Below, one piece after another: positions 1-64,000 of a stretch of DNA of 64,000 nt (positions within the stretch are counted from its first letter, which is position 1; the number at the start of each line of letters is the position of its first letter). Source of the DNA: Dipylidium caninum. Its lineage: Eukaryota > Platyhelminthes > Cestoda > Cyclophyllidea > Dipylidiidae. Under the pieces are notes generated by a model. That model worked only from the letters and a program-made list of their open reading frames with translations. It did not search any database and was not told the DNA's origin. The DNA lies in contig QEYB01000654.1 of the NCBI GenBank assembly GCA_017562135.1, forward strand, positions 682,001-746,000, in the 5' to 3' direction. Position numbers and translations under genes: made by a program.

Positions 1-1216
1 AGTCGAACAAGGATTACCTGGCGCCGATCGGCCCCTTTTCCCTGCGTCTTCCACTGGGACTTCCAAATGGAGCGCTGAAGGGAAAAGGAACCATAAACCA
101 TGGATGGAAGACCCAATAAAGGAAAGTGAATGATCAAATATGCAAAGTGCATACAGAGGGAACCCTAATAAATGAATACACAATTAAATTCAGGAGAAGT
201 TACCAAGTCCCCATGCTACTCTTTGAAATAGCCACCCAGGGACAAAAATCCAACTAATTCGCAATAAATGATGAAATGTTACAGCTGTACACCTCAATTC
301 TAGAGGAAGGCCGGCAATGCTTCCCATACAAGCGCTTAATGCCACCGTTTTAAAGGATTCATGAATTGAAAGGACCATTAAATTTCCGCTCCAAATTTGA
401 CTCCTTTTACTTTCGTGACCCCGCCATTTCATTTCGTTAATTAATATAGTGCACACCTCTACCCTTGAATAGTGCAGCATCGAGAGGCTTCTCCTCGGTC
501 TTGGCCTCGGCCTTTGAAGACTCTGTGGATAAATAACATCGCGTTAACCTCAAGCCTGCCACAGCCATATAAAAGGTGATATATTTTGATTACCCTCAGA
601 TTCCTCTTGAAGTTTCCCTTCATCAGGATTCTTCGGCATTTCTGGAAATGTAAAGTGGACCAAGAAAGCATGAGAACACATTGCTTTAGACAACTAAAAC
701 CTGCGTTTCATACCACCAAAATTTATATATTAGAAATCAACTGCTTCCTCTTCATTCCATTCCCAGATTCCACAAAAATACTTGACTAATCGTCTGAGAA
801 CTCATCTACTTCCTCATTACTCCGCTGGAACTTGTGAATAAGAAAGAAAGAAAGTGTCGGACTATGGTTGGCAGGGACCTGTGGCTTGGACGCAGGGCTT
901 TCAAGGTGGACTCCTAACCCCCGCACGTCATTTGAGTCATTTCATTTAAATAAGAGGGAGAGCAACTAGGGTACTCGGCTCACCTGGTTCATCCTCTTCT
1001 CCCATACTTATTGGTGTCGTAGGTCGCAGTCCTTAATAAAAGCAAAAGCATGTATCTCGCATAGCAGCAAGAGAAGGAAAAGCGGCTCAGTGGAGCGATG
1101 GAGGGAGGTAACCACGTGACCACGAGACTGCACGATGGTGCCGACTGAGTAGTCGTCGAGTCGGTGGGTCAGAAAAGCACGACAGGAGTATTTGCTGACT
1201 GGAAAACACTCCCAAG

Positions 1217-1434
1217 GGACTTACCGTCTTCGGTGACGGGGGACGTTGACGAATTGGAGTTTACTAAAACTGCAAAGAATCACATATTGAACCTTTCCGA
1301 CACACACAACCCACAGTATGCTCAGTACACACATTGGATAAAAGGTGGAATCTACTAACCTTCGGGGGTTTTTACAGGTTCTTCTTTGATGGCGACCCGT
1401 GCAAGTTTTACTGGAACTAAGAACGGACAAATAT
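1217..1434 (+). repeat. Diverged direct repeat, copy A
   Basis: This stretch of about 220 bp is clearly related to 1889-2100. Shared blocks include a near-identical run around 1303-1345 (copy B 1994-2035) and the region around 1230-1290 (copy B 1905-1965). By eye the identity is about 70 percent, with small indels and stops in all frames, so it is probably an old non-coding repeat or a transposon remnant. Confidence 0.6.
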
Positions 1435-1888
1435 ATAACCTTTCCTTATGGAACTATGTAAAACACCTAATGTTCATCTCCAGTGACTTGTCCACCCGCT
1501 TATTTGTGCCTTACGTTTCTGATGGAGGTATCTGCTGCGTCAAAAGTCCTCAAACTCTAAATGTTAAATTAAGCTATTGTATTAAAAACTATAAAATAGG
1601 CCTTTTTGTTTATTCTTTGTTCAGCTGCGTAGATTTTTCGTGTTTGTGATCCCACTTGTACCCTTTTTTCCCCGAAACTAAGTACAATTTGCATCCTCTT
1701 TTCTTGTACCAATTCAAATTCAATAACGCGGCTCAAGGTGGTGAAATACTAATGAGGCATTCGGAGATGGACCGACTAATGGAAGAAATGCCCGATATTA
1801 GTTCCAGAAATTTCGTTATGACAATTTGAGTAACATCAACGAACCTTGAGGAACACCACCGGCTCATGTTGATAAGGTGCGATTAACA

Positions 1889-2100
1889 ACTTACCATCTT
1901 TGTCGACAGGGGACTTCAGCGGATCGGAGTCAACTGAAACAGTAAAGAACCTCACATGGCTAAACGGATAAGCACCTTTCTGAATCAACCTGCAGTGCAC
2001 TCAGCATACACACTTGATAAACGGTGGAGTCTGCTCACCTTTCGGCGTTACTACAGAATTCCCTTCAGTTATGTCGGTCGTAATTGCTAGTGGAATAAAA
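1889..2100 (+). repeat. Diverged direct repeat, copy B
   Basis: Partner of 1217-1434 in the same orientation, about 670 bp further right. The alignment breaks down on both sides, so the repeat ends are approximate. No terminal inverted repeats or target-site duplications were seen. Confidence 0.6.
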
Positions 2101-3849
2101 AAAATGAAGGAGAGTACAGCTTTTTGTACGAGACAAGGTAAACCTCCGCTAACGGTGAAATTTTCGCGGTGTTATATGATTAAAGCTTTTAGAGTGGTGC
2201 TATTAAGACAAACAAGCAAAGATTTTCTTTCTCTACTCAACCAGTCTGTGATCTTGTTTGGTAGATGCATGCAATTAAGATTTCACAATCCTGAAACTTT
2301 TGTCTTTACAAAGCATATAATTGTGCAATGAATTCCATGCGCCACTTTAAACATCATTCAATTTTGTCTGATATTTTGGCATACATTGGTTGACTGAGGA
2401 AGGAAAATTGTCGCATGGCATTTAATCGTTTTTGGCACAACTCTTAGCATTAAGAATGAATTTGTCATAAAGATGGTTCAATTCGGTGGGAAACTATAGC
2501 CTGCCCAGGATTTATCAACTATTTCGTCTAGCTACCCATCCCAGATGTAGCCGTTCCAGAGATGTGGAAGACTCGAATACCACCTAACAACATCTTATTA
2601 CAAGGAAGGATGAAAAATCGATTTCACATTCATTCTCAACAAAACTATGTTTACTTCACGTGAGCACTATCCCATAATATTAAATGACGTATCAGAGGTG
2701 TATTGTAATATTCGCGGCATAACTTACCCCAACAATTGCATGCGAGGTGGGTGAAAAGAAGAAGAGTAATGAATAGAGGAAGTGAGCGCATCTTTCGCGT
2801 TTGTCCCGCCAAACTAAGCAGACCACCTAACGAACCGCAATTTCATCAACTGCACAATTGAGTCACCACTTTTGAACGCACATCACCACGTCATCTTATC
2901 GATTTTTTCGCCGAGTAACGACCTTGAAGTCGCTTGTAAATCTGTTTGGATCGCCTCGATTGGCGGCGTCCACTCACGCTAGAAATAAGCCTCACAACGT
3001 CCCGTCTTTTTTTTATTTCACCCCTGGCCTTTTTTTCTCTCTCTAACTCACACCCCGTATTTATTGCACCCCGTAATGTGACGTGTGGCGATGTTGAGAT
3101 AGAGTTAATGCCATTTTCGTGGCTGTGTATGTACGAGTTGCATGCTTGTACAATTTGAGGAAAAATCGCAGATACGTAAAGTGAGCTGTTCACTTTATAA
3201 CTACTTTGACCCTAAGGTTAATATTTTCAAAACAGAGGATAGAACCATTAACACAGGGGAGAACGTCTGCAAAGGTTGAAGACTCTAGGTGATGGAGAGG
3301 AACACAACCAAATCTCAATCAAAAGCTCATTTTGTCGGTAAAGGTTGCGCATGGGAATGTTGAATTTCTCTTTAATATACTTTTTGTTCCAGATGATTTT
3401 GCCTTCACCTGTTGTCGTAACATGTTAATTTTTTGCTGTAAACTTGCAAATATTGAACCACCATAGATACACAGGAGAAAAAAAGAGTTCTTCTAGACGA
3501 TTCTGGTAGCTAAAGGCTCTGTCTGAGTCCCATCTGCTCAACCAAATAGTTGGCGATCTAGGCGGAAGCATTAAGGAGTGTACAAAGAATGTGCAATAAA
3601 TATATTATAAATGTCTTTCAGTTGAATCACAGCTGGGATGGATCTGCTTGTGATGGCAGGAGCAGACGGAGCAATGGGGCTCTGCGGCCGCGGTCTTGTC
3701 GGTGTTGTTTGGTGCAAGTGGAGTGATGAGTCGCAGAGACGCGGGACGACTGGTGTATTGTTGGCCGAGTTCTGCGAGGTTCGAGGATTGCGTTGGGCGG
3801 TGCGACACGGTGTGAGAGGCTGATCGGCGGGCGGGTAGAGCGGAACATC

Positions 3850-3947
3850 GACAGCCACCATACCACGTAGAAAACACCGCTTCTTGTCCGATCACCAAAG
3901 TTAAGCTACTTCGGGTGACCGGCTGGGAATACCCGGTATTGCTGCCA
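3850..3947 (+). pseudogene. 5S rRNA-like pseudogene with internal deletion
   Basis: The sequence follows the eukaryotic 5S rRNA from its 5' part (ACCATACCACG) through the box A region (AAGTTAAGC) and the box C region (GGGTGACC, CTGGGAATACC). About 20 bases between TTCGGG and GTGACC, where the intermediate element and helix IV lie in intact 5S, are missing, so it is about 97 rather than 120 nt. It is therefore unlikely to make functional 5S rRNA. It could also be the head of a 5S-derived SINE; no A-rich tail or second copy is visible. Confidence 0.75.
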
Positions 3948-6485
3948 CTTCTAACACCCTCCACCGCATCTTCCTTTTCCCCCCACCCACTGCATTTCGC
4001 TTACTTCTAGCACAGTCTCAGCCCTCACCACCGCTTTAGCTCCTCTTCTCTCGAAGTCTCCACCACGCATTGGCACTTGTCTGCTTTTCCAAGGACATGC
4101 AAGTCGGGCAGCCGACTACTCTGTTTCTCTACTACTCTTTTTCTCTTCCTCCTTCCCATCCCATGTCCTCCCCGCCCCTCTCCTCTCCTCTCAATTCTCC
4201 ACCTCATGCCGTTTAGCTTCCAACTGCGCATCGCTTTGGCTCTCTTCTTCCCCGGACTCCCCCATGCCAACGGCATCCTCTCGGCTTTTCACACTCCCTC
4301 ATCCGCCTCTTCACTGTCCACCCACCGCATTTCACTTACTTGATTTTCAGAGATTTTCCACTGATTTTCCCTCCCAGATTCATACTCAAACGGAGAAGTT
4401 GATGAAGGTTGGGTGAAACCAGGCCACTGCACCCAAAACCGGTCTATCGATCAGACGGTGAGTCATACGAGTCCTCATATCGTGGGAGACATTTTCATGG
4501 CAGGGATGAGTCATTGTGTGGCTTATTGATTTTATTTAACGCAAATTTAACGGTTTCTGTGCTTTGTGTGTCATTTTACGCCCTCCATCTCCACTTTTCG
4601 TAATGGAAGGCAGATAATGTAGCGATGACGTTGGAAGGCCAAAGTGGATTTAGGTTAGTGGAGAGATTTGCAAATTTTATAGTTATGTCAGTATTTTTGA
4701 GGTTTTTTGTACTCAATTTCCCATTAAGGAAGTTGAGGCATCGTAATTCCTCTTACCTTCTTCGCTGTTTTAGTCAGTGACAATGCGTTGGCTACGAATT
4801 ATTTGGCCGGGCTTCCTTTCTGTTTAGAGGAACAAAAGAGTTACTTGATCGCGATATCATTCCCATTTTTAAATCGAAGAATATAAAAATAACATGAGGG
4901 GGATGATTAATAACAGGCTAGAATAAAATCCTTACTTTCCAAGTCTTCTTTAATGCAACAATCCCTCCGTTTTACTTTTCACTACACAATTTTTCTACCT
5001 TTTCAACTTTGATTGTTAGAGTTAGACTTGGAAAGAGAGTCGTGATGATAGCAGACAGAAACTTGCGTTAAACGCAACGAAATTCCCGGTCCGTTTGCTT
5101 CTCTTTACTTTTCAGATATGAAATGAAACTTACTTATCGGCATTCCATTTGAGAGCTTGCGACAAATGTCTCAAACAAGAAAGGCCTTCGCATTCTTTAA
5201 CAAAGATTATTATGCACTCTTGAAGAAAAAAAGAGATAAGCGGGTTGTAGATCTCCGAGGCATCCTTTTATGCGCGAAAAATCGGATTAACAGAATGTAA
5301 GAGAGCTTAAAAAGCATTCCAGTGCTTGTCGTATGAATGTGAAGAGCGCCAATAGACATGGAGCACACTGGAATGATGAGAAACAATGTAATGTTACCAG
5401 TGAATTTGGTCACTCTCGAAACAAAAATGAGTAGAACCTCAGCATGGGAATATATAGTTTGTGTACAGTGAAAATCGAGTGAAGTTGAATGAAGAATTTC
5501 AGGATATGTAAAGAGTAATTAACCGAAATCTTGCAGGAGGAAATGTATGCTTTGACTGGTTACGATATTTGCAATATTACAATATTTGCCCACAAAATCT
5601 TACTCATTTTAAATTTAATATAGCCAAAATTAATAGTGTTCACCGATGTTTTATTGCACCAACGGCGGACGCTAAAATATAAGCTCCGTTGTTCGCATCG
5701 GTACCGAAGCTTCTAGAAAATTGCTCCACAGAGGTTGTTGCGTGGTTTTGAAAGCATGAAACACGAGGTGGAATGGTGAGGCTATTTAGCAACTCTTCCG
5801 ATGCATGGTTTGCCATGCTCGGAACCTCCTACCCCTATTCATAAATGAGGAAATCCGTGTCATGCATTTTCATTATTGAAAAAAATTCCAGCCCTTTGTC
5901 CTGCCATATTGCAATTTAAGGAAGTACCGTGAAAAATATGAAAATTAAACGAAAGCACTTTGACAAAATATTGCTCAACGCTGCGGATGCAAACGCGTTT
6001 GCCTTAAAACTTTGGTTGAGGAATGTCTTAGAGTACTGAATTTGAAAGCATGTGGATCAACATCCCCGTTTTTGTGATCAGAGCAGCTGACCGATGGTGT
6101 TATCGAATAGCTGGGCTGAATTTGCTCTGAGAGAAAATTGTTAAATTCACAAATAAAATGAATTTCCGAGTTATTCATTTCTGTGAATTAGTCAGCAAGT
6201 CATTTTTTGGACCTTACAGCGCTGTAGCAGGGCCAACTGTTTGCATGGCCATTTTGTGTTAACTGAGAGCTCAAGGTAGCTTCCTAATTTTATAGATATT
6301 CGTTAACTTCTATTAATTGTTGCAAAAAAAGTTCCTTGCAACTCACTAAAATTAAAATTTTTAGAGGCGTGTCATGCGTCTAACATAACATGCTGCTCGA
6401 TTATCGAAAGAATATCGCAATGATTTATATTATTTGTTTTAACAATGCCAACTTTCAACTCTGCTTTGTTGGGGCTTGAGTCGTA
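3948..6485. other. Non-coding stretch upstream of the hnRNP K gene
   Basis: A pyrimidine-rich segment (about 3960-4340) is followed by AT-rich sequence. Around 4380-4458 there is a stretch preceded by a CAG and followed by GTGAGT that could be a 5' untranslated exon of the gene starting at 6486. No coding exon is supported. Confidence 0.35.
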
Positions 6486-9400
6486 ATGAAGCGTGACGGT
6501 CGCGAGTTCGACAGTGAAGTCCCTCCTAAAAAAATGCAGAAAGGGGATACTTCGAACATATGCGTAAGGTTTTTGATACCAGCTCGTGCTGCCGGGTTAA
6601 TTATCGGCAAGGGCGGTGAAAACATAAAGAGGATTCGCACCCAGGTTACTATCTCTTTTTTCTTTTACTTCGAGGAGTATTGTTGAAATTCCACTGCGCT
6701 CTAAGTGACGACTGGTTCCTAACATGTGTTATTATTTTTCGTTTCTTTTACGCTTCCACGTTATCCTTGACGTCACGACCTCGCATTTCCTTGAAAACAC
6801 GCAAATTTCTGGCCTCGAACTCCACGTCTAATGAACATGTTTACGTTTACCCTTGGTTTGCTTATTGCGTCTCACTAACGCATCATGTAACTCTTGGGTA
6901 ACGTCGACTCGGCGATTTTTTTCACTGTTTGCAGTTCTCAGTGAGACTGAATATCCCCGACACGAGGGGCATTGAACGGTAGGACACGGACTGGATGTCG
7001 TTTTTTCCCTCCTCATTCTCATTCCACCCTTATTGTTTTTTTATCATCGATTTTTTTTAAGCAGCTGCCTAGTTCCACCAAAATTAACCTGCATGCTCTC
7101 TAGGACGGTTTCAAACATGTCGGGCTTTAAATAATTTGGAATAGAAATATTGCAACGGCAGCTGCGGCTTTGGTCGCTCTTTATTTCCGTCTCATTGTTG
7201 AAATGTATGATTTTTTATATAGTGTCTTCACGGTTGAAGGCGCCCTGGGGGATATATGCAACGTGTGGCGAGACATAATGCCGAAGCTGAAGGTGAGGGA
7301 TTCACTCCTGGAAAACAGATTTTGTAGGATGTGATGAATGCAAAACTTTCTGACCCGAAGGTGATCATGGGTCATCAACGTTTCCCACGACGTAGACAGC
7401 AAAGAAACCAAGGCGGCGAGGGAGATCAGCAGGAAAGTGAAGAAATAGAAGAGGATGAAAAAATGGTAGACTTGAGGATTCTGGTACACCAAAGCATAGC
7501 CGGTTGCATTATTGGTAAGGGCGGTGAGAGAATTCGCGAACTGCGGCAGAAGTACCAAATGCGAGTGATTAAGGTGTATCAGATGCTGGCACCTTGCTCT
7601 ACGGATCGTGTGGTACAACTGATTGCGGAACCTGAAAATGCGGTCCAATGCATGGAGGCAATTGTGGAGGTTGCTGAAGTGAGTTCACTTCTGCCTCGTG
7701 TTACGATGGCACCTACCGAGCTGGACCTTTTCCTTCATTAGTGCAATCGTAGAGCTGGCCACTCATCTTAGTTACGCTTGGCCAATATAAGATGATGCTA
7801 TAGCTTTCCTCTTTCCGAAAGCTGATCACATGGACGTTCCTGGGCCCTTGCCCTCTAGTACTAGTTTGAAAATTAGGAGGCATAAATGGCATTTCTTAAA
7901 GTTAATACTTCCACTTACCTACTTTTGCATGCCACGCATTTGTGTGTCGTTGCCATTCACTTGTTGCAATCCTGTGCGTGCCCTACTTGCTCATTTTTAT
8001 GTCGAGTAACTTGGTTAAGTGGAAATTTACTGGGGACCATATCGTAATCGTTGTCTTTCTGATTGATTTTTTTGTTTATCACCCAATATCACTTTAGGCA
8101 TGCATCAGTGTTGGGAAAAAATAGACTGGTCTTGGTGCTATCTAAATGCTCTGTCCACTCACCATAAATGCCTTTGTCATCTTTCCTCGCTGAATTTATT
8201 TATGTAAAATCTGTGAGAGCCCGGATCTTTGCCAAGCCTGATCGGGTGGTGGGTCACGAGGCATGGATAACTCCATTCACTAATAACTGAGGCATTGATT
8301 CCGATCTGGTTGTTCGAGTATGTTTTGTTTGAGGTATGTATCGAATAATGCTTATTTACTCAGAATACTACAATCCGCGGACCTACTGAACTCTATGACG
8401 CGTCGAACTGTAGTGAGGCAGATGCACTGACTTATGGTGGGTGGCTATCCCCGGAGAGGCTTCAGGCTCTTTCCCAAGGTATGCCGATAGGTGGAGGTGG
8501 AAGTGTTACCACTCCTACACCCGTGATGGGTCCAGGTGGCGGAGGTAATCGGTATGGTGGTGGACCACCTCGCGGTGCCATTCCCCCTCCTCATCCACCG
8601 CCACCACCACCACCACCAGCTATGTACCTTGGACGCCAACAGCCAATACAACAGCAGCAGTTGCCCCAACGAGGCTTCGGGGGACCTCAGATGTACCAGC
8701 AGCCGCCGCCCCCACCACCGTCACAGTTTCCGCCTCGCGGCCTCCCACCCAGGCAACAGCACCAGTGGGGTTACCCTGACGGTTTTGGTGAAGCTGGTGT
8801 TGGTGGTGGTTATCCTGGCTATCCGCAACAGCAGTCGCAACAACCGCAAGCGCCGCCTATGCCAGTGGCTCCCCCTGTTCAACAGTCTTCAGTCGTCGGC
8901 GTTGGAGGTGTAAATGTCGGTGGCTATGATAACGCCGGCCTTTATGTACAGCCTCCCCACAGCACGGGGTACAATGTGCCGCCGCCTCAAGTTACTGCTG
9001 GGTAAGTGACTAGGGGGACCAGAACCGCAAGACCTTGCATTTTTCTGCTTGAAAGGGCAAATTTAGTTTTTTTTGAAGCCTCACGTTTGATTTGTGTGAA
9101 ATTTAGGGACTATCTTATCCAATTGTCTGTTACTTCCCCTTATATTATGTGGGGGTGTCCGGATATGCTTTCCTGATGAAGTTTGTCGGCTTAAACATGT
9201 TTAAGTTCGGTAAGATGCATCCATTCCGGTCTAATTAGATGTTAAAGAGTGTCAAGTCGTGTCCATATTCGTTGCTTGTTTTCTCAGCTTATTCGGTACT
9301 TTCCGTGGTTAGTTTATGCAATGTTTAACAACCTATTAAGGCTTTTTACGGTTGGCTAAGATCGTTACCTACCAGTTGTAGGTTTCAGTCAACTGAAAAA

Positions 9401-10200
9401 AATTGTTTTCGGGTTACCTCGTGTACCATGAACTGTTAATTGTTTTCGTCATTCCTTACATACTTGCAAAACTAGTCTTGTATGTTAGGATCCGCTTTGA
9501 GCTTCTACGTTATTTTCTGCTGTGACCATCTCAGTGACATTCTGTCGGCGATCCGTATCGCTTTAGTCTTAACTACAGGGGGACTTAAATTCTTCTAAGG
9601 AGGTTTTCTGGCCGTAGATCATGTTCTGAGGTGAAGTAAGGCATAGTAGTCTGACACTGGGCAGAGTAAGTGATCGGGTCCACTGTCTCATTTAGCTATC
9701 GCTAGTTATTGCTATTCTATCACTTGTCTGTACTGACATCATATTTGTTCACCGGTTATTATTGAAGGTAGATCATTCTGACTATTTTCCTGTCCAATTG
9801 GGTGGGTGCCACGGCCGGCGCGTCTGTATTTCTCATTCACTCCCCACTGTTGCCATTTCGCAGGGCTCCACCGTCTGCAGCGGCGGCAGCAGCAGCAATG
9901 TATAGGATGAATGCACCTCTGAACAATCCTGCGGCTGCGGCGGCCGCAGCGGCAGCTGTAGCAGCAGCTGCTGCAGCAGCCACTGGAGGCGGAGGCGTTG
10001 GCGGAGCACCTATTTACGGTGGCTTGGCTCCTCCTCCAAATATTCCTGGCGGCGGCCCCCCCCAACCACCAGCTCCCGTTCCTCAACCCCCTCCTTACGG
10101 GTACGCGATGGGAGCAGGGGCGCCGGGTCTTCCGGGGCAAAATGTTGCCCCCCCAACCGCTGCGGCTCCCGCTGGGTACCCACCTGGCGCGGTTTGGTAG
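6486..10200 (+). CDS. HNRNPK: hnRNP K-type RNA-binding protein with two KH domains
   Basis: Six exons, 6486-6644, 6935-6978, 7223-7292, 7328-7678, 8364-9001 and 9864-10200, join in phase with GT-AG junctions to give about 532 residues. KH1 (about residues 25-90, GKGG loop at 41-44) is split over the first three exons. KH2 (about 137-205, GKGG at 154-157) lies in exon 4 after an acidic stretch, and the STDRVV motif in KH2 is typical of hnRNP K. The TYGGW-containing segment after KH2 also matches the hnRNP K linker. The C-terminal half is rich in Pro, Gly and Gln, and ends with two polyalanine runs. The family binds C-rich single-stranded RNA or DNA in nucleus and cytoplasm. The usual C-terminal KH3 is absent; nothing like it appears in the 862-bp last intron. 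The ATG at 6486 is the first in frame. Intron 3 is only 35 bp. Confidence 0.9.
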
Positions 10201-10242
10201 TAGTGACGAATTCCGTCACCAGCAGTGGTTTTTCTGTCTGTC

Positions 10243-10248
10243 AATAAA
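10243..10248 (+). promoter_or_regulatory. Poly(A) signal of the hnRNP K gene
   Basis: AATAAA lies 43 bases after the TAG stop at 10198-10200 and is followed by a T-rich stretch, as expected for the 3' end of the mRNA. Confidence 0.75.
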
Positions 10249-10279
10249 CGCCATTTTAATGTTTTTTTTTTAATTCGAG

Positions 10280-11364
10280 TTTTTATTCCCGTGTGAATGC
10301 TTTACTTGGTCGAGATATTAGCATACCTAGTCTTCGGATGGTTAGAAATAGGAGAGGCGCATCTGGTGCTATTTGACACTGCGTTTATCCCCCAGCGGTC
10401 TGGTGGTCGGGGTCTTGTCGTCTGGGTTATGTGGCTCCGAGAGAGGGGGGGAAGGGGGCGGGTCGTGCTTTGGTGGGGGTCCGGATGGTTGGCTGCTGGG
10501 GCGAGGTCGTGGCTTCCCGACGGGCGTGTCCCTCGTGTAGTTGATCTGTTGCCGATCGCTTTGCGGGGATGAGGCTTCATTTTTGGTGGCTCGGCTGAGT
10601 AGATAGACGGGTTGGTTTTTTTGGGACGGGGTGGGTGCTGCGCTAATGCCTTTTGACAGCGTCGGATCAGAGGGATTCACATTATGATGTCTTCGTAAAT
10701 AGCTGGGAGTGCTTTAGCGTACATGCGTCGTGCTTGCGGATAACTTATTGCAGAGGATAAGGTAGATGGAGGGTATTTTGCGCACAGTAGACGCCTGTCT
10801 AGAACGTTACCTGAGAAACGTAACAGGTTTGCAGGTATCGCAAGTTGTTACGAGCTATTACAATGTCCGACACACGAGTTTTATTTATCATTATATACAA
10901 CAAGATACACTCACGCAAAAATAACTGACAATTAACTCAATGTAACGTATTGAATAGATGGGTAGAACTCCATCCATGTTTAAATTGACCGATCATAAAC
11001 ATCTACGCCGTAAATATGTTTGCAAAATCGCCCCGCCTCTTTTGAGATATTGGTGCCGGCGGGCATGTCGCGACTGCACGAACTGGTGGTCGATTTGGGT
11101 ACCCTGATAACTCTCCGCATTTCCCTCATATTGTTTGAGATAATTCAGAAGGTGTTGCGGTATTTCGATTCCTTGCTTTGCTAGACTATCGCCCGAGCTT
11201 GGTCAATAAGTATTGCCGTTCGGGTTGTTTGCTACAACGAAAGGAACACTTGAATTATGATTGAATAGCAGTGAATTAGCTCACTTTTCATTACTCCTCC
11301 CTCCTAATGTTGCTTTCGTCGCTTTTATTTCTACTTTTGCTTCAGTTCTTATTTCTCTAATGCA
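10280..11364. other. Spacer between the hnRNP K and coiled-coil genes
   Basis: It holds a GC-rich, G/T-skewed patch (about 10390-10560). A possible first exon for the next gene begins at an ATG at 11065 and could splice at 11159 in the right phase, but its donor is weak and the call is tentative. Nothing else is supported. Confidence 0.35.
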
Positions 11365-11365
11365 G

Positions 11366-13903
11366 GTATCGAGGTGGACAAGTTTCAAATCGCATTGAGG
11401 AGGAAAAACGCAAAATAAATGGTTAGTTTTCATTATTCTATCCTGCTTCGTGTGTATTTTCCATTCTCTACATCCTATAGTAGCATAATTTGGCAACAAA
11501 TGGTTTTGTTTTGTTTTGTTTCATCATTTTGGGAGAATCTACTGTCTGTTAATATACCACAAGTCTTTCTAAATATTTCACTCCTCTCCTCGTACCTTCA
11601 AAAGTACATTGGACTTTGGTTTTTCCTTTTGGGCACAACCACGACGGTGGATGTATAACGAGTGTATAAGATCGGATCGCCCCCCCCCCTCCCCTCCATC
11701 ATCGTATATTATTACGGATTTGTGTTTAAACTGTTGCAGAAACCAAGGCTCGATTTGATCGGCAATTGAAACAACGACTGCAGAAAGAGGAGGAGTCATC
11801 AGCTTTAGAGGCAGAATTGGAGCGCCTGCAAAAGGGATGCTTCGTCGCCACCACCGATGCCGCCTCTGCCACTTGCAGGCCATACTTGATGAAAGCTCTG
11901 GGCGAGGTAAGAGCTGCAGCGCAACGGATGAGGTAAGAAGTGCCTTTCGCTTTTATTATTACCTTGCAACTATACTTTTCGATATCCTTCTCTGCACGCG
12001 AGCTGCATGGTTTCTTTTATTTTCTCGGAGATTTTGTACTCAATCTGTTGACCCTACTGTTATATTTTCCGACAAGCCCAGTTCCCCAGTCTACTTTGCC
12101 CGAATAATTAGTCTCTTTCACATCAACCCTTCTTTTTTTTTATCTCTTCCCTCTCCTTAATTTTTCTATTGTACCAACTTTTTTCTCATTTAATTAGACC
12201 ACTCGAAGTACACTGATTCATTGTAGAGTATCCAGGCATCCATCATCAGGCATTCATCCATTTGTCTCTCCGCCCACTCCTGTGTGATGAAGCCTTATAA
12301 TCTTCTCCTCTTGCTTGATATTCCTCTTTAGAGACGAGAGGATGGAGATCCTGAGCGAGTACAAGGCCAAGTTGGATCATTGTGAGGTGTTGTGTCGTCG
12401 AAACACTATGCTTGAAGCCTTCATTGACAGTTGGCGTAAGAGCCTGGCGGAAGGCAAGAATATCTCAGGTTGGTAAGACTGTCTACTGTAGAAATTTGTT
12501 TATGCTCATCCTTGATGTCTGAGTGCATCAGAGGTTACTCTTTCCGGCTTGTTGATGCGTTTGGCACAACAATCCGCACACGCACACACACGTGTGCTAC
12601 TCGACTCATCCACTTTGACGCTGCGGACCACGAATATTTAGTCAGCTTTAACGTTGAGGCGATATCTTACAACGAGTGTTGAAAGCCACAAAATTATTGC
12701 CTTAAGAGGCGTTTTCACTGTTATCGATACCAACTCATAGACACATCCCTCTGTCTGTCCTATTAAAGGCGTAGGGAAGTGCGTTGAGGGACTGTTCGTT
12801 ACTAACACTCAGGCTAACATGTGTTCCAATGCCGTGTTTTTTTGCTTGCCTTTTTTCAGAACTCCCAGAGCTAATCAAGAATGTGTAAGTTTTGACTTCG
12901 CCACGTCGATTATATCATCGCCCTTTGCAGATCAGCTGAAGTGGCTCACTTCTACTCCACTCCTGTGCATCAATTGCTCGAAGCGGCTATAAAGGAGGCG
13001 GGGAAAGGGGAAGAGGTAAGGTTGATCGTCAACTTCACTGTGCTGACTTGTCATTTCTACTTGCCGGTGTGGTTTTCACTTGTGAATGGGCTAGCACCGT
13101 AATCTGGTAAATATGCGAAATTTCGAGTCACTTATTGGAATAGACTTGGCATCTCCGCTCTCCTTCTCCTGACTACAAAGACTTTATGCTGCTGGAAATG
13201 GTTCACAGTTTAACTGTTTTTTTGGAACCTCAAGACACTCAATGAGAATGGCGATTCACTGATGGAAATTTCAACGACCAGTGTTCCTGCATCGAAGACA
13301 ACATTGCCGCCTGCAGGACAGTCAGTGTCAACAAAACCACCAGTGTCGGATGGTTTTCCTATCCGCCTGGAGCCAATGAGCGAAACCATCTGCAATTCTA
13401 CGACGACGGAGGCTTCCATATGCCACATTCGAGGTGGTCCTGAACCCTCGATTATCCTAGGTCACGACAGTCCCCACGAGTTTAGTCGTCTGGACTGTCT
13501 GGACACGACATTGACGGACCGACAAGGTGAGTTGATGCTTTACTGCCTTGACGTATTCGCTGAATGCTGATGCTTTTGTAAATTTGCGGAAAGTCGATTA
13601 TTTGGGTGACATTTGAGGAATATTAGAGTCAAATGGGGTTCAATAGGCTAACAAAATTGAACGCTTCTTTTTGGAATAATGATGCTCATGACGTTTCGGA
13701 TGTAAAGGGGTTTTGGTAACGTGAATTAATTTCTCTCTGCGGGTCTGGTAGCCATTCTTTATCCCAGCTTTCGACTTTTCGTGCGCTTCTGTTTACGCAT
13801 ACAGTAGAGCGACTTGAATTACGTTGTTACAGGCATCTACTCGGAGGAGGCTCTACGTGATCTAATGCAAACAGGGTCCGATACGACATTAAATCAAGGA
13901 TAA
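11366..13903 (+). CDS. Unrecognised coiled-coil protein, 5' end uncertain
   Basis: Seven exons chain in phase with good GT-AG sites: 11366-11421, 11740-11932, 12332-12468, 12860-12884, 12931-13015, 13235-13526 and 13833-13903, ending in TAA. They encode about 286 residues. The N-terminal half is charged and heptad-like (a run of Lys, Glu, Gln and Leu across exons 1-3, for example RLQKEEESSALEAELERL), so a coiled coil is likely. The C-terminal third, in the 292-bp exon, is Ser/Thr/Pro-rich and probably disordered. There is no signal peptide or membrane segment. I do not recognise the family. The layout would suit a structural or scaffold protein, which is only a guess. The start codon lies upstream; an ATG at 11065 is the best candidate. 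Confidence 0.75.
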
Positions 13904-13907
13904 ACAG

Positions 13908-13913
13908 AATAAA
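13908..13913 (+). promoter_or_regulatory. Poly(A) signal of the coiled-coil gene
   Basis: AATAAA starts five bases after the TAA stop codon, an unusually short 3' untranslated region. Confidence 0.7.
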
Positions 13914-14465
13914 GTTTAAATCTTTAAAAATCTCCACCCCCACCCCCGGCTAACGCGTTAAACCATTTCAAATAATTGAATATTCAAATGGGTTTTGGCA
14001 GTTGTTAATAAAATCGTGAAAGCAGCGAAATAATCTTTATTTTCCGCTAATTTATTTGGTAAACCGCGAATATAAATTGAAAAGAAATCAAAATCAGCTT
14101 CAGCAGATGGAACGCAAATACCAAACGGAGAAAACCAAAGGAGTTTGGGCGGCCCACATTGTTGCGCGGGCGCAGCGGGCATCCAAACCGACTCTCGCAC
14201 GCACGCACGCACGCACTCATTGCCTGGTCTCAACCCGGTGGAACACCTGCAGGACAAAGGCGTGGTCGGGACGACCTGGCTCACACAACAGACGACTAGA
14301 CTGGACTAGGCTCGACTAAATCATTTTGGAGTAGACATGGGTAGAATAGATTAAATTACATCATAAATAGACACTTAACGCGGTGGGGAACAGGGCAATG
14401 GAGATGGCAACGAAAGGAAGGTAAGGTAAGGGCAAGGAAGTGGAGGCGAGGGAGGAGAATAGAGG

Positions 14466-14506
14466 AGAGCTGAGCTGAGCTGAGCTGAGCGGAGCGGAGC
14501 GGAGCG
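14466..14506 (+). repeat. GCTGA/GCGGA pentamer microsatellite (unit 1)
   Basis: Tandem GCTGA units pass into GCGGA units. The tract recurs at the same place in every unit with a varying number of copies, for example 16721-16757 and 18907-18948. Confidence 0.9.
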
Positions 14507-14560
14507 CTGTCGGCGAACTGACTCACTCCCGAACATGCCTTAACCTCGAGTGGGTCAGTG

Positions 14561-14589
14561 CAGGGCAGGGCAGGGCAGGGCAGGGCAGG
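14561..14589 (+). repeat. CAGGG pentamer microsatellite (unit 1)
   Basis: About six CAGGG units. The same tract appears in all units, longest around 21182-21219 and 23395-23432. Confidence 0.9.
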
Positions 14590-14683
14590 CGGCATGCGAG
14601 CTGAGGGGAGAGAAATGAAGGAGATATTAATGGCGATGATGCTGTTGATGGCCTCGGTAGGAAGATGGGCTGCCTCGCAAACC

Positions 14684-14755
14684 AGGTTCCACCGAGATTT
14701 GAACTCGGGTCGCAGGATTCAGAGTCCTGAGTGCTAACCACTACACCATGGAACC
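14684..14755 (-). tRNA. tRNA-Gln(CTG), unit 1
   Basis: A 72-nt cloverleaf with anticodon loop CTCTGAA, box A TGGTGTAGTGG and box B GAGTTCAAATC. The acceptor stem GGTTCCA pairs with TGGAACC. No run of four T follows within over 300 bp; only TTT occurs just after the gene. Confidence 0.96.
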
Positions 14756-14783
14756 GACGCGCGCCGCGTCCAGTGCCCCACTC

Positions 14784-14888
14784 CGCCTCGCCTCGCCTCG
14801 CCTCGCCTCGCCTCGCCTCGCCTCGCCTCGTCGCCTCGCCTCGCTCGCCTCGCCTCGCCTCGCCTCGCCTCGCCTCGTCGCCTCGCCC
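14784..14888 (+). repeat. CCTCG pentamer microsatellite (unit 1)
   Basis: CCTCG units with two GTCG interruptions and one shorter break. It is the longest version in the array; units 2-7 carry uninterrupted tracts of about 35-65 bp at the same place, between the Gln and Ile tRNA genes. Confidence 0.9.
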
Positions 14889-14949
14889 ATCCGACGTGTG
14901 TGGAGTCTGGGGACGGACGGTCAAATAGCCCGGGGCTGTAAGAAAACCC

Positions 14950-15023
14950 TGCCCCTGGAGAGGCTCGAACTCTCGACCTCCGCATTATAAGTACGGCGCT
15001 CTATCCGACTAAGCTACAGGGAC
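14950..15023 (-). tRNA. tRNA-Ile(TAT), unit 1
   Basis: A 74-nt intronless cloverleaf with anticodon loop CTTATAA, which would read AUA codons. Copy 1 has T instead of C at acceptor position 2, leaving a T-G wobble against G71; the other copies have a C-G pair here. A TTTT terminator follows three bases after the 3' end. Confidence 0.95.
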
Positions 15024-15151
15024 CACCACCCACCGCCACGTCGTCGCGCGGCATGTCACATTGCTGGCTGATGGGTGACGGGAGGCTGGAGAATGTGGGC
15101 TGGAGGCTGGAGGCTGGAGGCTGGAGGCTGGTGGTGGAGGGCGTGTTGGGT

Positions 15152-15224
15152 GCCGCAGTGGCGCAATGGATAGCGCGTCTGGTTTCTACCCAGAAGGTTG
15201 TGGGTTCGAGTCCCACCTGCGGTA
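15152..15224 (+). tRNA. tRNA-Arg(TCT), unit 1
   Basis: A 73-nt intronless cloverleaf with anticodon loop TTTCTAC, box A TGGCGCAATGG and box B GGTTCGAGTCC. It would read AGA codons. It is divergent from the Ile gene 128 bp away. There is no TTTT before the convergent Trp gene over 500 bp downstream. Confidence 0.96.
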
Positions 15225-15731
15225 GGCTGCGGCGGGCTGCGGTCTGCGGGCGGGTGGTGGGTGAGGCTGGAGCGGCGGACCGGTCAACGCTGGTCGCTGA
15301 CGCGGTCTCGAATTTGGTCTCGGTCTATTGTTGCCCACGTCCAACGTCCGCGAGTGGCCAGGAGGCCAGGCGGCCAGTAGGTGGGGTGGGTATCTCTTCG
15401 GGGGAGCGGGCGCGTCTTGGCCCCGGGCTGTTTCATCGCCTCCATCGCCTCCTGCTCGGTCGTCGCCTCCTCCTCACTGATTGTTGAGCTCAGGGACACA
15501 CTTCCACTTGGCATGAATGCCTTACGTCGGGGTATCCTCCCCATCGTCCATCTTGCTCCCGATTCCTGTCACTGTCTGCACTGCCCTATTGCAGCCGACA
15601 TGGAGACGCAGTCGACCGGTTGGTCAGTCGCGACGCGGAGCTGACGGCGTCGGTGAAGGTGAATGTGACCGTGTGTGGATGTGTGCCCGTGGCGGCGAGC
15701 GGCGAGTAGGGAAAACGGGCGGCAGTACCAC

Positions 15732-15803
15732 TGACCCCGACGTGATTTGAACACGCAACCTTCTGATCTGGAGTCAGACGCGCTACCGTTGCGCCACGGA
15801 GTC
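15732..15803 (-). tRNA. tRNA-Trp(CCA), unit 1
   Basis: A 72-nt cloverleaf with anticodon loop CTCCAGA and very close agreement with animal nuclear tRNA-Trp. A TTTT terminator lies 16 bases after the 3' end (AAAA at 15712-15715 on the + strand). Confidence 0.97.
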
Positions 15804-16123
15804 ACCCGCTGTGCGTCCTCATCTCTCCACTCTCCTCTCTCGTCCATCTCCACAGCCCGTGGCTGCAGCTGCGACGCCTCCCGCGACAGCGGCAGTAGCA
15901 GAAGCAGCAGCAGCAGCATGTGGCGGAGGGGTGTGTTGTCAGCCACGGCGGCGGCGGCCTGAGTGGCATTCGCTGTGATCGGGGGGAGAAGTGCGTCCTC
16001 CTGTGCACTCACGTCGACGCGCTGTCCTATGGCCAAATGGGGTGGGCGTGGAGCCCGAGGACAACTTGCATTTGGTCCACGGGGAGTGGAGGGGTGGGCG
16101 GGGCGAACGAGGCAGAAGCGCGT

Positions 16124-16194
16124 GCGCCGGTGGTTCAGTGGTAGAATGCTCGCCTGCCACGCGGGCGGCCCGGGTTCGATTCCCGGCCGGCGCA
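16124..16194 (+). tRNA. tRNA-Gly(GCC), unit 1
   Basis: A 71-nt cloverleaf with anticodon loop TGCCACG and a GC-rich acceptor (GCGCCGG with CCGGCGC). The first TTTT downstream is at 16304-16307, 109 bases away. Confidence 0.97.
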
Positions 16195-16933
16195 CCTCTG
16201 TTGTTGCAACTCTGCCTCCTCTACTCTCCTTTCCTCTCCTCTCATCTCCACTCTTCTCTTCTCTTCTCATCTACTCTACACGCCTCTCCTGCATCCCTCG
16301 TGCTTTTCGCCTCCCCGCTCGCATGCTCCAGAGGTCCCAGGCCTTAGCAATATTTTGTCGTCGCGTCTCCTTCCGGGACAGACTCGGGCGGCACCGCCAG
16401 CCCCACCATGTTGAACGTGCGCACCGGGCAACCAAAGAGACGCTCGCTCGCTCGCACGCATGCACGCACTCATTGCCTGGTCTCAACCCGGTGGAACACC
16501 TGCAGGACAAAGGCGTGGTCGGGACGACCTGGCTCACACAACAGACGACTAGACTGGACTAGGCTCGACTAAATCATTTTGGAGTAGACATGGGTAGAAT
16601 AGATTAAATTACATCATAAATAGACACTTAACGCGGTGGGAACAGGGCAATGGAGATGGCAACGAAAGGAAGGTAAGGTAAGGGCAAGGAAGTGGAGGCG
16701 AGGGAGGAGAATAGAGGAGAGCTGAGCTGAGCTGAGCTGAGCGGAGCGGAGCGGAGCGCTGTCGGCGAACTGACTCACTCCCGAACATGCCTTAACCTCG
16801 AGTGGGTCAGTGCAGGGCAGGGCAGGGCAGGGCAGGGCGGGGCATGCGAGCTGAGGGGAGAGAAATGAAGGAGATATTAATGGCGATGATGCTGTTGATG
16901 GCCTCGGTAGGAAGATGGGCTGCCTCGCAAACC

Positions 16934-17005
16934 AGGTTCCACCGAGATTTGAACTCGGGTCGCAGGATTCAGAGTCCTGAGTGCTAACCACTACACCATG
17001 GAACC
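16934..17005 (-). tRNA. tRNA-Gln(CTG), unit 2
   Basis: Identical to the unit 1 copy at 14684-14755. Confidence 0.96.
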
Positions 17006-17135
17006 GACGCGCGCCGCGTCCAGTGCCCACTCCGCCTCGCCTCGCCTCGCCTCGCCTCGCCTCGCCTCGCCTCGCATCGACGTGTGTGGAGTCTGGGGAC
17101 GGACGGTCAAATAGCCCGGGGCTGTAAGAAAACCC

Positions 17136-17209
17136 TGCCCCTGGAGAGGCTCGAACTCTCGACCTCCGCATTATAAGTACGGCGCTCTATCCGACTAAGC
17201 TACAGGGGC
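17136..17209 (-). tRNA. tRNA-Ile(TAT), unit 2
   Basis: Has the full GCCCCTG acceptor strand, paired with CAGGGGC, and TTTT three bases after its end. Confidence 0.96.
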
Positions 17210-17330
17210 CACCACCCACCGCCACGTCGTCGCGCGGCATGTCACATTGCTGGCTGATGGGTGACGGGAGGCTGGAGAATGTGGGCTGGAGGCTGGAGGC
17301 TGGAGGCTGGTGGTGGAGGGCGTGTTGGGT

Positions 17331-17403
17331 GCCGCAGTGGCGCAATGGATAGCGCGTCTGGTTTCTACCCAGAAGGTTGTGGGTTCGAGTCCCACCTGCG
17401 GTA
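17331..17403 (+). tRNA. tRNA-Arg(TCT), unit 2
   Basis: Same sequence as 15152-15224. Confidence 0.96.
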
Positions 17404-17917
17404 GGCTGCGGCGGGCTGCGGTCTGCGGGCGGGTGGTGGGTGAGGCTGGAGCGGCGGACCGGTCAACGCTGGTCGCTGACGCGGTCTCGAATTTGGTCTC
17501 GGTCTATTGTTGCCCACGTCCAACGTCCGCGAGGTGGCCAGGAGGCCAGGCGGCCAGTAGGTGGGTGGGTTGGGTATCTCTTCGGGGGAGGCGGGCGCGT
17601 CTTGGCCCCCGGGCTGTTTCATCGCCTCCATCGCCTCCTGCTCGGTCGTCGCCTCCTCCTCACTGATTGTTGAGCTCAGGGACACACTTCCACTTGGCAT
17701 GAATGCCTTACGTCGGGGTATCCTCCCCATCGTCCATCTTGCTCCCGATTCCTGTCACTGTCTGCACTGCCCTATTGCAGCCGACATGGAGACGCAGTCG
17801 ACCGGTTGGTCAGTCGCGACGCGGAGCTGACGGCGTCGGTGAAGGTGAATGTGACCGTGTGTGGATGTGTGCCCGTGGCGGCGAGCGGCGAGTAGGGAAA
17901 ACGGGCGGCAGTACCAC

Positions 17918-17989
17918 TGACCCCGACGTGATTTGAACACGCAACCTTCTGATCTGGAGTCAGACGCGCTACCGTTGCGCCACGGAGTC
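17918..17989 (-). tRNA. tRNA-Trp(CCA), unit 2
   Basis: Same sequence as 15732-15803, with the same nearby TTTT. Confidence 0.97.
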
Positions 17990-18308
17990 ACCCGCTGTGC
18001 GTCCTCATCTCTCCACTCTCCTCTCTCGTCCATCTCCACAGCCCGTGGCTGCAGCTGCGACGCCTCCCGCGACAGCGGCAGTAAGCAGAAGCAGCAGCAG
18101 CAGCATGTGGCGGAGGGGTGTGTTGTCAGCCACGGCGGCGGCGGCCTGAGTGGCATTCGCTGTGATCGGGGGAGAAGTGCGTCCTCCTGTGCACTCACGT
18201 CGACGCGCTGTCCTATGGCCAAATGGGGTGGGCGTGGAGCCCGAGGACACTTGCATTTGGTCCACGGGGAGTGGAGGGGTGGGCGGGGCGAACGAGGCAG
18301 AAGCGCGT

Positions 18309-18379
18309 GCGCCGGTGGTTCAGTGGTAGAATGCTCGCCTGCCACGCGGGCGGCCCGGGTTCGATTCCCGGCCGGCGCA
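18309..18379 (+). tRNA. tRNA-Gly(GCC), unit 2
   Basis: Same sequence as 16124-16194. Confidence 0.97.
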
Positions 18380-19124
18380 CCTCTGTTGTTGCAACTCTGC
18401 CTCCTCTACTCTCCTTTCCTCTCCTCTCATCTCCACTCTTCTCTTCTCTTCTCATCTACTCTACACGCCTCTCCTGCATCCCTCGTGCTTTTCGCCTCCC
18501 CGCTCGCATGCTCCAGAGGTCCCAGGCCTTAGCAATATTTTGTCGTCGCGTCTCCTTCCGGGACAGACTCGGGCGGCACCGCCAGCCCCACCATGTTGAA
18601 CGTGCGCACCGGGCAACCAAAGAGACGCTCGCTCGCTCGCACGCATGCACGCACTCATTGCCTGGTCTCAACCCGGTGGAACACCTGCAGGACAAAGGCG
18701 TGGTCGGGACGACCTGGCTCACACAACAGACGACTAGACTGGACTAGGCTCGACTAAATCATTTTGGAGTAGACATGGGTAGAATAGATTAAATTACATC
18801 ATAAATAGACACTTAACGCGGTGGGGAACAGGGCAATGGAGATGGCAACGAAAGGAAGGTAAGGTAAGGGCAAGGAAGTGGAGGCGAGGGAGGAGAATAG
18901 AGGAGAGCTGAGCTGAGCTGAGCTGAGCTGAGCGGAGCGGAGCGGAGCGCTGTCGGCGAACTGACTCACTCCCGAACATGCCTTAACCTCGAGTGGGTCA
19001 GTGCAGGGCAGGGCAGGGCAGGGCAGGGCGGGGCATGCGAGCTGAGGGGAGAGAAATGAAGGAGATATTAATGGCGATGATGCTGTTGATGGCCTCGGTA
19101 GGAAGATGGGCTGCCTCGCAAACC

Positions 19125-19196
19125 AGGTTCCACCGAGATTTGAACTCGGGTCGCAGGATTCAGAGTCCTGAGTGCTAACCACTACACCATGGAACC
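19125..19196 (-). tRNA. tRNA-Gln(CTG), unit 3
   Basis: Unchanged copy of the 14684-14755 gene. Confidence 0.96.
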
Positions 19197-19328
19197 GACG
19201 CGCGCCGCGTCCAGTGCCCACTCCGCCTCGCCTCGCCTCGCCTCGCCTCGCCTCGCCTCGCCTCGCCATCCGACGTGTGTGGAGTCTGGGGACGGACGGT
19301 CAAATAGCCCGGGGCTGTAAGAAAACCC

Positions 19329-19402
19329 TGCCCCTGGAGAGGCTCGAACTCTCGACCTCCGCATTATAAGTACGGCGCTCTATCCGACTAAGCTACAGGG
19401 GC
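19329..19402 (-). tRNA. tRNA-Ile(TAT), unit 3
   Basis: Unchanged copy of the unit 2 gene at 17136-17209. Confidence 0.96.
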
Positions 19403-19514
19403 CACCACCCACCGCCACGTCGTCGCGCGGCAATGTCACATTGCTGGCTGATGGGTGACGGGAGGCTGGAGAATGTGGGCTGGAGGCTGGAGGCTGGTGG
19501 AGGGCGTGTTGGGT

Positions 19515-19587
19515 GCCGCAGTGGCGCAATGGATAGCGCGTCTGGTTTCTACCCAGAAGGTTGTGGGTTCGAGTCCCACCTGCGGTA
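19515..19587 (+). tRNA. tRNA-Arg(TCT), unit 3
   Basis: Unchanged copy of the 15152-15224 gene. Confidence 0.96.
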
Positions 19588-20097
19588 GGCTGCGGCGGGC
19601 TGCGGTCTGCGGGCGGGTGGTGGGTGAGGCTGGAGCGGCGGACCGGTCAACGCTGGTCGCTGACGCGGTCTCGAATTTGGTCTCGGTCTATTGTTGCCCA
19701 CGTCCAACGTCCGCGAGGTGGCCAGGAGGCCAGGCGGCCAGTAGGTGGGATGGGTATCTCTTCGGGGAGGCGGGCGCGTCTTGGCCCCCGGGCTGTTTCA
19801 TCGCCTCCATCGCCTCCTGCTCGGTCGTCGCCTCCTCCTCACTGATTGTTTGAGCTCAGGGACACACTTCCACTTGGCATGAATGCCTTACGTCGGGGTA
19901 TCCTCCCCATCGTCCATCTTGCTCCCGATTCCTGTCACTGTCTGCACTGCCCTATTGCAGCCGACATGGAGACGCAGTCGACCGGTTGGTCAGTCGCGAC
20001 GCGGAGCTGACGGCGTCGGTGAAGGTGAATGTGACCGTGTGTGGATGTGTGCCCGTGGCGGCGAGCGGCGAGTAGGGAAAACGGGCGGCAGTACCAC

Positions 20098-20170
20098 TGA
20101 CCCCGACGTGATTTGAACACGCAACCTTTCTGATCTGGAGTCAGACGCGCTACCGTTGCGCCACGGAGTC
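20098..20170 (-). tRNA. tRNA-Trp(CCA), unit 3, one-base insertion
   Basis: The only Trp copy with an extra base: one added A at the junction of the anticodon stem and variable loop makes it 73 nt. The fold can absorb it as a six-base variable loop, so it may still work. A homopolymer sequencing error is also possible. Confidence 0.85.
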
Positions 20171-20488
20171 ACCCGCTGTGCGTCCTCATCTCTCCACTCT
20201 CCTCTCTCGTCCATCTCCACAGCCCGTGGCTGCAGCTGCGACGCCTCCCGCGACAGCGGCAGTAGCAGAAGCAGCAGCAGCAGCATGTGGCGGAGGGGTG
20301 TGTTGTCAGCCACGGCGGCGGCGGCTGAGTGGCATTCGCTGTGATCGGGGGGAGAAGTGCGTCCTCCTGTGCACTCACGTCGACGCGCTGTCCTATGGCC
20401 AAATGGGGTGGGCGTGGAGCCCGAGGACACTTGCATTTGGTCCACGGGGAGTGGAGGGGTGGGCGGGGCGAACGAGGCAGAAGCGCGT

Positions 20489-20559
20489 GCGCCGGTGGTT
20501 CAGTGGTAGAATGCTCGCCTGCCACGCGGGCGGCCCGGGTTCGATTCCCGGCCGGCGCA
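20489..20559 (+). tRNA. tRNA-Gly(GCC), unit 3
   Basis: Unchanged copy of the 16124-16194 gene. Confidence 0.97.
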
Positions 20560-21314
20560 CCTCTGTTGTTGCAACTCTGCCTCCTCTACTCTCCTTTCCT
20601 CTCCTCTCATCTCCACTCTTCTCTTCTCTTCTCATCTACTCTACACGCCTCTCCTGCATCCCTCGTGCTTTTCGCCTCCCCGCTCGCATGCTCCAGAGGT
20701 CCCAGGCCTTAGCAATATTTTGTCGTCGCGTCTCCTTCCGGGACAGACTCGGGCGGCACCGCCAGCCCCACCATGTTGAACGTGCGCACCGGGCAACCAA
20801 AGAGACGCTCGCTCGCTCGCACGCATGCACGCACTCATTGCCTGGTCTCAACCCGGTGGAACACCTGCAGGACAAAGGCGTGGTCGGGACGACCTGGCTC
20901 ACACAACAGACGACTAGACTGGACTAGGCTCGACTAAATCATTTTGGAGTAGACATGGGTAGAATAGATTAAATTACATCATAAATAGACACTCCACGCG
21001 GTGGGGAACAGGGCAATGGAGATGGCAACGAAAGGAAGGTAAGGTAAGGGCAAGGAAGTGGAGGCGAGGGAGGAGAATAGAGGAGAGCTGAGCTGAGCTG
21101 AGCTGAGCTGAGCGGAGCGGAGCGGAGCGCTGTCGGCGAACTGACTCACTCCCGAACATGCCTTAACCTCGAGTGGGTCAGTGCAGGGCAGGGCAGGGCA
21201 GGGCAGGGCAGGGCAGGGCGGGGCATGCGAGCTGAGGGGAGAGAAATGAAGGAGATATTAATGGCGATGATGCTGTTGATGGCCTCGGTAGGAAGATGGG
21301 CTGCCTCGCAAACC

Positions 21315-21386
21315 AGGTTCCACCGAGATTTGAACTCGGGTCGCAGGATTCAGAGTCCTGAGTGCTAACCACTACACCATGGAACC
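21315..21386 (-). tRNA. tRNA-Gln(CTG), unit 4
   Basis: Sequence as in unit 1. Confidence 0.96.
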
Positions 21387-21541
21387 GACGCGCGCCGCGT
21401 CCAGTGCCCCACTCCGCCTCGCCTCGCCTCGCCTCGCCTCGCCTCGCCTCGCCTCGCCTCGCCTCGCCTCGCCTCGCCATCCGACGTGTGTGGAGTCTGG
21501 GGACGGACGGTCAAAATAGCCCGGGGCTGTAAGAAAAACCC

Positions 21542-21616
21542 TGCCCCTGGAGAGGCTCGAACTCTCGACCTCCGCATTATAAGTACGGGCGCTCTATCCG
21601 ACTAAGCTACAGGGGC
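21542..21616 (-). tRNA. tRNA-Ile(TAT), unit 4, one-base insertion
   Basis: One extra C between the D stem and the anticodon stem makes this copy 75 nt, which would put a bulge at position 26. The flanks of this copy also show single-base A-run differences, so sequencing error cannot be excluded. Confidence 0.82.
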
Positions 21617-21727
21617 CACCACCCACCGCCACGTCGTCGCGCGGCATGTCACATTGCTGGCTGATGGGTGACGGGAGGCTGGAGAATGTGGGGCTGGAGG
21701 CTGGTGGTGGTGGAGGGCGTGTTGGGT

Positions 21728-21800
21728 GCCGCAGTGGCGCAATGGATAGCGCGTCTGGTTTCTACCCAGAAGGTTGTGGGTTCGAGTCCCACCTGCGGTA
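21728..21800 (+). tRNA. tRNA-Arg(TCT), unit 4
   Basis: Sequence as in unit 1. Confidence 0.96.
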
Positions 21801-22310
21801 GGCTGCGGCGGGCTGCGGTCTGCGGGCGGGTGGTGGGTGAGGCTGGAGCGGCGGACCGGTCAACGCTGGTCGCTGACGCGGTCTCGAATTTGGTCTCGGT
21901 CTATTGTTGCCCACGTCCAACGTCCGCGAGGTGGCCAGGAGGCCAGGCGGCCAGTAGGTGGGATGGGTATCTCTTCGGGGGAGGCGGGCGCGTCTTGGCC
22001 CCCGGGCTGTTTCATCGCCTCCATCGCCTCCTGCTCGGTCGTCGCCTCCTCCTCACTGATTGTTGAGCTCAGGGACACACTTCCACTTGGCATGAATGCC
22101 TTACGTCGGGGTATCCTCCCCATCGTCCATCTTGCTCCCGATTCCTGTCACTGTCTGCACTGCCCTATTGCAGCCGACATGGAGACGCAGTCGACCGGTT
22201 GGTCAGTCGCGACGCGGAGCTGACGGCGTCGGTGAAGGTGAATGTGACCGTGTGTGGATGTGTGCCCGTGGCGGCGAGCGGCGAGTAGGGAAAACGGGCG
22301 GCAGTACCAC

Positions 22311-22382
22311 TGACCCCGACGTGATTTGAACACGCAACCTTCTGATCTGGAGTCAGACGCGCTACCGTTGCGCCACGGAGTC
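22311..22382 (-). tRNA. tRNA-Trp(CCA), unit 4
   Basis: Sequence as in unit 1. Confidence 0.97.
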
Positions 22383-22701
22383 ACCCGCTGTGCGTCCTCA
22401 TCTCTCCACTCTCCTCTCTCGTCCATCTCCACAGCCCGTGGCTGCAGCTGCGACGCCTCCCGCGACAGCGGCAGTAGCAGAAGCAGCAGCAGCAGCATGT
22501 GGCGGAGGGGTGTGTTGTCAGCCACGGCGGCGGCGGCCTGAGTGGCATTCGCTGTGATCGGGGGGAGAAGTGCGTCCTCCTGTGCACTCACGTCGACGCG
22601 CTGTCCTATGGCCAAATGGGGTGGGCGTGGAGCCCGAGGACACTTGCATTTGGTCCACGGGGAGTGGAGGGGTGGGCGGGGCGAACGAGGCAGAAGCGCG
22701 T

Positions 22702-22772
22702 GCGCCGGTGGTTCAGTGGTAGAATGCTCGCCTGCCACGCGGGCGGCCCGGGTTCGATTCCCGGCCGGCGCA
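22702..22772 (+). tRNA. tRNA-Gly(GCC), unit 4
   Basis: Sequence as in unit 1. Confidence 0.97.
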
Positions 22773-23518
22773 CCTCTGTTGTTGCAACTCTGCCTCCTCT
22801 ACTCTCCTTTCCTCTCCTCTCATCTCCACTCTTTCTCTTCTCTTCTCATCTACTCTACACGCCTCTCCTGCATCCCTCGTGCTTTTCGCCTCCCCGCTCG
22901 CATGCTCCAGAGGTCCCAGGCCTTAGCAATATTTTGTCGTCGCGTCTCCTTCCGGGACAGACTCGGGCGGCACCGCCAGCCCCACCATGTTGAACGTGCG
23001 CACCGGGCAACCAAAGAGACGCTCGCTCGCTCGCACGCATGCACGCACTCATTGCCTGGTCTCAACCCGGTGGAACACCTGCAGGACAAAGGCGTGGTCG
23101 GGACGACCTGGCTCACACAACAGACGACTAGACTGGACTAGGCTCGACTAAATCATTTTGGAGTAGACATGGGTAGAATAGATTAAATTACATCATAAAT
23201 AGACTCTCCAACGCGGTGGGGAACAGGGCAATGGAGATGGCAACGAAAGGAAGGTAAGGTAAGGGCAAGGAAGTGGAGGCGAGGGAGGAGAATAGAGGAG
23301 AGCTGAGCTGAGCTGAGCTGAGCGGAGCGGAGCGGAGCGCTGTCGGCGAACTGACTCACTCCCGAACATGCCTTAACCTCGAGTGGGTCAGTGCAGGGCA
23401 GGGCAGGGCAGGGCAGGGCAGGGCAGGGCAGGGGCTGAGGGGGAGAGAAATGAAGGAGATATTAATGGCGATGATGCTGTTGATGGCCTCGGTAGGAAGA
23501 TGGGCTGCCTCGCAAACC

Positions 23519-23590
23519 AGGTTCCACCGAGATTTGAACTCGGGTCGCAGGATTCAGAGTCCTGAGTGCTAACCACTACACCATGGAACC
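23519..23590 (-). tRNA. tRNA-Gln(CTG), unit 5
   Basis: No change from unit 1. Confidence 0.96.
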
Positions 23591-23734
23591 GACGCGCGCC
23601 GCGTCCAGTGCCCCACTCCGCCTCGCCTCGCCTCGCCTCGCCTCGCCTCGCCTCGCCTCGCCTCGCCTCGCCATCCGACGTGTGTGGAGTCTGGGGACGG
23701 ACGGGTCAAATAGCCCGGGGCTGTAAGAAAACCC

Positions 23735-23808
23735 TGCCCCTGGAGAGGCTCGAACTCTCGACCTCCGCATTATAAGTACGGCGCTCTATCCGACTAAGCT
23801 ACAGGGGC
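23735..23808 (-). tRNA. tRNA-Ile(TAT), unit 5
   Basis: No change from unit 2. Confidence 0.96.
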
Positions 23809-23916
23809 CACCACCCACCGCCACGTCGTCGCGCGGCATGTCACATTGCTGGCTGATGGGTGACGGGAGGCTGGAGAATGTGCGGCTGGAGGCTGGTGGT
23901 GGAGGGCGTGTTGGGT

Positions 23917-23989
23917 GCCGCAGTGGCGCAATGGATAGCGCGTCTGGTTTCTACCCAGAAGGTTGTGGGTTCGAGTCCCACCTGCGGTA
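23917..23989 (+). tRNA. tRNA-Arg(TCT), unit 5
   Basis: No change from unit 1. Confidence 0.96.
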
Positions 23990-24495
23990 GGCTGCGGGCT
24001 GCGGTCTGCGGCGGGTGGTGGGTGAGGCTGGAGCGGCGGACCGGTCAACGCTGGTCGCTGACGCGGTCTCGAATTTGGTCTCGGTCTATTGTTGCCACGT
24101 CCAACGTCCGCGAGGTGGCCAGGAGGCCAGGCGGCCAGTAGGTGGGATGGGTATCTCTTCGGGGGAGGCGGGCGCGTCTTGGCCCCCGGGCTGTTTCATC
24201 GCCTCCATCGCCTCCTGCTCGGTCGTCGCCTCCTCCTCACTGATTGTTGAGCTCAGGGACACACTTCCACTTGGCATGAATGCCTTACGTCGGGGTATCC
24301 TCCCCATCGTCCATCTTGCTCCCGATTCCTGTCACTGTCTGCACTGCCCTATTGCAGCCGACATGGAGACGCAGTCGACCGGTTGGTCAGTCGCGACGCG
24401 GAGCTGACGGCGTCGGTGAAGGTGAATGTGACCGTGTGTGGGATGTGTGCCCGTGGCGGCGAGCGGCGAGTAGGGAAAACGGGCGGCAGTACCAC

Positions 24496-24567
24496 TGACC
24501 CCGACGTGATTTGAACACGCAACCTTCTGATCTGGAGTCAGACGCGCTACCGTTGCGCCACGGAGTC
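24496..24567 (-). tRNA. tRNA-Trp(CCA), unit 5
   Basis: No change from unit 1. Confidence 0.97.
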
Positions 24568-24885
24568 ACCCGCTGTGCGTCCTCATCTCTCCACTCTCCT
24601 CTCTCGTCCATCTCCACAGCCCGTGGCTGCAGCTGCGACGCCTCCCGCGACAGCGGCAGTAGCAGAAGCAGCAGCAGCAGCATGTGGCGGAGGGGTGTGT
24701 TGTCAGCCACGGCGGCGGCGGCCTGAGTGGCATTCGCTGTGATCGGGGGGAGAAGTGCGTCCTCCTGTGCACTCACGTCGACGCGCTGTCCTATGGCCAA
24801 ATGGGGTGGGCGTGGAGCCGAGGACACTTGCATTTGGTCCACGGGGAGTGGAGGGGTGGGCGGGGCGAACGAGGCAGAAGCGCGT

Positions 24886-24956
24886 GCGCCGGTGGTTCAG
24901 TGGTAGAATGCTCGCCTGCCACGCGGGCGGCCCGGGTTCGATTCCCGGCCGGCGCA
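24886..24956 (+). tRNA. tRNA-Gly(GCC), unit 5
   Basis: No change from unit 1. Confidence 0.97.
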
Positions 24957-25709
24957 CCTCTGTTGTTGCAACTCTGCCTCCTCTACTCTCCTTTCCTCTC
25001 CTCTCATCTCCACTCTTCTCTTCTCTTCTCATCTACTCTACACGCCTCTCCTGCATCCCTCGTGCTTTTCGCCTCCCCGCTCGCATGCTCCAGAGGTCCC
25101 AGGCCTTAGCAATATTTGTCGTCGCGTCTCCTTCCGGGACAGACTCGGGCGGCACCGCCAGCCCCACCATGTTGAACGTGCGCACCGGGCAACCAAAGAG
25201 ACGCTCGCTCGCTCGCAACGCATGCACGCACTCATTGCCTGGTCTCAACCCGGTGGAACACCTGCAGGACAAAGGCGTGGTCGGGACGACCTGGCTCACA
25301 CAACAGACGACTAGACTGGACTAGGCTCGACTAAATCATTTTGGAGTAGACATGGGTAGAATAGATTAAATTACATCATAAAATAGACTCTTAACGCGGT
25401 GGGGAACAGGGCAATGGAGATGGCAACGAAAGGAAGGTAAGGTAAGGGCAAGGAAGTGGAGGCGAGGGAGGAGAATAGAGGAGAGCTGAGCTGAGCTGAG
25501 CTGAGCTGAGCGGAGCGGAGCGGAGCGCTGTCGGCGAACTGACTCACTCCCGAACATGCCTTAACCTCGAGTGGGTCAGTGCAGGGCAGGGCAGGGCAGG
25601 GCAGGGCAGGGCAGGGGCATGCGAGCTGAGGGGAGAGAAATGAAGGAGATATTAATGGCGATGATGCTGTTGATGGCCTCGGTAGGGAAGATGGGCTGCC
25701 TCGCAAACC

Positions 25710-25781
25710 AGGTTCCACCGAGATTTGAACTCGGGTCGCAGGATTCAGAGTCCTGAGTGCTAACCACTACACCATGGAACC
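25710..25781 (-). tRNA. tRNA-Gln(CTG), unit 6
   Basis: Matches unit 1 exactly. Confidence 0.96.
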
Positions 25782-25914
25782 GACGCGCGCCGCGTCCAGT
25801 GCCCCACTCCGCCTCGCCTCGCCTCGCCTCGCCTCGCCTCGCCTCGCCTCGCCATCCGACGTGTGTGGAGTCTGGGGACGGACGGTCAAATAGCCCGGGG
25901 CTGTAAGAAAACCC

Positions 25915-25988
25915 TGCCCCTGGAGAGGCTCGAACTCTCGACCTCCGCATTATAAGTACGGCGCTCTATCCGACTAAGCTACAGGGGC
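25915..25988 (-). tRNA. tRNA-Ile(TAT), unit 6
   Basis: Matches unit 2 exactly. Confidence 0.96.
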
Positions 25989-26095
25989 CACCACCCACCG
26001 CCACGTCGTCGCGCGGCATGTCACATTGCTGGCTGATGGGTGACGGGAGGCTGGAGAATGTGGGCTGGAGGCTGGTGGTGGAGGGCGTGTTGGGT

Positions 26096-26168
26096 GCCGC
26101 AGTGGCGCAATGGATAGCGCGTCTGGTTTCTACCCAGAAGGTTGTGGGTTCGAGTCCCACCTGCGGTA
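26096..26168 (+). tRNA. tRNA-Arg(TCT), unit 6
   Basis: Matches unit 1 exactly. Confidence 0.96.
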
Positions 26169-26683
26169 GGCTGCGGCGGGCTGCGGTCTGCGGGCGGGTG
26201 GTGGGTGAGGCTGGAGCGGCGGACCGGTCAACGCTGGTCGCTGACGCGGTCTCGAATTTGGTCTCGGTCTATTGTTGCCCACGTCCAACGTCCGCGAGGT
26301 GGCCAGGAGGCCAGGCGGCCAGTAGGTGGGGGGTATCTCTTCGGGGGAGGCGGGCGCGTCTTGGCCCCCGGGGGCTGTTTCATCGCCTCCATCGCCTCCT
26401 GCTCGGTCGTCGCCTCCTCCTCACTGATTGTTGAGCTCAGGGACACACTTCCCTTCCACTTGGCATGAATGCCTTACGTCGGGGTATCCTCCCCATCGTC
26501 CATCTTGCTCCCGATTCCTGTCACTGTCTGCACTGCCCTATTGCAGCCGACATGGAGACGCAGTCGACCGGTTGGTCAGTCGCGACGCGGAGCTGACGGC
26601 GTCGGTGAAGGTGAATGTGACCGTGTGTGGATGTGTGCCCGTGGCGGCGAGCGGCGAGTAGGGAAAACGGGCGGCAGTACCAC

Positions 26684-26755
26684 TGACCCCGACGTGATTT
26701 GAACACGCAACCTTCTGATCTGGAGTCAGACGCGCTACCGTTGCGCCACGGAGTC
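26684..26755 (-). tRNA. tRNA-Trp(CCA), unit 6
   Basis: Matches unit 1 exactly. Confidence 0.97.
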
Positions 26756-27073
26756 ACCCGCTGTGCGTCCTCATCTCTCCACTCTCCTCTCTCGTCCATC
26801 TCCACAGCCCGTGGCTGCAGCTGCGACGCCTCCCGCGACAGCGGCAGTAGCAGAAGCAGCAGCAGCAGCATGTGGCGGAGGGGTGTGTTGTCAGCCACGG
26901 CGGCGGCGGCTGAGTGGCATTCGCTGTGATCGGGGGGAGAAGTGCGTCCTCCTGTGCACTCACGTCGACGCGCTGTCCTATGGCCAAATGGGGTGGACGT
27001 GGAGCCCGAGGACACTTGCATTTGGTCCACGGGGAGTGGAGGGGTGGGCGGGGCGAACGAGGCAGAAGCGCGT

Positions 27074-27144
27074 GCGCCGGTGGTTCAGTGGTAGAATGCT
27101 CGCCTGCCACGCGGGCGGCCCGGGTTCGATTCCCGGCCGGCGCA
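27074..27144 (+). tRNA. tRNA-Gly(GCC), unit 6
   Basis: Matches unit 1 exactly. Confidence 0.97.
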
Positions 27145-27873
27145 CCTCTGTTGTTGCAACTCTGCCTCCTCTACCTCCTTTCCCTCTCCTCTCATCTCCA
27201 CTCTTCTCTTCTCTTCTCATCTACTCTACACGCCTCTCCTGCATCCCTCGTGCTTTTTCGCCTCCCTGTTCCGCTATGCTCCAGAGGTCCCAGGCCTTAG
27301 CAATATTTTGTCGTCGCGTCTCCTTCCGGGACAGGACTCGGGCGGCACCGCCAGCCCCACCATGTTGAACGTGCGCACCGGGCAACCAAAGAGACGCTCG
27401 CTCGCTCGCACGCATGCACGCACTCATTGCCTGGTCTCAACCCAGTGGGACACCCGCAGGACAAAGGCGTGGTCGGGACGACCTGGCTCACACTAGACTA
27501 GACGGCTAGACTAGACTAGACTGAATTATATTGAAGTAGACTTGGGTAGAATAGATTAAATTACATCATAAATAGGCACTCTCCACGCGGTGGGAACGGG
27601 CAATGGGATGGCAACGAAAGGAAGGTAAGGTAAGGGCAAGGAAGTGGAGGCGAGGAGGAAAGAGGAGAGCTGAGAGCTGAGCTGAAGCGGAGCGGAGCGG
27701 AGCGCTGTCGAACTGACTCACTCCCGAACATGCCTTAACCTCGAGTGGGTCAGCAGGGCAGGGCAGGGCAGGGCAGGGCAGGGCGGGGAGGGGAGGGGAG
27801 AGAAACGAAGGAGATATTAATGGCGATGATGCTCTTGATGGCCTCGACAGGAAGATGGGCTGCCTCGCAAACC

Positions 27874-27945
27874 AGGTTCCACCGAGATTTGAACTCGGGT
27901 CGCAGGATTCAGAGTCCTGAGTGCTAACCACTACACCATGGAACC
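27874..27945 (-). tRNA. tRNA-Gln(CTG), unit 7
   Basis: Intact and unchanged although the sequence around it has diverged, for example GACAGG for GGTAGG upstream on the + strand. Confidence 0.96.
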
Positions 27946-28090
27946 GGCACTCGCCATATCCAGTGCCTCGCCTCGCCTCGCCTCGCCTCGCCTCGCCTCG
28001 CCTCGCCTCGCCTCGCCGTCCGACGTGTGTGGAGTCTGTGGACGGAGGGTGGGGGGGAGGGACACATAGCCCGGGGCTGGAAGAAAACCC

Positions 28091-28164
28091 TGCCCCTGGA
28101 GAGGCTCGAACTCTCGACCTCCGCATTATAAGTACGGCGCTCTATCCGACTAAGCTACAGGGGC
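28091..28164 (-). tRNA. tRNA-Ile(TAT), unit 7
   Basis: Intact. The adjacent TTTT is kept, while the spacer beyond it carries a new run of G. Confidence 0.96.
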
Positions 28165-28278
28165 CACCGCCGATCGTCTCGCCGTGGCGTGACGTGTCAC
28201 ATTGCTCGGTGATGCCTGGTGGCGGGTTGCGGGTTGCGGGTTGCGGGCTGGTGGTTGGTGGTGGAGAGAGTGCCGGGT

Positions 28279-28351
28279 GCCGCAGTGGCGCAATGGATAG
28301 CGCGTCTGGTTTCTACCCAGAAGGTTGTGGGTTCGAGTCCCACCTGCGGTA
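28279..28351 (+). tRNA. tRNA-Arg(TCT), unit 7
   Basis: Intact. The spacer after it is shortened by deletions. Confidence 0.96.
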
Positions 28352-28789
28352 GGCGCGAGGGCCGGCGGGTGGTGGGTGAGGCCGGAGCGGCGGACCGGCA
28401 ACGTGGTCGCTGTCTCGAATTTGGTCTCGTGTTGCCGCGGTCTCGGAGGCCAGGCGGAGTAGTGGTCTTTCGGGGGAGGCGGGCGCGTCTGGGGGCTTTC
28501 ATCACCTCCTCGCTCCTGGGGCTCGGTCGTCGCCTCCTCCTCACTGATTGTTGATGAGCTCGAGGGACACACTTCCACTTGGCATGAATGCCTTACGTCG
28601 AAGTTTCCTCTCCATCGTCCATCCTGCTCCCGATGCCTGTCACTGTCTGCACTGCCCTATTACAGCCGACAAGTTGACGCAGTCGACTACGCGGAGCTGA
28701 CGGCGGCGATGAAGGTGTATATGTGACCGTGTGTGGGTGTGTGTCCGTGGCGGCGAGCGGCGAGGAGGGAAAACGGGTGGCAGCACCAC

Positions 28790-28861
28790 TGACCCCGACG
28801 TGATTTGAACACGCAACCTTCTGATCTGGAGTCAGACGCGCTACCGTTGCGCCACGGAGTC
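28790..28861 (-). tRNA. tRNA-Trp(CCA), unit 7
   Basis: Intact, with the downstream TTTT preserved. Confidence 0.97.
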
Positions 28862-29188
28862 ACCCGTCGTCTCCTCTCCTCTCTCCGTTCTCCACTCTCG
28901 TCTCTCGTCTTTCGCCACGCCCCGTGGCTGCCACAGCGGCAGCAGCAGCACTCGCAGACTGCCACGTGGTGGGCACGCGGCGGAGGGGTGTGTTGTAAGA
29001 CACGGTGGCGGCTTGAGTGGCATTCGCTGTGGTCGGGTGGAGAAGTGCGTCCCCCTGTGCACTGACGTCGACGCGCTGTCCTGTGGCCGAATGGGGTGGA
29101 CGTGGAGGCCGAGGACAACTGCAGGTGGTCGAGTCGGGGAATGGAGCGGAGGAAGGGGAGTGGAGAGGCGGAGGATGCGGGAACGCGT

Positions 29189-29259
29189 GCGCCGGTGGTT
29201 CAGTGGTAGAATGCTCGCCTGCCACGCGGGCGGCCCGGGTTCGATTCCCGGCCGGCGCA
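29189..29259 (+). tRNA. tRNA-Gly(GCC), unit 7
   Basis: Intact. It is the last tRNA gene of the array; the distant TTTT is kept as GATTTTCG. Confidence 0.97.
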
Positions 29260-29796
29260 CCTCTATTGCACCTCTGCCTCCCCTCCCCTCCCCTCCCCTC
29301 CTCTCTCCACTCTTCTCCCTTCTTTCTCTTCTCATCTCATCTCCTTTTTCACGCCTCTTCTCCATCCCTCGTGATTTTCGCCTCCCTGTCCGCCTAGCTG
29401 CAGAGGCCCCAGCCCTTAGCCCTATTTCGTCCTCGTGTCTCCTCCCGGGACGGACTCGGGCGGCTCCGCCCGCCCCACCATGTTGACCGTGCGCACCGGG
29501 CACCAAAGAGACGCTCGCGACCTCGCTCACACGCAGACGCAGACTCATTGAAGTAGGACCTGGTCTCAACCCGGTGGAACACCTGCAGGACAAAGGCGTG
29601 AGTCGGACGACCTGGACACAACAGACGAAGACTGGACTAGGCCAGAGCTAAATCATTTTGGAGTAGATTTTATCATGGGTAGAATAGATTAAATTAATCA
29701 TAAATAGACTCTCCACGCGGTTTGGCACAGTGTAATTTAAGGGAAAATACGTGGTCGTGTCTTCTACTGCTTAACACTCAACTTCACTTTTCTCAG

Positions 29797-30247
29797 GTTA
29801 AATTTTCAGGCCAAAAGTGCCTTCACCATCCACTGGACGACGAAACTTTGCCTCCTAACTAACAGTGAAGTGGGCAAGCGCTTGGACGACATTTCCTATG
29901 CAAAATGTTCGTTCACATCTTCCTCCATTGTCTACGATTTCCCCGGTTAAGGTTGTTGTCAGGGTGGAGCATTCGTCTTTCCTTTGTCCTCTTACCTCGA
30001 CTCTCAATAACGCGGTGTCCGTGGTGATGAGCGTCGATTTCCTCCAAGAAGCCGCTTTCGTCTCCCACTGCCACAGGTGAGTGCTGACGGGGAGAGATTT
30101 TCTGTTTGCCCTTTGGCGGCCATAGATTTGCCACACGCTTTTAACGGTCATCTCAGTGTCAAATGCCAATTTCCCCAAGCTGACGGCAACATGGCGCAGG
30201 CACTTGTTTTGCGTAGCTTCTTGTACCACGACGATGCTGGCGGCTGA
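29797..30247 (+). pseudogene. 3' end of an unidentified gene, frame broken once
   Basis: A pyrimidine tract and CAG at 29796 open an exon (29797-30076) that ends at a strong donor, CACAG/GTGAGT. A second exon, 30157-30247, is in phase and ends in TGA. The first part reads as good protein (motifs AFTIHWTTK and KRLDDISYAKCSF), then runs into a stop just after TTCCCCGGTTAA at 29939-29949. From the same spot the next frame continues cleanly (VKVVVRVEHSSF, then AVSVVMSVDFLQEAAF) to the donor. One extra base at about 29941-29946, or a sequencing error there, explains this. No 5' exons are visible before the array edge, about 75 bp away. I do not recognise the protein; the C-terminal end is beta-like. 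Confidence 0.55.
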
Positions 30248-31369
30248 AGCTGCAAGGCCATATGCAGTTGCACGTGTTATTCGTGGTGAGTTGTGCATCT
30301 CCCCCGCATGTTATGCCACATTTCTTAGCCATGTTTTGCGAGAAATGGTGTTTGTGGCGCGCGAGTGCACCACTTTGACCTTAAAAAGAGGGGCTGATAC
30401 GAGCACCTTGTCGCGCTTGCGCTTTCTGCCAGCGGAGTGCGCAGGCTGCGTTAAAAGATGGTGGAGGAGAGAAGACACCAGACGGCGAGAAGGAATATTC
30501 ATTAATCGCCACCGCAATAGCCGTAATGATGTCACCCAGCACCCGACCCTGGTAGAGAGCGAGGTATATCACGGGCACCTACACGAATTTTGCACGTGCC
30601 TCAAGCCTCTCCATGGTCTCATGTATTGCGTGCATCGGGGCGAGGAGAGAGAGAGAGGAGAGAGGGGAGGTGTGCTGCGAGTGAGAGGGTGCGGTCGAAG
30701 ATTTGGAGCTTATAAATTCGCCCCCCTATGGCTGCATTGGCCAATCGGAGGCGGACACTTTGGTCTCTGATTGGCGCCCATTCCCGAGTCCTCTCTGCTC
30801 ACGAGAAGGGTCGAGAAGGGGCTAGAAGGCGGGTAATGAGTCATGAGGCGAAAGGCAAGACCACCCTGAAGTTAATCTGGTTCCAGTTCGAGCTTCGGTA
30901 GTTCGACCGATCGATTGATCGATCGAGCGGTTCAATGCCTCCTCCTCCGCCCCGCCACCCACTTTGGCATGCAGGTGAGGCGGCCATTTGGGGGACGAGT
31001 GCGTCCAGTTGCCACTCTCGACGGAGGCCACCGTGTTGTGTGAACATCGCAGACTGAAATGTGTTTGCTCGTCCAACGCCCAACTTCGGTGTTGAGGAGG
31101 ATCGTAGCCGCAACCGCATCAGCGCCGGTGGGCCTGCGTGTGGGTAAACAAGACTCCCCTCACCGCCACGCGCCTTCGCTCACTCCAGTGGCCTCTGCAC
31201 GCATCACACAGTGTTGTCGCCTGCTGCACTCAGCGTGTTTTTGCCACCACCACCACCACCACCTTAACAACAATAACAAGCAGTCCTGAAAGTGTCCCAC
31301 CGCACACCTCGCCTCACCCCATCTCACCTCTTATCGCCTCCCCATCTCGGCCCGTCCCCACCGCGCAGC
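30248..31369. other. Spacer with CCAAT-type promoter elements
   Basis: Around 30710-30770 a TATAAA-like stretch is followed by GGCCAATCGG and, inverted, CTGATTGGCG, both good NF-Y-type CCAAT boxes. Repeated GATCGATC lies near 30905-30925. No exon could be supported, although an upstream promoter for an unseen transcript is possible. Confidence 0.35.
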
Positions 31370-31376
31370 TATATAA
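31370..31376 (+). promoter_or_regulatory. TATA box of the secreted-protein gene
   Basis: TATATAA sits 63 bases before the ATG at 31439, in a GC-rich setting, so transcription should begin near 31400. Confidence 0.7.
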
Positions 31377-31438
31377 GGTGGCGTGTGTGCTCCCACACAC
31401 GCGGAGGACAAGAAGAGTGAAGCGAAGCGAAGCAGAAA

Positions 31439-32322
31439 ATGGCGCCAGTTCTTCTGCTCCTGCTCCTCTCGCAGTGTGGCATCAGCCTTGCGTGCGGAGC
31501 CACTGAGCCGGCGGTCGGCTTCACTCTAAGAAGATCAGACACCTCGATCTGTAAGTGCGCAGTGGTTGGTCTTCTTCTTCTTCTCCCTCTGCTTCTCCAC
31601 TCACTCGTCACTTGCCCCACCTGCCGTCTTGTAGATGCGTGTCCGCGGGCCACGACTCGGGGGACGAAAGAGTCTACGATTGCCGAGTACTTGGTGAGAC
31701 AGGCCTTCAAGACGATGGTTCTCGTGCGAAACGGGGGAGGCCAGTACTGGTGGGGCGACGCAGCTCGAGCCGCGTGGCACGTCGTGTGTCAGCCGCCGGG
31801 CCAGGGGGCCTCCGCACACACGTGCTCCTTCACGGGAAGGAATTTACACTTTGAGTATGTGCACACCGCGCGCTACCCCACGCCTCAAGCCTCATTTCAC
31901 TTCTTTTCCTCCTCCTCCTCCTCCCTCCGCTTTCTCTGTCTCTCTTCCTGCTCCCACTCAATCGCTCGCTCGTCGCCTCGTCTCTTTGATGTTGGCGCCT
32001 CGAGTGCCTGCGATGGTGCACGAGACCAGGGAAGAAGCCCACATGACCGACTTCCCACCTTCGCCCTTCCCCTTTCAGCATCGAAGGCACCGCAGCGAGA
32101 GTCTACTCCATGCACCAGTTGCACTTCAACGCCATCATTCGACGCCTGCCCAGCGGGCTGTTCAAGTTGCAGGCGGTGAAGTCCTTCTTCCCCGAGACCA
32201 CCCAAATGAAAATGGACTATTTCTTTGTGGAGGCGAAACTGCGGGCGGAGGTGCTGCGATGCTTCCGTCTGGCGCTTTACCACGTCGCCTGCTTCGACAG
32301 CCCCTCTTCCCCGTCCGTCTAA
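31439..32322 (+). CDS. Small secreted orphan protein
   Basis: Three exons, 31439-31550, 31635-31854 and 32079-32322, join in phase to give 191 residues ending in TAA. Residues 1-19 form a clear signal peptide (MAPVLLLLLLSQ then a short polar c-region). The mature part has several Cys residues, a WWGDAARAAWHVVCQ segment in exon 2 and an amphipathic, aromatic-rich C-terminal third in exon 3 (KMDYFFVEAKLRAEVLRCF). There is no transmembrane segment after the signal peptide, so secretion is likely. I do not recognise the family. The TATA box upstream and the poly(A) signal downstream support a real, compact gene. Weak points are the family-less sequence and the modest acceptor at 31634. Confidence 0.75.
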
Positions 32323-32390
32323 TGCGACTGGTGCACTTGACTTTGCTCGCCATTTTCCGGTTTATGTCGACCCGCTTGAGGTGAGACGAG

Positions 32391-32396
32391 AATAAA
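32391..32396 (+). promoter_or_regulatory. Poly(A) signal of the secreted-protein gene
   Basis: AATAAA about 70 bases after the stop codon at 32320-32322, followed by a GT-rich stretch. Confidence 0.7.
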
Positions 32397-33001
32397 GTGA
32401 GCGTCTTCCCGTGGCACTTGACAGCGCAGTGATGTCCTGGGAGCTGAACTCGCCGGCCGCGGAGAGCCCCTCCGCCGCCGACGCACGGACGCCCGCGTGA
32501 CAGACCGGGAGGGCAGCCACCAGACATCGTCGTTGTCGGCCCCACTCGCTGATCAGTGAGTCCGCCTTCACTGCCCGACTATGCGACGAGTAATGCGACA
32601 AACTCCCGTCTACTCGAGTCTCTCACAGCTCACCGATGGCCTGCACCACTTGCGGACAGTCGGTGCAGGACGACCTCGCAGCAGAGTCTTCCTGCCCTCC
32701 TCTGCTCCGCGCGTCTTTCGCAGAGCTTCTCCATGTGGTCTTTGCACCACCTCGTGGTGGGCACCACATCGGCGTTTGCGTGACGCCTCAACGCAGTCGA
32801 CTGCCTGCTCGCCCACTCGCGGAAGGACCGCTCACCGAAGTCCCGCCTGCCTGCCTGCGCGCAGGACAGCATGGGACATGGCTTCCCTCCCACCCGCTCA
32901 CCAGAGCGCCTTCTCGTTTGACCGCAGCGGGCAGAGAAGCGACGTCCTTCTTAACGGCACTGTTGGCAGCAGTTAACGGCACTTAGTCGACAGCTAGCAA
33001 A

Positions 33002-33072
33002 ATGCGGGACGGGGTGGGCCGTAGCGGGGCAAGGCGGGACGGGGTGGGCCGTAGCGGGGCAAGGCGGGACGG
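33002..33072 (+). repeat. 30-bp GC-rich tandem repeat
   Basis: Two full copies and a partial third of a 30-bp unit starting GCGGGACGGGGTGGGCCG. It lies just beyond the last stop codon of the minus-strand exons, so it may fall in their 3' untranslated region. Confidence 0.85.
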
Positions 33073-33175
33073 TGGTTTGGGCTGTTGGGTAAACTGGGGA
33101 CGGGGACGGGCCGCTGGGTGGGTAGGTGGGTGAGAAGGGAGGGCAGGAGAGAGGGGAGAACGTCGCAGCTCTGCG

Positions 33176-34696
33176 TCAAATAAGGCTGACATCCAAATTG
33201 GCGGCCACACCGGTAGGGAGGAGAGGGTCACTCGAACACCGCTTCAAGTCGCCACGCACCGCAACCAGCAGGTGGCGCCGACGCTCGCCACCTACTCCAC
33301 CGCGTTCACGGTCGTCTCCACGTTGCAGTGGGACGGCGGCACCACCGTCACCGCCGTCGCCGCCGCTTTTGGCATGGGTGGTGGCGGTGGCGGTGGTGGC
33401 GGCAGAGACACTGCTGAAACAGCCAGGCAGCACGAAAGGCTGCAGCTCCGGTGGCAGCAGCTGGCGCACGTTGGCGGCGCGACGGAGAACAAGGTCGAGG
33501 GCGAGGGGACCACCTCCACCGCCTCCACCTCGAACACCACGGTGTGTACGGAGGCGGCGGCATCGGCTGCGGGGAAGATGACTTTTCGCCTCGTCATTGT
33601 CGCTGTCGCCGCTGTCGAGGCAGACTGGAAGACAGTCGTTGCTGAGACAGCGCGGATGTCCGGCATCTGTGGAGGAAAGAGGCGCCAATTAATGAGTTCT
33701 GCTGCCCTCCCGTCCGTGGCTGAGCAGTTTACGCCTCCATCGTCCGCCACGCCGACCTGCTTGAAGAAGGCGCTCGAAGCAAAAGGCAGTTTTGGAGAAC
33801 GAGCGGGTGTGTCTGTCAGTCTGTCTGTCACAATCCTCAAAAAACCCTCTACGCTCAACTTATTCATTGCGTCTGCCAGGCTCAAAGGCGGTTTCCTGGA
33901 TACCAAAGCCCCACACCAACCCACCCAACTTACACATCCAACTGGAACTTCATCGAAAATGCCTGCGAGACTCTTCTTGTGAGTGAAAATCTCCCGCCCC
34001 CAGCAAAACCCCAGCAGAAGGCGTCTCTTTCCCGCGCTGCGCTCCTCATCCTCCGCGCGCCCGACACTCGTCCTTCTACCAGCAACTCTCGGACGCTTTC
34101 CTCGTCCTCCCCCCCGCCTCTCTCCCATATCCAACGAATCACCCTGAAACTGTCCTCGCTGGACAGCACAACTGTGGACAGTCGCGTGGAGGGCGTCAGA
34201 CGAGTCGACCTGTGGCGAGGCCCTTCTCCGCGCAAATGTGGCAGGCAGCGGTGGAGGACACACAGGCAGACACTAACGATGACCAACTTACTGAGCCAAA
34301 GATCTGTGGGGATGAGGAGGGAAGCGTTCCTCTGCTCGCCGTCTGCACCCATCGCCTCCCTTCTGCGCCCCGCCTCCACCTCCTCCTCCTCGTCGGGAAA
34401 ATCGCTGTCGAAGGCGCCGTCGTCTGTTGCCTCATCTCCGCCTTCGTCGACATCGTCCTCGTCCTCGACGTCGTCGTCAATCTGCGAGGTGACCGTGGTA
34501 ACAGTGCCATTGTCGAAGGCCTGCAGACGTCTCAGCAGGCTGTACGAGTTCACGTAGTCGCCGCGTCTCGACGTGCGCACCAGCGGTGCAAGTGCCAGTC
34601 CCACTTCCAGTGGCGGCGGCGGCGGCGGGGGCGGCGGAAGAAGCAGGATGGTGGTCCCGCCCGCTGCGTCCTTCTTCACGTTGGTGAGGATGACAT
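33176..34696 (-). CDS. Terminal exons of a minus-strand gene (possibly the cyclase)
   Basis: Two exons, 34696-34292 and 33666-33176, join in phase (1 to 1) at a GTAAGT donor and a TCCACAG acceptor and end in TGA. The first encodes a polyproline run, a segment with RRGDYVNSYSLLRRLQ and a long acidic stretch (IDDDVEDEDDVDEGGDE). The second is Gly/Arg-rich with LRRAANVRQLLPPELQPF. No domain is recognised. They could be the 3' end of the cyclase gene, given the same strand and same style of acidic low-complexity tail, or a separate gene. The exon start at 34696 is uncertain. Confidence 0.5.
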
Positions 34697-35703
34697 CTAT
34701 GGCGAGTTTCGAGTAAATATTCTTTCTCATTCCTCCATCCAGTCAAGTGAAAGGAGAGGCGGGAAAAAGAGCACCCGCCTCTTCTCCTCCAACCTCCACA
34801 CACTCACATCTTCTTCTTCATCTTCTTCAAGGCTTTCACTACAACCTACTCTTCAGTCGCTCGGAACTAACCTCAATTTGGTTTGCGCATCATGCCAAAG
34901 ACTGCCTTAACGTCACTGATGAAAATGAAAGCCGCCCACATGCGGACGGAATAAAAGAAGTTGATGGACAATGCAGAGACGCCTCCACCACCCTAAAGGG
35001 CATTTGGGCAAGTCGTCTCTGAGGCCACCCGTTTTCATAATTTGGGAGAATGGCACAGTCGAGCTGTGAGCATGTGAAAAGAACTCAGCCAGTGGGCCGG
35101 TGGGCCAATGAGATGTCGGAGGGACGCACTCTCCGAGCTGGACGCCGAGGCTGACGACTGCGTCTGCAACGACAGCGCCGACTGCCACCCCATCGCGTGC
35201 AGACGCTGGCATATTCGACGCGCCTCGTCCACGATGTGCGCGTTCACACGGAGGTGGTGTTGGCGCGCGGGGGGTTTGCGGGGCCGCAGTCCTCCGCGTC
35301 GGTGCACACGGACGTCGCGCGGTCGCCAGCCGCTGCGGTGGGCCACTAAGTCGCCCGTCGCCGCGTGGCTGACGGGCACAGCGGACGAATACGCGTTCTC
35401 CAGGTTGTCGTACTCGGCGCTAGGAAAGGAAGAGGAGAGGGTCAACTAGGTGGGGGAGGAGTAGAAGGAGGAGGAGGGGAGGGAAGGAGGAGGAGGAAAA
35501 GAACGCTCAAGCAGAAGATGCCAAGACCACGACATGGAGGACTCTTCTACGCCGCAGCTTGCGAGGACAGCAGGAGGTGACAACTGAAGTGGCTCTCTTA
35601 TCGCCGACAGAAATGTCAGCTGCTTGGCCACCTCACTGCACACGCCCATTCCTTCCCTCCGCCACCGGACACACGTCGCCGGCACGTCGTCTCCACCAAC
35701 TGT

Positions 35704-35719
35704 CCCCCCCCCCCCCCCC
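35704..35719 (+). repeat. Poly-C homopolymer
   Basis: A run of about sixteen C. Several other C or G runs of eight to ten lie between 35 and 60 kb. Confidence 0.9.
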
Positions 35720-36793
35720 ACGTCTCCCATTCATCCGCGGCCGGTTCGCATCGTTTGCTCGCTCCCGAACTGCCTCGAAGTCAGGGAAATTCCCTCTTCC
35801 GACGGACCGGCGGCGATTGCGGCGTTTCACTTCCACAGAATGGGAGCAGTCGGACATTCGATGCACCGCTATGACAGACGAGATTATTCGACTACGCTGA
35901 CGCTGCGAACAGGCTTCGGTCGCCTTACCATGTGTGCCACACACCAAGGCCCCCCGCCCCGCCCCGCCCCAGTTTGCCCAGCCTCGTGGCAGCAGATTAT
36001 CCCCTGATGGAGAAATGTCGCACGGTGACACCACCTCGCAGGCGACTTCGTTTCAGCACTGACGACTCTCTCCGAGGAGGCGATGCGTGCGAGGGCGGAA
36101 GCAAAGGAGGCAGGCGAAGGAGTGGGAGGGCGCTTTCGTCACTGCAGAATGAGGGGGAACTCACACGTCATGAGCATCGGAGACCGAGGTGATGAGGGCG
36201 CTGTTGAGAGGCGGAGGGCAGGTGAGGTCCACCAGCAGGGGCGGCGAGGCAGGCTGCGCCATCGGAGTGGCTGTGGGCGGCGAGTGCCGGTTCTGGTGTT
36301 GGTGGGCCAGAGGAGCCCCGAAGTTGGGCAGACGGACAGGCGCAACGTCGGGCAGACGACGTCCTCCACCGCGGTAGTTGGCACACTGGTCGGTGAGAGG
36401 GTAGTAGGCGGTGGGGAGGAAGACGGAGTCGTCGGCCTCGTCGTCCCCTGCGTCCTCGTCACCATCATCCTCGCCGTCACTTGTGTATGCGACGATCTGA
36501 TTGGAGGGGAAAGAAGGCCTGTCACATGCCCAACCCCTTCATTCTCTGACCGTCACCAGGGCAGCCAATCGGTCGCTCGGTCTGTCGGTCAGTCAGACAG
36601 CCACCAGACAAGTCGTCGCATCGTGCAGCATCGCACAACTCAGCCGAACAAAGCCCCAGTCCACGCAGTCAGCGCTCGTCTGTCCAACTCTCGGCCACAT
36701 CAATTCACCATTCCCAACGCCCACACATCCACCAGTCGACAGCCAATCAGTCAGCAGCCAGTCCGCCCTCCGAACCCGTCGGCGGACGCTCAC

Positions 36794-37162
36794 ATTGTGC
36801 GCGGAGGAAGCGTCTTCATCACCACACGAATCGGTGGTGACGGCAGCAGCCGCACCACCAGCAGCTGAGGATGAGAACTCGGAAAAGTCGTCTTCCAAAG
36901 GGCCACCAGTCTCCACCAGCAGAGAGTCGCTCATCTCCGCCCTCTTCGACGACAGAACATCGGCCCCCTCCGCCGCCGCCGCCACCACCCTCAGTGGAGG
37001 TCATCCAAGACGTGTCCATTAGCAGCGGCACGTCGCCCGACTCGGGGCGCGCCGAGCCGTTTGGCATCGCCTCCACCTCCACCGCCACCTCGTCTTCCTC
37101 CTCCTCCTCCTCCTCGTCGTCGTCGTCGTCGTTCACGCTGAAGTCCGTGGTGCCGGTTTCGA
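36794..37162 (-). CDS. Candidate acidic exon, apparent frame change inside
   Basis: An acceptor (CATTGCAG) and a donor (AAT/GTGAGC) bound a stretch that reads as coding in two frames: first DFSVNDDDDDEEEEEEEDE and a Gly run, then SSKRAEMSDSLLVETGG and DDFSEFSSSAAGG. The switch falls in a GGC/GGA repeat near 36960-36985, where a repeat-length error or a small intron could explain it. Same strand and style as the exons on either side. Confidence 0.4.
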
Positions 37163-38316
37163 CTGCAATGGTAGGCAAATATGTGAATTTCTCAGGGAAT
37201 TGCAACACGGAGAGTTCGTCGGGTCGAGTGAGTCCCCTTCTCCGTGTTGTCGACAGGGGCGTCACTAAGCCCATCACCACCCAACACGCGCAAATGCCAC
37301 TTCTCCTCGACGATTTGGGCAAACGAAGTCATCCAGGCAGAGGTAGAAGGAGAAGACAGGTTTGGAGACAACACACGCCCTATTCGCCTTCCACTGGCTG
37401 CAACAGCCCTCGAACAACCGACAAATCAAGCCACGTATCCCATCACCGACACTCGACAAGCTAGGCGTTTTTGAGGCCTGAAGTGCGCTTATTTCCAGTC
37501 AAAAATCACGAATGCCAGTTGCCAAACACCTGACGTTCACAGGCGGTCAGGCGCAACAGACCGAAGTCGTTCTGGTCTGCTCTTCCCTGCTCCGCTGTCT
37601 CCCGTGGACGCAGTGGGGGGGGGGCATTTCGGGGACATGGAGCCCCACCGCCTAAGGAGCAAGTTGTGGCGCCGTTGGCCCAAGTCGGTGAGCACCTACA
37701 ATAACCTGCAATGCGGCCGACCTGATGAGGGCGGAGTTGCACCAGAACGGGGCGCGCGGCAATTATAAACTACCATTCGAGTTAGTAAACACTCTAAATG
37801 GCAAAGAAGAAGTCTTCCTTCCTTTCTCGCTGTCACTTCCCGCCACATCGGACGTCGGATGAGATGGAAACGAGCGACGCGGTAAGGCGTCAGCACAACG
37901 GACAGTTTGGGAGGATCCAACTCGGTGGGACTCAGGCCTTCGGAGTACTCAGTTCGAGGTGAGAATCCACCTTTCATCCGCGTCTCGATGGGATAACGAC
38001 GACGACGACCGGCCCTCGGTGCCCTGCCCCCGGTGTCAGAGCACTTTGACCATAGGGCGCACAACCAGCCTTTAGGTCGTCTATCGAAATGCGCAATTTG
38101 TGCAAACAGAAAAAGCCGAGAGGAACTCGCGCCCGTGCTCTCGCGTCCTCGCCCTCCTTTGCGGGCGGACCCCCTGCCCAGCGTCCCCATCGCAAAGACC
38201 CACAGTGGACCGGTCAGAGGAGAGGGGAAAGGCCACGTACATTCGTACTCGCAGGCGACGGAGGGAACCGCGCAGGTGCTCAACAGGTCCATCGACGCGC
38301 AGTCCTTCTCGCTCGG

Positions 38317-38887
38317 CTAAAAGGCACGCACAAGGAAACGGCGGTTCAGTCCGATCGCCTTCAACCCGTCCTCCCGCGGTCCACGCGCTTTACGCGGCAT
38401 GACGGGGAGGCGAGCGGTGCCACAAGTAGAAAGGCGCGACGAGGAGGTGCAGGGGACGGACTGGGGAGGCTTCCAAGTCGAAAGATCCCGCTCAGAGCAA
38501 GCACGGAATATTGGGAGGAGGAGGAGGAGGCAGTGGGAAACAGGGAATGAAAGTGGCCAGATATAGCTAATTGCTGGATTATGCTCGTCCCCATCTTTCC
38601 GTGGGGAGGAGTTCACGCAGATGGCCACAGCGCCACCTGGGGAGGCAGGAGGGGGGGAGGGTGGAGGCGGGGAGGGGGAATTATCCTGCGGTATGACAAC
38701 CGAGCAACGCACATTCAACGAGGTCCTCGTCCTCATCTTCCTTCTCTTCTCATCGCTGCCCTTGGCAACGGAGCCCGCCCCCGCGCCCGCGCCCGCGCCC
38801 ACAAGGATTGGGGGATCGTAGAGTGTTCTGCGCGCGTTTGAAGGCGGTGTGGATGGACGTCGGTAGTTTGGGAAGTTTGACCCGTTC
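38317..38887 (-). CDS. Candidate next exon of the cyclase tail
   Basis: The acceptor CCCTTTCAG before 38887 gives the one base needed by the exon ending at 39444, and the frame then reads NFPNYRRPSTPPSNARR, an Ala-Gly dipeptide run from a CGGGCG repeat, and a Pro/Ser-rich stretch. It stays open to a TAG at 38317; where it is spliced, if at all, is not clear. It is either the terminal exon of the cyclase or an internal one. Confidence 0.4.
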
Positions 38888-39443
38888 CTGAAAGGGCAAA
38901 AAGGTGTAAACAAACACCCAACCGTCATGTCACCTCTCAACTTCCAAAGGGACGGGAGAGCGGGGACAAGGTCGGGCAAAAAATGAGCCATCCCGCCAAA
39001 GACCCACGGAAACCCTGCATTTGCCACGAAACCTGGCCAAAACTGGTGCCTGTCACCACCAGAGGCAAGTCAGAGGACACCGACTGGAGGCCTGGTTTGT
39101 GCCTCAGAGGGCCGCAAGTGGGAGGGGGCGAGTCCTACTTACTTTGCCCGCCTGGCGACAACGCCCAGCTCAAATCAGCTCAGCTCATTCGACTCGCGTG
39201 TCTCGGAAGGTCGTTGAGGCGGCAACCCCCACGAGGGTCGCTGGAGCTCCTGAGGGAGAGCAGGTGGCCCCTCGTGACTTCTCCTCACGAAAGCGTGTCC
39301 TTACAAGGAGAAATTAACAAGTGCCTTCACCCACGTCGCCAGTGCTGGGCGCGTGGAGCCTCATGCGAAGACGAGTCGTCCAAAAGGCCACATGTCGGCC
39401 TGTTGGAAGGCGATGGAACCTATTCGAAGGAGCGGCCACTCAC

Positions 39444-40808
39444 GAGATGAGGGAGACGCTGAAGTCGCCCACAATCGGTGCTCGTTGAAGCCACTCCACA
39501 CCGGCGTCCAGACAGGCGTCCGACACCGAGTCGCCCATCTGCTGGACACCTTCAACGTCGTTTCCACCACCGCCACCGCCCTCGTCCTCGTCGTAGTACT
39601 CGTTGTCGGTGTAGAGGGGATTGCTGTGGTGGTGATGCGTGTTGGTCGTGGTCGTTGGCGAGACCGAGGACAAACTGGTGACTCCGTCGCCTTGCGATGC
39701 TTCAACGCGTTCACAGGCGCCCTCGACTGCGAGGAACATGTTGTCCGACGACGTTATTGACGCCCTCTTCATGTCGACGCCCGTCTTGCGCAGCTCCAAA
39801 CCTGGCTGAAACGGGAGGTGGTGTCGACAAAGACGACGATGATGATGATGACTTGCGCGACTGCCACCACCTCCGCCCCCGCGCCAGAGCAGAGAGAGCG
39901 GAGCTGTCGTGGTGAGTGGCACTCCGCCTTACCGCATGAGTCTGATGGTTAGCGTAGCCATCGCCCTCCTTCGTCACGCAGTACGGCGACGTCGTCACCC
40001 CGTGGCCCAGCAACCTCGTCGTCGGCTGGGCATAACCGTTGACAATCTCCACGTCGGCCATTGCAAAGCAGGCTAAAAGGAGAGAAGCGGAGAAGATAGG
40101 AGAGGCGACCTTTCAAAGTACGTTCTGGGGCGAGTCAATCAAGGGTGGAGCACCTCTGTCCACATTGTCGCCGTCGACAGAAACGTCGAGGGAGAAGGTC
40201 TTTTGAGGCCACCGCGAAGGAGGCGACGAGTGACGGGGCGGTAGCAGCGGAGACGACATTTTCCGGTCCCGTCGTGGCTACAATAACGAAGAGTGTGCGG
40301 TCAGTGGAGGAGAGAGGCGGGTTTTAAGGCGACAACGAAGGGAGAGAGGAGCAGAGTCACTGCTTTCCTCTGGCGCCGCGACCTCCGCAACTGCTGGATG
40401 AACAAGAGGCTCGAGAGGAGAAAAGGACCGCGCCTCGTCGTCCTTCTGTGGCTCGTCTCGGGCGTGTCGATTGCCTGGATGCCTCCGCACACCGTGGCGA
40501 ACCGGCGAAGAACACACGCTCGCTGCGATTCCGAGGCCACAGAGCCCGCCGCCGCCACGAGGCCAACTGCCCCGCGTCTAACTCATCATCGTCCGTTCCG
40601 ACTTCCCCACCCACGACGCGTGGTACGACAGGCAACTCACCAGGAGTGGAGAATTGTGGTTCTGGTATCGCGCCTCGCCCACCGCGTAATTGCGTTTGTG
40701 TGGAGGTGGTGGTGGCGGCGGCGGTGGGGGCGAAGAATTGGAATTCAGCAAGGAGGAGGCAGATCGGGGATGCGCAAAGTTGGGCGGCGTGGTGACCGGT
40801 TTCTTAGA
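39444..40808 (-). other. Low-complexity tail exons of the cyclase
   Basis: Four in-phase exons after C2 encode a proline run (SSPPPPPPPPPP), a Ser/Pro/Arg-rich piece, a segment with VEIVNGYAQPTTRLLG, and a 362-bp exon with HHHH, an acidic DNEYYDEDE and a Gly run. They carry no recognised domain and would make a disordered cytoplasmic tail. Confidence 0.6.
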
Positions 40809-43800
40809 CTGCGGTAAAGTGGGCGGAGAGGGCGAGTTGGCCAACGAGAAGGACACACACCGAGAAGCGCGGCGACTCACCCTGTTTCGTGGCACCAGCG
40901 GTTGGACGACGAGGGCACTGAGCACCGGTCGCAGAGTGGTGAGCAGACGGGCGGTGTGTTGAGGCTCGGTGCACCAGAGAAACACCTCGGCAGCCGTGGC
41001 CCCGCCTCCGCCACCGCCACCGCCCACGCCGACCGCCTGTGCGCCGACCAGCGCGTCAACACCGCGACTGGCCACGAAGTCGGCCGATGCGAGGAGCAGC
41101 GAGCGCTCCACCGGGGCGGGAGGGAGAATGGCACTGGCGAGGCGGAGAGCCACGTCGAGGGTTTCGTGGAGGAGGAGGAACTGCGCACCATCCACCACGC
41201 CGCTCACCGTCGCACCGATGTGGAGACCTGAAGAGGAAGAATTTGGTGATGACAACAACAACAACAACAACAACGATGATGATGATGAGGAGGAGGAGGA
41301 GGAGGATCAGGACGAGGACTGTGGTCGTCCTATCAATCGGCCAACTCCTCGCCGCGTCAACAAACGCTCAACTACCGCGAAATGGGAATTATAACAAATA
41401 TTTCGGCAATCAGATCAACGCACCAATTTGGAGACGACAGACTAAGGCCTCATCCCCGTCCCGTGAGTCTTCACCCGACTTTTGCAGAGACTGACGCTCC
41501 AATTCCTCCATGAGGCGGATGAGGAAGGCGGCGAGGAGACCCACCTGCGAGACGCAATCCTTCGACTCCTGAGGAGAGGAAAAGGCGAAGCGGGGCGAGG
41601 CGAGTCAACCGGAGAGCGGGAGAAGGGCAAGTCGGTTTAAAGTCGACGATTTATGGGGGGTTGTGGGGAGAAAAGGAGGACATACCGCCTCGAGGAGGGC
41701 GTAGGCCACACAATTGCCCACTGAATGGACCTTCACAAGGGGCAGAGAAGGCCTCGACACTGACGTGTTCAATCGTTGCAGCACACTTTCCACCATCCCC
41801 GCGTCGGCGTGCCCACCGCCGCAGGCGATCTCGTCGATGAGGCAGATTCGTCGATTCAGTCGACGCACAGCGTCCGCAATCGCCGCAGCCTCACGCGAGC
41901 GATGACTGGCGGTGGAAGACGAGGTGGTGGCGGTCGTCGTCACCGACTGGCTGAGCGCAGCACTTCGAATCGGCGATCGCTGGTGCTCGAGAGCATCGTC
42001 GCCCTTGCCTGCGGTCAAGAAAGGCGCATCATCCGCACGTGGTGGCGATTCAGTTAGGCGGTTTAACGCAGCGGCGGGGAGTAACGCACCTGCGCCGTGG
42101 ATGGCGACTGCGATGACGGCAGTGGCAAGGTGCTCCCGGGGCGGAAAGACGGCGGAAATGCTCGAGGGGTAGACGCACGACTCCGCAATCATGTTGTCCG
42201 GTTCGCTTGACAAATGGGCACGGGGAATGCGATTGTCGAGAAGGCTTTCGAGTGCGAAACGCCGTCGGACGAGGTCCACCTTCTGTTCCAAGAGCTAACC
42301 ACGAAAGGAGGAGGAGGAGAAGGAGGGGGAGAGGCGTTTTAAGGTCTCACAAGGCGCTTTACTGGCGACTAGTGAAGGAATTAGTCTGGTTTCGACTTGC
42401 GTTGCTGATTAACGAGGGGGGAATTTCGAGGAAAAGAGTATGAAAGGCGGTGTCGGGGCGAGGGAAAGGCGGAAGAACTCACCATTTTCACCCATTGCTC
42501 CGTCCATTGGCACAGTTTTGCTGTTTGCCACGGCAGTAGGCAGACGAGAAGGACAAAGACGAAGTGTGCGGCCAGGGAGTCAGGCAGAACGGTCGTCCAA
42601 AAGGATGAGGAGCTTCACAAAAAGACGACAGTCAAACGTAAGTGTCTGTTGAAAACGGATGTCAGAAGAGATTAAAGAACAAAATATCAAATCGCAAGGC
42701 CGGAGATCTAGAAGATTTGTCAGCACTATTTGTACAGGGAGGAACAAACGCAAGTAAAGCATAAAATAGACGCGCGGAACGGCGCGACAGGCGTTGGTGA
42801 CTCGGGTGCTACTAGTATCGTAATGAGTAGCATCGCGCAGTCGAGCCCACTTGTAGTGAGGATCGGCGGAGTGGAAGTGGATGAAGCGAGTGAAGGCGAA
42901 GGTGATGTGGAGGCCGGAGAAGATTGCAGCGACGATGGCGCTGTTGAGGGGCGTCGGCGGTATGGACGGAGTGAGGGTGAGCAGGAGGAGGAGGCTGAGA
43001 CAGGCCAGCAGAGTTGTTGTGCTCAGTTGTGGCGTTCGTTGCCACGGAGAGGTGAAACCGCCGATCGGTTGCTGGATCTCGAAGGGGACGAACATCTAAA
43101 AGGAGCAGACACGACTCGGTGGGCGTGAAGGAAGGAGACGCCGAGATCGAGAAGGCGCATTTTCCACCACTCACCGACCCGGTGCCTCTGCATGAGGGAA
43201 TACTCGGCATTTGCAATCAACTTATCTGCAAGAGTCGAAGAGATTCACCAAATGAATGGCTGTGGACGACGTGGTCAGGCGAGAAGCACAAATCAGCACA
43301 TTGGCCGACAATTGCAAAGCTCAAAACCCCGCAAATTCCCTTCACGCGACGTGCTCTGACATCGAGGAATGCGGGGGAAAAGACACGCTCGTCCGGGTCC
43401 TCTAATCAAAGCCCTTCGCAGGCCTACAGAGTCGTGGGCCCGCTGAACTCGCGGTTGGTAAATCAGTCGTAATGACCACGGGTGGTTGAGGAGATGGCGC
43501 TGTTATGCTACTTAATACGGCCTTAAGTAGCATGTGGACGATTCACCCAGTTGACACCTTCAGAGCCTCTTCAGCATCATACCGAAGCACGAAATCGTGA
43601 GAGTTGCAAATGCGCAGCCTCAGTGACAAGCGGAGGGATGCCTGGTGGTGGCCGCGTGTCAAACATAATGTTGGGGAAGTGAAGGATCCCACTGAAATCC
43701 GTTCACTCTGCTGTCAAACCCACGTAAATCATCGACTCGAACTACTTCGCCACTTCAAATACACTTTTTGGTTGGTGCGAGTGTTTTTGTCTTCAACCAC

Positions 43801-46800
43801 ATAAATCACGTTAACACCCGAGGTGACATTTGTGGTGGAGCGAGGAAAACGCAGCCTCCACGACGCTGCACTTGTGGCTGTGGCGGGGCCGCAGCCACCG
43901 CCACGTTCGGCCTCGCCCACGGCCTGTCGGACTTCATTTTCGCCGCGTTTACCGACACTATGCGACTGCAAGGAGACTCTCCAGGTCGAGAGACTGTTGA
44001 ACTGCGATGGCTAAGGGCGGCGAGGCTTTTCCCGCGACCAGATCCCCTCTTTACTCGGACTTGTGGCACATTTCTCGCATTTATCGGTTAGCGGGACAAT
44101 CGAGTGATATTTCGTGCCACTCATTCTCCCCCCCCTCCTCCTCCGCCCTCCTCTTCCTCGCAGACCAGGGTAGATCGGGCATCCAGTGAGAATAAGGACC
44201 GCACTCAAAAGACCGGACAATTCTCCCTTTCTGCGGATAGATGGCGAGTGGATGGACGAGCATGTTTGTGTGTGGACGTGTCGGAGGTCGCGCGTCCAAC
44301 CTGCCAAGCCACAGCGACGCACCTCCAAGGAGGCTTTAAAAACCAGTCTGAAAAGTCCCCATGTGTCCCAGGGCGAGACGTTCTCCCCACGACCGGTCGT
44401 ATCGGTGAGGCACAGACTTCTACCGCCTGCGCGGTGCATCCAGCGGACGAACGCGCCCCAGGCACGAACGCGGTGGGTGACTAGGTCGCAGTAGCGGGAA
44501 CCAGACAGGCCGCCTTATGGACGCTGAGTCAGACGTGTCAAAACAGTAAGGCGTTTTGATGAGTGCGATGTGGTGGTCAGTCGTGACGGCTCTCTCACCC
44601 CACAACTCCCCACTCGGCAACACCACCGCCGCTCGTCGAGGGAGTCTGGGCCACCTCAGTCAGCCAAAGGTCTAAGCCGACGCTGACAGTGACTAATTCA
44701 GCGGAAACCTCGCATTCTACAGGCTGGTGAATGGTCATGGGCGAACAGGCTTTGAAACTGACAATAAAGAGGGCCGTCACGTATGTGTGACACGAAAAAG
44801 AGGCTTCATGGAAGACTGTCTTGTGAAAAGCGGAAAGTCGCAACAACCGGTAAGAGCGATGTCTTGAGGAGTTTTTTTTTGTTGCTAGAAGCTGAAGACT
44901 CCTCAAGCTGACATTGAAGCCATTTTTGCGTAAGGCGGACGTTAGGCTGACGACGCCTTCTACTTCATTGCGAAAAAGGTTTTAGTCTGTCACGGGAATT
45001 TTGCATAAAGCCCCCGAGTGAAGGAGACTTTTGCTGAGAAGAAGGGAGGGAGGAGAGAACGCTCGAGAGGGGAGAGCATGGAGCTTCGAGGCCGTCCTTA
45101 GGCGGAGGGGCTGAATGAGGAGGGAGAAGATCGTCACTAAATCGCGGCATGAAGAGCACTCCAGGCGGACGGGCGGCTGGAGAGGCGGTGGGAGGACTGA
45201 GTGCCCACCGCCACCACGGCGGAAAGTAGACGATTCCCGGCGACAAAATAACGGCATCTCGCCACTCTGCCCGCCGAGGTGAACGGGGCAAAGGCGGACA
45301 GAAGGGGACGGAGGCAAAACGCCTCGAAAAGAAGTTGATTTTGTCGATGAGTCACCACGAGTTTGGCTACCGTCCGGAGGATCTTCGCTGCGCCGCCGTA
45401 GACACGAAGAATTTGGCTGTCCGCAGGGACGAATGCTCCGCGAGCACCCACGAATATCACCAACGCGGTGAGGCGGTTCCACCTTGGCCAGGGCAACCAA
45501 CTAGTCGTGGGGGGAGACCCGAGCCGCGGGAGCGACGCAACTCACCTCGTTGACCGCCTTCCTCGCAGTCAACGTCAATGCGGCCGGAAGAGAGAAAAAG
45601 ACCGCCACAAAGCGGTCCGACTCGTAGCCAGACGGAGAGGAGGTGTGTAACGGGGGGGAGGGGAGGGGAGGAGGGAATTTGATGACGTGTCTCCCTCCGC
45701 ACCCCCCCCCCCTCCACCCATCCTTTCTAGCGTCTCTTTGTGGAACAACGAAGACACTCCTCCAACAGGCAGGTCGGCGGCGCAACCGCGCAGTAGACGA
45801 GGTTGACGAGCCCGGAGTCGTGGGATCTCCTCGCCGTGGCACTTAATTCCCACGATAAAATCGGTCCTGGCGTCAGCGCCAAAACCGCGGGGGGGTGTTG
45901 ACTGACCTCACAAAGTTATCCGTTGTATGCGGCGGTAGAAAAAAAAACCGACTTGGTGTGTTGCCTCTCCGTCGGCCCGGGAGAAGGGGAAGGAGGCGGC
46001 ACACGAAGTACAGTCGTCGTGGAAAAGTGTGTGTGGCGATTTCAAGAGAAAAGGAGGATGGAGATAAATCATTTGACTGCGGTTTACCGCGGGGGGCGCG
46101 AGAGGAGAGTCGGTGCGCTGCGTTGCCTCGCCTCATGTCTTGATGAAATGTCATTCTGCGATGGAGAACGCGCGGAGGGGACCAGCGCCCCCGCCACCGG
46201 CTCCTCCTCCCATATCGGTGGCACAAGACCCCAATAAAAAGGCGCTGAAATAGCCGTCTAAATGTCAGAGATGCGAGGGAATTTGAAAGAATGAGGGAAA
46301 GGGGGGGGGAAGCATCAGTGCCGAATGGGAGAGGTGGTGCGGCAACCTCCTCCTGGTGGTTTGGCCAGGCGGCACATGGCGGCTGATCGGCGCGAAGGGG
46401 AGTGGAGAGGAAACTCGATTTAGACAAAAAACTGCACCGGAACACCTTTTCATCCCAGCACGAGTAGAGAGAGAGAGAGAGAGAGGTCGACACCGAACCA
46501 TTTCGCCGGAAAGTGGCGGCTAAGGCGAAGGAATGGGACCATGGCGAGGGCTCTTTCCTCAACAATCCCGCCTCGAAGACTGGAAACAAGCCCCTCCCCG
46601 CCTCCCGACTCGTATTTTACTTCCTTCAGCTTCGCTACCTCGGATGCGGCGACATCGGAGGCGGCAAAGGGGAAGGCATTACGCCTTTCAATGGATTTTG
46701 AGTTGACGGTGAGAGACCAGTTTCTCTTTCCAACATTTTGGAAAGTGTATTGCCAACGGACAGTGTTTTGGGCAGGCGGTGGGGCCATTGGGGCTCCTGC

Positions 46801-49800
46801 AGCCCATTACGCGGAGGCAAGGCATTTTTGGATGAATGATGGTGTCCGAGGCCGTGGAGGGCGAAGAGGAAATGAGGAGCGAGGGCGGGTAAAGGAGGAC
46901 AGGAAGGAAGAAACGGAGCCCGTTGCATTTGTTGCAATTACAGCCGCACTCCGATCACCATGGCGATGGCAGTATCCGGCTAAGCCGAGGAATGACTCAG
47001 CAGAGGCCGGAAATGGGAAAAAATGAGGAGGGGGAGAGAGAAGATGTCGACAGGCCAGGTGAAATGCCAGATCGGTGTGGTGCTCCGCTCCGCTCCGCTC
47101 CGAGTCCGCCTTGGTGGAGCGCAGGCCGGTGTGGAGGCGGACTGACGGCGATTAGAGAGCTAAAAAACCCACACCAACTGGAGGGCATTTCGGTGTTAAG
47201 AAGGCGGCGAAGACCGAGGAGGCCACTTTTTGCCCCCACTTAGGAGGAAATGCCGAAGAAAAAGGCAAAGCAAGAGAAAAAAAGGACGGGACTTTATGAG
47301 GAGGCGATTGGCAGACGTTTAATTCACTTGAAGTGAGAACCTCTGACGCCTTCGGCACCGAAGTGCGCTGAGAGGACTTCGTTCCGCCTCGCCCGCGACA
47401 AAACACTTAATTGTCCGCTTCATTTGCTAGACTAGCAACTTATCCGTCCACTCGACTGGCCAGCCATTCATCACTCTCGCCGGCTCGCCTCTCTGCCCTC
47501 CGAGGGGGCCACGCAAGGTCCTCCACCCGCGCAGACCATCGCACTCCACCCTCCCATTAATTTGTCCGCCCGTGCAGCCCATCAATCCCCGGTCCTGCTC
47601 CCCGGGGTTGGGCGACGCAACAGGCCAGCGTTTGGTGTCGGACAATGAGGATGCCGCAAAAGGTGATGACTAACCGGCCCGCCCTCTCCTCCTCCTCCTC
47701 CTCCTCCGCCGGCTTCTAAGGCAGCAAATTGTGGTCATTAATCAACAACTACAACAGCCACAACAACAACAACAACAACAACGGGAGCGGAGTAGGCGGA
47801 AAGTGATCCAACAGACGCTGAGATACTACTTTCGGGAGACTTTTCATCCACACAAAGCGTATGCGAGTGGGACTTGGCCGGCTTCAGCAACAGGTCAGGT
47901 CCTGTTGCGGCAAAACGCGCCTCGGCGGGGCCGGTGAAGGTGAGTTCCACATCGCTACACGCAGATTCCCGGCTTGCGTCCACGTGAGTAGAGACGAAAT
48001 GGAATGACAACCGCCGCTTCGTGGGGGTGGGGAGCGCAAAAACATAGCGAGAGGAGGTCCGACTTCAGTCGTAGGGACTTAAAAGTTGAGTCGAAATTGC
48101 AGCTTCCTGCGCATTTTGACCACAAACGAGGCGGCATCAGATTTCAAACAGTCGAAATCGGACCCGCAACAGAAAAAAGAAAGTGCTGACCGAGGAAAAA
48201 CAGAGAAGTCGACTTAGAAAGTTTAACGCCTTTTGATTTGTGGTAGCACACAGAGAAGTTCACCGTCCCACTTCTCCGAGAATTCAAGCAAAATGAACCA
48301 GAAGAAATGTTACGGCGACGCAGCCACACTCGTAGAGTATTTCGACAGCTAATGGGAAGACAAAAATGTTAGACAGAAAGACGCCTTTTGGAATATGCGG
48401 GTTCCGCGTTGAGATGCGTCCGAGCCTAGTAAATCTTCACAGGGAAGGTTCCACACGCAAGTCGAGTGGATCTCATCGCCCGTCGCCTTCGTCCACCCGT
48501 GAACCTGTTCCACCGAAACACCCTCCTGAGGAAAAACTATGAGGTACTAAAGGGAGGAAGTCGTTCTGCTTCGAGCGATGTCTTGAGAAGACTGGAGGGA
48601 GGGGGAAAACACCCTCGGGGGCGCGTCCAAAGTGGTCCGAGGACAGGAGGCGAGTGGGGAGGAGAGGCGTTCGCCTGTCAAAGGGTGTGGCGGTGGAGGC
48701 GATTTGCATGTTTAGCCGGGAAATGGTCCAAGTGTCAGATGACAGGGCCACAAAGCCACTTTTAATGGAAATGTAACGTCAATGAGTCAGCGCGTTCGAC
48801 AACGGAGCCTTGGGGCATTCGCATCATCATCGCCACCATCACCACGACTGGCACCGTTAGTGTGTGCATCGGCCAATTACGGCGAAAAGGCAGCCCTTTT
48901 TACCGCCGTCGGAGAGGCAAACGGAATTAGGAGCGAACGAGAACACCGCCCACTTTCCCCACTTCCACGGGTGAGAAGTGCTTAGGATGCTGTCACGCCC
49001 ATTGGAAGGCGGTGAGGCGGTGCATGCGAAGGTAAAGAAGAAATCCGGACGAAGAGCCCACATACAACTGTTGTAAAGGCACGAGGGCAAGACTAACGCA
49101 AGCGAATCGGTTGAATGACCGAATTTGGCGTAGACGATAACCAGAGCTTGTTTAATTGACATACGTAAAAATTCGGCCACCAAAAGGCGTGAAACCCATT
49201 AGACCACAAAAAAGGAGCATCAAATAAACTGAGACAGACTCAGAAACACCCAATTACTTGGCCAGTCCAATTATACACACACTTCTACTTACAAAAAGAT
49301 TTAAGTAGTGCGGTCACTCACCAAAATGAGGAGCAGTGAGGCGAGAAGGAGGAAGATGGTGAACACTACACAGGCTTGCCGCAAAGTCACCGGAAAACAG
49401 GCGGAATCCTGAAAGGTGGCAAATAAAAAAGGTGGAGGGATGAGTCGCATGACAAGTGTCACTCAGTGCCCAACGCATGCTGGAAGAGCAGACGATGTCA
49501 GCTTTAATTACGGCGGAGAGCAGAGCCTAGGAAAGTCCTAATTTTGGTACGGAGAAAGAGAAGATTTAGACTTCATTCTCCCACGCAACTTTTTTAGCCA
49601 AAAAAGACCAGCGCAAGACGATTTGATGGACTCCGGTGCCGCGGAGGTCCGAGCGTAGTTGCCCGCAAAGCAGGCACTTTAGGGGGAAAAGGAGGCCGTC
49701 TGAGACTCCGGAAGATAATGTTGGCCCCGCCCAAACCCTCTCCTTACTTCCCCGGTGCTTTCATCTTTTTATATTTTTTGCCTGTTATTTCATTGCGTGG

Positions 49801-52800
49801 ATGTCCGCGGTGGACTATCAAGCTCCCGCGCCACCCGCCGCCCAGTTGATTAATTCCGCTCTCGCAAACATCGTTGGAGGAGGCTGCAGCCCGAGTCGAC
49901 TTTATTCTCGGGGGTTCAGGCACTGCCTCTGAAACTGATGATTTGTCACACCACACCCCATGAGAAATGCGCATCCCCTCGGAGAGTTGGTCGTAGCCAC
50001 GCCGAAAACACCGCGCCGCCTTTTGCCTGCGCCCCAACAGCAGAGCGTCCTCTCCTCCCGATTCGCGCTACTGCGTCGCAAGGCAGACGCACTTGGGGAA
50101 ATCAGGTAGAGCGCTTTAGAGGGAGAGGGAGAGAGAGAGATTTTGAGGTAGCGATATTTTTAGGAGTCATTAAACAGACGAGAGATGCTGAAATTCCAGG
50201 GGAGAAGAGGTTTTCTCCTTGACACCGGAGCCATCCTCCCCCGCCCCCGCCAGATAAACCACGGAATTTTTTGTGACTCCCCTCGCCCCCCCCGTCCAGT
50301 TTGAAGTCGAAGCTCCGAGGCTGGACAACCAAGATCAACAGTGGACATGCAAATGACGCCTGATGGAGGCCGACTTTTACCATTTTCGCGTCTGTTCGTG
50401 TGTTCCCACCCATCCACCGAGCGGATATTCCGCCTTACAAGTGCCAAGGGGGACAACGACGGGGACGGAGGAGGCGGGAGAAGACCCCGGGCCCCCTGCC
50501 TCTTATAAACAGCCGCTCCCCGCCCTCCGTCGACAGGAGTACCATTCGGCCTCTCTGCCCACTGCTGACAGACGCCTCGAGACCAAAAAATACATTCTGT
50601 TTCGCATAAGCCTTAGCGACATTCAAGCAAGGAAATCGGAGGAGAAAACGGGGGGGTTTTAGACGAAAAGCTCCATCAATAACGAATATAATTCACGGCG
50701 GATGATTAGAAGGTGAGCCTTTCCTCGTTGCCGGTGCCCCTAACGGCAGAAAGGTCGGAGAGTGTGACTCGAAGGCAAAAAAGACCCTTGGAAAAAAATG
50801 CCGGAATGCCTCTTCCCGATCCGTTCAAAGCTTCCTCTACACTAGACAAGCAAAATCCCTCCACTTTGTGGCTTTTTCCTGCCAAATTCCCCTGCATCAT
50901 CTCTGCTGGAAAAGATTTCCATGAACGCCGTGGCGCTGGCTTCGGGGCGTCTCACCTGTCCCAATGGGGAAGAGCTTTAGGGGTAAATTTACTTGTACGA
51001 GGCGTGAAACTTTCTTTCTCTCCTCCTCTCCGGGACGAAGAGGCTCCCCTCTACTGCAACAACATCGCATCAGGGGAAAAAATCGGGGAAGGAATGCCTC
51101 CGAGCAGATGACATGGAAACCGGGAAGAAATTAGGTCTGGCGGCCTCCCAGTGGGGCAGAGGAAGGAAGATGACGCGAATGAGGCGCCAGAAGAGTGGAA
51201 GCTTTGACCGGAGTCGCAACAATGGCCTCCTCCTATCGCTTGCCCCGCCCCCGCAGCGTCGGAGACACTTTCGAGTGGTTGCCTTCAGCCAAGGCAACAA
51301 TTTCCGCTGTCTTGCGATGTCTTCATCGGACGCTTCGACCAGTCTCGGCTCGTCCTCCTCCTGTGTGGAAAGGCCAAAAACCACACGGGACAGAGATGCC
51401 CCGCAACTTTGTCCTGCGTCAGTCAGCGACACGGCGGAGCGTTGACGATGGAGTCGTGGGCGCAATTACCGCCTTCCAGGCTACGGCTGAGGGGGCAAAT
51501 AGGTTGAGGTCACAGGGCACAGACTGGCGGTCAAGTTGTCCAGACAACGACCGCCTCTTCGGTGGAATCTTAGGCTTTTTGGGACGGGGAGGGAGAGGGG
51601 GCGGGAGCGGGGCGATCGGGGCAGAACGGTAACCGAGGCCACTTACATCAAGTCGGCGGATTGAGAAGGCGATGAGAAGGAGGAGGGTCCACGCGACCAC
51701 GCAGGGATAGACGATCAGGGCGAAGGAGATTCTGAAGTAATTCACAAGATTGTACAAATTACGTTGTGGGTTTTTGGGATGACTGAAGATTTAACATGGA
51801 TTGAGAAAAAGGACCGTTTGTAAGGCGAAACTACTAGGCAGGTGAGGGTCGAAGATTTCCACGACCAACCGCCCATCCAGAGCTGTGGGGATGATCGCGT
51901 TCTAACTCGGGATAGGTCGAGTCGTGTGATAAAAAAGGGGGAAAGATGGGCAGTTGAAAGGGTGTCGTGTGACCGAACACCGCTAGAAGGGAGGTCGACC
52001 TCGAGGACTTCTGGACCAAAACCCCCCGAAGGGGAACCGCGTTCGACCAAGCGGCGTCAGTTAACCGACGAGTGGGAAAGTGACCACGACGGTGTGCCAG
52101 GACCTCGAGAAGCCGAAACTACCGCGCGAAGGCGGGCGAACAGGTGGGGAGGGAATTAAGGCTCAGAAGTGTCGCAGTCACGCGGTAAAAGAATGAAGGT
52201 CGACTTCTACCTCGTCACTAGGAGTCCACCAGCAACCCCGAGGAGCATCAAGGTGAGCATCATCCACGCCAGTGCGCTGCGGAGGGCCTTCAGCCGGCCC
52301 CTGCGGAGAAACAGACGACACCAGAGAACCGCCTCTGCCAGAGGACATAAAGTGTCGATTTGTGGGCCCACAAAGTGTGCGGGACAGGAGTCACATTTCG
52401 TGGGAGTTGGCGGTAACTCTTCGCAGCTGCCGCGCTTGCAACGTGTAAAGGACGAGGGCGGTGGGGGCGGCGAGGTACTCCGTGGTGCAGACGAGCGCGG
52501 TGAGGGCTGCGGAGGGTGGAGAAGTGAAGGCGAAGACGAGGGGAAGTTGTGGCAAAGGGAGGTGAGGAGGGGACGAGGGAGGAGAGGGCAGAAGATGCGA
52601 CTCCAGTGCAGTTACGCAGGGGTTTGTCGTCAAAGTTGACCTGAAAGAGGGCAGCAGAAGACACAATTAACCAACCCATGTGGAGGACCGAATAAATTCC
52701 GCGGTGAGTGTTCCGATTTCGTTGAAATATTTGTCCACAGAATCGTCTCCAATGGAAGTGCTCCTTCCAGGTGATCTCGTAGCCCTAAGTGACGTTCGTC

Positions 52801-55800
52801 GTGGGCATTCTTGTGTCCTTCACCTGCCGACTATAAGCTTCACACAGCCCTCCGAGGCACCTCCCCGCCTGTGAGCTCACTTCTGGGGCCTCAGTGGTCG
52901 CTTTCGGGCGGCCACGCTCTCCGAAGCCGAAGTTCCTCAAGTACCCCGCATGCCAGAGGGGCGGGGCTGACAGTAATGGAGCACGCAGTCAAGAGGAAGG
53001 CCAGAAGGCCTCTCAACCACTTCTCACTCACACTGTTGGAAGGCATCTGTGCTCGCAGCGTCCCCTCAGGCACAAGTCCACTTCATCCTCCTCGCCGGTC
53101 CTCTCCTCCTTCGGCCTCATCTGGCGCAAGAACGACATCGAGGTCGACGTCTGCGTGGAGGTCGAGGACTCGCCGCCCTCGGTGTTTATTTGATGCGCGA
53201 GGCGAGCAAAGGCCTGTGCAAGACCACCCGTCGAAATGGACTCGCCCAGAGTTGGCCAGCGGCTGTAGACGCATTCCTGGCGGGGAAGAAGAGGAAAAAG
53301 GGGCAGGTGAGACTGCTAGGTTATGTCCGAAGCCGCTTTGCCCATCAGTCGATGCGGTTGTGGCGCCACCTTGCAGCCTACTTCAAATGCCTCGAGGAAG
53401 ACCCATTGAAAAGCGACCGGTCGGCCATGAAAACCATAAGAAATATTTGGAAATTGGCTAAAAGATGGGATCTGCCCGTGGGATCGCCCCCCTGCCCATC
53501 CACACACCGACTAGCTCGCCATTCTGGCAATTTCAACAGTTTAGACTTGGAAGAGCGGGATCCATGCGCTCAACTCACCGCGGAGGAGACGGACGTGTCA
53601 CCCGATTTACGAGGTTGCACGTAGAGCGTTTCGCAGTGGACCACATGACGGTTTGCGGAGGGATCCACGACCGTCGGACCCAACTCGCCCTCGTAGCCCT
53701 CTGGCAGTTGGTCGAAGGTCGCTCGCGACACCAACTCGTCTGTCCAAGGCAAAGCATAGAGGATTTCAGCAAAAGGAAGTTCAAAAGAAGGAAAACGCCA
53801 CCAACGAACACCGAAGTATTCGAATATTGAGGAGTTCGGTGCCAGACGGACAAAACAATTCGACATGTTGTGAAGAAAATAAGTAATTTTAGACGGAATA
53901 TTGCCAACGGTGATTGAGAGGCGGTTTGATTTAGCCCACGTCGGCTACCAATGAGTTGGCAGACCTTAGGTGACCTCAGCCACAAGTGGGAGCGGCTGAT
54001 TACACGCCTGACGAGTCGAGACCCCCCCCCGTGGCGAGGGGAAAGAGGGGCAAAGCAATTAACGCGACGAACATGTTCACCCCGTTCAATCTACCACTTC
54101 CCGCCTCCACCTTTCCGTTTTCAGTGGTCTTGAAAGTGGCCAAAACGCGGTTGATTTCAGTCTGAGACGTCGCACAGTCAGCCAATCTCTTTTTCGTCAA
54201 TCGAGTTCGCCACAAACGACGTGTAGGAGGCAGCCTTTCTCGGTGACAACTCCGCGTCGCACGAGTCTGTTGGCGAGAGCAGTCGCGCTTCCACGCGTTG
54301 AAGCGCCGCGTTTTGGTAACCGTCCAAACCGGAGGTGCAGAAAGAAGGGGAAAAGGCATCGCACAAACCCTCACCCCGGCTTGGCAGCGGCGCGTAATTG
54401 GCGACGGAGGTGGAAGACGTCCGCCCCCAGGAGGTCAAAGGTCAGCATGGACTGGCCCAACACCGCGGCATACGCTTCGCCCGTATGAATCGCCACTCGT
54501 GCCTCCAACTGGATGCGGGCGGAGTTGGAGAGAGACCTGGAGGCAGGCAGGAGGGCAGACCGACATTATTCCACTAATCAAAACATTCACTCATCTGTTT
54601 GTTCAAATAACGCCCTACCCTCCCGCCAAGGTGCTTTTTCCCCACAAACTTAGGATGCAATTGGTGAAAAAAACGAAGACCAATGACAACAAGTGCAGTC
54701 TATTTAGTTAAAAAACGGAGAAATAGATCATCCACGATCTCCGTGCCCTAAAAATGGGGGTAAAAGCCAAGCGGCTGGGCAACTCCGACGGACAATCCCA
54801 CGTCCAGTTCAGTTACCTGATCGCAACCAATTACGGGAGAACTCCTTTGAATTTTAGTGAGTACTTGCTACGATTGGCGGGAAAAACGAGGAGAAATGGT
54901 TCTACTCAACTAATGTCGACACCTCCCAGGGATCGTTGACAGCAGAGTGATCATAAAGTCTCATTGACTCGACAACTAGAAGCCAACAGGCTTCGGAAGT
55001 TGCCAACTGAATGCGAAAGTTCGTAAAAATAGGAAAAGTTGAGCGGACGGTGATTTAGTCAGGAAAATGCCTGATTTTATGGCCTCGGAAACTTAAACTT
55101 TGCAATGCTTAACAAATGTGCTTCCGCTGTCATATTTCATACCGTCAACCCAACTGACGTGATTTTATGGGATAGAAAAAGGAAGAAGAAGAAAGTTGTC
55201 ATGAGGAGACAGACAAACACAAGAACAGTTGTCAAGACTTCAGTCTACACAAACTCTAAGAGCTAAGCGGTCATGGCAGTACTATAAATTTGTCATTCCC
55301 CCCCCTCATGACAGCTGCGAAATATCCGCGTGTTACACGCGAGTCAAAATGACAAATGAAAATCGAGTGGGAGAAGCGAGAGGTGAAAGTAAGGAAAAAA
55401 GCACGAAAACGTATTTCTGACTTTCTTCGCCGGAACGATTTCGCCCTGTTGTACAATATCATAGATGAAGATTGGCGCCTAATCTTATGCAAAGGTATTC
55501 CGCCTAGGTGTGCACGCGGACTAATTTCGTTGATTAGGCCAGACTTATCATAGGCGGAGGGGAATTTTACCTTCCAACAGACTGAATTCGCTGAGAGAAA
55601 GGAATACAGTAAAAGATTCAAGCTGTAGAAAAATTTAGTGCGCCACGAATCCAAGAAAAGTTGGCTTATTATTTGCCAATTATTGGGCAAAGGAGAAGGC
55701 CGAGAGACTAAGGAGCCAATAGGAGGGCGAGCACAAATCAGCCAATCAGAGAACAGGTCAGTGACTTACCTCTAAATGATTGGCTAATAATATCGGTGCA

Positions 55801-58800
55801 TTTTTATGAAATTCCCTAAAATATCTTTCAATCCCTAAGGCGGGAGTTTCTTTCCGAAAGGACCTATCAGCTAAGAGTGAATGAGGGGTCGCCACGTAGC
55901 ACAGTGAAACATGGCACTCCTACAGAGAGGAGATTGCGCGATACTTACATTAGCAGGAAAATAATAATAATGAAACATAAAGAACCTCCGTCATCCCCTT
56001 GTGAGATATATTGTCTAGAGTGGACGAGGCGATAATCTAAACACAAACATCAACGACATAGACAGACAACCCGGTCTGGACAAAAATGTGCCATTTACAT
56101 CAGTGTTAGTCAAAAAATTTATCTGCCCTTAATGCGGCTTCCTCCAATTGAGGGAAAGAGGGGGGAGGGAGGGGGAAGGGGGGAGCCAGGGGACATTGAA
56201 TGATTCACTGGAAGGGAGGGAACATGCTATAAAATCGGGAACAGGTTTCACTGTAAAAGTAAAATTACGATCCCCAACCGTGAGGCGGCACACTCCCGGC
56301 AGCCGACCGATTGGCCGACAACCTCCACCGAGTTGATAGCGGAAAGGGTGTGTGGAGGGGAAGATGGGGGAACGCATATTGTGGGAGGAAAGGTCCCAGA
56401 AATTTCCTCTTCCTCCTCCTCCCGTGCAGAAGAAAAAGAAGAAGAAGAACTAATTCGCTGCCCTCGATGCCTGTCCGGTGCAATGTGGGATAAGAGGGGA
56501 TTTATCGTCTGCCAGAGCAGAAAAATTTGGAAGTACCGGCGGTCACAAAGTCGGCAGACGTGGAGTTGAGATGGAAAAAAGGGAATGTGAACGAAGATGA
56601 GGGCGGTAAAGCGTTAGCGACACGGGGTCAGTCGGTGATTTCACGGTGGAGGGGATGTGAGAAGGGGACGGAGGGGAGTCTGGACAAATATGAGGGGAGC
56701 ACTTGAAAAAAGGTCTGCAAATGAAAGCGATAGGCGTCCGAGAAAGCAGCCACTCTGAGAAGGCTGAATGAAAATAAAACCAGGAAAGTTGGCGGTAGGA
56801 CATTTTGCCCCGCACTTGGGCATACGCGAAAGAGACGTGTTGAGAAAAGGAGTTTTCAGTCAGACGTAAAGATAACGGAGACAAGGCATCAAAAAAACCC
56901 GGCGCACCAAAAAGGAGAAGAAGGAAAAATCCTGGCGCTTACGGGCTAGTCGAGGCTGAGACGAAAAAAGCGCATTAAACATGGACACGCACACACACAC
57001 ACACGGAGGCTCGGAAGTCATTTATTTCGGGAGGGAAGGGAGCAGTGGAAGGGTGGAGCTCCGACTTAACGCCGTCGAATGAGTGGGGAGATTCAAGGGA
57101 TTAAGCGCCTCCCGGGCTGAGGGTGGAGGACGAGTGCCGGCGATCGTGCAACGTTTCGACGATGGCAGAAACCATAAGGTCTGATAACGACTGCGAAGTG
57201 GCGTTGCGCACCGTCCAGATTGTACTCCGGCGCGTTCAGAAGGAGGGCGAGGGCGAGGGCGAGGGCGAGGGCGAGGGACTTACCGCAAGAGGCGATTAAT
57301 TGCCAGCGCCAACTGGACACAGGAGTTGGCATGATCGACGCGCACCTCGGGGTAGCCGGCGATGCAGAGGACCTCGCCGGGTCGGACGTGGACGGCGTAG
57401 CAGCCGTAGTTCTAGGGAAGGAACGGAGGTGTGTGTGTGTGTGTCTCGAGTGCGAAGACGCCTCTTTTACACTTTAACTGGGTGGGTTGAGCATCGAGCC
57501 GTAATGTTGAGCGCACTGGCGGCGATTTGGACGGGGATGCGATGAGGAGAGGGGGGAAAAGCAAGTGAGGAAGGCGAGCGGTGAGTGTCTGGAGGGTTGC
57601 TCAGGCAAGCGGGTGAAGAGATGAAGGGGAATGCGGCGGACAAGGGCGCCACCAGCTGCCTCAACCTCCCTTCCACACGCCAACGTCCTCACAGACTGCA
57701 GGGAGCCCGCATCCTCACCGCCGGATGCAGGCGGGTCGTCTAACGCCCCGAAGGAAGCCCTCGTCGCCATCCAATGCCAAGTAAGGCAGAAGGCCCTTGG
57801 CAAATCAATCCAAATTCTTCACGGATGAGGTAGAACGAAGGCCAGACGAGTCCAAGGGTCACAAAGGGGACTCCAATCGACATCCCTTCTCCCCTCCGAC
57901 AAGGTCTGAACGTGCCGCGCGCCTCGACAATCGTCTCGCCGTCAGGGTGTTGGAAGAGGAAGTGGGACCGGTCGTCCCAGGCTCGTCCCGCGCCCTAGAG
58001 GCCCCCCTCCCACACATCAGACGGTGCGATGTCGCAAAATTTAATGCAAAGAAGGCGACAGAGCGAGTGTGGGAACAGGGTTTCACTCACCTCGCAGAGG
58101 GTTTTGATCTGACCGAGGAGGTGATTTGTGAATGCCATGACGTGATGCGATGCCGGCTGCGGGAAGCGCTCCACTTCCTGGACGCCGACATTGGCGACCA
58201 GCGGTGACAGGGCTCCACTCGCAGTGCCGCCGTTTGATGTGTAAAAGCCGACCAATTCGGCGCTGAGGAAGCTAAAGGAGACGAAGGTTTAAGTGTCGCC
58301 GTCTCGAAGGTGGCAGTTGGATGAGGCGATCGGTGGTACCTGACATTGCGTAGGTAGATGACCAGAGGAGACGACCAAAGGCACGGAGGCGAGTAGAAAT
58401 CGCGTTCCAGATCAGACGCCAACGCTGGGGGCACAATGGACCGGGAAATTCGGCTCTAAAGGCAGATGAGGGCGTGGCTGGAGGGCGGAAGAGTGCGCAC
58501 GAGGCGGCTTATTCCCAAGTCATTACTCACGAGATTCTTCTGGGTCGAGCGTAGGGTTGAACTTCGCACAGAGGCATGCAACGAGACACAGAGACACCGC
58601 CAACGTTCAAGGTCATTTTGACAGGACAGGTGCCAGCCAATCAAATTCGCGAGGGTGAAGGCCACCATATTCGAGGCAACCTTTGGGGTAAGAGGAAGGA
58701 GAGACTTTCAAACCCACCCCGGACCACCCGATCCTCTACTTTCCTCGTCAACAAATAGCGGTTGGGCGTGTAGGAAATGGAATGTAGAAATCGGTGAGGC

Positions 58801-61637
58801 GTGACCGGCCGGCCGTCAGCAATGCCATCGGTGGTAGGCGGAGGGAAACGAGGGTGGAAAAGGGGAGAAATCAAAATGGTGGGATTGACGCTCAAGAGCC
58901 TCAAAAAAAGGATTTCGACGAGGCGAAAGCTTGCGCCTTGTTGAGAGGGCACGAGAGACGCCGGTGTGGCGGATGCTCACGCAGGGGGCTCTGGCAGACG
59001 CCAGTTTGGCTATTCATCAAGGAGGAGAAGTCAGTCCGACGCCGCCCTCACGCAATCTCCATTAAAGACGCCACAGACAATCGAGCTAAAGCCTCACTCA
59101 CTCATTTTCTCTCTCTCCCCACCCCATTCCCCTTGCATTGCCAGAGCCTGAACCGAAGTGTCACCCATGTGTGACGCGCGACTCACGCAGGCCGACAAAA
59201 GCAGATGTGAGGCAGTCTCGACCTGAGGCGGACAGTGGTATGTTGCTTTGTGACTTCAGCAAATAAAATACAGCCGCCTGGCGGCTGCGAGACGTGACTC
59301 CCGCCCGAGACGCGAGACTCAAAGCGTGGCAACAGGATGTACACGGGGTGCCTCCCTCTCCTTCGTAAAAAGCCGAATTTAAACAAAATTGTGGTAGGAT
59401 GAAAAGGTGAAAGGGCTTGCGGCGGAGGCAGAGGTGAGAGCAAGGAGTGGAGTGGATGAGAACGAAATTCCCGTGCCCGCGCCCCCCCCCCCTCACCCTT
59501 CCAAGTAGTGTCCCACAAATAGCGAATTTGTGATTAACGGGCGCGCTCCTCACTGAGTCGTAGTTCTAACAGCGGGGAAACCCCATCGAAATGCATTTTC
59601 CCATCAACGAATTGGCGAAGTAAAGTAGATGGAAGAAGAGCCTATTTTCAAGGAATCCAAGGCCCAACCAAGAATGACGACAGGGCGAAAGTGGACCGGA
59701 GGCGGAGGCGTGAGGAAAGGAGGTAAAGCGCTGTCATTGAACCCATATTTTGGCATATTTGAAGGGCGAGGGTGCGACAAACAAATTAATGAAGGGGAGA
59801 GTCACACACCCTTCTCTCCATCCAGTAGGAGGCGCTCTTACTAAGGCTGGAGGAGGCTCGGTGGAAAGAGAGCAGAGAGACGCGTACGCCTATCATCAGG
59901 TGAATTTCAAGTGGAGGGGAGAGGAAAGGGAGGAAGTAGAGGGAGAGAGTCAAACATTTTACCGGTGGTTCTTCAAACGAAATGGGACGCGGCAAAACAA
60001 ACTATACAACGCACTAATGGCGACAGAAAAGTTGAGATTAGGCTCCAGAGCCGAAGAAAAGTAATGTAAGCGCAGTAGAAGGACTTGAGTCCGATTACCT
60101 GAATTAAAGGATACAAGTCTACCTAAAATGAGTGACAGATGATTTGATAGAAGAGAAATCTGGTGTTCTGTATTTGTGACGGATGGAGAACCAAGCTTTC
60201 ACCTCAAGCGCGCACTAAAACAACATTCTAACATTGATAAGCTAAAGAGAAAAGGGTTTTGTCAGTTGCGGTAAGACGAGGCGCTAAATTGAACCCAGAC
60301 GATTCGCTCCAATTGCAAAAAAAAATCCAAGACGCAAAATCAAATTAAAATGAATTGTAAAAAGAAAGGAGACGCAACTAGTGGCATAAAAAGGAACGCT
60401 TGGCAGGGTAACGAAGATGGTGAAAGGAAATGTAGCCGTCCACCGAAGTTCAGAAGAACTCAGAGAAGTTATAGGCAAAAAGGGAAACGTGTGGATTAAT
60501 GGTACCGAACATCCATGCTTGTTAGAGGATTGTCATTGGGGCTTACTTAGTTGCGGGTAGACTAAAATAAAATTTGTCAGACAAGTTCATTTGCGCATCA
60601 GTTTTTAAATCTTACTTCTAAGGTCGGTGACTAACATCAGGGACAAATCTAGGAAATGAGTTAAGTTACGTAGAAAAATAAGACAAAAATACGGCCCTTT
60701 GATCAGAATAGAGGATTTTCAGTAGAAGTAAAGTTGAAAAGCAAGGATTGCCTTTACTAAAATAATGGTGTGCACCCTGTAGATTTTCGATTAGAAAACC
60801 GAAGTGTATTGTGTTAAGTGAGAAAAGTTGTGATACCGATTTTGAGACAGATTGTGTCATTCAAAGTTTAAGCATCAATCACAAAACCTCAGACATCAAA
60901 ATTTTAAAACTAAAATTATTTCAAGAAAATAATTAAACAAAGAAGATTCGTGATCTCACAAAAACACATCTAATTTCTATAAAAAAAGTAGTCACAAGTA
61001 GAGTAAATGGATTAATTAAATTTTAGGGGAGAACACATACCTCACGCCAGAATCTCACGTCACACGAATTCCAGCACAGAAAACACTCAACACAGGAAGC
61101 AGTGCTGGGAACTGCGGAGCTATTAGAAGTAAATCTTGTAACGATCACCATGACAGCATGCGCCAACGCAATTATTCCACATGCCAAGTACCGTGACCGA
61201 TTGTTAGGAAGGTAGACTTGGACACAAAGAGTAAGTGCTAGAAGAAGCCATACATCCTGGCGAGCAATAGTGGAATCCGTAGCAGAAGCAGAGGTTGGTG
61301 TAGGGAGAGAAGCTAGAGTAGAAAGGGTAATGGCAATAGAGGCGCAGAGTGTAGCCTGACGCAATCTCTTGAGGGTGTGTGTGATACAGGAAAATGTTTG
61401 GAAATGATTCCCACGGCAGTGGATAAGGCCGACAATGCAGCAGACTAGCGCACTGAAGTGAAGAAAAGGTTGCTGACCAAGGAGTCTTGAGCTAAACAAG
61501 CGCGCGGCAGAAAGCGAAGTAGCGATTATGGAGATACAAAATAGGAGGATGAAAAAAAGTCGTAGGTGGTAGATGGAGAGAGAGGGGGAGAAAGTGGTGT
61601 GAAAAAGGCGGGAGATGGCGCAAAACCGATGAACCAT
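39444..61637 (-). CDS. Divergent transmembrane adenylyl cyclase (class III)
   Basis: Traced exons, 5' to 3': 61637-61041, 58680-58531, 58455-58340, 58271-58091, 57411-57284, 54536-54375, 53739-53579, 53276-53032, 52640-52395, 52300-52211, 51731-51647, 49408-49322, 45620-45546, 43095-42851, 42612-42483, 42294-41686, 41568-41475, 41227-40881, 40808-40641, 40277-40154, 40072-39933, 39805-39444; about 1514 residues, tail incomplete. Order is that of animal membrane adenylyl cyclases, which make cAMP from ATP at the plasma membrane: six hydrophobic segments, C1, a second membrane cassette, C2. Diagnostic matches are RNVSFLSAELVGF, EVRVDHANSCVQ, ARVAIHTGEAYAAVLG and LHIGATVSGVV. The start is the first ATG in the open exon. 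Exon 6 to exon 7 is out of phase by one base. Many catalytic residues are replaced, so cAMP production is doubtful. Confidence 0.85.
40881..42483 (-). other. C2 catalytic-like domain of the cyclase
   Basis: The C2 helix follows the last membrane segment (CQWTEQWVKMLLEQKVDLVR). The fold is then recognisable as RLNRRICLIDEIA, LVKVHSVGNC, LHIGATVSGVV and LDVALRLASA. Against mammalian C2a, the adenine-binding Lys (KIKTIG) aligns with His (KVHSVG), the adenine-binding Asp (QYDIW) with Leu (QFLLL), the transition-state Asn (NVASR) with Asp (DVALR), and the neighbouring Arg is kept. About 100 residues of low-complexity Ser/Thr/Ala-rich sequence are inserted between the first strand and the first helix, within 42294-41686, and a Gly run within 41227-40881 replaces the loop that normally holds a phosphate-contacting Lys. 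Confidence 0.75.
41250..41300 (+). repeat. ACA/GAT trinucleotide microsatellite
   Basis: An (AAC)n run of about eight units followed by (GAT)n and (GAG)n runs. It lies in the cyclase intron just before the acceptor at 41228. Confidence 0.85.
42483..53276 (-). other. C1b linker and second membrane cassette
   Basis: Exon 8 (53276-53032) is a polar Ser/Thr/Glu-rich linker. The next exons each carry a hydrophobic stretch: ALTALVCTTEYLAAPTALVL, LAWMMLTLMLLGVAGGLLV, VYPCVVAWTLLLLIAFSI, CVVFTIFLLLASLLLIL, FVAVFFSLPAALTLTA, then two in 43095-42851 and HFVFVLLVCLLPW in 42612-42483. That is about eight stretches against six in the family, so some may not span the membrane. Introns of 3.7 kb (49321-45621) and 2.4 kb (45545-43096) interrupt the block. 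Confidence 0.7.
46463..46485 (+). repeat. GA dinucleotide tract
   Basis: (GA)n inside the 3.7-kb cyclase intron between the exons at 49322 and 45620. The rest of that intron has no coding exon I could place. Confidence 0.85.
56990..57004 (+). repeat. CA dinucleotide tract
   Basis: Short (CA)n within the 2.7-kb intron between the exons at 57284 and 54536. That intron is otherwise without recognisable content. Confidence 0.8.
57239..57277 (+). repeat. GGGCGA hexanucleotide microsatellite
   Basis: About six GGGCGA units in the cyclase intron, ending only a few bases from the donor of exon 5 at 57283. On the transcribed strand it reads CCCTCG, directly downstream of the splice site. Confidence 0.9.
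58681..61040. other. First intron of the cyclase gene (2.36 kb)
   Basis: The exon ending at 61041 and the one starting at 58680 are both in phase 0 and their products align side by side with the family (FWRE then VASNM), so nothing between them is needed. Short open frames around 59.2-60.0 kb on either strand show no motif. Confidence 0.6.
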
Positions 61638-62176
61638 GGACCGAAAAAAATGATTTTTTTCCGAGTTCAAGCTACTATGAAGACAGTCTTATGATGGTTC
61701 GAGTAATCAGAAAAGGCTAAAATCACATCATGTAAAGCACAATTTGGCGATTTGGAAAGTCCCCGACCTTGAATACTGGTTTATCTGAGATCTATAAACA
61801 AATAGACAAAATGCAAATGTTATTTTGAAATGAATCTAAAATATACACAGCCTTGAGTATGATGCTAGGCGAATTAAGATTAGGCGCTGTAGTGAGACTG
61901 ATTATTTCTGCATAACAATCGGGAAAGAAAGGGTTTTGGTGGCCAAGATGTCAACAATTAATAATGATAATGTTATTATTACTCTGGTATTACTACAAAA
62001 GGTTGGCTTTAAACTTAAAGGGTGTATCGCTGCAATGATAACCGGTTTGTACATGCATGTTTTCAAAAGAGCCGCGCTATTCACGTGCCATGAGGCGAGC
62101 CAATTATCTTACGACATTTGCTTCCTTTGGTTGGTCGGGAGCCGGTGGGTTGCAAAATCGTGCTTAACTCGCCAGG
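61638..62176. promoter_or_regulatory. Bidirectional promoter region
   Basis: The start codons of the cyclase (61637, leftward) and the thioredoxin-like gene (62177, rightward) are 539 bp apart with no gene between. The interval is AT-rich. I see no certain TATA box; the shared promoter is inferred from the head-to-head layout. Confidence 0.5.
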
Positions 62177-63696
62177 ATGAGCATTAAGCAAGTCACCACT
62201 GATGATGCTTTTAAAGAAGCGTTGAAAAGAGCTTCTGACGATTCCAATCGCCTAGTGGTCCTGGACTTCTTTGCCACATGGTGTGAACCATGTATGGCAA
62301 TAGAACCCGATGTCGCTGACCTGAGTAGACATTTCCCGTCCGTTAGCTTCATCAAAATTGACGTCGACACATGCTCGGTAAATACTTAAGAAATTGAGTA
62401 TATATTTCGTTTCTACATGCAATTAAATTTTGTCTGTAGGAGTGCGTTGCGAATTTCGGTGTCGTCGAAATACCAACTTTCGTTATCCTTCGAGGAGAGC
62501 AGCCCATTGAAACCATTCGAAAGGCGAATGTCGACACACTGCGTGCTCGCCTTAACGACCTGACTAGATTGTCTGGTGGTTCTTCGTCTTCCCCAAATCC
62601 AACTTCAAGCGGTTCTGCCCCTACCATCGCACCTGTTCCTGGCCTTGTAAGCTGGCTGTTCTTTCTAAAAAGATTCATATCTCCAGATGGATCTCGTTTC
62701 GCTGCTCGACAAAACTCGTTGTGAGTGCCTCAACTGTCATAGCGCTCATGGGCTTGAATGCGCTTTAACGAAAGATATGTCTTACCTCATGTCCGACGCT
62801 GACGAACAGGTACGTCTTTTATTATGCCTACTATCCAATCCGAAAATCAGTTAGCCTAATTTAAAACGTGTTTACGATCGTCTTATATTGGCACAATACA
62901 CTTCACAAATTGCACCCCAATTTCTCATTTCGCGTCCGACAAGTGCAAGTTTGTCATTTACGTTGTGAATGAGGTGGCGAATCTTCTGCTCTCTAAAAAT
63001 GAGATGAACCATCTTTTACATTAATTATACCTCTTTTTGTCTCGATTATAGCTCATCATTTTCCTTTCGTTTAATCAACTCGTGAAACTACACTCTCTTC
63101 GAATTACAGCCCCTGAAGGTTTGTCTGGTTATTTTACGAAATTAAATTTCTTCAATGGCTTTTATTTATGTGTTTCTATTCTTTAAAATTTTTTGACAAA
63201 CCTTAGATTGCCACGTTTATTCGTGTCTGTTGTCGCGCTTTATGAATTTTACGATATGAAGCTGTGTCCAGAAACTTATTTAATAGTCTTATTTGTAAAC
63301 TAGGCGTTAAATATCACTTCCCCTCTCCTTTGCTAATGGCATTTGACTACTTACTGCTGATGGTTTTATAATATTGAGGCGATTAACATCGGTAAATACA
63401 TTTGGTTTTCTTCTGACATCAGACCTGCCACGCATACATCGGTTCGCATTTTCCCAACTGCTTATTAAAATAGTGGCTTGGTTGCCCGGAATAATCTACT
63501 ACACACCCGTCTGTACCCGCATAAAGACAGATGTGCAGGGCACTTTTGTCTGAGGGATGTTAGTTTTACGCAGGCTAATCTTTTCACATCAATGGACTTT
63601 AGATTCGGGACCGAAAAATATCAAGATCTTCACAAACCAGACAACGACGCCTGATTTTGATGCCTGTGAAGCTGCCACACCCGTCCAGGCGTTCAC
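62177..63696 (+). CDS. TXNL1: TXNL1-type thioredoxin with PITH domain (partial)
   Basis: Five in-phase exons: 62177-62377, 62440-62646, 62687-62809, 63052-63118 and 63603-63696, about 230 residues, continuing past the window end in phase 2. Exons 1-2 form a thioredoxin fold: active site WCEPC (Cys36 and Cys39), the partner strand FIKIDVD and the cis-Pro motif VEIPTF. A Ser/Pro-rich linker leads to a PITH domain with MDLVSLLDKTRCECLNC, LIIFLSFNQLVKLHSLR and PKNIKIFTNQ, all in the order seen in TXNL1. The family is a cytosolic and nuclear thioredoxin that binds the 26S proteasome through PITH. The active site has Glu where most thioredoxins have Gly. Intron 2 is only 40 bp. Confidence 0.92.
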
Positions 63697-64000
63697 GTGA
63701 GCGCTTCCTTTCGTTGCACATTAGTGATATCTGCTCTTTGCCTTAAATGTGTCGTTCCACAAATTTTGCCTGGGAAAAGCCTCCATTTGATTGATAGAAA
63801 CGAATTCCAGTTATGAAATAACTCTTTACTCACTCCAAGTTGGTAGGACTTTGGTAAACAGTGATAGATCCTTTATTTGCGTACTTCTCCACATCTGGCT
63901 TGCGGGGCCGGCCTCGCCGTCACAGCGCCGCCCTCTTCTTTTAGCCTTACTCCGTCTCACCTCAAAGCGTCTTCCCTCATCCAATTGAAATATGTCAAAT
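63697..64000. other. Intron or further sequence of the TXNL1 gene
   Basis: The remaining PITH-domain exons must lie to the right. No in-phase continuation could be recognised before the window ends. Confidence 0.5.

Follow-up and report, generated by a model that had tools for sequence, protein, structure and literature searches.

The window (64 kb of Dipylidium caninum DNA, the whole of the stretch analyzed) contains a tandem array of tRNA genes. ARAGORN called 35 tRNA genes between 14684 and 29261, in seven copies of each of five types (Gln-CTG, Ile-TAT, Arg-TCT, Trp-CCA, and Gly-GCC), and no others in the window. All 35 scored 61.3 to 71.7 bits as tRNA in Rfam (gathering score, 29), and no other RNA in the window reached its Rfam gathering score (35/35 matches were tRNA). 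Self-alignment resolved seven full units of ∼2.2 kb at 14209-29535 and a partial eighth (Table 1); on contig C56 the array lies at C56:696184-711761. This anatomy and copy number, as observed in the assembly, matched the first-pass annotation, which had described seven tandem units of these five genes, or 35 in all, and had set the array bounds at 14191-29720, right to within about 20 bases. Its attribution to an animal genome was borne out by two markers, COX1 and the hnRNP K-like gene adjacent to the array, both of which identified a cestode. The highest COX1 identity among the at least 120 matches listed was 87%.

Table 1. Features of the tRNA array and its flanks (positions in the window)
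Feature	Position	Strand	Remarks
Flanking hnRNP K-like gene	6486-8492	+	pieces 6486-6644, 7379-7681, 8364-8492 located
Array unit 1	14209-16459		2251 bp; five genes; Ile gene with one substitution
Array unit 2	16460-18644		2185 bp; Gln-CTG, Ile-TAT, Arg-TCT, Trp-CCA, Gly-GCC
tRNA-Gln-CTG, unit 2 example	16934-17005	-	present in units 1-7; ARAGORN, Rfam
CGCCT short tandem repeat, unit 2 example	17033-17079		Gln-Ile spacer
tRNA-Ile-TAT, unit 2 example	17136-17209	-	without intron; ARAGORN, Rfam
tRNA-Arg-TCT, unit 2 example	17330-17404	+	ARAGORN, Rfam
tRNA-Trp-CCA, unit 2 example	17917-17990	-	without intron; ARAGORN, Rfam
tRNA-Gly-GCC, unit 2 example	18309-18381	+	ARAGORN, Rfam
Array unit 3	18645-20824		2180 bp; Trp gene with one added A
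Array unit 4	20825-23038		2214 bp; Ile gene with one added C
Array unit 5	23039-25221		2183 bp
Array unit 6	25222-27413		2192 bp
Array unit 7, edge unit	27414-29535		2122 bp; spacers 15.5% off units 1-6, tRNA genes nearly unchanged
Partial eighth unit, right end of array	29559-29736		86% identity to unit positions 17-192
Flanking thioredoxin-like gene	62177-62604	+	pieces 62177-62374, 62440-62604 located

The units lie head to tail, and within each the genes follow the order Gln (-), Ile (-), Arg (+), Trp (-), Gly (+), so that a single common transcript is impossible. RNA polymerase III would most likely transcribe each gene singly, from internal promoters. A run of at least four T's within 40 nt downstream was found for at least one copy in 40 of 70 gene-by-segment types in the arrays, a count from which C694 and calls with odd anticodons were left out; the rate at random positions was 4.8% in the window array and 13.6% in four segments. 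No T4 run lay within 40 nt of the Gln, Arg, or Gly genes in any unit of the window. The longest perfect CGCCT runs in units 1 to 7 comprised 9, 8, 8, 12, 10, 8, and 9 copies, and runs of GAGCT, CAGGG, GGAGGCT, and CTCCT occupied other spacers; the CGCCT, CAGGG, and GAGCT runs differed in length among units.

The tRNA genes were nearly invariant across units (identical in 7/7 for Gln, Arg, and Gly, 6/7 for Trp, and 5/7 for Ile), the odd copies being accounted for by two single-base insertions and one substitution; chance is no concern here. Units 1 to 6 differed by substitutions at 0.62% of spacer and 0.09% of tRNA positions. Amplification of the five genes as one block, as the first-pass annotation proposed, is supported, since the spacers of these six units differ by so little. 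Unit 7, at the array edge, differed from units 1 to 6 by 15.5% in its spacers and by 0.05% in its tRNA genes. Together, these values point to concerted evolution with purifying selection. That the units arose instead by SINE-type or pseudogene amplification without function is scarcely conceivable: Schistosoma mansoni does have more than 1,000 copies of a tRNA-derived SINE and many tRNA pseudogenes, according to the sections of its report available (PMC2770079), but the genes in the window are intact, at 61 to 72 bits, with hardly any decay, their spacers are much less conserved than they are, and several functional types are arrayed in each unit, as opposed to dispersed degenerate copies of one type.

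A telomeric role is not supported for this array, which is interior and lies between the hnRNP K-like and thioredoxin-like genes. Runs of at least three TTAGGG were absent from the 54 sequences examined, which include a minority of the contig ends. To the right of the array, the sequence from 29.7 to 60.5 kb is GC-rich, and no internal repeats of at least 60 bases were found in it at the settings used. On C413 and C658, which are ∼93% identical to each other, the junction sequence of the window unit is found again, with no tRNA calls. The assembly also contains two mitochondrial DNA lineages, 86.4% identical, which suggests mixed or cryptic lineages.

All 46 isoacceptors of the standard list were located in the assembly in a lower-bound census. 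Arrays of at least three units held 37 of the 46. Seven more formed one cluster (C265/C535), seen only near contig ends, with one or two units before the contigs stop; Arg-TCG was recognized in it by DNA match only, and both copies of Leu-CAG carried indels. The remaining two, Gly-TCC and Arg-CCG, were seen only as dispersed genes in this census. The genome searches, most of them capped, give lower bounds, since in several the candidates were partly scored and isolated or dispersed copies may be missed; the Trp search returned one of the seven known copies, and one other search missed the window's own array. The pattern observed across the genome is that about eleven unit types, the window array among them, hold nearly the whole tRNA set. 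A unit carries one to six isoacceptors, the single-isoacceptor unit being that of the Tyr array, and the contig-end cluster carries seven; each isoacceptor is present in about 3 to 11 near-identical copies per array, at a nearly fixed ratio to its unit partners.

Of 3,927 first-look candidates in the family search, 63 were scored, and all of these lay in arrays. The Ser, Phe, Asp, and Tyr matches (62/62) fell on five stretches with array units (39/39 candidates scored); one of these, C446, shows a single full unit and one further Phe only. Equal numbers of the window's isoacceptors scattered elsewhere, which would have refuted the first-pass annotation, were not seen for Ile-TAT, Arg-TCT, and Gly-GCC, with no intact copy outside the window array (21/21 candidates scored); the exclusivity did not extend to Gln-CTG, an identical gene for which is present in a second array, on C394. 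Two degenerate Gly relics were observed outside the window array. Rfam matches in other arrays scanned (57, 132, and 34) were all tRNA, with no other RNA, and no 5S rRNA was present in the array units of any stretch scanned with Rfam; the 5S rRNA genes are in separate arrays of their own. Short tandem repeats were also present in the spacers of C549, C204, the C394 interior, C822, and C908, and none was found in the C196 stretch.

The tRNA genes of other arrays were likewise better conserved than their spacers, as in C204 (spacer, 4.28%, versus tRNA, 0.00%) and the C394 interior (6.01% versus 0.15%). Homogeneity within arrays varied: spacers had diverged by 0.66% in C549, 1.28% in C746, 2.3 to 6.0% in C653, C188, C204, and C394, and 10.0% in C554, the units of which vary in gene content. 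Between C549 and C746, which have a common unit type, spacers differed by 16.5% and tRNA genes by 1.31%, and a one-sided 6.3-kb alignment of their flanks had 295 mismatches in 6,326 columns. A second pair with a common unit type, C188 and C822, carries nine and six Lys-TTT genes, respectively; their spacers were 1.05% apart, compared to 2.61% and 1.32% within each. Rapid spacer divergence is thus not found in every pair. Sequencing noise probably accounts for part of the difference among units, because the small contigs look error-rich.

Such noise, with indels on small contigs typical of noisy long reads, could also be expected if the assembler had strung one unit, or the reads of one unit, into seven, and the assembly is fragmented (920 contigs), with arrays near contig ends on C535, C265, C196, the start of C394, and C554. 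However, the units vary in spacer sequence and repeat copy number, with unit 7 differing by 15.5%; the window array sits between stretches with ordinary genes; arrays on C56, C822, C204, and the C394 interior have stretches free of tRNA genes (ARAGORN) on both sides; and at least two unit types occur in two versions whose flanks match on one side (C549/C746 and C188/C822). An artifact of assembly is therefore very unlikely.

The GC content was 58 to 62% in the seven arrays measured (62% in the window array), and most of these are GC islands within AT-richer sequence. This would suit arrays whose main role is that of chromatin boundaries or structural elements, tRNA supply coming second, as would the binding of CTCF to the human 1q23.3 tDNA repeat and the barrier activity of mammalian tDNA, both given in the available part of one report (PMC4041453). 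Yet about eleven unit types span nearly every isoacceptor, and the tRNA genes are far more conserved than the spacers, which fits selection on tRNA. Furthermore, an all-against-all comparison with the tRNAs masked revealed no spacer element common to different unit types, although a short motif could escape it. The matches obtained were between contigs of the same unit type, between the C56 unit and pieces of it on C413, C658, C308, and C729, within a C308/C729 pair and a C349 pair, and, over 184 bases, between C394 and C56 in sequence outside both arrays. A primarily structural role is quite improbable.

The best explanation as a whole, which we hold to be very probable, is a real nuclear tRNA tandem array in a tapeworm, one of about eleven unit types that divide nearly the whole set; transcription, the recombination mechanism, and dosage supply are what we infer from it. 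Unequal exchange and gene conversion could keep the units alike, with copies gained and lost. Selection would maintain the tRNA genes, the spacers would drift, and units at array edges may escape homogenization. The function of the arrays may be dosage supply. Beyond this, we lean toward a joint reading in which nearly the entire cytosolic tRNA gene set of the tapeworm resides in about eleven coamplified modules that hold unrelated isoacceptors at set ratios, intact dispersed copies are few or absent, and frequent GC-biased gene conversion keeps the arrays uniform and made them GC islands. The layout would then parallel the Entamoeba architecture independently in an animal, and it may be old in cyclophyllidean tapeworms, where it may have been overlooked because short-read assemblies collapse arrays. 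Counts of tRNA genes in short-read tapeworm genomes may therefore be underestimates.

Tandem arrays of nuclear tRNA genes in flatworms, tapeworms included, were not found reported among the open-licence papers listed, and the available sections of the Hymenolepis diminuta genome paper mention mitochondrial tRNA genes alone (PMC6890685). The Entamoeba authors, in the part of their paper available, call the function of the arrays obscure (PMC2652664), and the packing of almost all tRNA genes into mixed tandem arrays in certain lineages still awaits an explanation. An animal with an Entamoeba-like layout and moderate, partly interior arrays would permit tests that are hard to do in Entamoeba, of whether tRNA ratios are set by the arrays, whether the arrays serve as boundaries, or whether they are simply a consequence of recombination at polymerase III genes. 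Such an animal could also provide fast-evolving markers for tapeworm typing, a use to which tRNA-linked arrays are reportedly put in Entamoeba histolytica (PMC3438053).

Tandem or clustered tRNA genes are already known in humans, oomycetes, and several animals, and Xenopus has a 3.18-kb multi-tRNA repeat. What seems to be new is an animal with nearly its whole tRNA set divided among arrays. The premise of the first-pass annotation, that such arrays are established for Entamoeba and that animals usually have dispersed or loosely clustered tRNA genes, was too narrow, given the published five-tRNA tandem repeat at human 1q23.3 (PMC4041453), the genome-wide tandem arrays of oomycetes (PMC9584435), and the clusters of several animals (PMC2888827). 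The comparisons that follow draw on the sections available of each source.

In Entamoeba, almost all tRNA genes are in arrays whose units mix unrelated isoacceptors and are nearly uniform within an isolate, and the genes of E. histolytica and E. dispar are separated by short tandem repeats that vary in number (PMC2652664). The tapeworm is similar in having nearly all isoacceptors arrayed, mixed near-identical units, variable repeats, and few isoacceptors seen as dispersed genes. However, the unit types of E. histolytica number 25, 5S rRNA is part of some of them, five isoacceptors are dispersed, and the arrays, with AT-rich spacers, make up more than 10% of the genome (PMC2652664), whereas the tapeworm has about eleven unit types in short, GC-rich arrays of about 3 to 11 units, with no 5S in the scanned units. 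Together, the seven measured array stretches amount to ∼99 kb of 106.3 Mb, far from more than 10% of the genome, and no match span of the remaining arrays was above about 20 kb.

The human 1q23.3 tDNA variable-number tandem repeat resembles the window array in that each unit has five tRNA genes, lying on both strands, in GC-rich sequence with simple repeats, and its tRNA genes are conserved with mouse when nearly all else is not (PMC4041453). It is a single locus with a 7.3-kb unit in 9 to 43 copies, in a genome with more than 500 tRNA genes throughout (PMC4041453), and so differs from the tapeworm's 2.2-kb unit and nearly wholly arrayed set. The oomycete Phytophthora infestans shares genome-wide tandem tRNA arrays with the tapeworm, including units of two and three isoacceptors; it has about eight thousand tRNA genes and single-isoacceptor units of large copy number, and the authors suspect that an older assembly undercounted from collapsed repeats (PMC9584435). 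A survey concluded that large tDNA clusters arose independently many times, with large, mostly heterogeneous clusters in Nematostella, zebrafish, and clawed frog; its available sections do not describe in them a complete partition of the tRNA set into fixed units (PMC2888827). Among tapeworms, the available sections describe no tandem arrays for Echinococcus canadensis (PMC5327563) or Taenia hydatigena, which has 1,223 tRNAs (PMC8384839). However, the 124 tRNA genes of E. canadensis include 21 clusters of up to 6 genes, sizes that resemble those of the D. caninum units (PMC5327563), and both species may share the array architecture.

ARAGORN, run over the whole window, called 35 tRNA genes, all inside 14684-29261, with seven genes each for Gln-CTG, Ile-TAT, Arg-TCT, Trp-CCA, and Gly-GCC. 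All 35 exceeded the Rfam tRNA gathering score, and alignment of one unit to the window delimited the repeats, bearing out the seven-unit array of 35 genes of five types proposed in the first-pass annotation. The Gln, Arg, and Gly genes were identical in 7/7 units, Trp in 6/7, and Ile in 5/7, and the copy number of short intergenic repeats (GAGCT, CAGGG, CGCCT, and GGAGGCT) differed from unit to unit. Genes occupied both strands inside every unit, and thus a unit cannot be one transcript.

The attribution to an animal genome also held, because COX1 on C637 and an hnRNP K-like gene left of the array matched cestodes best. In the flatworm mitochondrial code (table 9) TGA is a sense codon, and the C637 COX1 frame of 580 codons contained nine TGA codons, six of them inside the Pfam match. 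The best 18 matches were 82 to 87% identical, and those carrying a name were all cestodes (Taenia, Echinococcus, and Cylindrotaenia among them). The hnRNP K-like exon pieces matched Echinococcus multilocularis best (63% identity), then Anoplocephala, Mesocestoides, and Hymenolepis; a thioredoxin-like gene right of the array had a single match, from a trematode. Among the matches listed in protein searches with these COX1, hnRNP K-like, and thioredoxin-like pieces, none was near-identical. These matches identify the window as nuclear DNA of a cestode. The assembly contained two mitochondrial lineages, C637 (stretch L009) and C471 (L010), 86.4% identical over 3.9 kb, and C637 carried a second, stop-ridden COX1 region ∼13.5 kb downstream of the first. 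A suggested reading is mixed or cryptic lineages; the second COX1 region is possibly concatenated mitochondrial DNA.

The tRNA family search had 3,927 candidates at first look and scored 63 of them; all 63 fell within arrays (C56, C549, C188, C822, C746, C204, and C394). Eleven unit types, together with dispersed Gly-TCC and Arg-CCG genes, accounted for 46 isoacceptors, a list that we take to be the standard set. For types 8 to 11, part of each array was read and unit counts were taken from the matches.

Locations of the window array, tRNA unit types, and tRNA genes outside arrays (C-numbers, contigs of GCA_017562135.1; C56 holds the window; initiator and elongator Met presumed from sequence resemblance)
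Feature	Location	Content or basis
Seven full units	window 14209-29535	one unit aligned to window
Partial eighth unit	window 29559-29736	one unit aligned to window
Type 1	C56 (window array)	Gln-CTG, Ile-TAT, Arg-TCT, Trp-CCA, Gly-GCC
Type 2	C549, C746	Ala-TGC, Val-TAC, Thr-CGT, Ala-CGC, Leu-CAA (intron-bearing), Gly-CCC
Type 3	C188, C822, C694	Glu-TTC, Lys-TTT, Glu-CTC, initiator-like Met
Type 4	C204	Arg-ACG, Ala-AGC, Cys
Type 5	C394 interior	Leu-TAG, Pro-TGG, Arg-CCT, elongator-like Met, Gln-CTG, Pro-CGG
Type 6	C653, C554	Leu-AAG, Asn
Type 7	C265, C535	His, Gln-TTG, Ile-AAT, Thr-TGT, Thr-AGT, Leu-CAG; Arg-TCG by DNA match
Type 8	C196, C394 start, C446 (matches only)	Ser-GCT, Ser-TGA, Ser-CGA, Ser-AGA, Phe
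Type 9	C908	Asp, Lys-CTT, Val-AAC, Val-CAC
Type 10	C770	Tyr (intron-bearing)
Type 11	C44	Leu-TAA, Pro-AGG
Dispersed Gly-TCC	C349 (two genes), C870 (one)	
Dispersed Arg-CCG	C486	
Selenocysteine tRNA	C164:944331-944416 (L052)	

Type 7 is the weak case, because C535 held one gene set plus a second His with an indel, and C265 held two pieces 15 kb apart with no tRNA call in between. The selenocysteine tRNA, additional to the 46, lay outside every array seen and was the only match well over the family cut-off. The 5S rRNA genes formed separate tandem arrays of their own (C884, C887, C727, C643, C330, and others), mostly spaced roughly 0.7 to 0.8 kb.

Across the stretches read, a selection centered on matches, ARAGORN predicted 268 genes; 263 of them belonged to arrays or clusters and 5 did not. 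A few calls had odd anticodons, for which indels are the probable cause. At the gathering score, Rfam did not list two Met-like calls on C44, nor two of the Pro-AGG calls there. Every match of the Ser/Phe/Asp/Tyr search (62/62; 39/39 candidates scored) fell on C196, the C394 start, C446, C908, or C770. Array or cluster contigs held 55 of 56 matches in another isoacceptor search (40/40 scored; C486 the exception) and 42 of 45 in one more (40/62 scored), where the three exceptions were Gly-TCC genes. Three further searches scored 36/78, 40/82, and 40/58 candidates, and a whole-unit query 25/26, with the window's own array not among the matches listed. Scattering of the same isoacceptors, which the first-pass annotation had held would count against its array, was not observed for three of the five types: when four window genes served as queries (21/21 candidates scored; only one of the seven known Trp genes among the matches listed), no intact Ile-TAT, Arg-TCT, or Gly-GCC gene turned up beyond the window array, the outside matches being two Gly relics and Arg-CCT cross-matches. 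Since the searches differed in the share scored and known Trp genes were missed, absence of dispersed copies is well supported for some isoacceptors, not all. The relics, on C729 (L038) and C308 (L039), were degenerate Gly-GCC copies whose upstream sequence showed some resemblance to spacer of the window unit, and neither had an Rfam match at the gathering score; they may be left over from an earlier array or from the locus that gave rise to it. Some 500 bases around the window unit junction recurred, without tRNA calls, on C413 (L036) and C658 (L037).

Divergence, counted as substitutions in pairwise alignments of units, was 0.62% in spacers versus 0.09% in tRNA genes among window units 1 to 6; for unit 7, at the right edge, compared with these six, the figures were 15.5% (spacers) and 0.05% (tRNA genes). 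This homogenized interior, diverged edge, and gene conservation are expected if unequal exchange or gene conversion homogenized the interior, leaving the edge unit diverged, and selection kept the genes conserved while spacers changed. Spacers also exceeded tRNA genes in C204 (4.28% versus 0.00%), the C394 interior (6.01% versus 0.15%), and C653 (2.29% versus 0.00%), with smaller contrasts in C188 (2.61% versus 1.27%), C822 (1.32% versus 0.55%), and C549 (0.66% versus 0.34%). The tRNA figure for C554 (29.47%) was treated as an alignment effect because an Asn call was present in some units and absent from others.

Two contig pairs shared a flank on one side: over 7.0 kb on the left, C188/C822 had 150 mismatches in 7,040 columns, and over 6.3 kb C549/C746 had 295 in 6,326, with no match between the opposite flanks in the sides read. 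Gene content, order, and orientation agreed within both pairs. Type 2 spacers differed by 16.5% between C549 and C746 versus 0.66% and 1.28% within each; type 3 spacers differed by 1.05% between C188 and C822, less than within either. Diverged haplotypes or lineages are probably present in the sample.

The GC content of seven arrays was 58 to 62%; 10 of 14 flanks measured 40 to 46%, and those at 54 to 60% were C56 right, C549 left, C746 right, and C188 right (short). GC-biased gene conversion is a candidate cause that would explain these GC islands. Right of the window array, ∼30 kb (29700-60500) stayed near array level (∼0.48 to 0.62 in 2-kb windows) before falling to ∼40% near the 60-kb mark; in that stretch no internal repeats at least 60 bases long were found.

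Pol III would probably transcribe the tRNA genes one by one. For 40/70 gene-by-segment types, at least one copy had a T4 run within 40 nt downstream; the rate at random positions was 4.8 to 13.6%. In the window, every unit had such a run after Ile and Trp, and no unit had one after Gln, Arg, or Gly; it is therefore assumed that transcripts of these three would end at weaker T-runs. On a given contig, an array held ∼3 to 11 copies of each of its isoacceptors, in ratios that were nearly fixed.

In the portions of the literature available to us, the Entamoeba arrays (PMC2652664) are nearest in plan to those of the tapeworm. Tandem tRNA arrays are not an Entamoeba speciality; the kind extends to the tDNA repeat at human 1q23.3 (PMC4041453) and to Phytophthora infestans (PMC9584435), and many independent appearances of large tDNA clusters in eukaryotes are described (Bermudez-Santana et al., PMC2888827). 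Unlike the present genome, Echinococcus canadensis, with 124 tRNA genes and 21 clusters of up to six genes (PMC5327563), and Taenia hydatigena, with 1,223 tRNAs (PMC8384839), are reported with no mention of arrays in the available sections. The P. infestans authors suspect array collapse in their older assembly (PMC9584435), and a similar collapse in earlier assemblies could account for the difference. Thus, tandem tRNA arrays are already known as a kind; what seems new, and makes the finding notable, is that nearly the whole tRNA set of an animal is so arranged.
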